The notes below the pieces were generated by a model that worked only from the letters and a program-made list of their open reading frames with translations, had not been told where the DNA came from and ran no database searches. 64,000 nucleotides of DNA from Bryopsis sp. KO-2023. Its lineage: Eukaryota; Chlorophyta; Ulvophyceae; Bryopsidales; Bryopsidaceae. The stretch spans positions 1,178,001 to 1,242,000 of the forward strand of contig BSYQ01000010.1 of NCBI GenBank assembly GCA_030272585.1. The letters are read 5' to 3'. The translations under genes and the position numbers were made by a program. Below are positions 1-64,000 of the stretch, piece after piece. Positions within the stretch are counted from its first letter, which is position 1. Every line of letters begins with the position of its first letter.

Positions 1-75
1 AAATCAATCGGCGATTGATTGAATTTTTAGGCGCTCTTCGAACCAAGGCACACTACAAATTGTGGATAATATTAC

Positions 76-3000
76 CTTGACTTCTGCCTTTCCACCAGTG
101 TTGGCCATCATGGCCACAATATTACCATCATTGTATGCCAGATTTGCCAAGGCCAGTGCGGCTCCCCTCTTACAGTAGTCATTCCCAGAAGTAAGGAGCT
201 GCAGAAGAGGGGGAATGGCACCTTCGTTCACAATCGAGGACTGGTTTCTCTCATCATAAGCCAAATTCGCCAAGGCTGAAATGGCATTTTGCTTGCAGAC
301 ATCATTGGACTTGATGAGGAGCTGGACCAGAGCTGGAATGGCCCCTTCCTTGGCAATGGCTTGCGTATGTGTTGCTCCGTATGCAAGATTGGCAAGAGCA
401 AGCCCAGCGTTCTTTTTACACCAGAGGTTGCCCGTAGAAAGAAGCTGGACCAGGGGGCGAATCGCACCCTCTTGGACGATGGTGAACATGTTATCATTGT
501 TGAAGGCAAGATTTGCCAATGCAAGCGCTGCGTTTTGCTTGCACACCATGTTTCCAGTGTTCAACAGAGCAATGAGAGACTTGATACCACTTTCTTGTGC
601 GATGACCACCTGCACACATAAACAAGATTCTCAACATCCTTCGTCTTGAAGTTTCCATCGAAAAGATACCAATAATTATTCCCCCAATAATAACAATAAT
701 AATCAATAATCAAGATCTCGCTTGCAAGTGATTTATTTTACCTTGTTAGCGTCATTGTACGCCAGATTTGCCAAGGCCAAAGCAGCGTTGCTCTTGCATT
801 CCAATGAGGAAACTTGAAGGAGCTGCACGAGAGCCCTGATGCCACCAGCCTCGGCAATCGTGACCTTGATGTCGTCGTTGTATGCCAAATTGGCCAGCGC
901 AAGAGCGGCGTTTTTCTTGCTGTCCTTGTTACCTCTCTCCACGAGTCTGACTAATGCTGGGATGCCGCCCGCCTCCGAAATGGCCAGCTTCATATCTTGC
1001 TTATATGCTAGATTTGCAAGCGCAAGGGCAGCATATCGCTCACATTCCTACACGATGAAGTCAGAACTGAGACGAAAACACCAAAATGTGGACAGAATTA
1101 TAGAAAGCAATCGCTGACATTTTTGTCACCTGGTTCCCGATGTCGAGCAGCTTGATAAGAGCCGGCAAGCCATCCTCTTTAGCAAGTGCTGCCTTGATAT
1201 CATCATTGAAAGCGAGGTGTGCAAGTGCGGCCACAGCAGCTTCACGGCAAGCGTCAGAGCCGCTGTCCAAAACCTCCACCAGTGCCCTGACACCTCCATC
1301 CTTTATGATCGCTTTGCGATTCTCGTCGTTGTTCGCCAGCGAACCCAAAATGTGAATGACATTTTTCTTGCATTCATCGCTCTCTGTTCCCAACATCCTG
1401 ACCAAAGGCATAACGCCACCCTCTTCAGCAATATTGATCTCACTGCAAGAGGCCAGACGTGCCAGGGTGGATGTTGCCCCTTTCTTGCTCACATCGCTGC
1501 CAGCAGCCAACATTTTTACAAGCTTCGGCACACCACCGGCATCAACAATCGCCATCTTGTTTTCCTTGTTGCAAGCTATGTTTGCGAGTGCCTTCGTCGC
1601 ATGCTCCACCAGAGACTCATCCCCAGATTTCACAACATCCACCAGGCTTGGAATACCGCCCGCCTGGGCGACAGCAAATCTGTTCTGGCTGTTGGTGGAC
1701 AGCAGGGACAGCGCAGTCGTTGCATGCTCTCGCACTGCTGGGTTTTCAGCCTTAATCAGCCCAACCAATGGTGCAATCCCACCTGCATGAGCAATGGCCA
1801 CCTGACAACACCACCAAATCCCGTTGAGGAGCCTTCATACCTTGATGCAACTAGACACCACCAAGCTTTCTTGTTTTAGAAACAGGTACCTTGTTCTCAT
1901 TATTGGTGGCAAGCGTCGCCAATGCCTTTGCAGCATGCTCCACACAGGCCTTGTTTCCTACACTGAGCAACTTCACAAGGGCTGATGTTCCTCCCTCTTG
2001 GGTAATGCTAGCCTTGTTGTCCATTCCACTAGCAAGATTTGCCATGGCAAGAGCTGCCTGTTCTTCCACCGCCTTACGACCACACTTCAGCAATTCCACC
2101 AAAGGCGGAATACCTCCTTGGCCGGAGATTGCAGCTTGATTCTCCATATTCTTGTCAGCCAGATTAGCCAGAGCAAGAGCAGCATTCTTCTTGCTGGCTT
2201 CATTTCCCTCGCTCAGCAGAGGGATGAGTTTCTTAATTCCACCAGCACTTGCAATGGAGACCTTGTTTTCATCATTTCCTGTGCATCCCACGAAAACCCC
2301 GTTTCAAACAGAACTTATGTAGCGCAGAGTCCGCTGGACGCATAACTACTGTTTTCAGGTAACCCACCAGAGGCAATGTTTGCCAATGCCAAGGCAGCAT
2401 TCCTCTTGCAGTTGACATTTGTGTCCGGCAGAAGCTTGATCAAAGCATCTATTCCTCCGTGGTTCACGATAACCTCCTTGCTGGAGGTATTCCTTGCCAG
2501 ATTAGCAATCGCTCTTGCGGCTTCCTCTGCAGCAGGGTCATCAACCTGCAGGAGGCCCATCAACACCGAGACCCCTCCCTCCCTCGTAATCCTCTCATTG
2601 ATCTCGTCGTTGTATGCCAAATTAGCTAGTGCCTGAGATGCATGCTTCGCAACATTCTTGTTCTCGGAACTCAACAGCTTGATGAGGGATTTGATGCAGC
2701 CATCGGCCGCCATAGACACCCTGTTGTCATTGTTGAACGCCAGATTCGCAACCGCAAGCACCACTTCCTCCAAAAACCCATCATTGTCTGCAGAATCAAG
2801 CAGCTCAACCAACACCTTCGTCCCCCCCTCCTCAGCAATCACTTCGCGACCGGTCTTGCTGGTGGCGAGGTTGGCCAGCGCGAGCGCAGCATTTCTCTTT
2901 GATGTGTCCCGGCCATCATGCAGAAGTTCAATCAACTTCTTCAGGCCTCCCTTTTCGATGATAATCGCTTTTTCTTTGTCATTACCCGCCAATCTGGAAT

Positions 3001-5895
3001 CAACAGACAGCCATGCTTCATTTCTTAGTGAGTGAGGATTTGCTAGCATCTATCCATTAAAAAAAATAGTAAAAAAAATACCTTGCAAGAGCCAGGGCTG
3101 CATGCTCCTGACTCAGCTCGTTTCCATTCGCCAACAAATCGATGAGGGAAGGGATACCTCCATCATGGGAAATAATAACACCCTTCCCATCGTCACTGGC
3201 AATCATACTTAAGGTTCTCGCAACATGCTGCTTAGCCGGCTTACTGCCAGTAATCAACATCTGAACCATGGGAGTCATGCCTTCTTCCTCAACAATCATC
3301 TTGCGATTCTCATCATTCCTTGCCAAATTGGCAAGTGCATGCACCACCTGACAACAGGGAGTCAGGTTTAGAATTTTTTTTTCTGTTGTGGGCATCAACC
3401 CGGAGGTGGAAGGCTAGGCACCAACACCAACCAACCTGTTCAATGCACGATCGGTTTCCATTCTTCAGGAGCTCCACGAGTGGCTTGATCCCTCCTTCCT
3501 TTGCAATTACTGCAGAACCCTCTTCATCCACCGACAAATTTGCCAGTGCACTCGCAGCTTGCTCCTTGCAAATGGCGCTTTGGCTGGAAAGCAGTTCCAC
3601 AAAAGAAGGCACTGCTCCTTCCGTCAGGATGATGTTCCTGCTCTCCTGGTTCCTTGCCAAATTTGCCAAAGTTCGAACAATTTGTTCTTTGTACATTTCC
3701 TTAGCCTGTGCCACAAGCTCCACCAGTTGATTTATGGCAGGCCTCATGGCAGCAAGTATCCCCTCGTCAGTGCTCCTTGCAAGGTTTGCCAGGGCATACG
3801 CAGCCTTCAACAGAAACCACAACAAAAAAATTGCAGCACTGCCAGATATTGTCTGGAGCCGAAACAGCAGTCATGTCAGACTTGGTTTAAAACAGCGTAC
3901 CTGCTCCCTGCAGACATTGTGCTGAGAGCTGAGGAGCTCAATGATCAGTGGCACCCCACCCTCCGATGCGATCACCGGATGGTTGTCTGGGTTCGATGCC
4001 AGACGAGCCAACGCACGAGTAGCGTATCCCTTGCATGCATCATTACCATTCTTCAACATGTCAATCAGAGGCCTGACCCCCCCTTCCTTGGCAATGACAG
4101 CTTTCGAATCCATGTTTCTAGCCAAATTCGCCATGGCGAGGGCAGCATGAGCCTTGCAGGCAGCGCTGCCACTGGTGAGGAGTTGCACAAGGGTGGGGAT
4201 TCCACCCTCCTTTGATATAACCATGTTATTGTCATCATTGTACGCCAGGTAAGCCAGCGCACGAGCAGCATGTCCCCTGCACGCCTCATCGTTCGTACTC
4301 AAAAGTTCCACCAGAGGAGGGATGCCTCCTTCTTTAGCAATGGCGACCTTGCACCGCTCCATGCCAGCCAGATTCGCCAACACGTGCGATGCATTCCTCT
4401 TACACACCTTGTCGTCCGTTGCCAACAATCTGATGAGTCTTGGGATTCCATTTCCCGCCATTATCGACAGCTTGTTTGCTGGGTTGTAGCTCAAGTATGC
4501 GAGCGCCAGGGCAGCATTCGCTTTGCAGGCTTTGTTACTCACGAGCAGGTCCAAGAGAGGCAAAATGCCATTGTCTTCAACGATCACAACCTGGTTAGCT
4601 CGACTGTGAGCAAGCTGGGCAATCGCCCGAGCAGCCTGTTGTTTGCAAGCGTCATTGCCCGTCTGCAGAAGGAGCACCAAACTCGCAATCCCTCCCTCAC
4701 TTGCAATACTCGCCATATTGTCATTGCTGTATGCCAGGTTGGCAACAGCCCTTGCAGCGTGCTCCTTGCACCCCTCATCTGAAGCACTCAGCAGCTCCAC
4801 CAGCTGAGGCACACCACCGTCCTTGGAAATCGCAGTCTTTGCCCTATCATTACCTGGCAAACGAGCAAGCACAGATGACATGAGCCCCCTGACTAGTACT
4901 GGACACAAAGAACACCACGGCTTCTAGCTGCATCTTATCCCACCCGCCAAATTCGCCAGGACCAACGCTGCATGCCTCTTGCACACTTTATTGTCTGAAG
5001 CCAACAGGCGAATCAGCCTGGACACCCCTCCCCCATTCACAATGGCCTCCTGATTGGTTGCATTGTAGCTAAGATATGCCAGGGCCGAAGTTGCATTGGA
5101 TTTGCACACCCTATTGCTCGACACCAAGAGTGCCAAGAGAGGTGGGATGCCACCCTCATTAGCAATGGCAATCTGATTGTTCCTGTTGTGCGCCAGATGG
5201 GAAAGAACCCTGGAAGCCTCTTGCTTGTGCATATCATCCCCCGACGAAATGAGCTCAATCAAGGCTGCGATACCCCCCTCCCGGGCAATGGCTACCTTAT
5301 TGGTCGGTGCCATGTTCCCTGAAGGACACCACAGGAAGCCAGTTTACTATCACAAACAAACAAAAAACAGAAGGCCTCAAAATCCAGTAAAATTTGAGTT
5401 TCCTACCCAGGGCTTCCACAGCCTCCAACTGTTGTGATGGAGTCCCAGATCTAATCCTCTGAATCAATCCCTTCACATCCTGGGGCAAGGGCAACGAACT
5501 TCCGAAGCTTCTCCTCCTCTCCAACGGAGGGATGATTGCACTCTTCGATCTCTCAAGCGGGGAGTACCGTTCATTGCTATTGGACCGATTCCTTCCAAAC
5601 GAGTTTGATCTGCCATGACACATAACAGCTCGGTCAAACTGCACAAACACACACGCAGCCGAAATCGGAAGGCGTTGCTTCACCAGCAGCACCTGTGCAA
5701 GGCCCCAGTGCTCCTCTGCCTCTCAATGGGCCGAGGTGGGGGAAAATCTCCTACGCTCCTTCTGCGTTCCATTCCAGATCCAGGGCTGTTCTTTTGCTGG
5801 TTGTACGAGTTTTGCTTCCAGATGGTCGTCTCCAAACTGCCACCACCTCCTCCGTCTCCTCTGGGACGACCTCCTTTGGAATTGCTTCTGGTCAT
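76..5895 (-). CDS. Giant armadillo-repeat protein, 11 exons, 3' end outside window
   Basis: Exons on the minus strand: 5895-5693, 5609-5407, 5318-4944, 4853-3901, 3804-3436, 3347-3082, 2993-2368, 2278-1890, 1801-1130, 1047-742, 609-76. All introns are GT-AG, 82-132 bp, and phases agree across every junction, giving 1,632 open codons. A further donor follows at 75, so the gene continues beyond the left edge. The ATG at 5895 is preceded directly by an in-frame TGA, which supports this start. Residues 1 to about 135 are Ser/Arg/Gly/Pro-rich and probably disordered. The rest is about 36 tandem ARM units of about 41 residues, with the pattern EGGIPPLVxLL then ALANLAxND. ARM solenoids bind proteins and this one has no enzymatic domain. 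Similarity is to the Vac8/plakoglobin-like repeat type, but no specific partner can be inferred. Many introns fall at the same place in the repeat unit, for example after Asn-Lys before Val-Ala-Ile-Ala. Confidence 0.9.
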
Positions 5896-7345
5896 TCAAG
5901 CAGCACACTCCCAGCATGTTAGTAACATTCCCAGAGGTGATTCAGCAAGTTCCCAATTCAGGGTTTTGTCCCATGAGGAATGTGATCTGCTCCCAACACT
6001 GGGGCTGCGAAGATTCGATCGCACGTCTCCAGACAGGCAAGGGGGGACTTGCGACGGACACACAGTACACACCGCGCACGAGCAGCAATGGGCTTTCGCT
6101 GAACGAACGCAGCTCAAATAGCCGAGCCCAGCAGACGCGGAAGAACACACGAAGGCAGAGCCAAAGCATGACTTCACTTCCCCGTCCAGGAGCCGTTTAA
6201 CGACTTCAATTCGGGAAGACAAGGGGTTTACAAAGTATTGCAATACCAAACAACTCAAGCGAGCCCGCACAGATAGCAGCTGCAAGCACTGCCGCTGTTG
6301 GCGCAGGAGGTGTTCGGTGGGATACGCGTCGGATCTCGTCGAGCAAGGGTCTATAGAGTTTGAAGAAGGAAACAGTGACAAGCCAGGGAACCTACTCGTC
6401 AAATCCTGCAGGATAGGATGGCCGTGTGACGCTCCTCCGTCACTCTGCTCAACTCCCAACCTTGTTGCTGTGCCGTCTAAAGCGAGTCCTAACAACAGGC
6501 GCTTGCACTGCGTGTTAGAAAAACGAACGGAGGGGCAAGTGTTATATTTCGCTTGATCGTTACAGGTCAGACTCCTGACTTGACATGTTGATTGGTAGAT
6601 TTGGTGTGTGACGAGAGTCCCAGCGACACGAGAAGAATGATGAACACGGGGCGTAGGCCAGCCTTTTTCTTGCGGATGATTCAGAAGCCAGAAATCTTGC
6701 AGGAATTTGCAGCCGTTGCCTTTGGCGACTCGTGGAAATCTCTTGATACAAACATCCTGGAATCCTAATGAAACTGAAGGTAAACTTCGCTGAAGTAACA
6801 GCGGAAAGAGCATTCGCAGACGTTCGTCGAACCAAAAACTAGCGGGATAAGGAAACAATGAATAGGGGGCTGGCGCCGGTCGTTTGAGAATAGCGAGTGC
6901 GTCGAACAGGGCCAGGCTTTGGAGGGGGATCCCTTCTTGTCTTCAGAACTCGCTTTTCTTTTCTCCTGGTCTGTTTCGTGCGACATGCGGGCCTATGCAC
7001 CTCGTATTGGCGTTGGGTGGCGTCCCATGTCGGAAAATGTTCAATTTGTTTCGCTAAAACTTACCAGGGAAACGGGCCGCGGGAGCCCGTTCCAATTTAA
7101 CAAGCGGAAGAGGCCAAATCGAAGATTCGGAAAAGCGGGATTGTCTGACAGAGGTGGCGCAGTGGATGCCATAATTTGCTTTAAATTAAGGAATGACAGA
7201 ACCAAAAAAAAACAACATCGAACCAAAAACAATCACAGGTGAATTTTGGCGATTCTGGCTTGTGCGAGGTGGCAAGGGAGGTGTGATGTGGAGGGTTTTG
7301 TATGTGTTGTATTTTGTGGTGTACGGTGTGATGAAATGTCGTGAT
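5896..7345. other. Upstream flank of the ARM gene, no supported gene
   Basis: This stretch should hold the 5' UTR and promoter of the ARM gene. A 320-codon minus-strand frame (6858-5896) ends exactly at the TGA before the ARM start codon. It shows no recognisable domain and is Ser/Cys-rich, so I do not call it. A 107-codon plus-strand frame at 6919-7242 is likewise unsupported. No TATA box or other promoter motif could be assigned with confidence. Confidence 0.5.
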
Positions 7346-7356
7346 GTGGTTGACAG

Positions 7357-8754
7357 CAGAGTTGTGCGCCAGGCCGATTTTCATTAACGACAACGGAACG
7401 GCAACGACAACGGCAATTAACGGCCGTTAATTGCCGTGAAAACCGTTGCCGTTCCGTTGTTGCACAACGGTTTAACGGCCGTTAACGGCGTTGTAACGGC
7501 CCGTTGCAACGGCCACCGTTAACGGCGCTTTTTGCGTACTGACAGTCCTTACTACAAGTATTACTAATGAATAATCCACCCCGTCCTGTTCGTTCCCTGC
7601 TCGTTTCGCGAGTGAGGAAGGAAGTGAACCCGTTTAGAAATGAAACCAACCGAATTGATATGTTCTCCCGAGCACGACGCACTTTGTCGCGTGCGAAACG
7701 ATCAAGAAACGAGGGAGATATCCCAGTTTCTGTATTTTCCACAGAAACAAGGATATCTCCCTCGTTTCTTGGTCGTTTCGCACGCGACAAAGTGCGTCGT
7801 GCTCGGAAATATTTTTTCTTTTGTCTAAGCTGCCTTTTACAAGTCGAAAACGACTCTTCAACCAAAACGACGTGTGGTGTGGGTAAGATCTACATCAGAT
7901 CTTTTTTAAAGTCGATAAGAAGTTCCGTTGTTGTTCCGCTTTCAGTGCTGCTAAAGTTCCGCAAAAAGCGGAACTTCCACGGGTCTTTTCACGAAGAAGA
8001 GGGCGAGAGAGAGAGCAAGTTCCGCCTTTTCCCATTACCTCCTTAAATTTTAAGTTTTAGTTGGTTTTAATTCAAAAATAACATTTGGAAAAGGCGGAAC
8101 TTCCTCTCTCTCTCGCCCTCTTCTTCGTGAAAAGACCCGTGGAAGGTCCGCTTTTTGCGGAACTTTAGCAGCACTGAAAGCGGAACAACAACGGAACTTC
8201 TTATCGACTTTAAAAAAGATCTGATGTAGATCTTACCCACACCACACGTCGTTTTGGTTGAAGAGTCGTTTTCGACTTGTAAAAGGCAGCTTAGACAAAA
8301 GAAAAAATATTTCCGAGCACGACGCACTTTGTCGCGTGCGAAACGACCAAGAAACGAGGGAGATATCCTTGTTTCTGTGGAAAATACAGAAACTGGGATA
8401 TCTCCCTCGTTTCTTGGTCGTTTCGCACGCGACAAAGTGCGTCGTGCTCGAAAAGTTCTCTTCTTCCGTTTGGCTTCATCCCCAAACGTTTTTATTTCTT
8501 TCCTTGCCCGCGAAACGAGCGAGGCATGAACGGGACGGGGTGGATTATTCATTCCAGTACTCTTAATTTAGTAACATTGACCGTTGTATTCGATGGCAAC
8601 GGCAGGTGCCGTTAATAACGGCTGTGTGATCGTTAACGGTCAATTAACGAGTTTCAACGGGTTTGCAAAACGCTCGAGACAACGGAACGGCAACGGCCCG
8701 TTACCGTTAACGGCCCCGTTATTAACGGAGCCGTTGCAACGGCGCACAACTCTG
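7357..8754. mobile_element. Fold-back DNA transposon, AACGGC family (hAT-like, non-autonomous)
   Basis: The ends are perfect 14-bp inverted repeats (CAGAGTTGTGCGCC at 7357-7370 and its complement at 8741-8754). They are flanked by an 8-bp duplication GTTGACAG (7349-7356 and 8755-8762). The CAGAG start and 8-bp duplication are the hAT superfamily signature. About 150 bp inside each end is packed with AACGGC/CCGTTA motifs. The centre is a large palindrome (about 7540-8565, axis near 8060). Each arm contains its own smaller inverted repeat (about 7668-7803 and 8310-8450). No transposase is encoded, so movement would have to be in trans. The short frames here are mirror images of the palindrome and are not genes. 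Confidence 0.88.
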
Positions 8755-8759
8755 GTTGA

Positions 8760-9245
8760 CAGAGATAGGACTTTACGGTTACGGTATCGTAAACCGTACC
8801 GTAACCCCACTCCGGTCACTTACAGTTACGGTTGTTACGGTCCGGACCGGAGTGGTTTTCATGCTCGAAACCGGACCACCGTACCACTCCGTACTGCTCC
8901 GGTACCGGACCGTAATGATCGCAACGACCGTAACGACCGTAAACCGTAAAAAGTGACCCCCAAGGGGACTCGAACCCGCGACCCTACAGACTACAGCCTA
9001 ATGCTTTAACACTGAACCACACTACTTCACAGCGATTTAGGGGCTACCGTAGCTATACCGTACCTGTTCCGTACCGTAAATACAATATATTACTCCGGTT
9101 ACGGTACGGAGTTACGGCCGTATTACGGTGACCGTAACCCGACCGTAACCCGACCGTATTACGGTGACCGTAACCCGACCGTAACCCGACCGTAACCGGA
9201 CCGGACCGTAGCCGGACCAAAAAATCGGCCCAAGTCCTATCTCTG
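8760..9245. mobile_element. Fold-back DNA transposon, CCGTAAC family, copy 1 (hAT-like MITE)
   Basis: Inverted ends are CAGAGATAGGACTT (8760-8773) and its complement (9232-9245). The 8-bp duplication GTGGTTGA lies at 9246-9253 on the right. On the left its partner lies at 7346-7353, because the AACGGC element has inserted across the left duplication/end junction. The body is filled with CCGTAACC/GGTTACGG motifs in both orientations and carries a tRNA-like segment. No protein is encoded. A second copy is at 19275-19739. Confidence 0.88.
8953..9030 (-). pseudogene. tRNA-derived segment (tRNA-Cys-like) inside a DNA transposon
   Basis: On the minus strand there is an A-box-like TGGTTCAGTG and a perfect B-box GGTTCGAGTCC at tRNA spacing, with GGTCGCGGGTTCGA between anticodon arm and T loop as in tRNA-Cys. 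The related copy near 19501-19571 has CTGCAGT in the anticodon loop, which would give GCA. Here the loop reads CTGTAGT. The acceptor ends do not pair, so I read it as a degenerate tRNA with possible RNA polymerase III promoter boxes and not a functional tRNA. Confidence 0.55.
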
Positions 9246-9342
9246 GTGGTTGATTACCATCATACCTGGGCAGGACCAGACCGGCAGCAAAAAACCGGTC
9301 CGGTCTAGTCCAACCTGTCTATGGACCGGCCGACCTGTCCGG

Positions 9343-9735
9343 CAGTCATGGGCTGCACAGGACAGGGTTCTGTGCGGGTTCTGTGCACCCTGTGCTGTCC
9401 TGTCCTGTTTTTCGAAATTCCACAGGCTAGAACAGAACAGACTGTCTGTTCTGTGCACAGGTCGGACCTGTGCTGCACAGGTGCACAGACTGCACAGCAC
9501 AGCACAGAACTGCACAGAATCTGCACAGAATCTGCACAGAATCTGCACAGAATCTGCACAGAATCTGCACAGAATCTGCACAGACTGTGCACAGACCTGC
9601 ACAGAATCTGCACAGACCCTGTCTGTGCTATTCTGTACAGGTTTGTGCACCTGTGCAGCACAGGTCCGACCCTGTGCACAGAACAGACAGTCTGTTCTGT
9701 CCTGTCCTGTGCACAGGGGTCTCAGCCCATGTCTG
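9343..9735. mobile_element. Fold-back DNA transposon, CTGTGCAC family (hAT-like MITE)
   Basis: The 8-bp duplication CTGTCCGG at 9335-9342 and 9736-9743 flanks imperfect inverted ends (CAGTCATGGGCTG and, reversed, CAGACATGGGCTG). The body is almost entirely CTGCACAG/CTGTGCAC motifs in fold-back arrangement. It sits inside the GACCGG-family copy. No protein is encoded; the 150-200 codon frames across it are simple-repeat artefacts. Confidence 0.82.
9510..9586 (+). repeat. 11-bp tandem repeat CTGCACAGAAT
   Basis: Six perfect units (9510-9575) and a seventh imperfect one, at the centre of the CTGTGCAC-family element. The units are contiguous with no spacers, so this is not a CRISPR array. Confidence 0.9.
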
Positions 9736-10750
9736 CTGTCCGGTCCTGTCCGGTCCGGCGAAAAAACGCCGGTCCTGTCGAAACCGGACAGGTCACGACC
9801 GGTCCTGTCCGGTCCAGTCAATCGTGAAAATCTGCGGAAATCTGGACCGGTTTTCTGACAGATTTTCTGGTTTTAGACAGAGGTCATATCACATTTCGCC
9901 TTTCTTGGACAGGCGATGGTTCGGAGTGAAGTGAGTCATAACCCTAGGGGTCGGATGTGGGGTATTTACTGAGACTGAACGTTGTGTAAGTAACCTGGTT
10001 TTGGGGTGATCCGGCCCGTGTAGTTCTCGAACAACTCCTAAGGCTCTTTCAGCGATGTGACCTGTCTAAAACCGGAACGACCCCAATCTTGACAGGGTGG
10101 TTCTCTTGTTTTAAACCGGCGTCGGGTCACACAATTAAGCACTTTAAGTGTGCTAATTGGGTATCAATCGGTTGGGAAGTGATCCAATTAATCAAAGAAT
10201 ATTATTATATGTATTTTTATTGAGTGAATGATGTGAGCCAAGCTCATCAACCACCGACTGGAAAGAGATTGTTACAGGAAGAAAAGGACGAACCAGAAGT
10301 TACAAGTAGTTCAAAATACAACGCCCTTTTATCCACTGAAAGACTGCGAATTGGATTGTGCCTGGAAGCTAGAACTTTGTAAATTCACCGTGAACTTGGG
10401 TTCTAGGTTCTAGGAGCTTCTCAAAACTCACTCTCAACAAGAAGCTATCTATTACACGTGGTCACAAACCCCCACGTGGCACTCTAGCTTCCTTAAACCT
10501 TTTCCAAACGTGATCTTTACTTCCAGCACGTAACAGAGATGGTCACCTCTAAGGTTCGAACTCGGGTTGGCTAGGCCCGAGTTGAAAGCACTACAATCAA
10601 TCAATCAATAAAAAATACATATAATAATAATAATTCTTATATAATTCTTTGATTGATTGGGTCACTTCCCAACCGATTGATACCCAATTAGCACACTTAA
10701 AGTGCTTAATTGTGTGACTTGTTCTAGACAGGCGTCAGGTCGGTCTGGTC

Positions 10751-10923
10751 AGGCACTCCCATTGAATCCTTGAACCAATCGTTTAAACCTGAAAAGTCGC
10801 TTCCCCAACGTAAAACAAAGGAACTGACTCAGCTTATCATCAATTCCGAGGTTAAAAATCCCGTCCTTGAGGTCGATAACTGAGAAGACTCTATATTCAG
10901 GATTAAGCCGAGATAGTATATGA
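10751..10923 (-). pseudogene. Reverse-transcriptase fragment (palm) of an old retroelement
   Basis: The minus strand reads an RT-like stretch with FSVIDLKDG, IDDKLSQ and FKRLVQGFNGS, matching the conserved DLKDG...QGF region of LTR-retroelement reverse transcriptases. It begins just after a GC-rich double hairpin and stops at the GACCGG-family element, so both sides are cut. The amino-terminal RT part that should precede it is found on the same strand at about 34990-35360. The two look like halves of one element. Confidence 0.6.
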
Positions 10924-10979
10924 TAGGGGCCCTTCCCCCAGAGGGGGAAGGGTAGATAGGGGCCCTCCTCCAAGTGGAT
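10924..10979. repeat. GC-rich double hairpin, copy 1 (second hairpin truncated)
   Basis: CCCTTCCCCC-AGA-GGGGGAAGGG, then TAGATAGGGG, then a second stem CCCTCCTCC-AAGT-GGA that is cut. The complete form is at 34768-34831 in the same orientation. The two copies bracket a 24-kb block. Confidence 0.75.
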
Positions 10980-12382
10980 AAACCTCACAATCATGCAAAC
11001 AAGATGATTTTCAAAGATCCCATACTCTGTGAAATCCAAAAACCTTGTGTCTCTTGCTTGGACGGATGCCCGCATCTTCGTCTGCTTGCTTCATCAGGGC
11101 ATTTGGTAATAGCCCGCTCAAGCCTCTCCTAACTCGTGGTTCTATGGTGCGGATGTGGATTCCGCCCACGAGTATCGCCAAGGAGAAGGTTAAACATGGC
11201 ATAAGCATTGCTTGCAATGTCTTCTTGCTCGTGATTCAGCACACGAACATGAAGAAATGCCCGCTATGCTTTATCCGTTCAAGACTCCAAGTCCGCGCAA
11301 GCTTAGATTATAACTTCCGCTCGCTATCTCGCTTCGCAGTTTCACTTAGTCGGAAACCATAAGCTTCGCTCTTGTCAGACACTCTCCTGTAGTCCGCTGC
11401 TGTTGATATCCGCTGCGGCTTTTCATCCATTGCAGTTTTGGTCAATTCCAATTCCGCTGCAATTCCTTGGTCAGATTTCCACTTCCGTTTTCTTCATTTA
11501 CAACTGATATTTTTCCTTCCTTTCACGGTACATCTTTGTTCTTTGCTCGGTAAAACTCTTGGTCGGATATCACTTTGGCACAATACTCCATTCGTTACGT
11601 TTATCCGCTAGTATATAAGCGGTCATCAGCATAGAGATTTGTCCGAGGCCAAATCCTTCTGGATACCCCCGGGATCTCACTAAGCTGGATGATGACTAGA
11701 AACCCTACATAGCGATGATTGCCAGTACACCGATGAGAAGTCCGGCTGATCTCTCAGCTTCTTCTCTCTTCAACGTCCCCACGAATATCCCTTGAGTTTG
11801 TCCGCCGCAACACCTTAGAACAATAACCGCTCGAGCATATCCATAACATGTATGGCCACTGCTATAGAGATTTGTCCGAGGCCTACATTTTCCCCAGGAT
11901 CTCACCACATCGTAATGCGCTGGTTGGCTACTAGAGTCCCTACGTAGCAGCGAGAGCCAGTATATGCAGCAGAGCGTACAGCCATTCCCTGACCTCTTCG
12001 TCCTTTCCGCTCCAGTGTTATTGTCTTTAGTGGTCCGCTCCAATGTTTTCCGAGTTTGGGTCTTCAAATAATGTCTGCTCCTTCTTCGGCGGTTTGAATT
12101 AATCCGCCCTGGTGGTCCAATTCAATCCGCTCTGGCGATTCTTTGTTGTCTTCGGCCAATCCTCTGATGCTTTGGTAAACCCCCATAAGTCTCCATTACA
12201 TCCTCAGCTTCAGAACATCCATAATCCGCTCGTGACTGAGTCAATCGTTGCATAACCACCTTCACGCCTCCAAGTCGGTTGTCGATCAGAACTTCCGCTC
12301 AGTGTTGTTCGCTAGGTCGCTTCAACGTTCGCTTTGACGCCCTTTCATTCGTTCCTAATTGTACATGCGACTATGGTCGTCG

Positions 12383-12510
12383 AATTCCGTCTTGACTGAT
12401 ATTTTCCGCCTTGGCTGATATTTTCCGCCTTGGCTGATATTTTCCGCCTTGGCTGATATTTTCCGCCTTGGCTGATATTTTCCGCCTTGGCTGATATTTT
12501 CCGCCTTGGC
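12383..12510 (+). repeat. 19-bp tandem repeat TTTTCCGCCTTGGCTGATA
   Basis: Five perfect units from 12402 to 12496 plus degenerate units on each side. It embeds the TCCGC motif of the surrounding block. Confidence 0.9.
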
Positions 12511-12568
12511 TCTTTGAGATCATCAATTCCGCCTTCACATTCCGCTCACTGGAATTGTGTCGCTTCTT

Positions 12569-12671
12569 CAGGCACAATATTCGCTTCGTCAGGCACAATA
12601 TCCGCTTCTGCAGGCACGATTTCCGCTTCTGCAGGCACAATTTCCGCCTTTGCAAGCACAATATCCGCCTC
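12569..12671 (+). repeat. 21-bp imperfect tandem repeat, CAGGCACAATATCCGCTTCTG type
   Basis: About five units differing by point changes, each again containing TCCGC or TTCGC. Confidence 0.8.
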
Positions 12672-14940
12672 AAGTAATGGATTTTGTCCGCCCAAATGCC
12701 TCTTGTCTTCGTATTCGCTAACAATTTGATTCTGCAAATATTAACTCGCCGGTCATATTCCAACAGGCTTAATCCGTTGGTCACAATCCGCCAGTCGAAT
12801 ACCCTTCAAGTTCTCTTCAGAACTTCGCTTCTTCCGCCGTAGTCGAAGTTGCTTTCCTCCTGACAAGTGCATTGTCCGCTTTAGTTGCTGTTTCCGCCAA
12901 CTGATGTACAATTATCCGCCCGAACGAATTCAGTCACTCAGCTGTATGTGTTTTCCGTCTCCACGGGTCATAGTTCAGGATTTATTTCGGTTTCTTTCTT
13001 TGCTCGGCTTCTGTGATAATCCGCCCTTCGGTCAGTTCCGCGTCCGCTCGAGGTTCCTTCGTTGGAGAAGAGTAATTTTTGAATGTCCGCACATTCCTTC
13101 TTTTGTTTTCCATTGCATGAGCCGCCACCTCCGTCGTCTTTGGATCCTTCTCACGGCATCGCTTTGTCAAAGAATCTTCTCAAAGTCTCGCGGTTGCGTC
13201 TATAGGTAGTAAATAACCAACTGGGTATCTCCATTTACTCCATCCCTATAGAATCGCTCTCAACCCGCTCACTCCTTGATCCTGTCTGAATCCAAAAACG
13301 CGTCGATTCTTTTCACCGCAGATAGTCCGCTCTCATCAATGCTCGGTTAGTCCCCAAGTTCCGCCACTTCAAAACTTGTTGACTTCCACGCGAAATATAC
13401 TCCATATACCTTCCGCCACAGAGATTACCTTTTAACCCCCGCCTTCCAGAGAACCTTGGAAATAGTCCGCCAGCAACAAGACAATCTTGTTCGCACTATC
13501 CATTTAGATACCACTAAATAGAAAGTTCCGCAAGAAAGAGTTAAAGGAATGTCAGTCCGTCGACTTCCGCTCCTCAGATAAATAACTCAGGTACCACTTG
13601 GCAGTGTTCACCTTCCCCGATAGTTTTTGTCTCTCTTTTACCTTGCACGTCCAAAGTTAAATCGCCTTTGGATAATCCCCTTGGTCCTTCTTCTAGGCGC
13701 TTGTGGCTTGGCAAATCCGCTCTTGATCCTATTTTCAGCAGGGTTTAGTTTGCTGGAAGTCAATGCACGCCTTCCCAAGAAGAAAGTATCCGGGTAACCC
13801 CCGTCGGGTTACTCCTTGTTCGAACAGCAGTTCCGCCTGAGGGGAACTGTGCATCCCTGCTCGCCCCTTGACAAGCGACTTCCCGACGTAACTAATCCGC
13901 TTAGCGGGTTAGCACATCTTGATTTTGGCTCCGGCTTGAGCCTCATCAAGTGTCAGAAGTCCTCCTCCTTTTCCTTCACGCTTGACTTGCCTCTGGAGGA
14001 AGACCTTCGTCTTCTCTTCAGCACCTTGAATGATAATCTCCAGCTCAACCGACTAGCGGGCCAGTGTTCTGACCACGGCTGTCCAGAACACTGGTTGAGG
14101 AGCTTGCCCCCGTTTTCCTGCTGCAAGATATCCCCGTCAGAGTTCCCGCTTTGTCGCCCAAACAGTCCCCTCTCAACTGTTGGTACTTCGCCCGAAGTCT
14201 TGAGCTCTTCATATCCTCTTCTGTCCGCTGGTTTCTGCATAATATGTGGCACTTCCACCCGTGGTCTTGTATTGAACGGAAGCCTTGTAATCCGCCTTCC
14301 AAATCAGCATAGTCGTCCCTTCTTGTAGTTCCACGCAAGTTCACCTTCAAAATCCGGCTCTAGCGGTCGTATTTAACCCGCTCTGGCTGTCTGATTTCAT
14401 CCGCCTTTGGAATTTGTTTTGAAGTCCGCCCTTGACCCTTTCATAGGCCGCCTGATGAAGCTTTAATCCGCCCGAAGGCTAAACTTTTAGTCCGCCCTCC
14501 AGGTGTTTAATCCGCCTAAGGGCTTAGTCCTCTTTAGCAGACCTGGGCCCGACCGGACCGGCAGCGAAAAACCGGTCCGGTCCGGTCCAACCTGTCTAAG
14601 GACCGGCCGACCTGTCCGGTCTTGTCCGGTCCAACGAAAAAACGCCGGTCCTTGCAAGACCGGACAGGTTGCGACCTGTCCGGTCCTGTCCACTCCGGTC
14701 CAGTCAACCTCGGAAATCTGCAGAAATCTGGACCGGTTTTCTGACAGATTTTCCGTTTTTAGACAGGTCACACCCACATTTCGCCTTTATTAGACCGGCG
14801 ATGTGACCTGTCTAAAACCGGAACGACCCTGTCTTGACAGGGTTGTTCTCCTGTTTTAGACCGGCTCCAGGTCGGTCTGGACAGGTGGGCTGCCTGTCCA
14901 GACCGACCTGGCGCCTGTCTAGAACAGGTCACACAATTAA

Positions 14941-15361
14941 TGTTAGTCTTTTAGCGCTATACGAGGTAGTTTGGGATAGAGCCGAGGGTGGCTGACGCAT
15001 GTGGGTTCACGAGTAAGACAGATTAGACCCAGAGTTTGGGGCATGCGTCAGCGTACTACACTTAGGGGTACTTAAGAGGCCCACTCGTTGTTTTGACATT
15101 CCATTCTAGTTGTAAGAACTCGGGATTCGTGGGATTGGTGTGTTCCCGCTTGTGTGTGTGTTTGTGTGTGTGTGTGTCTAAGTGTTTGCCTGACGCAATC
15201 ACTTATCCAACCAAGTGCTCTAGTAGCGTTCACAACCGCGCTAGCTAGAGAGTTGTCTAAAGCAACAAACCCCACAAGTATACTTGCGTTAGCCAGCAAG
15301 TTATCACGAATCCAACCAACACAGCCGACCACTATTGCGTCACCCACAAGCTTCACTATCA
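14941..15361 (+). repeat. Ty3-A 5' LTR
   Basis: Starts TGTTAGTC and ends CACTATCA, 421 bp, matching 26117-26537 with no difference I could see. It contains a GT-rich run near 15144-15180. The promoter and RNA start should lie here, but no TATA box was assigned. Confidence 0.95.
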
Positions 15362-15362
15362 A

Positions 15363-15381
15363 TTGGTTTCGGAGCGAGGCA
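15363..15381 (+). promoter_or_regulatory. Primer binding site, initiator-Met tRNA type
   Basis: TTGGTTTCGGAGCGAGGC begins one base after the LTR. It agrees at most positions with the complement of the initiator Met tRNA 3' end (TGGTATCAGAGC). Ty3-B has TGGTTTCGGAGC at the same place, so the two elements share a primer. Confidence 0.65.
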
Positions 15382-15506
15382 AGAACTTTAAGTTCTTGAG
15401 ATCGAAACTTGTGAACGTGGCGCAACAAACGTTTTTGTTTGTTTGTTTGGTAGAGAGAAACTCCAACCGTGGTTGTTGAGTACTCCCAAATAGTGGCTGA
15501 GAGACC

Positions 15507-17500
15507 ATGGCTGACCGTGAGCACGCATTGGCAGTGCGCGAGCCTCAAGTTGAAGAGCCAGGGATTGAACCTGAGTTCGATGAGGAATTGCCTGACGCAC
15601 CCAATGTTGTGTATCAACAAATAAACGTCCAGAACATCCACAATGTCCAGCAAGCAGCTGTCGACATAGACATGGGAGCTGATGCGGAAGCCTTAAGAGA
15701 GGATGTGGATGCGGTCCATGACCGTGTGGACGATTTAGCCCACGGGCTAAGGGGTCACCTGCAGCAAGTTGACCAGACACTGGGGCAGAGGCTAGCCCAT
15801 ACTGAGGCCTCTGTGTCGAACCAACTGGCTGGCGCATCAGAGGTGATCGGGCAGGCGTTGGAAACACAGCACCAGCATGCGCAACAGGTTGAGGCCACAC
15901 AGCATGCGGTGGTGTCGCAACAGCAGAAGCTGGATTCAGTAGCGGCTCAACATAGTCGATACGAGCAGAGGCTATTACGCCAAGATATCGATCATAGAAA
16001 AGAAAGAGCCGAGATCAGAGCTTCTGTGGATGCAATAACGAGGAGAATGGATGCCGCAGATATTCTAGCGGACTCTCGTTTTGCTGACCTAAAAGAAACG
16101 GCTGAAGCATCAGCACTTCAGTTAAAACAACTCTCCGAGTTATCCCTTGTTCAAGGGCGGAGAATTGAAGGCTTATTAGGAACTGTTGCGGATTCCAACG
16201 AAAAAGTCGAACGGACTCTAGAATTGTTTCGGGAGTCCTTGCACAAACAAGGTGCTGAGGTGAAGCGTTTGCAGAGCTCAAGAGTAGCAATTCAAAAAGA
16301 TTTGATTGCCTTGGAGAAAAAGGCATCCAAGACCTGGGATCAGCAGCAAGATGCAGCTGATGTGGTTGCCTTAAGATTATCTGGCCTGGAACGAAGCATG
16401 GAGGATGTGAGTGGCGGAAGTCAGAGTGCCCAAAGTGGAAGTGATGCTCGAGCAGTATCACCAGAGCGAGAAGAATCAACTTCTCCTGAGCCTGAGGACT
16501 CAGCCTTTGGGATGCCGCTGCCGAAGAAATCAGTAAAGCAGTTGGCTGCATCATGGCCGCCACTAGACCAGAGCTTCGCGGTAGGAATGGTTGGGGCAGG
16601 AACCTCAACAATACCGGCTCCTCCAGCAGTACAGGTCGAGGAGGGTGAAATTGTTGCTGCAGAAGCACCACCATGCACTGCAGTGGACAGCGCACCAGAC
16701 GCTGATTTCACATTCCCTCAATTGATACCTCCAAGTACAAGAGCTCAGCCTGGAGTACGCATCTCAGAACCCGACTCTGCCGATGGATCACGTAGACCCA
16801 CACGAACTAACCCAAGAGTTCTCTCCTCAGCAGAAGTGTTATATCAAATTGACCTTGAGCGTGCTAAGGCACAGGTCAGAGAAGAGAAAGGAAAAGAACC
16901 CATGCAGATCCCCACACGTACTGGAAGATTGGGACTTGGGTTAAGTGCTTTGGGAGCAAGGGTAGAAAATAATCCCTTTGCTGCACTTGGTTCATATGAG
17001 TCTACTGGTGGACCCAGTCGAGTTCCTCGCATGCGAGGTAACTTTGGAGACCCTGGTGATGACGACCCAGATGATGATGGCGGTGATGATTACCGCGACA
17101 GACGAAACCGCCCACCTTCCCGCATTCCAGGTGCGCCTGATGGCGGTGGAGGTGGTGGCGGCGGTGGAGATGGTGGAGGCGGTGGACCTCCCGGTGGACC
17201 TCCTGGTGGAGGTGGAGGTGGAGGTGGCGCTGGACCAGCAGGCCCAGGACCTCCTAGGCAAGGACAGTGGTTGCCTAGCACTGTCAAGTTGCAAATGCCT
17301 CGCGCATTTAACGGAAGTGGCGAACCAAAAGCCCGTAAATGGCAAGTGCTCATGACGCGGTACTTGAGAACCTGCGGAGTGCATGAAGCACAGTGGCAAT
17401 CGATCATGGCCACTAACCTTTATGGGGCTGCCTCGGATTGGTTAACGATGCAAGAGTTGAAAATTCACCGAGGTGAAAGACCACCCTTCCGTGACTGGAT
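15507..17500 (+). CDS. gag: Ty3-A Gag, amino-terminal part (interrupted)
   Basis: Structural protein forming the particle. ATG at 15507, about 664 codons up to the insertion at 17501. The first 60 residues include an Asn/Gln/His/Val stretch (QQINVQNIHNVQ) that is also recognisable in Ty3-B Gag (QHNVQNVHHV). Residues 60-300 are charged and probably coiled coil; then comes an acidic/Pro region, a long Gly-rich tract (about residues 540-580), and the start of the retrotransposon Gag domain. The frame runs into the GATCGG transposon and ends artificially at 17798. It resumes at 18526. Confidence 0.85.
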
Positions 17501-17847
17501 CATACTATGGATCCGATCACGATCTAATCGGTCGTGGATTGATCGGTCCGACCGATTAAATCGTGATCGGGTTTTTCCGATCAGATCGATCGCCGATCAA
17601 ATCGGTTTGGCCGATCATCGATGGAGATCGGCCGATCACCAATCTGATCGGCTGACCGATTTAATCGGCCAACTTCGATCGGCCGATCACGATCAAACCG
17701 ATCAACGTCAGCCGATCAAGTGCCGACAGGTCGCGGCGCTTGATCGGGATCGGGATCGGGATCGGAGATGCCGATTAGATCGGATCATGATCGGTTAATT
17801 GATCGGTCCATCACAAATGCCGAGAAATCACCACCCGCAGGTGTTTC

Positions 17848-17925
17848 TGGGGTGCAAGGATTCGAACCTGGGACCTAACAGACTAGAGACAGACGCATTA
17901 ACGCTTGGACCACTCGGGGCCACGG
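17848..17925 (-). pseudogene. tRNA-derived segment (Ser/Leu-like), left arm of GATCGG element
   Basis: Minus strand reads CCCGAGTGGTCCAAGCG, the D-arm pattern of class II tRNAs, then a perfect B-box GGTTCGAATCC. The acceptor halves do not pair, so it is a pseudo-tRNA, although the internal promoter boxes remain. Confidence 0.55.
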
Positions 17926-18009
17926 TCACTCGGCCATCCGTGTCATTATATACCTCAGTTTGTCGGACTGACAGATCACGTATATAATGACACGGATGAC
18001 CTACAAACC

Positions 18010-18084
18010 GTGGCTCCGAGTGGTCCAAGCGTTAGTGAGTATGCTTCTAATCCGTTAGGTACCCGGTTCGAATCCTTCCACCTC
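18010..18084 (+). pseudogene. tRNA-derived segment (Ser/Leu-like), right arm of GATCGG element
   Basis: Plus-strand mirror partner of the segment at 17848-17925: CTCCGAGTGGTCCAAGCG, then GGTTCGAATCC. It differs from its partner at several positions, so the two arms have diverged. Confidence 0.55.
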
Positions 18085-18525
18085 AGAAACACCTGCGGGT
18101 GGTGACTTGTCAGCATTTTCGCGAGACCGATCAATTCATCGATCAAATGATCAATACCGATCATGATCGGATGCAGGTCCGATCACGATCGGCCTATCAC
18201 GATCACACCGATCAAGGTCAGCCGATGAAGTGCCGACAGGTCGCGGCGCTTGATCGTGATCGGGATCGTGATCGGAACAACCGATCAGATCGGTGATCGG
18301 CGAACCGATCACGATCACGATCAACATGTGATCGGACGATCAAGAGCACGATCAACATTTGATCGGCCGATCACGATCACGATCACCGATCAGCCAAAAA
18401 TGAAAAAAAAAAAAAAAAAAACCGATCATTGCTAAAATCGGTTCTAGGACGCAGTTATGATGTCGGATTACTGCTGTGACCTAATATTACCTTAGTTTTG
18501 GAAGATCGATCAGATCCATAGTATG

Positions 18526-19191
18526 GACTGGATGGACTTCATGGATGGCTTAGCTACAGCTTTCGAATTCTCTAGTGATCGAGATGAAGCGTGGCGTGAC
18601 CTCCACAAACTCAAGCAGACTGGAACCGTGAAACAGTTTGTAAAAGAGTTTCAGCGGTTAGTCTTGAGGATTCCAGACCTCGAAGAGGATCACCAGTATT
18701 TGCTCTTCGTGGATGGACTTAAGAGTGAAGTTCAGAAGTTAGTCGCTGCAACGGTACCTCGCGATGTCGAGGCTGCCATCATATCCGCCGAACGATTGGA
18801 AGCCCTTGGAGTTGGAACACAAGGCCAAGGAGGGCAGACCAATCAGAAAAAGAAAGGAGTCTGGCGTGGTGGAAGAAAGAAGAAAGGCCAGAATCAGGGT
18901 CAGCAGCAGCAGAACCCTACACCACCAGCCCAAGCACCACCACAAGCTGCCGCAGGAGTGCAACAGCAGCAGCAACAGCAACAAGGACGAGGAGGAGGAC
19001 GTGGTGGTGGTGGACGTGGACGCGGTGGTGGTAACCGTGGAAGAGGACAAGCCAATCAGGGAAGACAGAACCCCCAGGGGGGAGGGGGATATAATTGTTA
19101 TCTTTGTGGAAAGAAGGGTCACCCTGTGAGGCAATGTCCTAGATTGGAGGAGGTGAAAAACCTCCCCGATGTAAAAAAAATGTTAAACTGA
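18526..19191 (+). CDS. gag: Ty3-A Gag, carboxy-terminal part with zinc knuckle
   Basis: Continues the Gag domain in the frame left at 17500. It reads the usual retrotransposon Gag helices, a Gln- and Gly/Arg-rich tract (about 18900-19060), and a canonical C-x2-C-x4-H-x4-C nucleic-acid-binding knuckle (CYLCGKKGHPVRQC, about 19098-19139). It ends at TGA 19189-19191, a few codons after a slippery A run. Confidence 0.88.
   Translation, partial: DWMDFMDGLATAFEFSSDRDEAWRDLHKLKQTGTVKQFVKEFQRLVLRIPDLEEDHQYLLFVDGLKSEVQKLVAATVPRDVEAAIISAERLEALGVGTQGQGGQTNQKKKGVWRGGRKKKGQNQGQQQQNPTPPAQAPPQAAAGVQQQQQQQQGRGGGRGGGGRGRGGGNRGRGQANQGRQNPQGGGGYNCYLCGKKGHPVRQCPRLEEVKNLPDVKKMLN
19173..19179 (+). promoter_or_regulatory. 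Probable -1 ribosomal frameshift site (A AAA AAA) between gag and pol
   Basis: In the gag frame the sequence reads GTA AAA AAA ATG, a canonical X-XXY-YYZ heptamer, 10 nt before the gag stop. After a -1 shift the frame stays open through the pol leader to the insertion at 19275, and on the far side into the pol frame. No downstream pseudoknot was worked out. Confidence 0.65.
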
Positions 19192-19274
19192 CCGCCAGGC
19201 AGGAAACTGCTTCGTCTGAGCCTGGCCGACGCAAACGTCGTAAGCGAAACAGAGTTCGTAGGCGGCGTAGGAAG

Positions 19275-19739
19275 CAGAGATAGGACTTTACGGTTACGGT
19301 CACCGTAACCGGACCGTAACCACCGTAACCGGACCGTAACCGGAGTACAATTTTCGTCAGAAAATCGTACTTTTACGGCCGTAACCGTAGCACCGTACCA
19401 CTCCGTACCGCTCCGTACCGGACCGTAACGACCGTAACGGCCGTAACAACCGTAAACCGTAGAAAGTGACCCCCGCAGGGTCCCGCGATTCCAAAGGAAC
19501 CCAGGGGGATTCGAACCCGCGACCCTACTGACTGCAGCCTAACGCTTTAGCACTGAACCACGCTACTTCACGGTGATTTAGGGCCTACCGTAGTTATACC
19601 GTACCTGTTCCGTACCGTAAAAACAACATATTACTCCGGTTACGGTACGGAGTTACGGCCGTAGTACGGTGACCGTAACCCGACCGTAACCGGACCGGAC
19701 CGGAGTCGGACCAAAAATTTGGCCCAAGTCCTATCTCTG
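19275..19739. mobile_element. Fold-back DNA transposon, CCGTAAC family, copy 2, at Ty3-A gag-pol junction
   Basis: Same ends as the copy at 8760 (CAGAGATAGGACTT and its complement). Flanked by the 8-bp duplication GTAGGAAG (19267-19274, 19740-19747). Filled with CCGTAAC motifs and a tRNA-Cys-like segment. It interrupts the -1-frame leader of pol. Confidence 0.92.
19501..19571 (-). pseudogene. tRNA-derived segment (tRNA-Cys, GCA, -like) in CCGTAAC copy 2
   Basis: Minus strand: GTGGTTCAGTGCTAAAGCG (A-box region), anticodon loop CTGCAGT, then GGTCGCGGGTTCGAATCC (B-box). The middle closely follows tRNA-Cys, but the acceptor stem does not pair. It is better preserved than the copy at 8953-9030. 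Confidence 0.6.
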
Positions 19740-19747
19740 GTAGGAAG

Positions 19748-22700
19748 CATAGATCAAAAGTAGGTGCCTCGAAAAAGGTTAAAAGTACTCACAGCGGAAA
19801 ACCTGAGGAGCGGACTAGTACACCGCGTGAAGAGAGAACAGAGACACTCTCCACATCTACCCAATCGGCACATGACAACTGCGATTGGAAAAATGAACAG
19901 AAGGAAAGCACACCGGATGAGATGGACGCGCCTCATGCGTCATCTGCATCTCTTCCCTCTGTTAGTGAATCTGTGGGCTCATTGGAGTCGCAGAGTAGTC
20001 TACAGGAGTCCCTGCCTGCAGACGTAGACGATAGTGGGTCAGAAACAACCCAGCGGTCTACCACAGAGCGAGTTAATGTGTCAGAAGTTCGATCAACTTC
20101 GTCAACCAAGGGTGACACATGCCCTCTGTTAAAAATTCAAGAAGTGCCTGTGAGAGGGTACGAAGTAAAAGCACGGATCAAAACCACGGACCTTTATGCA
20201 TTCATTGATTGTGGAAGTACCGCAAACTATATCAATGATAAGGTAGCGCGTGATCTCGGGTTGTTGATTACACCAAGCTCAAAGAGAGCAATGTTGGCAA
20301 ACGGAGATATTAAAGAACTGGCTGGCAGCTGTAACAACCTCCGAGTAAAGATAGGAGGGCTGAAGTGCAAAATGAAAGCGGATCTGTTCCCAGACCTTGG
20401 TTATGACCTAATATTGGGCATGCCTTGGTTGCAGAAAGAAAACCCCCGCATAGACTTTCAGCAAAATGAGATTTCAGTTTGCAAAAACAGCCAAGTGTTT
20501 CATCTCCCGTTGCGTCATCCAACCCAAGAGAGTATTGAACCTGAACGAAAAGTACAGTCGATACTGCAAGAAGTGCCAGTGACTGAGTGTTCAGCTAAGA
20601 GAATGATGCGTCATCTCAAAACAGAGACAGCATTCATGGTTGTAGTGCAAGAGTCTGAAGAGAAAGCTTTAGGCCAACATGAATTGCCTGACGCAATAGA
20701 GCGAACACAGCCATTCAACACTGAGGATGAGATTGGCAAACTTATTCGTTCAGACACCCCTGCCGAAATTAAAAAGGTGGTAGAAACACACCGTGGTGTG
20801 TTCCCTCGTGATTTACCCCCAGGGATCCCTCCGAAGAGAAAAGGTCATGAGTTTAAGATAGACCTGGAGGATCCAACACCTATCCATCGTCCAATATACA
20901 AGCTTTCACCAGCAGAGCTGGATGAAGTGAAAGCACAAGTGGACTACCTTCTGGAACAGAAGAAAATCAAACCATCCGAGTCCCCTTGGGGCGCGCCAAT
21001 CCTATTTGTACCGAAAAAGGATGGAGGCTTAAGGATGTGTGTGGATTACAGGTGGATCAATAAGGTGACGGTGAAAAACCGATATCCTTTACCCCTGCCA
21101 GAAGAATTGATGGATAGAGTGTTCAAAGCCAAAGTGTTCTCAAAGTTAGATCTGCGATCAGGCTACTGGCAATTTCCAGTAAGGCCATCTGATACAGATA
21201 AAACAGCGTTCCGCACGAGATACGGTCACTTTGAGTTTTTGGTAGCGCCTTTTGGGCTAACCAATTGCCCAGCGCAATTCCAAACTCTAGTGCAAGACCT
21301 ACTCACAGAGTTTTTAGATGATTTTGTTGTTGTCTTTATTGATGACATACTCATCTTCTCTGAAAACATGGAACAGCATGCCGAACACTTAGAGAAAGTC
21401 CTGTCGCGACTAGCAGAATATCAGCTTTTTGCTAAGGCAAGTAAAAGTGAGCTGGCTGTCGCAACAGTAGACTATCTTGGCTACCGCATTAGCGGAAGTG
21501 GGTTAGAACCACAGGAACAAAAAGTGAAGGCAGTGAAGGAGTGGAAGGAACTACAGAGTGTTAGCGATGTACGTAGTTTCCTTGGAATGGTTTCATACTA
21601 CAGGAAGTTCATTCCCCAGTTTGCACATGTTGCTGGACCACTCCATGACTTAGTGAAAAAAGACCATCCCTGGAGATGGGGACAGGTTGAGCGTGGCGCA
21701 TTCAATGAACTGAAAAAGCGTCTAAGTCAAGCTCCCGTCCTTATTTTTCCAGATGCGTCACTGCCTTACACTGTGATCACTGATGCGTCGAATGAGGCCA
21801 TCGGTGCCGTGTTAACACAGGATCACGGAGAGGGGCTACAGCCGATAGCTTACCTCTCACGTAGATTCAAGCCTGCCGAGCTTAACTATGCACCATACGA
21901 TAAAGAGTTGTGTGCAATATGTTATGCGATGGTGCAGTGGAGACATTATCTAGAAGGTTGTGCGGGTGGAGTAACAGTGTTCACTGACCACCAACCTCTG
22001 ACGCATATTCTGTCGCAGAGGAACCTTTCTAGAACCCAAGCAAGATGGCTTGAGGCGGGGTACCTGACTTCGATCAACCCCAAGATCTCCTATATCAAAG
22101 GCAAGGCTAATGTGTTAGCAGATGCTCTCTCCCGCAGTGTTCCTAAGCCCGTGGAAACTGCGATGAACATTTCCACTTGGCAAGTGCATCAAGCAAGCCA
22201 AGACGAGTGGAAACAAGCCCTCCAAGCTGATAACTCCTTGGTGAAGATATTGCGGAAGCTTGAGAGTGGCGAGGAAGTTGAGGGATATTTCCTCAGAGAG
22301 GGAATACTCTGGACGGTCCCAAAAAGAGGATTAGTCGAGAAAGTGGTGGTTCCTAAAGGCCAGCGCAATAAGATTATGAAGGAGTGCCATGAGACACCTT
22401 CAGCAGGCCATACAGGACCAGCGCGAACAGGAGAAATCCTAGCGCGGCGATATTGGTGGAAGGGGTGGATGAATGAGTTGAAGGCATTTGTGCGCGAATG
22501 CCCTGTGTGCCAACAAATAAAGGCTGACACACAGAAGCCTATGGGCTTACTTCAACCCCTGCCAATACCTGAGCGGAAGTGGGAGCAGATTACCACTGAC
22601 TTGGTGACAGATCTACCAGCATCCAATGGGTTTACTGCTGTAGCTGTCTTTGTCGATAGACTTACCAAGTTTGTGCATTTCGCCCCATGTACTAAAGAGA

Positions 22701-23662
22701 TTACCGCTGCAGGATACGCCCAACTTTTTATCGAACATGTTTACCGCAACCATGGCCTACCTAAAGTGATTGTGTCTGATAGAGACCCTCGCTTTACCAG
22801 CAAGTTCTGGCAGACGCTTTTTAAAGCTCTGGGTACAGAGATTCGTATGAGTACAGCTTACCACCCTCAAACGGATGGGCAGAGTGAGGTTACCATACGT
22901 ACTCTGGAAAATTTCCTGAGGCCATATGCTGAGAGGTATCCCCATAAGTGGGTTGAGTATTTACCTACAGCAGAGTTTGCAGCAAACAATGCAGTGAATG
23001 CGAGTACAGGGTTCGCACCTGCATACTTGATGTATGGGTACCATCCAGAAACACCAAACATTGGTGGGACGGCAACGCAATTTCAAGTGGAAGCAGTTAA
23101 GACTATGGTAGCACGGATGGCACAGGACTTAGATACCGCAAAAGCATATTACTCTAGAGCACAACACAGAATGTGTGTGAGTGCAAACAAGAAGAGAAAA
23201 GATATTGCTTTTGAGAAAGGAGATAAAGTCCTGATAAAAAGTCGTTTTATTCCGTTGGCTGCTTTGAACAAAGTGAGTCCAAAACTGCGCCGTCGATTTG
23301 TGGGTCCCTTTGAAATTGTGGAGAAAATATCAAAGGTGGCTTACAGAGTTCAACTTCCGGAAACATGGCTCATTCACCCAGTGTTTCATGTTTCTAAGTT
23401 CAAGCGTTATCACGCCTCGAGTGATAACAGCAGGCAAATACAACCTCCAGAAGGAGAGTTGATTGGTAGCGAAGTAGAGTATGAGGTCGAAAATATCCTA
23501 AGGGCTAGAGGTAAACGCAATCGTGAATACCTAGTGCTGTGGAAAGGATACGATCTACTTGACGCTACTTGGGAACCTGAAGCTAATCTGGTTAACGCAC
23601 CAGATATACTTCGCGCATTTAAAGAGAAAGAAAGAAAAGAGTTGCAGAAAGGAAGAGAATAG
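19748..23662 (+). CDS. pol: Ty3-A Pol polyprotein (protease, RT, RNase H, integrase, chromodomain)
   Basis: Makes and integrates the cDNA copy. The frame is open from the right edge of the insertion; the first ATG is at 19922 (1,246 codons), but translation probably arrives by frameshift from gag. Numbering from 19922: protease FIDCGS at about 94-99 (Cys where Ser/Thr is usual), RT catalytic FIDD at about 472-475, RNase H start TDAS at about 620, integrase HHCC finger at about 822-862, and DDE catalytic core from about 892 (Asp in TTDLVTDL), about 952 (SDRDP) to about 990 (Glu in GQSEV). A chromodomain at about 1187-1240 has YLVLWKGY and ATWEP. The chromodomain is known to steer chromovirus integration to marked chromatin. 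Confidence 0.93.
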   Translation, partial: HRSKVGASKKVKSTHSGKPEERTSTPREERTETLSTSTQSAHDNCDWKNEQKESTPDEMDAPHASSASLPSVSESVGSLESQSSLQESLPADVDDSGSETTQRSTTERVNVSEVRSTSSTKGDTCPLLKIQEVPVRGYEVKARIKTTDLYAFIDCGSTANYINDKVARDLGLLITPSSKRAMLANGDIKELAGSCNNLRVKIGGLKCKMKADLFPDLGYDLILGMPWLQKENPRIDFQQNEISVCKNSQVFHLPLRHPTQESIEPERKVQSILQEVPVTECSAKRMMRHLKTETAFMVVVQESEEKALGQHELPDAIERTQPFNTEDEIGKLIRSDTPAEIKKVVETHRGVFPRDLPPGIPPKRKGHEFKIDLEDPTPIHRPIYKLSPAELDEVKAQVDYLLEQKKIKPSESPWGAPILFVPKKDGGLRMCVDYRWINKVTVKNRYPLPLPEELMDRVFKAKVFSKLDLRSGYWQFPVRPSDTDKTAFRTRYGHFEFLVAPFGLTNCPAQFQTLVQDLLTEFLDDFVVVFIDDILIFSENMEQHAEHLEKVLSRLAEYQLFAKASKSELAVATVDYLGYRISGSGLEPQEQKVKAVKEWKELQSVSDVRSFLGMVSYYRKFIPQFAHVAGPLHDLVKKDHPWRWGQVERGAFNELKKRLSQAPVLIFPDASLPYTVITDASNEAIGAVLTQDHGEGLQPIAYLSRRFKPAELNYAPYDKELCAICYAMVQWRHYLEGCAGGVTVFTDHQPLTHILSQRNLSRTQARWLEAGYLTSINPKISYIKGKANVLADALSRSVPKPVETAMNISTWQVHQASQDEWKQALQADNSLVKILRKLESGEEVEGYFLREGILWTVPKRGLVEKVVVPKGQRNKIMKECHETPSAGHTGPARTGEILARRYWWKGWMNELKAFVRECPVCQQIKADTQKPMGLLQPLPIPERKWEQITTDLVTDLPASNGFTAVAVFVDRLTKFVHFAPCTKEITAAGYAQLFIEHVYRNHGLPKVIVSDRDPRFTSKFWQTLFKALGTEIRMSTAYHPQTDGQSEVTIRTLENFLRPYAERYPHKWVEYLPTAEFAANNAVNASTGFAPAYLMYGYHPETPNIGGTATQFQVEAVKTMVARMAQDLDTAKAYYSRAQHRMCVSANKKRKDIAFEKGDKVLIKSRFIPLAALNKVSPKLRRRFVGPFEIVEKISKVAYRVQLPETWLIHPVFHVSKFKRYHASSDNSRQIQPPEGELIGSEVEYEVENILRARGKRNREYLVLWKGYDLLDATWEPEANLVNAPDILRAFKEKERKELQKGRE

Positions 23663-24112
23663 GGAAACAGAGTGTTTGATGGCTAAGGTGGAACTCCTTA
23701 TAGCAAGGGGGCGCGAAAAAGGATACCTTAGAAAAACTCTGTCGACTTCCAAACCAACTCTTTAACTTTAATGCGTTAGGTGCCTAAGTTATTTGGCTGG
23801 CGCAGTAAGTGTAGCTTCAGTAGTACTTTAGAAACCGGGCAAACGATGTCACATTCGAGATAGTGTGGTTGTTCCGAGAAAACCCCTATCAAGTGACGTG
23901 TTGAGGTGGTCTTGACGAGACTCCAACCGAGCAAAACGTTGGTGTCTCACCCCAATAAACCAACGAGGAAAGTGTACGAGTCACCCAGCCTTATAAGCGC
24001 AGCCCTCGAACCATTTTGCCCTAGTGTTTGTGTGAACGGAGCGAGCTCCTGAGTGAAAAAGAGTCTAAAGACGCACAAACCGTTGTTTACCTCTTTCTTT
24101 CCGACAAACATA
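23663..24112 (+). other. Spacer between Ty3-A pol and ORF3
   Basis: 450 bp without a supported reading frame. It may hold a promoter or splice acceptor for ORF3, but no motif could be assigned. Confidence 0.5.
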
Positions 24113-25921
24113 ATGGCTGCCGACACACCCGCCGCAATTATTGCGAGGTTGGAAGCGGAGGTAGCTCAAAAAGAAGAGGAGCTGCAGCACTTTACGTCGA
24201 CCGCAGAGGAAGTGCTGCAGAACAATGAGGCCTTAACCCGGCAGCTCTCAGAGTTGAGTGACCGGACGAAAGCAGCTGAGGCTGCGAAGGAGGCAGCGGA
24301 GAAAGCCAAGGAAAAGGCGGAGGCGGAAAAGGAAGAAGCGGAGGACAAGACCAAGGTCTTGGAAGAAAAATTGGAAGCCATGAAGCTGAAAAAGCAAAGG
24401 TTCCAATCTCATATGATGGCTAACCATCGTGAGAATGACCTCCGTAAACAAGCTCTCGGGGGAATGGTAGATCGATTTACCGCGGTAGAGGAAACGCTGC
24501 AGCGAGCTGTAGCAACCGCGTGGAGTGCAGCAGCCAACAACCTTAAGAAGGAATTGGCAGAACAAGAGCTGCAGATCGATTTGCTGGGAGAGTCCCTCAG
24601 AGACGGCTCTGAAAAACTTCAAGTGCAGAGCGAAACAACGGACAAGATGCTGCGTTTGAACCCGCCGGTACCAGCACCACGGGTACGCGAAGAACTGGAT
24701 CGCCAAGTCCAAGTTCTGTTGTCAAACGCAACACTTGATTTGGAACCGTCCAAGGACGATGATGCGGGAGGCTCAAGCAAGGGCAAGGGGAAAGGGAAAA
24801 ACAAACGTCCAAGCTCACCGTGTAGGGATGAAGATCCACACGGAAAGAGAAGGCGAGAGGACGGTGACGATGAAGGTGGTGAGCCACCGAGGGATCGTAT
24901 GCCTGGAGATGCAGCAAGAGCCAACTTGTTACTCAAGTTAAAGGCTGCCGCATTAAAGACTCCAGCACCCTCACAACCAGCACCAACAGTTCAGACTCCC
25001 GGAGATGAGGCTACCGCAATAGCACCGGGGGAGGACTTATTCGACATGAGAGAGGAGGAGCTTTTGGACTTGGATTTTAACGAAGAAATTGACTTCGGCA
25101 GTCCACCTCCTAGGCTCGAAGGTCCTAGTTCTGAACTGGAGGACGGGGAAATCAGGAATGATGAAGGGCCAAGCCAGGTGACAGAGGTTCAGCGTGCGGT
25201 CCATCCACCGTTGGAGTTAGCTCCAACAGAAGCAGCACTTCGGGCTTTCCGAGAAAAGGTTAAGCTCAGAAGACTAAGGGCGGCTGCTCAGGACAAAGTG
25301 GATGCTGCACCTAGCGAAGTGAACCTGTCACGGGAGGATATCGAGGAGGCTTGCAACCCCATCACTGCGTCAGAGAAATGGCCGAAGGTCCAATATACTA
25401 ACCCCAGGGACCGAGCCTTGCAAAATTACCGCGGCAACCGGCACTTTCACGAGTTGCCCATGTGCATTTGGTGCGGGAGAAGCCCAATGCAGGCAAGTGC
25501 TCAGCGGCTGACGCAGAAGAAGTATTCCGTCCTTCCTTGTGGGTATCACCTCGTGTGTGATGCTCATTGGTTGGCATACTCGATGCTGGGGCGCATCGTC
25601 ACGGCGGTCCAAAAAGTCGCGGAAGTGGACAACAAGTCCATCGCCACCGTCTCCCCATTCTCTCTATCTGCCCATATGTTGAAGCTGACACGCTCGACGT
25701 TCGAAGAAATCCCTCCGTTCCCGGCTGAGCACGAGAAGTTGCCACACTGCAACATGTGTGTGAAGCGGCAGCTCAAGGTGTCCGGCATCACAAGGGATCT
25801 GCCATTCCTTAAGTCCAAGAGGGTGGCTGCCGCATTTGATCCCTGTGTCCGGTATCGTGCAGTGCAGCAAGCGCATGCGCAGGAGCAGCGTGCTATCCCG
25901 CAAGCGCAGGAACAGCGTTAA
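24113..25921 (+). CDS. Ty3-A ORF3: coiled-coil protein with RING-like Cys/His module, function unknown
   Basis: Additional gene between pol and the 3' LTR, ATG at 24113, 602 residues. Residues 5-150 are heptad-rich and strongly charged (coiled coil). Around 215-260 lies a basic, Gly/Lys-rich patch resembling a nuclear signal. Residues 300-370 are acidic. The carboxy-terminal third holds eight ordered ligands: C451-x2-C454, C476-x2-H479-x2-C482-x2-H485, C546-x2-C549. The spacing resembles a RING cross-brace, with the last loop slightly long. Ty3-B encodes a protein of the same layout in the same place. It is not an envelope: no signal peptide or membrane segment is seen. A ubiquitin-ligase-like role is conjecture. 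Confidence 0.8.
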   Translation: MAADTPAAIIARLEAEVAQKEEELQHFTSTAEEVLQNNEALTRQLSELSDRTKAAEAAKEAAEKAKEKAEAEKEEAEDKTKVLEEKLEAMKLKKQRFQSHMMANHRENDLRKQALGGMVDRFTAVEETLQRAVATAWSAAANNLKKELAEQELQIDLLGESLRDGSEKLQVQSETTDKMLRLNPPVPAPRVREELDRQVQVLLSNATLDLEPSKDDDAGGSSKGKGKGKNKRPSSPCRDEDPHGKRRREDGDDEGGEPPRDRMPGDAARANLLLKLKAAALKTPAPSQPAPTVQTPGDEATAIAPGEDLFDMREEELLDLDFNEEIDFGSPPPRLEGPSSELEDGEIRNDEGPSQVTEVQRAVHPPLELAPTEAALRAFREKVKLRRLRAAAQDKVDAAPSEVNLSREDIEEACNPITASEKWPKVQYTNPRDRALQNYRGNRHFHELPMCIWCGRSPMQASAQRLTQKKYSVLPCGYHLVCDAHWLAYSMLGRIVTAVQKVAEVDNKSIATVSPFSLSAHMLKLTRSTFEEIPPFPAEHEKLPHCNMCVKRQLKVSGITRDLPFLKSKRVAAAFDPCVRYRAVQQAHAQEQRAIPQAQEQR

Positions 25922-26097
25922 GGAGGAGGGAACAAGAGTTATCGTCGACCAAGTGTGTGCGTGCAGCAGCTGTCAGAGACGTCAGAGCAAGAGACAGGTC
26001 CAAGACAGTTGGGTGTGGGTATGGGAGTGGGTGAGTTTTGTGTTTGTGTTTTTGTGTTTTTGTTTTTCTTTGTGTTTTGGTGTGCGTGGGCGCCCAC

Positions 26098-26116
26098 TTT
26101 TTGCGGGGGGGGCGTA
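26098..26116 (+). promoter_or_regulatory. Ty3-A polypurine tract
   Basis: TTTTTGCGGGGGGGGCGTA lies directly before the 3' LTR, the position of the plus-strand primer. The G-run is interrupted by C at both ends. Confidence 0.6.
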
Positions 26117-26537
26117 TGTTAGTCTTTTAGCGCTATACGAGGTAGTTTGGGATAGAGCCGAGGGTGGCTGACGCATGTGGGTTCACGAGTAAGACAGATT
26201 AGACCCAGAGTTTGGGGCATGCGTCAGCGTACTACACTTAGGGGTACTTAAGAGGCCCACTCGTTGTTTTGACATTCCATTCTAGTTGTAAGAACTCGGG
26301 ATTCGTGGGATTGGTGTGTTCCCGCTTGTGTGTGTGTTTGTGTGTGTGTGTGTCTAAGTGTTTGCCTGACGCAATCACTTATCCAACCAAGTGCTCTAGT
26401 AGCGTTCACAACCGCGCTAGCTAGAGAGTTGTCTAAAGCAACAAACCCCACAAGTATACTTGCGTTAGCCAGCAAGTTATCACGAATCCAACCAACACAG
26501 CCGACCACTATTGCGTCACCCACAAGCTTCACTATCA
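26117..26537 (+). repeat. Ty3-A 3' LTR
   Basis: 421 bp, no mismatch seen against 14941-15361; followed by the duplicated ATTAA. LTRs are identical at insertion, so this implies a recent event. Confidence 0.95.
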
Positions 26538-26692
26538 ATTAAGCACTTTTAGCGTGCCAATTGTGTATCAATTGACTGGGAACTGAGTTAATTAATTAAA
26601 CAACAAATAATATTGTTACATGTATTTTCATTGCATGAATGACGTGAGCCAAGCTCACCAGCCACCGACTGGAGGGAGTCGGTCGACTCTGG

Positions 26693-26748
26693 GAGGACTC
26701 GAACTCGGGTTGGCTAAGTCCGAGTCGAGAGCACTACAAGGTAGCGGA
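26693..26748 (-). other. B-box-containing tRNA-like segment in GACCGG copy 2
   Basis: Minus strand carries GAGTTCGAGTCC after GTAGTGCTCTCGACTCGG. The T-loop block is convincing. A matching A-box is not, so the tRNA origin is tentative. Confidence 0.35.
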
Positions 26749-27339
26749 CCCCACCATAGGGACGCTCATATGGGGTCCGCTACCTTTAAGTACCCGTTAT
26801 TTTTTATTACAAAAAGTCGGTCGACTCCCTCTAGTCGGTGGCTGGTGAGCTTGGCTCACGTTATTCATCCACTAAAAATATGTATAATAGTATTACTTGG
26901 TGCTTTAATTAATTCAATCACTTCCCAACTGATTGATTCCCAGTTATGTGCTTAATTGTGCGACCTGTTCTAGACAGGCTCCAGGTCGGTCTGGACAGGC
27001 AGCCCACCTGTCCAGACCGACCTGGAGGCGGTCTAAAACAGGTCACACTAGGCGTCACACCGGTCTAAAACAGGGTCACACCGGTCTAAAACAGGTCACA
27101 CGAGTATGACCTGTCCAGACAGGCGACAACCTGTCTGGACAGGTCAGACCGGTCTAGAAAGGTCAAATCCGGTCTAAGAAAGGTGTTCTTTACTAGACCG
27201 GATTTGACCTTTCTTAGACCGGATTTGACCTTTCCAGACCGGTTTGACCTGTCTAAGAAAGGTCAAATCCGGTCCAAGACAGGTTTTCCGGTCCGGTCCG
27301 GTCCTTTAAAACTTGCTGGCGCCCACGTCTGCTCTTTAG

Positions 27340-27847
27340 TCCGCCCTCCAGGTCCGCTTCTCAGGTCCGCCTTCCTCAAGGTTGCGGTCTTGGACTTCCT
27401 ACTTCAAATTATCGTGTTCCTCCTTGTCCAAGTTGCACTTTGCTGATATAAGGAATCCTTCGGAAGTTTAATGTCGAGTAAAGGCACACACCTTAACACA
27501 GGCGTTCAAAACAACCAGGAATAGACCGTTCTCCCTATGGACAAGGGTGCCGACGGATTACCCGGTTCTGCACATTTCACTGAATGGGCTGTCAATGCAC
27601 AATACTCGAATTAAATTCTTCCTCCACACATATTTGCAGTCCGCTGACAGAGCTTGAAGCATCTTCTTTTCGTCGAACTTATTAACATCTGCAACAATCT
27701 GCAACAATCCGCCACACTCAGTTAACTCTAAGGAGTTCTAGTGTGCGTTCCAACGCTTCGTTCTTAGCTCCAAGGTACTTGGTTTCCCTCTTAGTCCGCC
27801 TTTTGAAAAGGTTCACCACTTCTCTCTCGACTGGTATATTTCTCCAC
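27340..27847 (+). repeat. TCCGC-rich block, middle part
   Basis: Short stretch between two GACCGG-family insertions, with the same plus-oriented TCCGC motifs as 10984-14529. No gene seen. Confidence 0.55.
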
Positions 27848-29118
27848 CAGACCTGGGCCCGACCGGACCGGCAACGAAAAAACGGTCCGGTCCGGTCCAA
27901 CCTGTCTAAGGACCGGCCGACTTGTCCGGTCCAACGAAAAAACGCCGGTCCTTGCAAGACCGGACAGGTTGCGACCTGTCCGGTCCTGTCCACTCCGGTT
28001 CAGTCAACCTCGGAAATCTGCAGAAATCTGGACCGGTTTTCTGACAGATTTTCCGTTTTTAGACAGGTCACACCCACATTTCGCCTTTATTAGACCGGCG
28101 ATGTGACCTGTCTAAAACCGGAACGACCCTGTCTTGACAGGGTTGTTCTCCTGTTTTAGACCGGCTCCAGGTCGGTCAGGACAGGTGGGCTGCCTGTCCA
28201 GACCGACCTGGCGCCTGTCTAGAACAGGTCACACAATTAAGCACTTTTAGCGTGCCAATTGTGTATCAATTGACTGGGAACTGAGTTAATTAATTAAACA
28301 ACAAATAATATTGTTACATGTATTTTCATTGCATGAATGATGTGAGCCAAGCTCACCAGCCACCGACTGGAGGGAGTCGGTCGACTCTGGGAGGACTCGA
28401 ACTCGGGTTGGCTAAGTCCGAGTCGAGAGCACTACAAGGTAGCGGACCCCACCATAGGGACGCTCATATGGGGTCCGCTACCTTTAAGTACCCGTTATTT
28501 TCCATTACAAAAAGTAGGTACTTAAAGGTAGCGGACCCCATATGAGCGTCCCTATGGTGGGGTCCGCTACCTTGTAGTGCTCTCGACTTGGACTTAGCCA
28601 ACCTGAGTTCGAGTCCTCCCAGAGTCGACCGACTCCCTCCAGTCGGTGGCTGGTGAGCTTGGCTCACGTTATTTATCCACTAAAAATATATATAATAGTA
28701 TTACTTGGTGCTTTAATTAATTCAATCACTTCCCAACTGATTGATTCCCAGTTATGTGCTTAATTGTGCGAGCTGTTCTAGACAGGCTCCAGGTCGGTCT
28801 GGACAGGCAGCCCACCTGTCCAGACCGACCTGGAGGCGGTCTAAAACAGGTCACACTAGGCGTCACACCGGTCTAAAACAGGGTCACACCGGTCTAAAAC
28901 AGGTCACACGAGTATGACCTGTCCAGACAGACGACAACTTGTCTGGACAAGTCAGACCGGTCTAGAAAGGTCAAATCCGGTCTAAGAAAGGTGTTCTTTA
29001 CTAGACCGGATTTGACCTTTCCAGACCGGTTTGACCTGTCTAAGAAAGGTCAAATCCGGTCCAAGACAGGTTTTCCGGTCCGGTCCAGTCCTTTAAAACT
29101 TGCCGGCGCCCACGTCTG
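27848..29118. mobile_element. GACCGG-family DNA transposon, copy 3, complete
   Basis: 1,271 bp with the 8-bp duplication TTCTCCAC (27840-27847, 29119-29126). Ends are CAGACCTGGGCCC and, reversed, CAGACGTGGGCGCC. It has GACCGG/CCGGTC arrays on both sides. The inverted-repeat core lies between CACAATTAAGCAC (about 28231) and GTGCTTAATTGTG (about 28756). Its centre is a near-perfect palindrome around the GGTAGCGGACCCC blocks (about 28437-28574). This is the best reference copy of the family in the window. No protein is encoded. Confidence 0.9.
28385..28625. other. Pair of opposed tRNA-like segments in GACCGG copy 3
   Basis: The minus-strand segment near 28385-28440 and plus-strand segment near 28570-28625 both read GTAGTGCTCTCGACT followed by GAGTTCGAGTCC-type B-boxes. 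They mirror each other across the core palindrome, as in the GATCGG element. A-boxes are unclear. Confidence 0.35.
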
Positions 29119-29126
29119 TTCTCCAC

Positions 29127-32100
29127 TTCAACAAATCTGTCCGCTCACTCGCCTTTAAGTGTAGCATCCAAGGAAACTCTGTTTTCCGCCCTGACCACCT
29201 GTCAGTGGATACTCCGCGGTCGCTAGTTTGGACCTCTAGCGCGATTTGTTTGTTTGTCAACCTTCAACCAGATTGCTTCGCCTGGTTCAAGCTCTCCTAC
29301 CTTGGGTCTCTCAGTATACACCATAACAGTCTTGCCAGACTGGTTGAAACTACCGCACCTCAATAGTTTCCCAAGTTTCTTCGTCCACGTGGTGCTCATT
29401 GCTTGGTATGGCGTTTTAGGCTGCTCTGGTTGCTCCACAAAGTTAGGCCTCGGCGTGGATTGCGCCATCCCTGGTCTTCGGGATTTGTCCGGCCTTCTGG
29501 CATCCATCCATCGTGCACACCTGGATTTCCGCCTCTTTGTTGATTATGCTCCACGCATAACCGCCGCTTCCACGCTCAATCTTTATCTGCCTCCTCTCCA
29601 GCCAATCCGCTTTCAGCTATGCTTTTCGCCATTCCAGGAAGTCCCCATCCCCTGTTTCCGCTTGACAAGTAGCCAGTCGAATCCCTTTTAAGATATCCGC
29701 TCTGGAAATCCGCCCCAACTCTCTTTGAGATGGGCGTTATCAGACCCATTTCCCTGCGGTTGTCCGATTGATTCGCTGCTTCCTTTGTCCGCGTTTTGGG
29801 TTCTTCTGGTAATGGTCTCTTATTTCTCAAGCATTTCTTATCTGTCCAGGAAACTATATATCACACAAAGTGTAGTGGCACTTAAATTCCGCCACTTGTC
29901 CTCCATTGATCAAGCAATATCCGCCTGTCTTGTAGTCTAATTCATCCTTCCAGGCTTGTTACCAAGACGTAGTATTTCCGCTCTTGGTGACCACTATTTG
30001 CTGGAATCCGCTCTTGAGCAATGCTCGGTCAATATTTGTCCGCGAAGGAGAGCTGTATTCCGCTTCTTTGATCGTGGTTCTTCCACCCTCTCAATGTTGG
30101 ACAACTTCTTCAGTATACGGAATCAAAGTACTCCTTTTCCCGGCCACAAAGCTTCAAAACTCCCATTTACTCGCTTCTCCACTCCGACATGCTCTTATGC
30201 ATCTTTTTCCGCATGCTTTGTCATTTGCAGGACCTTCCATAATTTTGTCCGCTTGTCAGCAGTAGAATCCATTCTTCAGCGCTCAACTCTCCCAGACACA
30301 TAGCTTTTTCCGCTGATCCTTGAGTTCGCGCTTTTCCTTCAAATTATTTTGTTAGTAGCACTCCTTATCCGCTTGGTAGCTTTTTCCGCTCTTCAGGTTC
30401 GGTTAACTCAATGCCTTACACTGGCTAATACGAGTATAATCCGCCCTTACTTCCAATCCAGTTGATAATCCGCTTGTGCTCTTGCTTCTGACAAAAATCT
30501 GCTGACTCTTTGCTCGTGCTCCATGCTGTTCGAGCTTTGACATAACACGCTTGTCGGTGATCATATTCAAATGCTCCATATGATATATATAATAGCCAAT
30601 ATAGGGAAACTTGGCTTCTACCCGCTCCAGGTTGGGTCTTGTATGGAGGTAGGTGACTATAGACAATCCGCCATTTTATGGCCTTCGCCACTTGACGTTG
30701 CAGGCACAAATTTCTGCTTCTGCGGCCACAGAGTGTGATCAATGTCCGCCACAACATTAGCTTGGAATCTTCATCCATTTCCGCTTCAGCTTATGGCATT
30801 TACTCTTCATGAGCAGTTGAACTTTCCGCTCAAGCAATCACATGTAATCCCAGTAGCAGCTTCACCATCCGCTCTGGCTTTGTTGATTTCCGCTTGGCAG
30901 TTCTACTGTCTCCATATGAACACATTCACTCCGCTCTTTGGATGCCTGTATTGTCTGTCACTTAGTCCGCTTGCACCTTTGCTGCATTGGAATTTCCGCT
31001 CAAGACACACACCCTCATCGCCTTTGCATTCTGCCTTTGCATTCTGCCTCAGCACTCCGCTCTGACAGTCCGCCTTTGCCTTAGCTTTTAGTCCGCTTCG
31101 TGCAATAGTCTGACGGCTGTAATTTGGTCGATGAATACTCCTTAGACTTTTGAGTGTTGTTCTTGGCGCTAGACTTCCATTTATGGCTAATATTATAAGC
31201 CATATCCGCTTAATGGATTGTGATAGTGTCCGCCCTGACCAGACGTGTAATTCCGCTTAGTCTTTCAGCCAATAGTCCCCGGACCTGATCATCCAGGTTG
31301 GCTCTTTTATTTCCGCTCTGTTCAGGTTCTTGACGGTCTAATATGATCCGCCTGACGGTATAATTTAGTCCGCCTCTGTTATTCCGCTGGTGAAAAGAGA
31401 ATGAGTATTCCGCTCGTGATTCTCGGTTGGTTCTATGGCAACTCGGATTAGTTCCAAAGAATACCACCATACACTTCCACGGCAATAACCTCTAATTCTT
31501 TTTCTTCACTCAGCCCATAATATCATCGTCCGCTACCACATCCATCAGACCCCAAAGTTTACCCACAAGATATTCGCTCAGAGCTTCAACAATGCTTTAG
31601 TCCTTGCCCGTTCATAACATTACGTCACAAACATCCAACGTGGCAACTGCTATTGCGTGCTCCTTAATCAGATTCAAGCTCAGGACAAGCTTCATTTAAT
31701 CCGCTCGTCTTATATCCGCTTGTGTGAGGTCTTAACGGCCTATTGAAAGTCTATTCCAGGCGGACTATATACTCTCCACCAGCTCCTTCTGCAACAAGTC
31801 ATTCTGCATACTTAATAGCTTAGCAGATGATTCCATCTCTACCGCCCTGCATACTTGGCAGCTTTGCAGGCGGTTTAATCCCCCACTTGGGTGCGTTGAA
31901 CTCCACTATCGCTTGAACTCGGTTTGTAGGTAACTGGCAGGCCGCTCTTCTGCTCTCCATTAGCCTGGCGACTTCTTTTCTCTCTTTGTCTTCTTGTCGC
32001 TGGTTGTGCACACATTTCCGCTATGGTCCAACGCTTGGCAGTATGTGGTCTTTGTCTTGTTATCTTCGCACTGAAAATCCGCTCTTTTGCGGTTGCGAGT

Positions 32101-33095
32101 CCGCTGGGTGATCAACCCAGGCGGTTTGTGCGTTGATACAGACTCGTTTTTGCTCCTACCGTGTAGCACAACCTCCAGTCCCTGTTTCAGGATCGTCTCC
32201 AACTCTTGATGTATTAAAATCCGCGTCCAACGCGATCGTGAAACTACCGTAGTTCTAGCCTCGATAGTCCGCCGATATTCCTTGTTGTGTGGCCGCTAGT
32301 TCTCCTCTGAGTTAACCGCTCCAGCTCACAACAACTCCTCCTTTAACCATCCTTTCTAGAATATCAGAGTCCACTCCAGCGAGTTACAAGAGCGTTCGGT
32401 CCACTAGGTCACTCTGACCGCTTCCGCCTCTCGTTTGTCGCGCTTCGCTTCCACTGTTTCCGTTTAACCGCTCTGGCGGCCTTCCTTGGAGTTCAACCCG
32501 CTCCCTTGTCCGCCACCTGGTAGTCCGCTGCGCCTCCTGTGCTCCATGTCCGACTCTGGCTTTTTCCTTTCACTTCCGGCTCAACCATCTCGCAGTAGTA
32601 CGACTCGCCATTTCCGCTCCGCGGATTCCTCTCTGCGGATTCCGCTGTAACACTTCCGCTCCGCGGATTCCGCTCTGTGGATTCCGCTCTGCCAAATCCC
32701 GCTGTAACATAGTGTGACATGACTGTATGTCCGACAACGGAATTTCTGGCAGCTGTCACAGGCGGAGTCGTCGACTTCTTGCGCAGCAACTATCCGCCAC
32801 CACGCGTTGGCTGTCCGTGTGTCAACGTCCCTCACGAACGTTGACTCGAACTTGGTTCGTCCATAGGTGGTTCTTTTGTAGGAGATCTTTGCAGATCTGC
32901 TGTAGATCCTTTTCCAGAAATTTCCAGGTTCTGTCGAAACTCTGTCTTAAGGAAACTTAAGCTCTCAGCTTTTCTTTCCACTGCTTTTCGAGCTGTTTCG
33001 ACCTGTTTCGAACTCTTGTTCTGCTCCTTAGGTCCCCCTGTGGCTTATAGCTTTTAGGGTCCCTGTGGATTCCGGAATTTCTGTAGATCTAACCC
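29127..33095 (+). repeat. TCCGC-rich block, right part
   Basis: About 4 kb with plus-oriented TCCGC every 40-60 bp and a denser patch at 32600-32700 (CCGCTCCGCGGATTC repeats). I see no conserved protein domain in any frame and treat the frames of 80-145 codons as chance. The block ends where a LINE is inserted at 33104. Confidence 0.55.
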
Positions 33096-33103
33096 TTAGA
33101 TCT

Positions 33104-34503
33104 TGAGAAGACGGAAGGGATGGTGGTGAATGCGCGGGGGCTCACGACTGTGTCTCTCAACGGTGTGGATGTGGAGCTGCAATCGACGATGAAATATTTG
33201 GGAGTTTTCTTCAAGGATGGTCCGGGCAACGTGAACGTGTTTGGAAATCATATCGACAGGACTCTGCAAAACGGACAGGCGGCGGTGGGGCGCTTGTTGG
33301 CTCGATCCGGGGATCTGGGGCTTCGCGATCCGAAGACGCTTCTGTCTCTGTTTCGCATGTATGTTTTGGGGAAGGTTCAGTATGCGGCGCCAGTTTGGTG
33401 CTTCTTCTTGACTCAGGCGCACAAGGATGCGTTCAACGGTTTGCAGATTCGTTTTCTGAAGCGGGTGTTGCGGCTTCCCGTGAGGACGCTTCGCAATGTG
33501 GTGTATTTGGAGATGGGTGCTCTGCCGATCCTCTACTACTTCAACAAGAACGCGGTTCGGTTTTGGAATCGTATGATGACTTTGCCTGTCGACCATCCGG
33601 CTCGGCAGTTGATCGTTTGGCTCCAATCGGAAGCCACGGTCTCTCAGCGCTCTTGGTGGGTTTTGTTCAAGGATATGGTGCGCCGATTTGCTCCTGGATT
33701 CGATGGATCTGGAGAAGTGGACCTTGCGTCGTGGACCGCGGCGTATAAGGCGGACATTGTGGCTCGTCTTCGTTCGGGACATCCTCGTATTGTTGCGTTT
33801 TACAACGTGTTCAAGCCGGTGTTCGGCTACTCGAGAGCGCTGTCTTCTTTCGAGGATGTGGGGCTGCGGACGGTGTGGGTGCGTTTTCGTGCGCGTTTGC
33901 ACGGTTTGGAGATCGACGTGGCGGATCTGCTACGGAGGGATGTGCCTTTGCACGAGCGTTTCTGTCCTTATTGTTTGTCGCAAGGCAACAGGACGGCTGA
34001 GAACGAGCGGCATTTCCTGTTCTTTTGTCCGTTGTATTCTGGTTTGCGTGTGGGATCGGTTGTGTCTGAATCGGGGTTTTCGTTGCGTCGTTTGTTCAAT
34101 TTGCCGGGTCAGTATCGGGTGGCTGTTTACCTTCGTCGGGCGTTGGATTTTCGAGCTCAGTGGCTTGAGGCTCAGCCGTGACGTGGTTTTTGTTTGTTTG
34201 TTTTGTGTTTGTTTGTTTCGTTTTGTTTGTTGGTCGTTTGTGGTGGGCGTTTGACAGTAGTTTTCGCTCTCCTTTTGGTTGTTGCTTGGTGTTCCGGGTT
34301 TCTTTTTCTTGGGAACGTTTTTTGGCAATACTTTCTGATACATTGATTCCTTAGTGATGGGTCTCTCGTTGATTGTACTGGGGTTTTATTGGAGACTTCA
34401 TCTTCTGTGGACTTTTGGACATGGCTGAGACATTGTATGTGGTTGCAACAGGGCGGATTGGCCCTTCGCAACATGTAATTTCTGTTTCTGTTTCTGTTTC
34501 TGT
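33104..34503 (+). mobile_element. LINE family 2, 5'-truncated copy
   Basis: Flanked by TTAGATCT (33096-33103, 34504-34511). It starts inside the RT carboxy-terminal region and runs to a 3' UTR ending in the stem-loop GTTGCAACAGGGCGGATTG with its complement, then a (TCTGTT)n tail. 5' truncation with a short target duplication is the normal product of target-primed reverse transcription. Confidence 0.9.
33120..34181 (+). CDS. LINE family 2 ORF2 carboxy-terminal part
   Basis: 353 codons from the first ATG after the truncation point; the frame is already open upstream. It corresponds to the region after the RT catalytic core (thumb and connection) and ends with a Cys/His finger, C-x2-C-x12-H-x4-C, near 33963-34024 (FCPYCLSQGN..., then HFLFFCP). 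Compared with LINE family 1 at 55284 it aligns along its whole length but is clearly diverged. Without its RT core and endonuclease it is not functional. Confidence 0.8.
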   Translation: MVVNARGLTTVSLNGVDVELQSTMKYLGVFFKDGPGNVNVFGNHIDRTLQNGQAAVGRLLARSGDLGLRDPKTLLSLFRMYVLGKVQYAAPVWCFFLTQAHKDAFNGLQIRFLKRVLRLPVRTLRNVVYLEMGALPILYYFNKNAVRFWNRMMTLPVDHPARQLIVWLQSEATVSQRSWWVLFKDMVRRFAPGFDGSGEVDLASWTAAYKADIVARLRSGHPRIVAFYNVFKPVFGYSRALSSFEDVGLRTVWVRFRARLHGLEIDVADLLRRDVPLHERFCPYCLSQGNRTAENERHFLFFCPLYSGLRVGSVVSESGFSLRRLFNLPGQYRVAVYLRRALDFRAQWLEAQP

Positions 34504-34511
34504 TTAGATCT

Positions 34512-34767
34512 CTCCCTGCGACGGGTTCCTTTTCGTTTCCTTTTTCGCGCCTCTACCCTAACCTTCCTGGTGCTCACGAACTCGTCGCTCGCACTCGCGC
34601 TCCTTTGATCCCACCTAGCACCACCCCCTTTGGTGCCATCGCTCCTTGCCCATCCCCTCTTGATAGGCACTTAACCTAGCCACTGACTTTTTCGTCGTCA
34701 GGTGGCTCCTCCTACAGGGTCGTCCGTCCTCGTCGTTTAGGGACGCCAAAGCTCCGAAACCAAAATG
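34512..34767. other. Unassigned sequence between LINE and double hairpin
   Basis: About 250 bp, C/T-rich on the plus strand. No gene or repeat recognised. Confidence 0.4.
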
Positions 34768-34831
34768 ATAGGGGCCCTTCCCCCAGAGGGGGAAGGGTAG
34801 ATAGGGGCCCTCCTCCAAGTGGAGGAGGGTA
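34768..34831. repeat. GC-rich double hairpin, copy 2 (complete)
   Basis: Two adjacent perfect stems: CCCTTCCCCC-AGA-GGGGGAAGGG and CCCTCCTCC-AAGT-GGAGGAGGG, each followed by TAGA. It is a direct repeat of 10924-10979. Confidence 0.85.
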
Positions 34832-34989
34832 GAACGTGGGAACACAACACAATAGCAAACCCAGCCCCAAAGGTTACACAATGTCAAAAATACAACCCCT
34901 TTTATACCGTTCACAACACACTAACCCCTTACTCTACAGTGACACACCCACTCACCGATGGGACATCTAGACACTAACCTCGTCACCTC

Positions 34990-35363
34990 GTATCAGTATA
35001 ACCTTGGGGGGAGTGAGAGGTGCCTTCCACACCCGAAATAGCTTGTTCACTCTTCTGCAATCCAACGTGATTCTTACCGATTTACTGCCTGGTTTTTGAA
35101 ATACCAAAGGTTGAGAGAAAAGGCCATGCTCGTCCCAGACGAGCTCTTTGATTATCCCTCGTCGTTCAATGACGACAAGAGTGGCCAAGACGACAAGAGT
35201 GGACAAGAGTGGCGTTAGCCATCAAGAGTGGCTAGCTCCTCCTCCGCAGCCCCCGCCTGCACTGATGATAACGGCCGCAAGTCGCTGTATAAGCTGAAGT
35301 GCGTATCCTCAATTTGTTCCAGGTCAGACAGTGTAACCGTTAAGGCGGCCATATCACATCTGG
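34990..35363 (-). pseudogene. Reverse-transcriptase fragment (fingers) of the old retroelement
   Basis: The minus strand reads GIIKELVWDEHG, SQPLVFQKPGSK and RITLDCRRVNK, the conserved fingers region that precedes the catalytic palm of LTR-retroelement RTs. A short minisatellite (CAAGAGTGG units, 35175-35235) interrupts the frame upstream. The frame breaks again after APLTPP, where the palm should follow; a matching palm piece is at 10751-10923. It is cut on the other side by Ty3-B, whose duplication TCTGG occupies 35359-35363. Confidence 0.65.
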
Positions 35364-35751
35364 TGATACAAACGTTGGAACAAAATAGACTAGTCGAGTG
35401 GACTTACGTCTAGAGCACGGAAACACTTTCAAACAAGGAACTTTACAATAGTCCAAGTTACAATGAGGCTGTGGTCCGGGCCGAATAAGTATTCGGCCGG
35501 GCCGACAGCCTGTCCAACCCTTTCATCCAACTCAGCGTTCTAATGGCCCCTTGGCCGTGTCCTAATGGACCCTAAGCTGAATGTGAGGCTCCAGGCCGAA
35601 CTGAGGGTTGCCACCTCAGAGGCGGCCTGGACCTCTCCCTTAATGTGTGACTATGATGATGGTGAGCTGGTTCGGTCCGACTACTGTCAGGCCGAACCAC
35701 GTGTTGGGTGAGTGGGCCGAACCACGTGTCATACGACGGACGTTCGTATCA
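35364..35751 (-). repeat. Ty3-B 3' LTR
   Basis: 388 bp, begins TGATACGAACG on the minus strand and ends TTTGTATCA. Matches 44466-44853. Confidence 0.95.
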
Positions 35752-35770
35752 ACCACTCCCCCCCCACGCA
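35752..35770 (-). promoter_or_regulatory. Ty3-B polypurine tract
   Basis: The minus strand reads GTGGGGGGGGAGTGGT directly before the 3' LTR. Confidence 0.7.
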
Positions 35771-36314
35771 AGTACGCGCCTCGCGTACCCAAGTAACCGA
35801 AATTTGGGGGTTACACTCACACATACGCATAGACACACACAAAACGCTTTCAAGGCATCCAACAAGCCTTTAGCTTTTAAGGGAGTCAAATAATGTTTAA
35901 CCTTCGCTGAATTAAAAGAGTGTTCAAAAACTCGAAGCGAATTATCAACAAAAATCAACCAAATGATAAGGCTGCCACCTGCAGGCCGAATCATGTACTG
36001 TAACCAGCTAACTGTTTGCACAAAGCAATCCATAAGGTCCAAATTCAGATTCCCTTATAAGTATCCAGAAAGCAGGTGATTGACCCAGCCTGGCCAATCC
36101 ACTGTATAAAAACCATTGTATAAAAAAAACCATTGTATAAAAAAACCATTGGGTCAGAACTCAAACAAAATAACCCAGTTCTGGATCTGAATGTCCCTTA
36201 TCCAGAAAAGTAAAATCAACAGAAACTCAGCCCAATCCCAGTCTCCCACCATCACACTGTAAAACACCCAAACATCCCTTGCCCTTCTCTCTTTCGTTCC
36301 CGACCCCAGTTCGC
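35771..36314 (-). other. Ty3-B spacer between ORF3 and 3' LTR
   Basis: About 540 bp with no supported frame. A short imperfect repeat of AAAACCATTGTAT units lies near 36110-36150. Confidence 0.5.
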
Positions 36315-37532
36315 CTATTTCTGCGACCTGGTTCTCGGCCCATGCCTCTTGGACGTTGCTGGGCTGTGTGGAGGGAGCGGAAGACGAGTCGCCGAGGAAG
36401 GTGCTGATGGTTGGTCTGGTGATGGTGGTGGGTGGCTCGGCTGACGATGCGATCTTGCTGCTCCTGGGAGTTCCAAGCCGAGAGCCTGGAAATACTGGTC
36501 GTTCCAGGTTCCGACCTGTTCTTTAAGCTTGCCAGGCCAACGACCCTTCAGCGCTGCCTTGGTACAGCTTGGACAATCCGGGAGTGGGGCGTCGAAGGGG
36601 AGGATCGGCTTGACGCCTTGGGTTCCCTCGCCGATGAGGTCCTGTATGCGCGGGAGGTAAGGTCCTCCTGCTTCGTCGGCCGAGATGAGGGCTCCCGCCC
36701 TGGCCGCGATCCTCAGCCCCACATTGTGTTTTTTGCACAAAAGATGCCCTTTTTCGCAGAGCACGCGATCCAATCCTGGGCGGGGAGCTTCCCTCGGGTA
36801 TGCGCAAGCTGCGCAGGCGAATGTGGTCGGAGCGGCCGCTGGAGGTGGTGGTAGTGGTAGGGACGACGTTTTCGGAGGCTCCTCCGAAATGAGGTCATCC
36901 TCACTTCCTGATAGCAGGACGGGACCAGGCTTCGGCCTCGGGGGAAGAGCGTCCTCCAAGTCAGCGTAGGGATCCTCCGTGTAGTCCCACAGCTGTTGCT
37001 CGTCTTCCCCCTCGGCCTCAGCCTGGTCCACTTCCATGGCCTCATCCAGGATGAACCTCCCCACCCCTCGGCCTTTGAGCTTCCTTGACCTTTTCCGTCG
37101 CGGGACCACCACCTTCAGTGGGGTTGACGATGGTCCCTCTGGTGGCCTTTCCGCAGCGACGTCTTCCTGTACCGAGTCTTCCACCGTTTCGGTTTCCACG
37201 TGCTCTTTTTCTTTTTCCTCGGCCAGAGGTTGGTCCATTTCCATACGCTGCAGTCCACGGTTCAGGGTGTCGATAGCCTCGGTCATGGCTGTTTTCGCCA
37301 GCCTTTCCCTTTCCTGCCCCCATACTGCTGCTTGTCGAAACGCATCCAAGCGCTGCGTTTTCAGCTGTTCCTCCAACTGAGCCACTTTCTCCTCAGCGGC
37401 TTTTGCCCGCTTCTCCGCCTCGTTGGCCCTATTTTGCCATTCGGCAAGTTCGGCCTCGAGCTTGTTCTTCTGCTCAGTGGACTGTCGCGCGTCCTGCAGA
37501 AAACGCTCCAAGTTGGCCGCTGTCAGATCCAT
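36315..37532 (-). CDS. Ty3-B ORF3: coiled-coil protein with RING-like Cys/His module, function unknown
   Basis: ATG at 37532 gives 405 residues; an upstream extension to 37601 (first codon 23 residues earlier) is also open. Residues 5-100 are coiled coil, 140-160 basic (PRRKRSRKLKGRG), 165-220 acidic, then a Pro run. The Cys/His module is C240-x2-C243, C259-x3-H263-x2-C266-x2-H269, C320-x2-C323. It corresponds ligand for ligand to Ty3-A ORF3. Both also share PF-x-A and LP just before the last C-x2-C. The carboxy terminus is Pro/Ser-rich. Nothing resembles an envelope protein. Zinc binding is inferred from spacing. Confidence 0.8.
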   Translation of the reverse strand: MDLTAANLERFLQDARQSTEQKNKLEAELAEWQNRANEAEKRAKAAEEKVAQLEEQLKTQRLDAFRQAAVWGQERERLAKTAMTEAIDTLNRGLQRMEMDQPLAEEKEKEHVETETVEDSVQEDVAAERPPEGPSSTPLKVVVPRRKRSRKLKGRGVGRFILDEAMEVDQAEAEGEDEQQLWDYTEDPYADLEDALPPRPKPGPVLLSGSEDDLISEEPPKTSSLPLPPPPAAAPTTFACAACAYPREAPRPGLDRVLCEKGHLLCKKHNVGLRIAARAGALISADEAGGPYLPRIQDLIGEGTQGVKPILPFDAPLPDCPSCTKAALKGRWPGKLKEQVGTWNDQYFQALGLELPGAARSHRQPSHPPPSPDQPSAPSSATRLPLPPHSPATSKRHGPRTRSQK

Positions 37533-37852
37533 GGCTCCTCTTTCCTTTCTTTTCTGTGTTCGGCCGTGTGGGCTCTCTCTCCTTTTTTTTCTCTGACTCA
37601 ATCAAACAAAGGCTTTCTGTAGCGCCTTCGTTACTTCTCCTTAAATTCGCCGATGAGGTACCGGTCAGACACAGTGCGCAACTGAAAGGTACACTCTGAT
37701 GTGACGAGGGATGGGAATTCCCTCCGAACTTCCGAGGTACCGCCTCGTTTGAGGTACCGTCCCATTCCGGCCGAGGTTGACCTCATCAGTTCGTCATCAT
37801 GACTTCCAACTCCCCCATCACCCTCGTCAGTTGCATCAGAAGCTTCCTCCAG

Positions 37853-40800
37853 TCATGCTCGGCCCGTTCGTGCAACGAACTCGGCCAGCAGATCTGAACA
37901 ATGTGTCAGACTCTCCTTCGGCTCCCATGTTGCCTCATGGGGTTGGTATCCTTTCCAGCAAACCAAATAACGTTTTCCTCTTCCCTTTCCTTTCTCCCTG
38001 ACAATAGCCTCCACTTCGTATTCCTCTTCTCCATCCAGCTCATCGATAAGAGCCGGGCCGGGAGGTGCATCCCGCACGAACTCCTCGGACCGCTTGTATT
38101 CCTTGAGCTTGGAGACGTGGAATGTAGGGTGAAGCCTCCAGCCTGGTGGGAGGTCGAGCCTATAGGCCACTGGTGATATTACGGCCTCAACCTTGAACGG
38201 CCCGATGAACCTTCGCCTGACCTTGGCCGGAATATGCTTGGTTACGGCCAGAGGGAGGTGGGCACTTCGGAGGCAAACCTCCTGTCCCACTGCGAATTCC
38301 ACATGTCGCCTCTTTTTGTTGGCGCTCTCACACATGGTCTCCTGGGCCGAAGCGTAGTTTGCTTTGGCCTCCTCCAGGTCTCGGTTCATTCGGCTCACCA
38401 TGGCCTCGGCCGCCTCCACGTTGGTACTCGGCCGGTCGGCCTCCAGGCCTCTTGGGTGTTGCCCATACATCAGGTAGAAAGGGGTGTATTTGGTGCTGGC
38501 GTTGACCGAATTGTTTGCAGCAAATTCGGCCGTGCTGAGGTATTCGCTCCATGTCTCCGGCCTTGCTTCAATGTAGGGCCGAAGGAAGTTCTCCAGTGTT
38601 CGGATTGTTACTTCGCTCTGTCCATCAGATTGCGGATGGTGAGCGGTCGACATCCTTAGATCGGTGCCCACGAGCCGAAACAACTCCTTGTAGAACTGGC
38701 TCGTAAATCTTGGGTCTCGGTCAGACACGATAACTTCCGGTATCCCTGAGGTGGGGAATACTTTGGAGAGAAAGAGCTCGGCATATCCTTTCGCCGAAAC
38801 CTCCTTGGTGCACGGGACGAACTTGCACATCTTCGTGAGCCGATCCACAAAGACAGCCACGGCCGTGTACCCGTTAGACTTCGGTAAGTCAGTAACGAGG
38901 TCGGTCGTCAGCTGCTCCCACTTGTAGGCCGGAACTGGCAGAGGGTGTAGCAACCCTTTCTGCTTAGAATTCTCGGTCTTCATCATTTGGCAAGTGGGGC
39001 ACGATTCGACATAGTGGTTCACGGCTCGGCGCCAGCCTCTCCACCAATGTCTTCGGCTCACAAGCTCGGCTGTCCGAGCTTTCCCTGGATGTCCCGCCAT
39101 CGGCACATCGTGGTGGTCGTGCAATACCACCTGGCGTTTAGAAACCGGCACAACGAGTTTCGGCTCGGCTCCAACGTCCTTGGCTTGATACATGAGCAGT
39201 CCATCTGGGGTCAGGGTGTACCCCTGCACTGCTCGTCCCTCTTCAAGTTGGGTCACGATTGGTCGAAGAATAGGGTCCTCCTTTATGGCGGCTTGCCTGT
39301 CTTGTGCCTCCCCGGGCGAGATTTTGGCCCCCAAAATCGCATTGAGCCGGAGTTGTGGCTTGCGAGAAAGCGCATCGGCCACAAAATTGGCTCGGCCCGG
39401 AAGATATAAAATCTTCGGCTTGATAGACTGGAACGATCCAGACTTCAACCAACGCGTTTGAGTCCGTGAAAGGACGCGTTGCTGTAGAAAATGGGTAGCT
39501 GGGAGGTGATCCGTATACACCGTAGTCCCACCAGGAGCTCCTTCCAGGTAGTGACGCCATTGGGCGAGAGCATAGGAGATGCCCAATAGTTCCCTTTCGT
39601 AGGCCGAATACTTCTGCTCGGCTGAGTTCAGGGAACGGCTCAAAAATGCAATGGGCTGATAACCTTCCTCCTTGCTGCCCTGCATTAAGGTAGCTCCTAA
39701 TGCGAAGTCCGATGCATCCGTGGCAACAACATACGGCTTGGCCGGGTCCGGGATCAAGAGTACTGGGGCCGAAGTGAGTCGGTCCTTGAGCTCTTGAAAC
39801 GTTGCGGTCTGGGCCGGACCCCATTCCCAGGCTTGGTCCTTCTTGACGAGCTTCTGGATGGGAGCAGCAATCCGTGAAAACTCCCTGATGAAGCGTCGGT
39901 AGTAGGACACCATGCCTAGAAAACTCCGCACTTCCGGCACAGACTGTAGGGGCTTCCAATCTTGAATGGCTTGGGTCTTGCTGCGATGAGGGGAGATGCC
40001 GTCGGCCGAAATCCAATGCCCCACGAAATCCAGTTCTTTGACGGCGATGGAACACTTTGACGCCTTCGCATAGAGCTGATGCTCGGCCAGCTTGTCCAGC
40101 ACGAGCCGAAGGTGCTCCGCGTGTTCCTCCTCCGTTTTACTGTAGACGATGATGTCGTCCAGGAAGACCACCAGAAACTTATCGTGGAAATCCCGGAAGA
40201 GGTCGTTCACCATCGCCATGAACTGCGGGGGTGCGTTCGTTAGGCCGAAGGGCACTACTTTGTATTCGTAGTGCCCATAACGGGTCCGAAAAGCGGTCTT
40301 CTCCTGATCTTCGGCCCGGATGGGCATCTGCCAATACCCCGAGCGCAAGTCCAGCCGAGTGAAGATTTTGGCTCCCTGGAGGCGGTCCAATAACTCTTCA
40401 GGGAGAGGGAGGGGGTAGCGGTTCTTGACCGTCCGCTGGTTGATCCACCGGTAGTCAATGCAAAAGCGAAGCCCACCATCCTTTTTGTTGGCGAAAAGGA
40501 TGGGGGCGCCCCACGGGCTCTTTGAGGGCCGAATCAGCTCCCGGTCCAACATGTAGTCGAGCTGTTTTCGGACCTCCGCGAGTTCGGCTGGAGAGAGCTT
40601 GTACATAGGCCGAAAGATCGGCTTCGTTCCTTCCTCCAGTTCGATCTCGAATTCATGACCGTTCCTGACCGGTGGTGGTCCCTTAGGAAGGTCAGAAGCG
40701 AATACTCGCTTGTAGTCCGTTAAGAGCTGCGTGATCGCTTTTGATAGCTCGGGCCGAACTAACTTGCTGATATCATCCTTGGTATGTTCATCGTTTTGTT

Positions 40801-41818
40801 CGGCCTCGGCTTCGGTAACCACTACCATCACAACGTCTCCCTGTCCTGCACGCGCATCCTTTAAAAGCTTGGCCGCGGATGTCTGTTCCATGTCGCCCAC
40901 GCTCATAGTCTCGGTGGGACGAGGCTTGCCCGAGATAGCTAGAGGGAGAGAAATCCTTGTCTTCCCTCGCTGAACCGAGATTGTCCGTGTCCGAAAGCAG
41001 AGATCGGGGTTTTCGGCCACAAGCCACGGGATGCCCAAAATCATCTCGTATGCCATGTCGGGAAAGATATGAAAATCCGCAACAAAAGTGGCTCGGCCCG
41101 ATCGAAATCGAACATGTTCGGCTCGGCCCCGGGTTGAGCCCTTGGAACCATCCGCCATGACCAGGGTGCGGTGCTCTCCGGTTGCCTCTAATTCCAGTCG
41201 TGCTTGAGTTGCCGTTGAGATGTAGTTTTCCCAACTTCCGCTATCCACATACGCCTTCACCGGTCGGTCTCCCACTTGAATGGCTATCTCGAAGCCAGTA
41301 AACCGCCCTTTGGAACAGGTGTTTCCTGTCCTGGCGATGTAAGAAAAATTGTCGGCCACTGCAGAGTCGGCGCGACTGAGTGCCCCCGGCACTTGAGAAA
41401 AATTTGAACCGTCCATCCCTCGGTTGCCTTGCGGGCCGAGCTGTACAGTGGATGGTGGTTCCCCTGATGATACCCCAGGCCGTGCGTGGCCAGTATCATC
41501 CGCTCCTTCATTGAGTCCTGTTCCATGGGACTCGGCTCGCGCTGCAGTATTGGAACTATGCGAGCCGGAGCTAGTGTCTATCCGTTTTTCATGCTCTTCC
41601 GCCTTGTCCGGCCAAGTAACTCTCTTGGTCATTTTTCTATCATCTATTCCTTCTGCTTGCTCCTCCCCAAAATCTTCCGGAACCTCGGCCCTGATACCAC
41701 CCGCATTTGTGTCCAGGGTAGGTGGCCTCGCGCCCCGGACCTTCAGTTTATCGAACGCTTTGCGGCCGAGAGCTTGGGACAATTCCTGATCCCATGATCT
41801 CCTCCGCATAAGTAGCAT
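37853..41818 (-). CDS. pol: Ty3-B Pol polyprotein
   Basis: 1,321 codons, overlapping the end of gag by 76 nt in the -1 frame. Approximate residues: protease YVDSGS near 190, RT catalytic FLDD at about 552-555, RNase H ATDAS near 695, integrase HHCC finger from about 905, DDE core with TTDLVTDL, SDRDPRF and GQSEV, and a chromodomain in the last 60 residues (YLVCWKGY, ATWEP). No stop or frameshift was seen, so the protein is probably functional. The carboxy end is a standard chromodomain, so integration into marked chromatin is the expected preference. Confidence 0.95.
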   Translation of the reverse strand: MLLMRRRSWDQELSQALGRKAFDKLKVRGARPPTLDTNAGGIRAEVPEDFGEEQAEGIDDRKMTKRVTWPDKAEEHEKRIDTSSGSHSSNTAARAESHGTGLNEGADDTGHARPGVSSGEPPSTVQLGPQGNRGMDGSNFSQVPGALSRADSAVADNFSYIARTGNTCSKGRFTGFEIAIQVGDRPVKAYVDSGSWENYISTATQARLELEATGEHRTLVMADGSKGSTRGRAEHVRFRSGRATFVADFHIFPDMAYEMILGIPWLVAENPDLCFRTRTISVQRGKTRISLPLAISGKPRPTETMSVGDMEQTSAAKLLKDARAGQGDVVMVVVTEAEAEQNDEHTKDDISKLVRPELSKAITQLLTDYKRVFASDLPKGPPPVRNGHEFEIELEEGTKPIFRPMYKLSPAELAEVRKQLDYMLDRELIRPSKSPWGAPILFANKKDGGLRFCIDYRWINQRTVKNRYPLPLPEELLDRLQGAKIFTRLDLRSGYWQMPIRAEDQEKTAFRTRYGHYEYKVVPFGLTNAPPQFMAMVNDLFRDFHDKFLVVFLDDIIVYSKTEEEHAEHLRLVLDKLAEHQLYAKASKCSIAVKELDFVGHWISADGISPHRSKTQAIQDWKPLQSVPEVRSFLGMVSYYRRFIREFSRIAAPIQKLVKKDQAWEWGPAQTATFQELKDRLTSAPVLLIPDPAKPYVVATDASDFALGATLMQGSKEEGYQPIAFLSRSLNSAEQKYSAYERELLGISYALAQWRHYLEGAPGGTTVYTDHLPATHFLQQRVLSRTQTRWLKSGSFQSIKPKILYLPGRANFVADALSRKPQLRLNAILGAKISPGEAQDRQAAIKEDPILRPIVTQLEEGRAVQGYTLTPDGLLMYQAKDVGAEPKLVVPVSKRQVVLHDHHDVPMAGHPGKARTAELVSRRHWWRGWRRAVNHYVESCPTCQMMKTENSKQKGLLHPLPVPAYKWEQLTTDLVTDLPKSNGYTAVAVFVDRLTKMCKFVPCTKEVSAKGYAELFLSKVFPTSGIPEVIVSDRDPRFTSQFYKELFRLVGTDLRMSTAHHPQSDGQSEVTIRTLENFLRPYIEARPETWSEYLSTAEFAANNSVNASTKYTPFYLMYGQHPRGLEADRPSTNVEAAEAMVSRMNRDLEEAKANYASAQETMCESANKKRRHVEFAVGQEVCLRSAHLPLAVTKHIPAKVRRRFIGPFKVEAVISPVAYRLDLPPGWRLHPTFHVSKLKEYKRSEEFVRDAPPGPALIDELDGEEEYEVEAIVREKGKGRGKRYLVCWKGYQPHEATWEPKESLTHCSDLLAEFVARTGRA

Positions 41819-44004
41819 GATATTCCACCCCGGCCTCCTCTTCCACTTGGTGTGGTAGATCGGCCTCCACCTCCTCGTCCTCCAAATCTTCCCCCACTGC
41901 GGCCACGGCCTCGGCCTCGGCCTCGGCTTGAACCTCCCCGGCCGCGGTTTCCACCAATGTAGTTGAGACGATCATCTCCGGCTTTGTCGCCAATACTGTT
42001 AACTCTTGATCTTCGATTCCAACGCTGATGACCTCCTCCACCCCGGCCTCCACTTGAGTTATGAAGTCCACGGATACCATCGAGCCGTTCGGCCATTTCG
42101 ATAGCGGCTTGTACGTCGTCACGAATGAAGCCAACCACTTGACTTCGGATCGGTTCACGCAAGCCTGCGGTGAATGCGCTATATGCCTCCGCTTCACTCA
42201 TATCCGGGATCCTGAAACAAACGCTATTGTAGCGCTTGATGTAGTCCTTCACTGAGGTCGTCTGCCTCAGGGTTCGTAACTCGACTCGGGCGTGTTCAGA
42301 GGTTGTCGTCGGTTGGAACAGTTTGCGAGCCTCCTCGGCCCACGAGCGCCAGTCGGCAAATGGCTGTCTTCGGCCCTCCATTACTTTGAGCTCGGTCAAA
42401 TTCATCCATTCGGCTGCAGGGCCCTCCGTGTTGGCACAGATGACCTGAAGCCATAGCTCCTCTGGAATGGCCTGGGCGAGAAACCATCGGCCCATCCGCA
42501 TCAGCCAGTCCGTGACATTCGCGGTGCCGTTGAAAGCTCGTGGCATTGGTATCTTGACTTGTCTCAATCCATTGCCTCCGGGTGCTGCTGGTGGCCCTCC
42601 GGGTAATTGTGGTCCAAATGGTCCTCCCGGTCCGCCAGGTCCTCCGGGACCTCCAGGTCCGTTCGGCCCGCCGCCAGGTCCATTTGGTCCTCCTCCCGGT
42701 CCATTCGGCCCACCAGGTCCATTCGGCCCACCGGATCCTCCTGGTCCATTCGGCCCACCACCTCCATCACCATCGTCCCCGCCTCCTCCTCCTGGCCGCC
42801 GTCTTCTGGGAGCGTCTCGGAATCCGGAGTTGGGGTCCTGCTGTCCAACTGAGGCATAGGAACCCAGGCCCGCAAACGGGTCCGTTCCCGAATTGAATCC
42901 GACAGCTCCAACTCCCTGTGGCTGACTGGGTCCAGGGGGTGGTTCTTGACGTGGTGCTATGGGAGGTCCTTGGCCGGATGGCGGTGTAGGATTGGTGGCT
43001 TGGTTCTGGCCGCTGGGTGGCCTTGCGGCGGCCGCTGGGTCTCTTCGGCTCGGCCTCGGCCCGCCCGTTGGTGCAGAACCGGGCTCTCGAATGACAGGTC
43101 CTGGTGGTGGTCCGGCTCGCCGTTGGTTGGGCACTCCACTGGGTGGCGCAAGAATAGGTACCGCGGGTGCATTGCTGATGATGGGAGAAACAAGGGGCGC
43201 GTCTTGAAAACTGGAAGACGGGGGTGGTCCGGGTGGCGCTTGTGTCGTTTGGGTCACAGTTTGGGTTCCGGCTCCGGCCATGTACACAGGAATGACTTGG
43301 GGCTGCGCTGGAACTTGCTTGGACCATAACTTCACGAGCTCGTCCACGGATGGGTAGTCTTCCCGTAGACACTTTGTTTCGACCCCGAGCGTCTCGACAG
43401 CGGCCCGCTGGTCGGCCACTTGCAACGTGAGCCTTTCGGTCCGGGCTCCAAGGTCTTGGAAATCTTGAGCTGCCTTGGCGGCCGCACGTTCTTGGGCCAG
43501 GTACATACGTTCTTCCATTTCGGCCACGAGATGCCCGTTCTCGGCTTTGAGGTGCTCGAGTCGTCGGATGAACTCCTCTTCCAACCGAACGCGGTCCTCC
43601 CAGTGATGGTCCTCCAATTCGGCTCTCTGGTTCTCGAGGGCCGTGTTCATGGCTTCGGCCTGCTCGTTGGCCACTTGCCATTGTCGAGCTTCGGCTTCTT
43701 CGCGGGTATGATGGAGTTCTCCTCGCACTTCGTTGAGTGCTTGGTACAGCTCGGCCTGAGTACGTCCCGCCCATTCTTCGGTGTTGGCCGCCAGCTGGGC
43801 CACAGTGATAGATGTTTCGTCCTGGTTCACCTCCACGTGGTGCACGTTCTGCACATTGTGCTGGATGTTGTTCTGCACAAATACGCCTTGTACCGGAGGG
43901 GGATCTTCTTCGGTCCCCAGGCTCATACTGTCCCCAGCGCTCATCTCCTCCACTCCGTCGGGATAGGCGATGGCTTCGGCTGGCTCGTACGGTATGAGGT
44001 CCAT
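41743..44004 (-). CDS. gag: Ty3-B Gag
   Basis: 753 codons from ATG 44004. It has an amino-terminal Asn/Gln/His stretch (QHNVQNVHHV) shared in type with Ty3-A, a long charged coiled-coil region, a Pro-rich region, a Gly/Pro/Asn repeat tract (about 42590-42760 on the plus strand), the retrotransposon Gag domain, an Arg/Gly-rich tract, and a zinc knuckle CYLCGGDHGIRNC. The knuckle has only three residues between the second Cys and His (C-x2-C-x3-H-x4-C), one fewer than canonical. Ends TGA at 41743. Large overlapping frames on both strands here are shadows. Confidence 0.92.
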   Translation of the reverse strand: MDLIPYEPAEAIAYPDGVEEMSAGDSMSLGTEEDPPPVQGVFVQNNIQHNVQNVHHVEVNQDETSITVAQLAANTEEWAGRTQAELYQALNEVRGELHHTREEAEARQWQVANEQAEAMNTALENQRAELEDHHWEDRVRLEEEFIRRLEHLKAENGHLVAEMEERMYLAQERAAAKAAQDFQDLGARTERLTLQVADQRAAVETLGVETKCLREDYPSVDELVKLWSKQVPAQPQVIPVYMAGAGTQTVTQTTQAPPGPPPSSSFQDAPLVSPIISNAPAVPILAPPSGVPNQRRAGPPPGPVIREPGSAPTGGPRPSRRDPAAAARPPSGQNQATNPTPPSGQGPPIAPRQEPPPGPSQPQGVGAVGFNSGTDPFAGLGSYASVGQQDPNSGFRDAPRRRRPGGGGGDDGDGGGGPNGPGGSGGPNGPGGPNGPGGGPNGPGGGPNGPGGPGGPGGPGGPFGPQLPGGPPAAPGGNGLRQVKIPMPRAFNGTANVTDWLMRMGRWFLAQAIPEELWLQVICANTEGPAAEWMNLTELKVMEGRRQPFADWRSWAEEARKLFQPTTTSEHARVELRTLRQTTSVKDYIKRYNSVCFRIPDMSEAEAYSAFTAGLREPIRSQVVGFIRDDVQAAIEMAERLDGIRGLHNSSGGRGGGGHQRWNRRSRVNSIGDKAGDDRLNYIGGNRGRGGSSRGRGRGRGRSGGRFGGRGGGGRSTTPSGRGGRGGISCYLCGGDHGIRNCPKLSAAKRSIN

Positions 44005-44445
44005 GGTTGGACTCCGTGTGCGAGCCGTGGGTCCCGATTGCGAAGGGGTTCCTCGGCCGAGTTTGCCCGCCGGTTGCGTAGGTGCTCCTGGACTTCAGCG
44101 TAGAAACGCAGAAACTCCGGGTCGTTTCTTTCCTCCTCTGTGAAGCAGGAGTCACAGCTTCCGACACTTTCTGTGTCGTCGTTGTCGTTCGGCCCGGTAG
44201 GTGGTGGTACGGGGCTCGGCCTTCGAATAGGCGGTCCCTCAAGTCCGGGAGGTACGCCCTCGATAACGCTTGGGCCGCCGTAGCAAAAGGCCAGCTGGTC
44301 GATATAAAACCTTCTCCAATGTGGTGCGACCAGCTCCTCTGGCACCGTGAGATAACGGGAAGTCGGGTGTTCGTGTGTGCCGGCGGAGGACTGGGGCGAG
44401 GTAGGGTGGCTGTTCGACATACGGGTGGTATGGGTCTTGGTTCCG

Positions 44446-44465
44446 GCTTCGGCTCCGAAACCAGT
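44446..44465 (-). promoter_or_regulatory. Ty3-B primer binding site
   Basis: Immediately after the 5' LTR the minus strand reads CTGGTTTCGGAGCCGAAG. It shares TGGTTTCGGAGC with Ty3-A and resembles the initiator Met tRNA complement. Confidence 0.65.
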
Positions 44466-44853
44466 TGATACAAACGTTGGAACAAAATAGACTAGTCGAG
44501 TGGACTTACGTCTAGAGCACGGAAACACTTTCAAACAAGGAACTTTACAATAGTCCAAGTTACAATGAGGCTGTGGTCCGGGCCGAATAAGTATTCGGCC
44601 GGGCCGACAGCCTGTCCAACCCTTTCATCCAACTCAGCGTTCTAATGGCCCCTTGGCCGTGTCCTAATGGACCCTAAGCTGAATGTGAGGCTCCAGGCCG
44701 AACTGAGGGTTGCCACCTCAGAGGCGGCCTGGACCTCTCCCTTAATGTGTGACTATGATGATGGTGAGCTGGTTCGGTCCGACTACTGTCAGGCCGAACC
44801 ACGTGTTGGGTGAGTGGGCCGAACCACGTGTCATACGACGGACGTTCGTATCA
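44466..44853 (-). repeat. Ty3-B 5' LTR
   Basis: 388 bp, same sequence as 35364-35751 by eye. Should contain the promoter. Confidence 0.95.
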
Positions 44854-44858
44854 TCTGG

Positions 44859-46080
44859 AGATAAGTTGAAGAAAAGTGGGAAACGTTGTATTAACTGGGA
44901 GAGACATTCTTCACGACTTTCAGGCTCACGCATATCATTGTTCATAACTTCCGCTCTTACATCCAATGATTCCCCTTGCGCATCCCAGTTACCATATTTT
45001 CCCCACTTTGATCGATGAACATCCCAAAGTTTCACAGATCGTCTTTCCTCTCTCGAGCGAGCATGTTTCCTTTGACTCCAACTCTCCTCTTCTTGACACT
45101 GGTGTATCTGCCACTGCTTTTCCTCTTGTCCTGTTTTCTGTATATTCTGTCGATCATTAGTACTTCTTCGCACTTTGGAAATCGCACATCGACCATCAAT
45201 AGATATGCGATATCGCATAGCTCACTCAATTGTCATGGAATGAACCAGGCTAGTCACGTGTTGAATTTCACTGCTATCATTGACCAAATATCCAAACAGA
45301 GTTCCTCCTGCTCGCTGCTTCATAACCAAGCCTGACTCCCTTCGTATGTAGACCATCAATAATAAGTCCTCGGACCCCTTATAATTCATATGGCAAACTC
45401 AAGACGGCCACTTCCCCTGGTCCCAAAACTACGCTGCGATTAAGATAAAACACGACATCTTGACACAGCTCAGGGAATTATTCTAAGTCTTGCGTGAGCT
45501 GGATACGAATTCCTTGTTTGTCCGTCCTACCACTGTCCCCGGAAAACGCGAACGACTTGTTTCCATGCTCCCTTTTTTTTGGATCTTCCGTAAGACATTA
45601 AGCGGGCTGCACCTTGGCCTTTTCCAGAAAAATCGGCATGCCCAACTTGGCTCCCTTTTTAAGCAATATTGGACATTCTTGGTCATTGTCAACAACAAGG
45701 ACCAGAGGTTCTCCTTCTTTGGGCCCTGTATAACTAAGTGTGCATGTACCCGGAGACCATTCTTGCCTGCTTGTATGTTTTGTGGCTTAACAACCAGAAC
45801 CACATTCCCGTGCAAAAAACATCTAGTAGAGGAAACGACGTGTGTAGTTATTCCAGGCCCCCAAAGGGTGTCGTTTCCTAGAGTCAGCACACATTCCCCT
45901 AAGTCCATTCGATCCTCCGTTTGTCTTCCATTTGAAGGTACCTTAGGCGACACTAAACAACAAATAATTTCGGCATCTGTAGTTTTATCCACCAGACGGT
46001 TTGTAGCAGGGTCAATAATAAACCCAAGTTGTCCAACTGCTTCTTTTCCTGAATACTGCGACTATGGCACTCCAAAATGA
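44859..46080 (-). pseudogene. Upstream pol remnants of the old retroelement
   Basis: Several minus-strand open stretches broken by frameshifts: 45992-45483 (about 170 codons, unrecognised), VVLGPGEVAVLSLPYE near 45400, and REECLSQLIQRFPLFF near 44900, directly before the Ty3-B insertion. The last resembles the spacer before RT in LTR retroelements. It runs on the same strand and in the right order toward the RT pieces at 35.3 and 10.9 kb. Protein family of the 170-codon part is not recognised. Confidence 0.4.
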
Positions 46081-46206
46081 CGAACTTCAGTTCCTTTTGA
46101 TTCTGCCCCACTTCCACCATCGTCGTCGCAGTTCCTAATAACTATGTAAACACATTTAAGGGCGTCACTCTCCTTTAGGGCGCTACCTCATTTTAGGGAG
46201 TCACTC

Positions 46207-47316
46207 AAACAAGGAAACAAGGAAACAAGGATTACAAGTTGCGTAGGGCAAATCGCCCTGTTGCAACAACGTACATGAGTGAAACGTTGTCCAAACGTTC
46301 GACGCAAGGCAAAAGCCTCTGAACACACGCATCTCCTAAAAAACGAAATCTATTGAAAATGAAAAGATCTCTTACGTCTCTGAAACCTGAAATATCCAAT
46401 CAAGACTCGAGAAAGAGTCCAAACCTCGAAACAAAAGCACCACAAACACCAGAATCGGTCGCTGCAAACTCAGAAAACCAAAGCGAGCGCCCGACAACGA
46501 AAAAATAACCAAGAACACAAACGTCCACAAAACGTCCCGAGTATAAGACTAGAACTCTTCATCCAAACCCAGAACTGAATCCTCCTCAGAGCGAAGAACC
46601 TCCAAATAACCATCCAAATATTCCCACACGCTCTCATGACCATATTGATGAGACAAATGCTCATCTAACGATTCCAATCGTGACCGACTCCCGAAGTACT
46701 CATCCCTAGCAAGCTTATAAGAAGAGACAGACCCCGATATCTGGGTGTTCAAATAAGAACGTGCATCAACAACCTCCCGAGACGATGGCAAGCCCTCCAA
46801 CAAATCCGCATGCGAGTAAAGCGTTTTTAACTCAGCCCGTGACTCTATGAAACGACGTCCTCAAGCACAAGCACAGAAGCATATAATGTAGGGGGAGATG
46901 AAACATCACCTTGCAAACCATAACCAGGCCACGATGTACCTGCAGCAGGCATCTCCCCCTTCAGAGATCGATTAGAAGCCACACTTGGTGGGGTTGACCC
47001 TGACCGCTCACCATCAGCCACACCAGATGCAAGATCGTCCAATTCAACTTTCAAACGTAGCGCGCAATGTTGTCAACAAAGCCTGCTGAGTGTTCATCTC
47101 ACTAATCAATTCGGATCGCAAGGAGATAGTCTCTTCAGTTGCTGGCAAAGCATCCACACGTGTCAAAGCCACCTCATATCTCGATAACTGTGCTTCCGCT
47201 GAAAGCAACTTCGATTCAAGTGAAGAAAGCCCAGATGTAACACTCTCCATAGCATCCTTTTGGCTTGCGAAAGCCACATCTGCGCCACAGATGTGGCACG
47301 GAACGTTCTCAGCCAC
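46207..47316 (-). mobile_element. LINE-tailed element with a coiled-coil ORF (possibly non-autonomous)
   Basis: At its 3' end (46207-46540 on the plus strand) lies a diverged LINE family 1 3' UTR with the conserved stem-loop and an (AAACAAGG)n tail. Upstream, where RT should be, there are three overlapping minus-strand frames (47316-47044, 47054-46845, 46803-46549). They read as one broken protein starting near a CHIC motif (ENVPCHICGADV) and continuing as coiled coil. No RT or endonuclease is present. Either a passenger ORF uses LINE machinery, or two elements are juxtaposed. The 5' boundary and target duplication were not resolved. Confidence 0.5.
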
Positions 47317-48096
47317 ATCGTTCTGTGCCGCTGCAGCGCACGCTCAAGTATTTGGGCGTGGTGTTCTACGATGGGCCTGGGGACGTCAACGTGTTTCGGG
47401 AGCATATTTCAAAGGTGTTGTGTGCGGGCAACGTGGCTGTTGGGCGTTTGCGTGCGAGGGCGTTCGAGATCGGTTTGAGGGATCCACGGACTCTGGTGGC
47501 TCTCTTCAAGATGTACGTTTTGGGGAAGGTGCAGTATGCTGCGCCGGTTTGGGTGTTCTTTTTGACTCAGCAGCACAAGCGGGAGCTAAACGATCTGTTG
47601 GTGCGTCACCTCAAATCGGTGTTACGTCGTCGTGGCTCTCTGTTTCGTTTGTTTAATTGTCCGGGGCAGGTTCGTGTGGCTGTTTATATTCGCCGGGCGC
47701 TCGCCTTGCGTAGGGAGTGGTTGGACGCTCGTTCGTAGTGGGCTTGTAGCGACTGGTGGTGTTTGTTTTTCGTCGTTTTGAATGATTTGCTTGATGGGGA
47801 GGTTGGTGTTCTTTGTTGTTTGCTTTGTTTGTCGGGCGCTCGCTCCGGTTATCTGAGTTGGAAGCGACCGATTCTTGTGTTTGGTTTTCTTGTTTCGATG
47901 TTTGGGCTCTTTCTCGAGTTTTCGATTGGGGATCTCTGCTTTCTGAGACGTTGGAGATCTTTTTGTTTTAGGAGATTCTGTTCATTTAGGAGTTCATTAC
48001 ATTCAGAGGCTTTTGCCTTGCTTCGGACGTTGGGACACGATTCACTCATGTATGTCGTTGCAACAGGGTGGTTTGCCCTACGCAACTTGTAATCCT
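47317..48096 (+). mobile_element. LINE family 1, 5'-truncated and internally deleted copy
   Basis: Begins in the region after RT (matching 56402 onward) and follows it to the LKSVLR codons. It then jumps to the last 40 codons at about 47628, missing roughly 0.6 kb, and ends with the usual 3' UTR and stem-loop. The join has CGTC on both sides. The frame stays open through 47738. Confidence 0.85.
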
Positions 48097-48536
48097 TCTT
48101 CTTTACCTCCCTAGTCGCGACCAGACGTAGTCTGCTGAGTCGACGACGTTTACGCAGGCGTAAGACAGTGGTCAAGGTTAACTGTGCCGACAGGATCTAT
48201 CTGTGCGACCTATTCTATTCCTGCTAGCGACAGGAACTGGCACGACGTGTCGGCCACTCTATTTTTGGCTGTTTCGGTTTGCTAAAACGACCGACGTACG
48301 GTCAGGCCAAAACCGCTAGTGACTAAGTCTATATTTGGCTATCCCAGTTCGTTAAAACGACGGACGATCAGCTAGGCTGAAAGAGTCACGAGACAATCTA
48401 TTCTATTTATCTCAGTTGCAAGGCCAAAGAGTCGAGGACAAGTCAAAAACGTTCTACTTCAAATCTGGTTTATTTCCTACCACACTCGCTGGGGTGCTAG
48501 TCACACTTGTTCTAAACTCGTCTATAGACGAGCACG
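48097..48536. other. Unassigned sequence, possible retroelement leader
   Basis: About 440 bp containing two imperfect ~80-bp repeats with AAAACGACxGACG. It leads directly into the ORF at 48537. No promoter motif could be identified. Confidence 0.35.
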
Positions 48537-48800
48537 ATGGCTAATCCTCGTGGAAACGACCACATGGAAGAGGATCGAGCAGTGGTTCCCTACCAGGTCG
48601 AAGAACAAGTAGTTCCCTACCAAGTAGAGGAACAGTTCTACTCGGATAGTTCCATGGACACCGAGCAGGAACAACAGGTGAACGACTGTGACGTCCTCGT
48701 CGACGACTGCCCTTATCGAGTTCGCCTGGGTCTTGTGGGGTCACACGCTCACACGCACTTGGAACGCACACAGTTCGCACACAGGTCGCACACAGAGTAG
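48537..48800 (+). CDS. Unknown short acidic protein, carboxy end lost
   Basis: ATG at 48537, 87 codons to a stop near 48800. It contains the repeat VVPYQVEEQ twice in a row and is rich in Glu/Asp/Gln. The frame runs into a reversed LINE tail at about 48801, so it may be the start of a longer gene, perhaps a retroelement gag. No domain is recognised. Confidence 0.4.
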   Translation: MANPRGNDHMEEDRAVVPYQVEEQVVPYQVEEQFYSDSSMDTEQEQQVNDCDVLVDDCPYRVRLGLVGSHAHTHLERTQFAHRSHTE

Positions 48801-48992
48801 CCAAAAACAAGAACAGTTACAGAAACAGAATCACAAGTTGCGTTGGGCAAATCGCCCTGTTGCAACAACGTACATGAGTGAAACGTTGTCCGAACGTTCG
48901 ACGCAAGGCAAAAGCCTCTGAACACACGCATCTCCTAAAAAACGAAATCTCCTGAAAATGAAAAGATCTCTTACGTCTCTGAAACCTGAAAT
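48801..48992 (-). mobile_element. LINE 3'-end fragment, reversed
   Basis: On the minus strand: 3' UTR, stem-loop GTTGCAACAGGGCGATTTG and complement, then a (TCTGTT)n-type tail. About 190 bp, heavily 5'-truncated. Directly abuts the YR element at 48993. Confidence 0.85.
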
Positions 48993-49273
48993 ATGTCTTC
49001 AACGTCAGTTGAAAAGTTTATGCGGCAGTTGGGCACAGGGCGGGTAGTTTCGTGATTGTGGAGGTACTTGGCTTAGCTGTACTCGTTTGAGTGGTCAGGA
49101 TTTGATGTGCGTATTCGGTGGTTCTGGTGCTGCCAGGGTGGCAGTCAGACATTTAGTTTGTGCGGTTCTGATTGCAGCATTACAATGCACAGCACAGCAC
49201 CGCTGTACGACTGTAGTGCTGCACAGCAAGGATATAAGCGGGCCATTTGTTTTGCTATTCACTTTTCTGCTCT
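48993..49273 (+). repeat. YR element split direct repeat A1
   Basis: 281 bp beginning ATGTCTTCAACG and ending TTTTCTGCTCT, near-identical to 54543-54823 and 62481-62761. Confidence 0.9.
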
Positions 49274-49407
49274 TCGAGCAGCCCAGCAATTCGTTTGCTG
49301 GCTCCTTGTAAGGAGATCTCAGTGTGTGGAGCGACACTCTCTAGAAGAGGCTCGTCAACACGCACAACACCGACCTGATCGCGACCTGGGGCAATACGTC
49401 GGCGAAA

Positions 49408-49426
49408 CAGAAACAGAAATTACGTT
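49408..49426 (-). mobile_element. Minimal LINE tail insertion (about 25 bp with its right part at 50613-50626)
   Basis: Removing the LINE at 49435-50612 leaves CAGAAACAGAAATTACG ATTACA between two copies of TCGGCGAAA (49399-49407, 50627-50635). This is the reversed (TCTGTT)n tail plus the last few LINE bases, with a 9-bp target duplication. Without it the YR ORF is continuous. Confidence 0.65.
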
Positions 49427-49434
49427 TTGGGGAA

Positions 49435-50612
49435 GGTGCAGTATGCTGCGCCGGTTTGGGTGTTCTTTCTGACTCAGCAGCACAAGCGGGAGCTGAACGA
49501 TCTGTTGGTGCGTTACCTAAAATCGGTGCTACGTCTTCCGACGAGGGCGCTGAAGAATTTCGTGTATTTGGAGTGTGGTGTTTTGCCGGTCACGTTTTAT
49601 TTGTACCGGAACGCGTTGAAGTTTTGGAATCGCCTGATGCAATTGCCGGCGACGCATCCCACGCGGGCGATGCTGTTCTGGTTGCGTGGTCAGCCGGATT
49701 CTCGGCGTTCTTGGTGGGTTCAGTTTCGTGATATGGTGAGACGCTTTGTTCCACAGTTCGATGGGTTTGTGGAGGTGGACGTGGCGACCTGGGCGCGTGC
49801 CTATAAGGCAGATATTGTGGGTCAATTGCGTTCCCGACATCCGCGTATCGTGGCGTATTATAATCGGTTCAAACCGACGTTTTGTTACACGAACGCGTTG
49901 TCTTCTTTTACGGATTTGGGTTTGCGTACGACTTGGGTGCGTTTTCGGGCTCGTCTTCACGGTTTGGAGATCGATGCTGTGGACTTGAGTGATAGAGACG
50001 TGCCTTTGAACGAGAGGTATTGTCCGTTTTGTTTGGCCGCTGGGGTTTCGACGCCTGAAAACGAGGTGCATTTTCTTTTTGCTTGTCCGCTTTATGTGCG
50101 GTTGCGTGTGAACTCGGTCGTGGAAGAGAGTCGTGGCTCTCTATTTCGTTTGTTTAATTGTCCGGGGCAGGTTCGTGTGGCTGTTTATATTCGCCGGGCG
50201 CTCGCCTTGCGTAGGGAGTGGTTGGACGCTCGTTCGTAGTGGGCTTGTAGCGACTGGTGGTGTTTGTTTTTCGTTGTTCTGGATGTTTCGTTTGATGGGG
50301 AAGTTGGTGTTCTTCGTTGTTTGCTTTGTTTGTTGGGCGCTCGCTCCGGGTTTCTGAGTTGGAAGCGACCGATTCTTGTGTTTGGTTTTATGTTTTGACG
50401 TTTGGGCTCTTTCTTGAGTTTCGATTGGGGATTTCTGGTTTCAGAGACGTTGGAACTTTTTTGTTTTAGGAGATTTTGTTCATTTAGGAGTTGATTACAT
50501 TCAGAGGCTTTTGCCTTGCTTCGAACGTTGGGACACGATTCACTCATGTATGTCGTTGCAACAGGGCGGTTTGCCCTACGCAACTTGTAATCCTTGTATC
50601 CTTGTATCCTTG
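49435..50612 (+). mobile_element. LINE family 1, 5'-truncated copy
   Basis: Flanked by AAATTACG (49427-49434, 50613-50620). It carries the last 270 codons of ORF2 (to 50239), the 3' UTR, stem-loop, and a (CCTTGTAT)n tail. The protein is the same as the end of the copy at 55284-57410. Inserted inside the tiny tail insertion described at 49408. Confidence 0.93.
49440..50239 (+). CDS. LINE family 1 ORF2, carboxy-terminal fragment
   Basis: About 266 codons covering the post-RT region and the terminal finger C-x2-C-x12-H-x4-C (YCPFCLAAG..., HFLFACP). It matches residues 439-708 of the longer copy at 55284-57410 without visible change. No RT core, so non-functional. Confidence 0.8.
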
Positions 50613-50626
50613 AAATTACGATTACA

Positions 50627-51533
50627 TCGGCGAAATCGTGAAGGGGTCGTTTGTGAACGGCCGTATCGACAGTTCGCAGCTGCTGTCTCGCTCAAGCCAA
50701 CGTCCACAACGCCTGCTGTTCGCTCCAAGCGCTGTGCTGCGCCAAAACCATGCTCTGATGCGCCGAGTGATGTGGCCAGCAAGCTAGGGTTTTGTACTGC
50801 TTGATACAAGGATACAAGGATTACAAGTTGCGTAGGGCAAACCGCCCTGTTGCAAACCGCCCTGTTGCAAACCGCCCTGTTGTACTGCTTGACCTGCATG
50901 CTGTGCAGAAACAGCAATACAGGATCAGGAGCAGACAAGGGCGCTCACCAAGAAATGGGGGAACTAATACAGAACATGACAGAGCCTATGGGAGAGGATC
51001 TGTTCACAAGGACACAAGGGTTCGAGGACCTGTCGGCACAGTGGACAGCATTGAAAGTACGGCGAAACGTGAGTCAGTGGAGACGGATTGGAACGTCTAA
51101 TGAGGTACTGCGAATCATTTCGGGGGGTGTCAAAGTGCGGTTTGACGGTACACCACGAACGCAGCAGTTCAGTGGCTCTTTTCTTACGTCAGAAACGCAA
51201 AGAAAAGAATGGAGAGAAATCAGAAAGGATTATCTAGAGAAGGGTGCAATTAGCATCGTGGATAATCCTGATAAATCGGCTCATGTCAGTCGATCTTTTT
51301 TGGTACCAAAAAAAGATGAATTTGGGAATAGAACTGGGCAGCGTCTGATAATAGACCTGAGGCGTTTAAATGCACAGGTGTTGCCCTACCCTGTGCATTA
51401 CGAGGATTTGCGCTCGTTGCCTCATATGCTGCGCCAGAACGATTTTTTGATTAAGTTCGATTTGAAGGACGCCTTTTTTCACGTCGGGATTCATCCAGAT
51501 CATAAGAAATTCTTTCAATTCGAAGTGGATGGT
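50627..51533 (+). CDS. YR element copy 1: ORF1 end and RT amino-terminal part
   Basis: A short ORF1 (continuing from about 49290 once insertions are ignored) ends at a TAG near 50786. Downstream a new frame reads a DIRS/Ngaro-type RT: SFLVPKKDE, RLIIDLRRLNAQ, HYEDLRSL, KFDLKDAFFHV. The RT frame has no obvious ATG and starts near the LINE tail at 50804-50881. It continues after the in-frame tail insertion at 51545. Confidence 0.7.
50804..50881 (-). mobile_element. 78-bp LINE tail insertion with internal triplication
   Basis: Flanked by GTACTGCTTG (50794-50803, 50882-50891). It consists of the (ATACAAGG)n tail, the last bases and the 3' stem region of LINE family 1. GCAAACCGCCCTGTT is present three times in tandem. 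Confidence 0.88.
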
Positions 51534-51544
51534 GAACGTTTCCA

Positions 51545-51656
51545 CCAGAGGCTTTTGCCTTGCTTCGAACGTTGGGACACAATTCACTCATGTATGTCGT
51601 TGCAACAGGGCGGTTTGCCCTACGCAACTTGTAATTCTGTTTCTGTTTCTGTTTCT
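51545..51656 (+). mobile_element. 112-bp LINE 3'-end insertion inside YR reverse transcriptase, in frame
   Basis: Flanked by GAACGTTTCCA (51534-51544, 51657-51667). It brings the last ~85 bp of LINE family 1 and a (TCTGTT)n tail. Total added length with the duplication is 123 nt, so the RT frame is kept and 41 codons are added. Confidence 0.92.
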
Positions 51657-53322
51657 GAACGTTTCCAGTGCGAGGTGTTGCCGTTTGGATTCAGGGGTTC
51701 GCCTAAAATTTATTGTGATTTGATTAAGAATTTGGTCAGGTTTTTGAGAAACCCAGGGATGATAAAAGAAATGAAAAAAGAGGGAACAGATGATTTTTTG
51801 TACGAGGACTGGAAGCGTTATAGAAACGAGAAGAGAGTGAGAGTGACGTGGTACTTGGATGATTTTCTCTCCATGCATTCCTCGGCTGCAGAGTTGAGAA
51901 TTTTTGGTCGAATCATCAGAGGAATATTCGATCAGATGGGGATATCGTGGAAGGACTCCAAGTGTGTGTGGGATCCCTGCCAGAAGCTGCAACATTTGGG
52001 GTTCCTCGTGGACAGCCAGGCAGCGTTGTTTGTGCTCCCACCACACAGGCTGGAGCGCCTTCGAAAACATGCTCTTACTTTGAGACTGCAGATCCTCAGG
52101 AGTGGCCGTCGCATACCGGCCAGGAAACTGGCCTCTTTTCTGGGTTTCGCCCAGTCATGCGCCCCCGCAATCAAAGGAACGAGGTTCTGGCTGCGCCACC
52201 TGTACGATTGTCTCAAAGGCAAGAAGAACTGGAGCACCAGAGTGCAGGTTTCACGGCCTGCCATCGCAGCACTACGGTATTGGGAGCAGCTGTCTCCCAA
52301 TACTTTCTGATACATTGATTCCTTAGTGATGGGTCTCTCGTTGATTGTACTGGGGTTTTATTGGAGACTTCATCTTCTGTGGACTTTTGGACATGGCTGA
52401 GACATTGTATGTGGTTGCAACAGGGCGGATTGGCCCTTCGCAACATGTAATTTCTGTTTCTGTTTCTGTTTCTCCCGAGAAGACCACGATGTGCATATGG
52501 CGACCACCTCATTCGGGAGACCTCGCGGTGGATGCCAGCTTGACGGGATGGGGAGCGTCTCTGAAGATCCATGAGAAGGCTTCGGAGGACGCCCCACCGA
52601 TGGCTTTGGCGGCAGGATTCTGGACGGGGGAAGAGCATATGAACCTACGAGAGCTGCAAGCAGTGGGTTTGGCAGTCAAGGCCTTCAAAGACAAGATCAG
52701 GGATCGGCGTTTGAAGTGCATCACCGACAGTCAGGTGATTGCTGCCATATTACGGAGTCAATGTTCGCGTTCAAGTCCGTTGTTCCAGGAGTACAAGCGG
52801 CTCTATTGGCTATTGGAAGCCATGAACATTGATTTCCAAGTGGAGTGGATTCCCAGCGCTCAGAACGTGTACCCCGATGCGCTGTCGCGGCTTTCGGAGA
52901 AGCAAGAGTACAGGTTGAACCCGAAGATCTTCGAGAAGCTGCAGGAGCGGTTTCATCTGACGATCGACCGCTTTGCCTCGTTGGGTACACGTCAGCTTGG
53001 GCGATTCAACAGTCTGGATCGCGAGCCAGGGACGGAGGGGACGAATTGCATGAATCAGAGCTTGGACCTGTGGAGGGCGGAGAGGAACTGGGTGTTCCCT
53101 CCCATCGAGAACGTTCCAGAAGTAGTGAAGCACCTTCTGGAGCACTCCCTCCCATGCCTACTGTTGGTACCACGTTGGTTGGACCGATGGTGGCATCAAG
53201 ACCTGATGGCTGAGGCAACTCTGATCACAGTTCTGAATCCCAATGCGGCGACGATCCTGCCCGGGAGATTCGGAGGGCAAACACCTCCAGGCGCGAGCTA
53301 TTGGCGCTGGAGCGTTTTCAAG
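51657..53322 (+). CDS. YR element copy 1: RT palm, RNase H and downstream domain (split by a LINE tail)
   Basis: RT catalytic motif WYLDDFL near 51855-51875, then the thumb region, ending at 52298 where a LINE family 2 tail enters. After 52470 the frame resumes with RNase H DASLTGWGASL, the SAQNVYPDALSRL stretch, and the DIRS/Ngaro-specific block IDRFASLGTRQLGRFNS, PGTEGTNC, WVFPPI. It ends at a second tail insertion at 53323. Copy 2 at 60435 lacks both tails and confirms the join. No methyltransferase or recombinase domain seen. Confidence 0.82.
52299..52470 (+). mobile_element. LINE family 2 3'-end insertion in YR RT/RNase H
   Basis: 172 bp between TCTCCC copies (52293-52298, 52471-52476). 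The corresponding empty site is seen in YR copy 2 near 60575. It carries the family 2 stem-loop and a (TCTGTT)n tail, and shifts the reading frame. Confidence 0.92.
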
Positions 53323-53471
53323 AAACAGAAACAGAAACAGAAATTACATGTTGCGAAGGGCAAATCCGCCCTGTTGCAACCACATACAATGTCTCAGCCA
53401 TGTCCAAAAGTCCAGAGAAGATGAAGTCTCCAATAAAACCCCAATACAATCAACGAGAGACCCATCACTAA
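53323..53471 (-). mobile_element. LINE family 2 3'-end insertion, reversed
   Basis: 149 bp between GTTTTCAAG copies (53314-53322, 53472-53480). The empty site is at about 61418-61424 in YR copy 2. Confidence 0.9.
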
Positions 53472-53513
53472 GTTTTCAAGACGGGTTTACCAGGATGGTA
53501 ACCTGTTGGTTTT

Positions 53514-54089
53514 TTGGTTTATTGGTGCGACAAAATCATCGACATCGATCTGGAGCGACAGGTGATTTTGCTTTCGCAGTGGTTGGAAACAATGGAACAG
53601 TTTTGCACGTTTGGGCACGAGGAAACAACTGGGGATCCCGTTCCAACAGTGTGGCAAAGTCCTCTTAACGAGAAGAAAGAGGCAAAATTTTTGGTTCCGT
53701 GTCGTGGGGAAGACTTTGGAGCATTCCGACGCTCAGGAACAGGAGGGGCGGTGCTGGTTTCTGCTGATACCTTCAAGTCCAGTGGCACTCTGAAGTCCAG
53801 CAGCGCCACCTCCACATTTTATTCGATATCGAGCCTGATGTGGCTCTTTTGGGTACAACTTGCTGGTAATCACGTCGATGTTCAATGGGCTGCTGACCGG
53901 GTGAACATGCAACTGCAACGGAGGATGGACTCCACGCGTTCCCGGCAGCCATACTGGAGGTATTTGGCAGCTCTGACCGATGATACCACTATCGAGGTGT
54001 GGCACGACGTGTTGTTGTGCATTTTAATGTTTCTGCTATCGATGGCATTTGCCCGGCGAGGCATTCTTGGTAATAGGAGGAAACAATAA
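53514..54089 (+). CDS. YR element ORF of unknown function (about 191 codons)
   Basis: Follows RNase H where Ngaro/DIRS elements carry a recombinase or methyltransferase. It reads EQFCTFGHEETTGDP and ends with a hydrophobic, possibly membrane-spanning segment (VLLCILMFLLSMAF). None of the recombinase Arg-His-Arg-Tyr motifs are visible. Copy 2 (61450-62040) keeps the sequence but has frameshifts. The first codon in this frame is uncertain, so it may be the tail of the RT/RNase H protein. Confidence 0.4.
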   Translation: MVYWCDKIIDIDLERQVILLSQWLETMEQFCTFGHEETTGDPVPTVWQSPLNEKKEAKFLVPCRGEDFGAFRRSGTGGAVLVSADTFKSSGTLKSSSATSTFYSISSLMWLFWVQLAGNHVDVQWAADRVNMQLQRRMDSTRSRQPYWRYLAALTDDTTIEVWHDVLLCILMFLLSMAFARRGILGNRRKQ

Positions 54090-54411
54090 AACAAGGAGGC
54101 CATGTGCGGGAAAGCAATGAGGCTCTCGTGGCCCACGTTTTCTCGAATTATGCCTCTGGCGATTGGATGAGCTACCAGCTCTGAGGGAGGGGCTACAGCA
54201 GCAGTCAATACGGACATCCCAGGTAGAGGGTCCACGTTCGGGTTCATTGGAGCGGGTTCTTCAAGGTGGCTTAACCGAACGTGGACTTGACGGCGCCTGC
54301 AGACCCCTTGGGCCCCCGCTTGTTCGCGGGATCGAAGGCATCTTCCGCTGTGCTGGTGAGCGAGGACTCCCTGCCCCCATCACGCGCATCGATGGTTATG
54401 GGGCAAAATGA

Positions 54412-54544
54412 TTCTATCAAAACAATGGCTGTGTTTATTGGGACAATTCTGGTTTTTATTTTAAGATGCTGTATTTTATTATTTAGTGTTCATGTGTGTC
54501 CGTGTTCTTGGGTGGGACTGCCCCAACGATTTTCCGTCATAAAT
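54412..54544 (+). repeat. YR element split direct repeat B1 (copy 1)
   Basis: Starts GGCAAAATGATTC and ends CGTCATAAAT. Matches 62340-62482 and 62887-63029. Confidence 0.9.
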
Positions 54545-54823
54545 GTCTTCAACGTCAGTTGAAAAGTTTATGCGGCAGTTGGGCACAGGGCGGGTAGTTT
54601 CGTGATTGTGGAGGTACTTGGCTTAGCTGTACTCGTTTGAGTGGTCAGGATTTGATGTGCGTATTCGGTGGTTCTGGTGCTGCCAGGGTGGCAGTCAGAC
54701 ATTTAGTTTGTGCGGTTCTGATTGCAGCATTACAATGCACAGCACAGCACCGCTGTACGACTGTAGTGCTGCACAGCAAGGATATAAGCGGGCCATTTGT
54801 TTTGCTATTCACTTTTCTGCTCT
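54543..54823 (+). repeat. YR element split direct repeat A2 (copy 1)
   Basis: 281 bp, near-identical to A1 at 48993-49273. Joins B1 directly, sharing the AT dinucleotide. Confidence 0.9.
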
Positions 54824-55251
54824 CCCACCCACCCGCCCGGTCTATCGGCTTTTTGAATTACATTAGGAAGTTTGGATAAATGGTTTTTTAGGTATCGTAT
54901 GGCGGCACGGGATCAGCAGCGATTGGCTCGGTTTTTGCGATGCAATCGTGATTCTTTGCTTTCAGGAATCGATTCGGGAGCATCGGTGGATTGTGTTGCT
55001 CGTTCGGTTTCGGCTGTGGTGACTACCCAGTTGGTGAAGCGCTCTTCATCTGTTCCAGCTCGGCGCGTTTCTCGGCAGCCTTGGTATAATCAGGCGTGTA
55101 TCGATGCTTTGCGTGAGTACCGGCGTGCTTGGAGGGCATATTTGCGGCGACCCGAATCGCCTGATCTGGCTGTTGATGCGAGGAGATTGAGGAATCGCTA
55201 TTTTGCTGTTTTGGCTCGAGAGAAGCGTCAGTTCGACCTGGGATATGGTGA

Positions 55252-55282
55252 CCTTGTAATTCTGTTTCTGTTTCTGTTTCTA
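55252..55282 (+). mobile_element. About 30-bp LINE tail insertion within LINE ORF2
   Basis: CTTGTAATTCTGTTTCTG and further tail units sit between the Tyr-Gly-Asp and Met-Gln codons that are adjacent (with one Arg) in the related minus-strand LINE. It shifts the frame. No clear target duplication was found. Confidence 0.65.
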
Positions 55283-55283
55283 T

Positions 55284-57410
55284 ATGCAGCGCCTCTTCAA
55301 GGAGGATTCCAAACGTTTTCACTCCACTTTGTTTCCGAGGCAGAAGCGTGCTTCTGATGCTGTAACTTTGGACGATTGGCACAAGCACTTTACGGAGTTT
55401 TTCGAGGCCTCCTCTCTTGATACGGATGATCCAGAGCCTCATGTTGATATCAGGAGCGATGTGTTGGGACGTGACGACCTTGTGACGCCTTTTACTGACG
55501 TGGAGGTCAAGCAGGCGGTGAGAAAGTTGAAACTGGGGACGTGTGCTGGTGCGGATTCGTGGACGCCGGCGTTCTTCAAGGGACAGGGGTTGCAGGAGGC
55601 TTGGCTTCCGTTGCTGCTCGCTCTCTTTAATCGATGCCTTCGCGAGAGACGTGTTCCTCGGAGCTGGCTGTTTGGTATGGTGCGCCCCATTTACAAGAAC
55701 CGTGGACATCGTTCGGATCCCATTCGTTATCGTCCGATCATGCTCTGTACGGTGTGGTACAAACTGTTTGTTTATACGTTGATGGAGCGCGTCGCACCTG
55801 TGTTGGACCCTGTTCGTCATCCCACTCAGGCCGGTTTTCGGAGGGGCTGTGAAACGGTGACTTGGATTTTGCTGGCGTGGGGTCTCATTTTCTGGGCGAA
55901 GAAGACTGGGAACTTGTTGTTTTTGCTGTCGATGGATTTGGCGAAAGCTTACGACAGTGTGCATCACGATCGCTTGTGGTTGCACTTGCGACGTATGGGC
56001 CTGCATCCTTGGCTGATTGAACTTGTGAGGTACATGTATCAGAACTCCTCGGCGGTGGTTAGGGGGACTCGTGGCTGTTCGCGCTCGTTTGAGATGCGCC
56101 GTGGTGTGCGACAAGGCTGCCCTTTCAGTCCTCTGTTGTATACTTGTTACCATGATAACTTTCCTCTTCTCTTGGAGCGACTGGACTTGGAACGAGTTGT
56201 TTTTGACCTGGTGAAGATCGTCGCGATGATCTTTGCGGACGACACTCTGGTGCCTTTGCGTGATGAGGAAGGTGTGCAGGCGGTGGGCGACTTGACGCTT
56301 CGGTTTGAGCAAGACTGGCATATCAAGACGAACCATGAGAAGACGGAGGTGCTTGCGGTGAACCCGGGGTCGCGTACTTCGGTTTCGTTTGGTGGACACG
56401 ATGTGCCGTTGCAGCGCACGCTCAAGTATTTGGGTGTGGTGTTTTACGATGGGCCTGGGGACGTCAACGTGTTTCGGGAGCATATTTCAAAGGTGTTGTG
56501 TGCGGGCAACGTGGCTGTTGGGCGTTTGCGTGCGAGGGCGTTTGAGATCGGTTTGAGGGATCCACGGACTCTGGTGGCTCTCTTCAAGATGTACGTTTTG
56601 GGGAAGGTGCAGTATGCTGCGCCGGTTTGGGTGTTCTTTCTGACTCAGCAGCACAAGCGGGAGCTGAACGATCTGTTGGTGCGTTACCTAAAATCGGTGC
56701 TACGTCTTCCGACGAGGGCGCTGAAGAATTTCGTGTATTTGGAGTGTGGTGTTTTGCCGGTCACGTTTTATTTGTACCGGAACGCGTTGAAGTTTTGGAA
56801 TCGCCTGATGCAATTGCCGGCGACGCATCCCACGCGGGCGATGCTGTTCTGGTTGCGTGGTCAGCCGGATTCTCGGCGTTCTTGGTGGGTTCAGTTTCGT
56901 GATATGGTGAGACGCTTTGTTCCACAGTTCGATGGGTTTGTGGAGGTGGACGTGGCGACCTGGGCGCGTGCCTATAAGGCAGATATTGTGGGTCAATTGC
57001 GTTCCCGACATCCGCGTATCGTGGCGTATTATAATCGGTTCAAACCGACGTTTTGTTACACGAACGCGTTGTCTTCTTTTACGGATTTGGGTTTGCGTAC
57101 GACTTGGGTGCGTTTTCGGGCTCGTCTTCACGGTTTGGAGATCGATGCTGTGGACTTGAGTGATAGAGACGTGCCTTTGAACGAGAGGTATTGTCCGTTT
57201 TGTTTGGCCGCTGGGGTTTCGACGCCTGAAAACGAGGTGCATTTTCTTTTTGCTTGTCCGCTTTATGTGCGGTTGCGTGTGAACTCGGTCGTGGAAGAGA
57301 GTCGTGGCTCTCTATTTCGTTTGTTTAATTGTCCGGGGCAGGTTCGTGTGGCTGTTTATATTCGCCGGGCGCTCGCCTTGCGTAGGGAGTGGTTGGACGC
57401 TCGTTCGTAG
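55284..57410 (+). CDS. LINE family 1 ORF2: reverse transcriptase and terminal zinc finger
   Basis: 708 codons from ATG 55284. The upstream part of the same protein (from about 54890, QPWYNQACIDAL) is in another frame because of the tail insertion at 55252. RT motifs in order: KNRGHRSDPIRYRPI, DLAKAYDSVHH (first catalytic Asp), RRGVRQGCPFSPLLY, FADDTL (catalytic Asp pair, about 56234), then LKYLGV. The carboxy end has C-x2-C-x12-H-x4-C. This is a non-LTR RT of the endonuclease-bearing kind, although the endonuclease is truncated away here. Confidence 0.92.
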   Translation: MQRLFKEDSKRFHSTLFPRQKRASDAVTLDDWHKHFTEFFEASSLDTDDPEPHVDIRSDVLGRDDLVTPFTDVEVKQAVRKLKLGTCAGADSWTPAFFKGQGLQEAWLPLLLALFNRCLRERRVPRSWLFGMVRPIYKNRGHRSDPIRYRPIMLCTVWYKLFVYTLMERVAPVLDPVRHPTQAGFRRGCETVTWILLAWGLIFWAKKTGNLLFLLSMDLAKAYDSVHHDRLWLHLRRMGLHPWLIELVRYMYQNSSAVVRGTRGCSRSFEMRRGVRQGCPFSPLLYTCYHDNFPLLLERLDLERVVFDLVKIVAMIFADDTLVPLRDEEGVQAVGDLTLRFEQDWHIKTNHEKTEVLAVNPGSRTSVSFGGHDVPLQRTLKYLGVVFYDGPGDVNVFREHISKVLCAGNVAVGRLRARAFEIGLRDPRTLVALFKMYVLGKVQYAAPVWVFFLTQQHKRELNDLLVRYLKSVLRLPTRALKNFVYLECGVLPVTFYLYRNALKFWNRLMQLPATHPTRAMLFWLRGQPDSRRSWWVQFRDMVRRFVPQFDGFVEVDVATWARAYKADIVGQLRSRHPRIVAYYNRFKPTFCYTNALSSFTDLGLRTTWVRFRARLHGLEIDAVDLSDRDVPLNERYCPFCLAAGVSTPENEVHFLFACPLYVRLRVNSVVEESRGSLFRLFNCPGQVRVAVYIRRALALRREWLDARS

Positions 57411-57844
57411 TGGGCTTGTAGCGACTGGTGGTGTTTGTTTTTCGTTGTTCTGGATGTTTCGTTTGATGGGGAAGTTGGTGTTCTTCGTTGTTTGCTTTGT
57501 TTGTTGGGCGCTCGCTCCGGGTTTCTGAGTTGGAAGCGACCGATTCTTGTGTTTGGTTTTATGTTTTGACGTTTGGGCTCTTTCTTGAGTTTCGATTGGG
57601 GATTTCTGGTTTCAGCGACGTTGGAACTTTTTTGTTTTAGGAGATTTTGTTCATTTAGGAGTTGATTACATTCAGAGGCTTTTGCCTTGCTTCGAACGTT
57701 GGGACACAATTCACTCATGTATGTCGTTGCAACAGGGCGGTTTGCCCTACGCAACTTGTAATTCTGTTTCTGTTTCTGTTTCAATCCGCCCTGTTGCAAC
57801 CACCGGAACGGAACGGAACGGAACGGGTTGTACCGGAACGGGTC

Positions 57845-59449
57845 CCCCTTAGAACCACGCCGCTTCCAGATGGGCCTGATGACGCCCAGAAGCCACCGTC
57901 GCGGCACGCGACGCTCAGCAAGACACCTGTTGAACATGGCCACCAGCAGCGGCCGCCAAGCGTCCGCCAAGCCTTGTCCCTTAAAGAAGGCAGGAGTCCA
58001 CGAGTCGGCGCCCCCACAGGTACGCAAATGCAGACGCCCCAAAGCCGCCGCCACCTCGAATTCCGTAAAAGGTTCCACCAACGACGGATGAGACAAGCAA
58101 TCTTCGTGAATCGAAACCCGAGGTGCCGGATCATCCCCATCCAGACCACGTTCCGCGAAGAAGTCCGCAAAATAACGTTCCCAAACAGCCACATCCACAC
58201 CATCAGACGCACGCTGACCCTTCGGAAACAGAGCACGATGAAACGCCCGAGAATCACTCGTGAACAGAGCCTGCATCCTGTCGCCATAAGAACGATCAAA
58301 CTCCCTGCGCGCCCGCCTCAACACCGCATAGTACCGATTGCGTAGATTCCGTGCCGATTGAGCTAGCATGACGTCCGAACGCCGACGATGATGTGCACGC
58401 CATGCAACACGATACGCTCTGTAGGCCAACACACACGCCTCCGAATACCACGGCTGTCGCGCAAGACGTCGTCGTGGGCGAGAAGGAGGAAGCCACTCCA
58501 AGCGATGCTCCACCACATCCGAGACCGCAGAACCCATCGCGTCCACCGATGGCGCAGCTTCGATTTCAGCCAGCAACGAAGCTCTATGAACAGAAAGAAA
58601 CGAGGCCAACCTTTCTTGCTCGCGAGCCCCCAAACGAAAACGCCCTGCATTCACCTGCGGATTCCACTCCTGACGAAACGACAAACTTAGAACAACAGGC
58701 ATGTGATCCGACGCAATCGTCTCCGGACACACACGCAAAGAATCAGCAAATGCAAACAGCCCCGGCGATCCCAAAACGTAATCAATCAACTGCAAACCAC
58801 CCGTAGAGCCCAAACGAAAAGTGGGCAAGCCCTGAGCGTCGCCCGAAACACGACCGTTGAAAATCCTGAGATAATTTTCTGAGCACAAACGAAGCAAAAG
58901 CCGACCATTGGCATCAACACCACGAGAATCACTAGAAACACGAAGTGGCAAGTCCGGAACGTCCGGTCCATCACTAGAAACTGCAGTGCTAGCGTTGAAA
59001 TCACCCAGAACCAAAACAAAACGGGAATCGCCAAGCGTACCCAAACCAGAAATCTCATCCGAAAGAATGTCCCACACATCCAAATCGCGAAAATCAGAGC
59101 CTGCAGAAGGCAGGTAGCAACCAAAACAAATCAACTCAGAAGGACCAATAAAACAACGAACCCCAACAATCGAACTGCTGGCGTCTTGCACATCCATAAA
59201 CGAAACTGATGCATCCAAAGACTTCCGTACCATAACCCCAACACCCCCAGAGCGTCGACGTACCCCCTGACGTGACCGTAACAAAACAGAAAAATCCGAA
59301 AACCGTTCATAAAACGCCTCATCCCCAATCTCTTGCAAAAACAAAATATCAACCTGGTCTAAAACATCTTCGAAAAAACAACCCTTCCAATCAGCCGCCG
59401 CCCGGACATTCCAAGTCCCCACCCTCAGGAACACCGAACGGCGGCACCC
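57845..59449 (-). CDS. LINE family 3 ORF2: AP endonuclease and partial RT
   Basis: The endonuclease that nicks target DNA is complete: GTWNVRA, FLQEIGDE (catalytic Glu), LVLGDFNAS (Asp/Asn), LIDYVLGSP and ASDHMPVVL (terminal His). A linker (QPWYSEACVLAYRAY) and the RT start (VIRPIWKRRGSKGDPFRY) follow, then the frame enters repeats. It begins in the same frame as ORF1, separated by a single TAG (59452-59450), and no ATG lies before the endonuclease motif. Expression could be by stop read-through. The GTG at 59434 is not a likely start. Confidence 0.85.
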
Positions 59450-60430
59450 CTAGTTACCACCCGAGGTGGAAACCAACGCCATAGACGAACCTGGTGGTGG
59501 CATGGAAGAAGCGGGAGCCGGCGCAGAAGGACGAGCGCGAACAGAAACAGAAACAGAAACAGAATTACAAGTTGCGTAGGGCAAACCGCCCTGTCGAACA
59601 GGGCCATAAACAAGGTCATTGAGAGCGCTCTGGTCCATAAAGAGAGAACGCCAACGTGTGTCCTGTGCCAGCAAACCAACGGGCAGTGGTGCACCCGAGA
59701 CCGGAACCACGAACAATTTCTCCTCGGCGAAAAAAGCCCGTGATATCCTCGAATTCGCCTTGCGCGACTCATCCCAAGCAAGGTGATGCACAGGCATCAA
59801 CTCCCGACGCAGTTGAAGCTGACGCTGAGTCAAGTCCCTCCTGACCACCAACCCAGAAGGAAGGCCGTGACCAGATTGCACCAACATCTTGATGTCCCTA
59901 CGGCTCTCCCACAGACGTTCGGCCGCAAGGTCCGACTTGAAGCGCACGAGCACCATTCGTGCACGGCCAGAAGTGGACGATCCCAATCGCGACACAAACG
60001 AGACTTGGGAGGACCAAGAGTCCGTCGTCACTGCAGTCTCGTCCTGTAACTCCCGTTGAAGGTTGTCCAACAAAGTTTTGATCGATTCCCGCAACGCAGG
60101 TCCACGTTCCCCAGGGCCTTCCTCAATGCCCGCAAAGATCAGATTCTTCCGCTTCGACTGTTTGGCCACCTCATCCGCAAGAGAACTCAGGCGGTCATCC
60201 AAGGTACCAATGGCCCGTTTCACCTCTTCCGTAGAGCCAGCATCCGGGGGGGATTGTTCTAATTTGTCGAGACGAGCCTCCAAAGCCTGAAAACGGCTAT
60301 CAGTAGTGTGCCGCAACTGATTGAGATCCGTGACACACTCATTCACCTGCGACGTCAACCGCTCCAGGTTCGCAATACCTCGCACCAGCGAAACCAATAC
60401 CTTTTGAATCCCCACCAAGCTCTCACGCAA
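59450..60430 (-). CDS. LINE family 3 ORF1 (RNA-binding), with in-frame LINE tail
   Basis: 326 codons open from the 5' junction; the real start is probably lost upstream (no ATG at 60430, which is TTG). The amino half is coiled coil (to about residue 95), followed by a mixed region, KRKNLIFAGIEE, typical of the RRM-like domain of LINE ORF1 proteins. Near the end a 57-nt LINE tail insertion is read in frame (QGGLPYATCNSVSVSVS). Ends TAG at 59450-59452. Confidence 0.8.
   Translation of the reverse strand: MRESLVGIQKVLVSLVRGIANLERLTSQVNECVTDLNQLRHTTDSRFQALEARLDKLEQSPPDAGSTEEVKRAIGTLDDRLSSLADEVAKQSKRKNLIFAGIEEGPGERGPALRESIKTLLDNLQRELQDETAVTTDSWSSQVSFVSRLGSSTSGRARMVLVRFKSDLAAERLWESRRDIKMLVQSGHGLPSGLVVRRDLTQRQLQLRRELMPVHHLAWDESRKANSRISRAFFAEEKLFVVPVSGAPLPVGLLAQDTRWRSLFMDQSALNDLVYGPVRQGGLPYATCNSVSVSVSVRARPSAPAPASSMPPPGSSMALVSTSGGN
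59545..59594 (-). mobile_element. 50-bp LINE tail insertion in LINE family 3 ORF1, in frame
   Basis: Flanked by CGAACAG (59538-59544, 59595-59601). It has the last ~25 bp of LINE family 1 plus the (TCTGTT)n tail. Length plus duplication is 57 nt, so ORF1 stays open. Confidence 0.85.
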
Positions 60431-60434
60431 GTAT

Positions 60435-61450
60435 CATGCGCCCCCGCAATCAAAGGAACGAGGTTCTGGCTGCGCCACCTGTACGATTGTCTCAAAGGCA
60501 AGAAGAACTGGAGCACCAGAGTGCAGGTTTCACGGCCTGCCATCGCAGCACTGCGGTATTGGGAGCAGCTGTCTCCCGAGAAGACCACGATGTGCATATG
60601 GCGGCCACCTCATTCGGGAGACCTCGCGGTGGATGCCAGCTTGACGGGATGGGGAGCGTCTCTGAAGATCCATGAGAAGGCTTCGGAGGACGCCCCACCG
60701 ATGGCTTTGGCGGCAGGATTCTGGACGGGGGAAGAGCATATAAACCTACGAGAGCTGCAAGCAGTGGGTTTGGCAGTCAAGGCCTTCAAAGACAAGATCA
60801 GGGATCGGCGTTTGAAGTGCATCACCGACAGTCAGGTGATTGCTGCCATATTACGGAGTCAATGTTCGCGTTCGAGTCCGTTGTTCCAGGAGTACAAGCG
60901 GCTCTATTGGCTATTGGAAGCCATGAACATTGATTTCCAAGTGGAGTGGATTCCCAGCGCTCAGAACGTGTACCCCGATGCGCTGTCGCGGCTTTCGGAG
61001 AAGCAAGAGTACAGGTTGAACCCGAAGGTCTTCGAAAAGCTGCAAGAGCGGTTTCACTTGACGATCGACCGCTTTGCCTCGTTGGGTACACGACAGCTTG
61101 GGAGATTCAACAGTCTGGATCGCGAGCCAGGGACGGAGGGGACGAATTGCATGACTCAGAGCTTGGACCTGTGGAGGGCGGAGAGGAACTGGGTGTTCCC
61201 TCCCATCGAGAACGTTCCTGAAGTCGTGAAGCATCTTCTGGAGCACTCCCTCCCGTGCCTGCTGTTGGTGCCGCGTTGGTTGGACCGCTGGTGGCACCAA
61301 GACCTGATGGCTGAGGCAAGTCTGATCACAATTCTGAATCCCAATGCGGCGACGATCCTGCCCGGGAGATTCGGAGGGCAAACACCTCCAGGCGCGAGCT
61401 ATTGGCGCTGGAGCATTTTCAAGACGGGGACTGGTTTACCAGGATGGTAA
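60435..61450 (+). CDS. YR element copy 2: RNase H region
   Basis: About 338 codons, open from the LINE junction to a TAA at 61448-61450. Contains the thumb end, RNase H DASLTGWGASL, SAQNVYPDALSRL, and the DIRS/Ngaro block (FASLGTRQLGRFNS, PGTEGTNC, WVFPPI). Nearly the same protein as copy 1 with a handful of substitutions. Confidence 0.85.
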
Positions 61451-62339
61451 CCCGTTGGTTTTTGGTTTATTGGAGCGACCAAATCATTGACATCGGTCTG
61501 GAGCGAACGATGATTTTGGTTTCGCAATGTTTGGAAACAATGGAACAGTTTTGCACGTTTGGGCACGAGGAAACAACTGGGGATCCCGTTCCAACAGTGT
61601 GGCAAAGTCCTCTTAACGAGAACAAAGAGGCGAATTTTATTTTTGGTTCCGTATCGTGGGGAAGACTTTGGAGCATTCCGACGGTCAGGAACAGGAGTGG
61701 CGGTGCTGGTTTCTGCTGATACCTTCAAGTCCAGTGGAACTCTGAAGTCCAGGAGCGCCACCTCCACATTTTATTCGATATCGAGCATGCTGTGGCTCTT
61801 TTGGGCACAACTTGCTGATGATCACGTCGATGGTCAATGGGCTGCTGACCGGGTGAACATGCAACTGCAAAGGAGGATGGACTCCATGCATTCCCGGCAA
61901 CAACACAGGAGAGGTGTTTGGAGGCTCTGACCGATGGTACCACTATCGAGGTGTGGCACGACGTGTTGTTGTGCACTCAACTGTTTCTGTTATTGATGGC
62001 GTTTGTCTGGCGAGGCAACCTTCATAATAGGAGAGAACAATAAAACAAGGAAGCCTTGTGCGAAAACGAGACGCGGCTCTCTAGAATTATGCCTCTGGCG
62101 ATCGGATGAGCTACCAGCTCTGAGGGAGGGGCTGCAGCAGCAGTCAATACGGACATTCCAGGTGGAGGGTCCACGTTTGGGTTCATTGGAGCGGGTTCTC
62201 CAATGTGGCTTAACAGAACGTGGAGTTGACGGCGCCTGCAGGCCCCTGGGGCCCCCGCTGTTCGCGGGATCGAAGGCATCTTCCGCTGTGCTGGTGAGCG
62301 AGGACTCCCTGCCCCCATCACGAGCATCGATGGTTATGG
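61451..62339 (+). pseudogene. YR element copy 2: decayed unknown ORF and non-coding region
   Basis: Corresponds to 53481-54411 of copy 1. The 191-codon frame of copy 1 is broken here by small indels. The remainder shows no recombinase motif. Confidence 0.55.
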
Positions 62340-62482
62340 GGCAAAATGATTCTATCAAAACAATGGCTGTGTTTATTGGGACAATTCTGGTTTTTGTTTT
62401 AAGATGTTGTATTTTATTATCTAGAGTTCATGTGTGTCCGTGTTCTTGGGTGGGACTGCCCCAACGATTTTCCGTCATAAAT
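62340..62482 (+). repeat. YR split direct repeat B1 (copy 2)
   Basis: 143 bp, matching 62887-63029 and 54412-54544. Confidence 0.9.
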
Positions 62483-62761
62483 GTCTTCAACGTCAGTTGA
62501 AAAGTTTATGCGGCAGTTGGGCACAGGGCGGGTAGTTTCGTGATTGTGGAGGTACTTGGCTTAGCTGTACTCGTTTGAGTGGTCCGGAATTGATGGGCGT
62601 ATTCGGTGGTTTTGGTGCTGCCAGGGTGGCAGTCAGACATTTAGTTTGTGCGGTTCTGATTGCAGCATTACAATGCACAGCACAGCACCGCTGTACGACT
62701 GTAGTGCTGCACAGCAAGGATATAAGCGGGCCATTTGTTTTGCTATTCACTTTTCTGCTCT
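62481..62761 (+). repeat. YR split direct repeat A2 (copy 2)
   Basis: 281 bp, near-identical to the A repeats of copy 1; a few substitutions near 62580-62610. Confidence 0.9.
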
Positions 62762-62886
62762 CCCACCCACCCGCCCGGTCTATCGGTTTTTTGAATTACA
62801 TTAGGAAGTTTGGATAAATGGATTTTTATGGGTTTTTGTCGCTCTCTGGCTCCGAAAAGCCAAACTGGGATATTCTTCTTTGAGAA

Positions 62887-63029
62887 GGCAAAATGATTCT
62901 ATCAAAACAATGGCTGTGTTTATTGGGACAATTCTGGTTTTTATTTTAAGATGTTGTATTTTATTATCTAGAGTTCATGTGTGTCCGTGTTCTTGGGTGG
63001 GACTGCCCCAACGATTTTCCGTCATAAAT
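62887..63029 (+). repeat. YR split direct repeat B2 (copy 2)
   Basis: 143 bp from GGCAAAATGATTC to CGTCATAAAT. The next base begins RT sequence of another copy, which fixes the element end. Confidence 0.9.
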
Positions 63030-63250
63030 TGCGATTTGATCAAGAATTTGGTTCGTTTTTTGAGAAATCCAGGAAGGATTAAAAACATGAGGAAAGAAGG
63101 AAAAAATGATTTTTTTGTACGATTATTGGCAACGGTATAGAAACGAAACCAGGGTCAGATTGACCTGGTATTTGGATGATTTTCTTTGCATGCATCTCTC
63201 AGCAGCAGAGCTGCGGGTTTTTGGGCGCATCATCAGGGGGATGTTCGAGG
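63030..63250 (+). pseudogene. YR element copy 3: RT fragment
   Basis: Matches 51712-51930 of copy 1 (CDLIKNLVRFLRNPG, then WYLDDFL). It has a frameshift near 63117 and is cut by a LINE at 63251. It was probably the target into which copy 2 inserted. Confidence 0.75.
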
Positions 63251-64000
63251 ATACAAGGATTACAAGTTGCGTAGGGCAAACCGCCCTGTTGCAACGACAT
63301 ACATGAGTGAATCGTGTCCCAACGTTCGAAGCAAGGCAAAAGCCTCTGAATGTAATCAACTCCTAAATGAACAAAATCTCCTAAAACAAAAAAGTTCCAA
63401 CGTCTCTGAAACCAGAAATCCCCAATCGAAACTCAAGAAAGAGCCCAAACGTCAAAACATAAAACCAAACACAAGAATCGGTCGCTTCCAACTCAGAAAC
63501 CCGGAGCGAGCGCCCAACAAACAAAGCAAACAACGAAGAACACCAACTTCCCCATCAAACGAAACATCCAGAACAACGAAAAACAAACACCACCAGTCGC
63601 TACAAGCCCACTACGAACGAGCGTCCAACCACTCCCTACGCAAGGCGAGCGCCCGGCGAATATAAACAGCCACACGAACCTGCCCCGGACAATTAAACAA
63701 ACGAAATAGAGAGCCACGACTCTCTTCCACGACCGAGTTCACACGCAACCGCACATAAAGCGGACAAGCAAAAAGAAAATGCACCTCGTTTTCAGGCGTC
63801 GAAACCCCAGCGGCCAAACAAAACGGACAATACCTCTCGTTCAAAGGCACGTCTCTATCACTCAAGTCCACAGCATCGATCTCCAAACCGTGAAGACGAG
63901 CCCGAAAACGCACCCAAGTCGTACGCAAACCCAAATCCGTAAAAGAAGACAACGCGTTCGTGTAACAAAACGTCGGTTTGAACCGATTATAATACGCCAC
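63251..64000 (-). mobile_element. LINE family 1 copy, runs off right edge
   Basis: Reversed copy: (ATACAAGG)n tail, stem-loop, 3' UTR and the last 129 codons of ORF2 (63611-64000), same protein as 57024-57410. The 5' extent is outside the window. Confidence 0.9.
63611..64000 (-). CDS. LINE family 1 ORF2, carboxy-terminal end (partial at window edge)
   Basis: 129 codons ending REWLDARS, with the terminal finger YCPFCLAAG...HFLFACP. Continues beyond the window. Confidence 0.85.
   Translation of the reverse strand: MAYYNRFKPTFCYTNALSSFTDLGLRTTWVRFRARLHGLEIDAVDLSDRDVPLNERYCPFCLAAGVSTPENEVHFLFACPLYVRLRVNSVVEESRGSLFRLFNCPGQVRVAVYIRRALALRREWLDARS

Follow-up and report, generated by a model that had tools for sequence, protein, structure and literature searches.

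A 64-kb stretch of contig C10 (hereafter the window) of the siphonous green alga Bryopsis sp. KO-2023 carries two Ty3/Gypsy elements, A and B, each of which has a third open reading frame, ORF3, after pol. An earlier note on this DNA had proposed that both ORF3s encode a coiled-coil protein with a RING-like set of Cys and His residues, that their retention reflects selection, and that the protein might act on host ubiquitination or silencing. Several groups of LTR retrotransposons contain third ORFs that lack an envelope signature, many of them with no known role. The question raised by this locus is whether ORF3 is a gene maintained by the elements and what kind of protein it encodes. The genome searched consists of 91 Mb in 28 contigs.

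Both elements retain two LTRs with TG..CA ends (Table 1), and element B is flanked by a 5-bp target duplication, TCTGG. Pfam analysis identified in both pols the order protease, reverse transcriptase (RT), RNase H and integrase followed by a C-terminal chromodomain, as in chromodomain elements of the Ty3/Gypsy type; the rve core scored over the Pfam cut-off in A and slightly under it in B (29.2 against 32.6 bits). The two pols share 53% identity across 1024 aligned residues. The LTR pairs of both elements are identical over their whole length, indicating that both insertions are young. The gag frame of element A is interrupted: it enters a repetitive region containing inverted repeats (17680-18495) and resumes at about 18496, so that either an intron or an insertion may lie there. 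Palindromic repeats are clustered behind the 3′ LTR of element A (26536-29122), and the same repeat words, TAGAACAGGTCACAC, occur in its 5′ flank (14920-14939), so A probably inserted into such a repeat. The first internal bases are TTGGTTTCGGAGCG in A (position 15363) and CTGGTTTCGGAGCC in B (position 44464), apparently a common primer-binding site for the same tRNA.

Table 1. Features of elements A and B in the window.
Feature	Position	Strand	Basis
Element A, Ty3/Gypsy with both LTRs	14941..26537	+	Identical 425-bp blocks 14940-15364 and 26116-26540, ends trimmed by eye to TG..CA
LTRs of element A, 421 bp	14941-15361 (5′) and 26117-26537 (3′)	+	TG..CA; 5-bp target duplication, ATTAA
pol of element A: protease, RT, RNase H, integrase, chromodomain	19679..23662 (stop to stop)	+	Pfam, ORF list
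ORF3-A, 602 aa	24113..25921	+	73 stop-free places scored, 98-100% identical; dN/dS 0.057
RING-like Cys/His module of ORF3-A, residues 451-549	25463..25759	+	Sequence, alignment
Element B, Ty3/Gypsy with both LTRs	35364..44853	-	388-bp LTRs 44466-44853 (5′) and 35364-35751 (3′), 100% identical
gag ORF of element B	41743..44094 (stop to stop)	-	Retrotrans_gag match; CCHC-like knuckle near end by eye
pol of element B with C-terminal chromodomain	37853..41971 (stop to stop)	-	Pfam, ORF list
ORF3-B, 405 aa	36315..37532	-	dN/dS 0.091 over 27 full-length copies with unbroken frames
Predicted long helix (coiled coil) of ORF3-B, residues 5-99	37236..37520	-	AlphaFold2, pLDDT >90 over most
Basic stretch PRRKRSRKLKGRGV of ORF3-B, residues 144-157, nuclear-localisation-like by eye	37062..37103	-	pN/pS 0.08 and 0.03 in two windows covering it
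RING-like Cys/His module of ORF3-B, residues 240-323	36564..36815	-	Sequence, alignment
Conserved extension 3′ of the ORF3-B module (K325, W332, G334, K337, Y347)	36492..36563	-	Alignment
Island of mosaic divergence among family B copies, nearly co-extensive with ORF3	36480..37650	-	Divergence scan, clusters, incompatibility test

In both elements ORF3 is an intact sense ORF with pol on one side and the 3′ LTR on the other, and the ORF list and translations agree with the coordinates and frames first given for it. The candidate zinc ligands are C451-x2-C454-x21-C476-x2-H479-x2-C482-x2-H485-x60-C546-x2-C549 in ORF3-A and C240-x2-C243-x15-C259-x3-H263-x2-C266-x2-H269-x50-C320-x2-C323 in ORF3-B, exactly the eight positions and loop lengths (21/15 and 60/50) that had been claimed. 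Shuffling of residues produced the RING-spaced pattern in 0 of 100000 trials for each protein, which excludes chance arising from composition. A six-frame search covering the window together with eight further integrase loci (L001-L008, each of 3.3 kb) turned up no fitting stop-to-stop frames of at least 90 aa apart from ORF3-A and ORF3-B. The presence of a RING-spaced third ORF in both elements is thereby confirmed.

The order of parts proposed for the two proteins (coil, basic patch, acidic stretch) was recovered fully in ORF3-B, where a long helix is predicted and a block of net charge +7 (residues 121-160) is followed by one of -14 (residues 161-200). In ORF3-A the acidic block stands (net -17 in residues 281-360), but the supposed basic patch is of mixed charge. 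The extension that follows the module is an addition to the earlier description; its W-x-G part is missing in A. No membrane segment is evident in either protein, as had been stated: the highest Kyte-Doolittle means over 19 residues are 1.01 in A and 0.80 in B.

Genome searches showed that ORF3 is widespread. The 73 scored places of ORF3-A, none of which contains a stop, came from 302 first-look candidates; the search with ORF3-B found 101 places, and those with pieces of two other families found 113 and 129. Altogether about ten ORF3 families are present, with longest frames of ~325 to 634 aa, in addition to weaker matches and fragments. Decayed pieces gather on contig C2, which holds 7 of the 10 stop-bearing matches of one family search, as if old copies persisted longer on this chromosome, perhaps in a low-recombination region.

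The module was aligned for nine families, namely B, seven taken from short pieces, and A; a tenth sequence (L075), which has one stop, was dropped from the family alignments and checked for ligands only. All ten conform to C-x2-C-x13-21-C-x2/3-H-x2-C-x2-H-x47-60-C-x2-C-x-K, and the eight ligands are likewise present in 30 of 30 A copies and 30 of 30 B copies. The last pair reads C-P-x-C in nine of the ten sequences, A being the exception, and C-x-K directly after that pair is found in all. Seven B-type families share 21 invariant columns, including G272, R274, A276, R278, A279, K325, W332, G334, K337 and Y347 in ORF3-B numbering; on addition of an eighth family R274 loses its invariance, Lys being found instead. 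The module of ORF3-A has the ligands and the Lys and lacks the W-x-G extension. The PF-x-A and LP motifs noted before the last C-x2-C are indeed common to A and B but are not retained across the other families. The score of the B-type profile against the A module was reached by 0 of 150 full shuffles and by 4 of 150 shuffles in which Cys and His were fixed, and a BLASTP comparison of ORF3-A with ORF3-B aligned the coil best (E 0.004) and the module weakly (E 0.15). The two modules are likely to be homologous; the case is made by their ligands, their position and the order of parts, and other residues lend it only modest support. Between families pS ranges from 0.64 to 0.88, which is saturated or nearly so, and protein identity in the module from 31 to 65%.

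The association of ORF3 with pol was counted for the best 150 pol ends scored, 95 of which are at least 59% identical to that of B and 55 of which are 49-51% identical. Most of the decayed fragments on contig C2 were omitted from the ORF3 list, partial hits were picked by reading match ranges, and one B copy with ORF3 in two matches (C6:499254-500396) was counted as whole. Among these best 150, 88 of the 95 related pol ends are followed on the same strand by an ORF3 match at most 3 kb downstream, and 74 of the matches span the whole module. By identity to B, such a match follows 35 of 36 pol ends at 95-100% (31 with the whole module), 41 of 43 at 73-79% (33), 8 of 11 at 65-67% (6) and 4 of 5 at 59% (4). 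The survey of related Ty3 elements that the earlier note had proposed thus finds ORF3 after most related pols, and a sense ORF located between pol and the 3′ LTR, with the whole module in 74 of 95 copies, has the features of an additional ORF. The 55 pol ends at 49-51% identity gave one ORF3 match, 1848 bp away in a possible nested insertion. These elements either have no ORF3 or have one too diverged to find; the latter is possible because A itself was not listed by any B-type search. The best 150 rve and chromodomain matches were taken up by other families, and their lack of overlap with ORF3 places is uninformative.

Fourteen of the ORF3 matches are partial. Six of them are split or truncated; in five of the six, a match to the absent part lies ~3 to 10 kb away, as would be left by an insertion. 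The other eight belong to one family and retain the tail of ORF3 only. Seven of the eight have 1358-aa pol frames. The spacing from pol is 583 bp in four, all with open 1358-aa pol frames, and 212-780 bp in the others; in an ordinary copy it is 1298 bp to the same residue. Tail-only copies are located at C4:594103-604768, C4:1714386-1715693, C4:3968989-3970296 and four other places, and two of those with 583-bp spacing are 9.4 kb apart. The group looks like a deletion derivative that is still spreading. Tail-only copies with an open pol indicate that ORF3 can be lost in some copies, which argues against a strict need for it in cis. Absence of ORF3 from other intact copies, which was to count against its significance, was found in these eight copies of a small sub-lineage but not in most copies.

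Selection on ORF3 was assessed from dN/dS over all pairs. For family A, 29 copies including that of the window were used, L030 having been left out (pol not aligned in frame, five stops). The values were 0.057 for ORF3, with dN biased downward because the ORF3-A copies were the 30 best of 73 scored by ORF3 protein score, and 0.055 for the pol end. For family B they were 0.091 for ORF3 (27 copies, broken L066-L068 dropped) and 0.030 for the pol end (25 copies, L041 and L046 dropped). Within ORF3-B, no 25-codon window has a pN/pS above 0.25. Selection, which had been surmised from retention, is therefore evident as purifying selection in both families (dN/dS 0.06 in A and 0.09 in B), and the neutral ratio that would have contradicted it was not seen. 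A broken remnant was rejected as well, there being no stops in the 57 full-length copies used.

These data support ORF3 as a selected accessory gene, present in most copies and not env-like. An envelope-like or movement protein would agree with the position of ORF3, which is that of env in Ty3 elements, but no hydrophobic segment is long and strong enough for a membrane span; env was rejected for this reason, and we find such a protein barely credible. A functionless passenger, or a gene dispensable in cis and supplied by other copies, would agree with the eight tail-only copies, seven with 1358-aa pol frames and four with 583-bp spacing, and with the finding that, among the best candidates scored, no relatives outside the Bryopsis genome were found except one probable contaminant. 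Against it stand the dN/dS of 0.06-0.09, the invariant ligands and the occurrence of an entire module behind 74 of the 95 related pol ends, and loss in some copies would also fit a protein helping in trans. A pure passenger is rejected by dN/dS, and the broader form of this explanation is very improbable.

What the module does is a different matter. The order and spacing of the eight ligands are those of a RING in all ten sequences, although the last loop, for which 48 residues is the usual maximum in RING domains, has 47 residues in one sequence and 49-60 in nine. No Pfam RING model scored above its curated cut-off (the best were Prok-RING_4, E 0.047, and zf-RING_5, E 0.3, each in one of 8 members), and zinc-ribbon models score no worse than RING models, with Zn_ribbon_8 at E 0.064 in two of 8 members. 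Searches of Pfam, NCBIfam, PHROGs and PDB with the module, and of Pfam with the ORF3s, gave no match over the cut-off or beyond chance level; in PDB no relative of the module was found. In two structure models, for which the alignments had only 4 and 3 rows, pLDDT of the module was about 27-51. The position directly following the last Cys, which holds the usual linchpin of E3 ligases, is not conserved in the ten sequences (V, T, M, H, Q, Y, T, Y, R, A), the Lys in all ten being one place further. The description as RING-like therefore holds for ligand order and spacing, but not for Pfam models, which favour zinc ribbons equally, or for the linchpin.

Two readings of the module in functional terms deserve consideration. 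ORF3 might be a genuine ubiquitin ligase of the RING type, tagging factors of host chromatin or silencing so that they are removed. Its RING ligand order, the C-P-x-C in nine of ten sequences and the layout of a coil with a C-terminal RING, as in Bre1/HUB-type ligases, are in favour of this; the lack of a Pfam RING match over the cut-off, a His as sixth ligand in ten of ten, the unconserved linchpin and the absence of a fold from the models make it rather doubtful. Alternatively, the zinc module may be a nucleic-acid-binding or regulatory domain unrelated to ubiquitin, acting for example as an additional nucleocapsid or in the regulation of chromatin or element RNA. Conserved basic and aromatic residues, namely R274, R278, K325, W332 and K337, invariant in seven B-type families, make this a real rival, and the unconserved linchpin position also agrees with it, as does TRP28 of plant Retand elements, predicted to be DNA-binding and likewise placed between pol and the 3′ LTR according to the accessible text of PMC11963269. 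The ligand order and spacing are, however, those of a RING and not of a CCHC knuckle, and a long coil with an acidic linker suits a protein scaffold; a nucleic-acid role is possible, if on the whole unlikely.

We give about an even chance to ORF3 being a coiled-coil, RING-like and probably nuclear accessory scaffold protein of chromodomain Ty3 elements. According to this scheme a clade of such elements has long kept ORF3 as an accessory gene. The N-terminal coiled coil would make the protein a dimer or oligomer; it would be followed by a basic patch resembling a nuclear localisation signal (clear in B), a conserved acidic linker and the C-terminal module with ligands C C C H C H C C, which may bind two zinc ions in a RING-like cross-brace, and, in families other than A, by a basic and aromatic extension. 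In the nucleus the protein would serve as a protein-binding scaffold, most simply as an E3-like factor directed against proteins of host chromatin or silencing. The earlier suggestion that it acts on ubiquitination or silencing in the host is conjectural. Ubiquitin-ligase activity in particular is only a hypothesis and the weakest step, because no Pfam match exceeds the cut-off, zinc-ribbon models score equally, the linchpin is unconserved and the models yield no fold.

Family B revealed a further property of ORF3. In this family dS is 0.27 in ORF3 against 0.067 in the pol end, and the plain distance is 4% in the spacer and 5% in the stretch from ORF3 to the LTR; for the single copy L064, dS is 0.450 in ORF3 against 0.015 in the pol end. 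A divergence scan in 75-bp steps, from which L041, L045, L046 and L066-L068 were dropped, as they were from the clustering and the incompatibility test, gave mean values of 2.7 to 11.6% from about 37607 to 36482. Upstream of this island divergence was 0.3 to 3.7%; downstream it was mostly 1.5 to 4%, apart from a single window of 8% and a rise at the aligned end. Clustering at 3% gave 11 and 12 clusters in the middle of ORF3, two in the pol end and two in the 3′ noncoding region with the LTR. Synonymous divergence is 0.074 in the last 60 codons of ORF3-B (36318-36497) and 0.22-0.38 in the rest, which places the end of the island within the gene.

A local mutation hot spot without recombination would likewise lift dS in ORF3 alone. 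Comparison of L040 with the window copy showed instead that identical blocks and blocks diverged by 5-11% alternate inside one ORF3. In a custom-written, PHI-like test, incompatibility as low as that observed was found in 0 of 300 permutations for ORF3 (190 informative sites) and in 237 of 300 for the pol end (45 sites). Furthermore, the element at C10:787k has 96% (gag) and 90% (pol) DNA identity to B but 48% protein identity in ORF3, with a module dS of 1.64. A hot spot is improbable on these data. Recombination is evident: ORF3 alleles have been swapped between elements, most likely through template switching during reverse transcription, and such exchange would place old ORF3 alleles on younger pol backbones. 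Other parts of family B are also mosaic, pol being mostly 97-100% or 92-94% identical; nearly all full-length gag matches are at 94-100% and one is at 78%. Recombination is thus general, and ORF3 keeps most of the old diversity observed. No divergence island was found in family A.

As dN/dS stays low, diversifying selection on the ORF3 protein is not indicated. A passive account, in which template switching is combined with stricter purging of gag, pol and LTR combinations than of ORF3, is enough to explain the island; selection for new ORF3 nucleotide sequence, for example against small-RNA silencing, is possible. A bolder proposal joins the two lines of evidence: through ORF3 the Ty3 elements would supply a nuclear ubiquitin ligase of the RING type by which a silencing factor of the host is disabled, and ORF3 alleles would be exchanged as the host target, or homology-based silencing of ORF3, keeps changing. 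We consider this unlikely; if true, ORF3 would be a transposon counterpart of viral counter-defence proteins. The mosaic of family B in any case gives the accessory gene a deeper and more reticulate history than the adjoining polymerase gene. With about ten ORF3 families, many intact copies and a candidate active module in one genome, function is directly testable, and the ORF3-deleted derivatives provide a natural contrast.

The module can be set against known domains. It resembles the RING finger (C3HC4 and RING-H2) in the arrangement C-x2-C ... C-x2/3-H-x2-C-x2-[C/H] ... C-x2-C and in C-P-x-C in nine of ten sequences. It differs in the invariable His at the sixth ligand, the last loop of 47-60 residues, the conserved C-x-K, the W-x-G extension (except in A) and the lack of a Pfam match over the cut-off. 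Ligand spacing in all ten modules is unlike that of the retroviral nucleocapsid CCHC knuckle (C-x2-C-x4-H-x4-C). Ligases of the Bre1/HUB type consist of a coiled coil and a C-terminal RING; the order of parts is the same in ORF3, a likeness of layout only.

Relatives of ORF3 were sought among 5.8 billion proteins. The 8000 best candidates scored per search, which words from the coil may crowd so that the result does not extend to absence elsewhere, yielded only three gene models of Bryopsis sp. KO-2023, of which the best covers 30% of ORF3-A at 97% identity, and one contig filed as Parasphingorhabdus; scans of viral and prokaryote sequences gave none. That contig, of 1153 bp and assigned to a bacterium, encodes a 93% match to ORF3-B. 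Two closed Parasphingorhabdus genomes were assembled from cultures of this alga, according to the accessible text of PMC12509668, so host DNA in some such bacterial assembly is likely.

Among described third ORFs of LTR retrotransposons, none bearing a RING was found in the titles and beginnings of abstracts searched, which is not proof of absence. By word search, 'RING' and zinc terms are absent from the accessible text of PMC5408684, PMC6338049 and the review PMC7264820, and 'zinc' from that of PMC11963269. The accessible portions of two of these papers nevertheless describe comparable systems. In bdelloid rotifers, LTR elements carry ORF3s of GDSL, DEDDy, coiled-coil and membrane types (PMC5408684), and plant Retand elements carry TRP28, an antisense gene between pol and the 3′ LTR with predicted DNA binding (PMC11963269). 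Like ORF3 of Bryopsis, both are third genes located between pol and the 3′ LTR and present in many copies (PMC5408684, PMC11963269); TRP28 of Retand is read in antisense, whereas the Bryopsis ORF3 is in the sense orientation.
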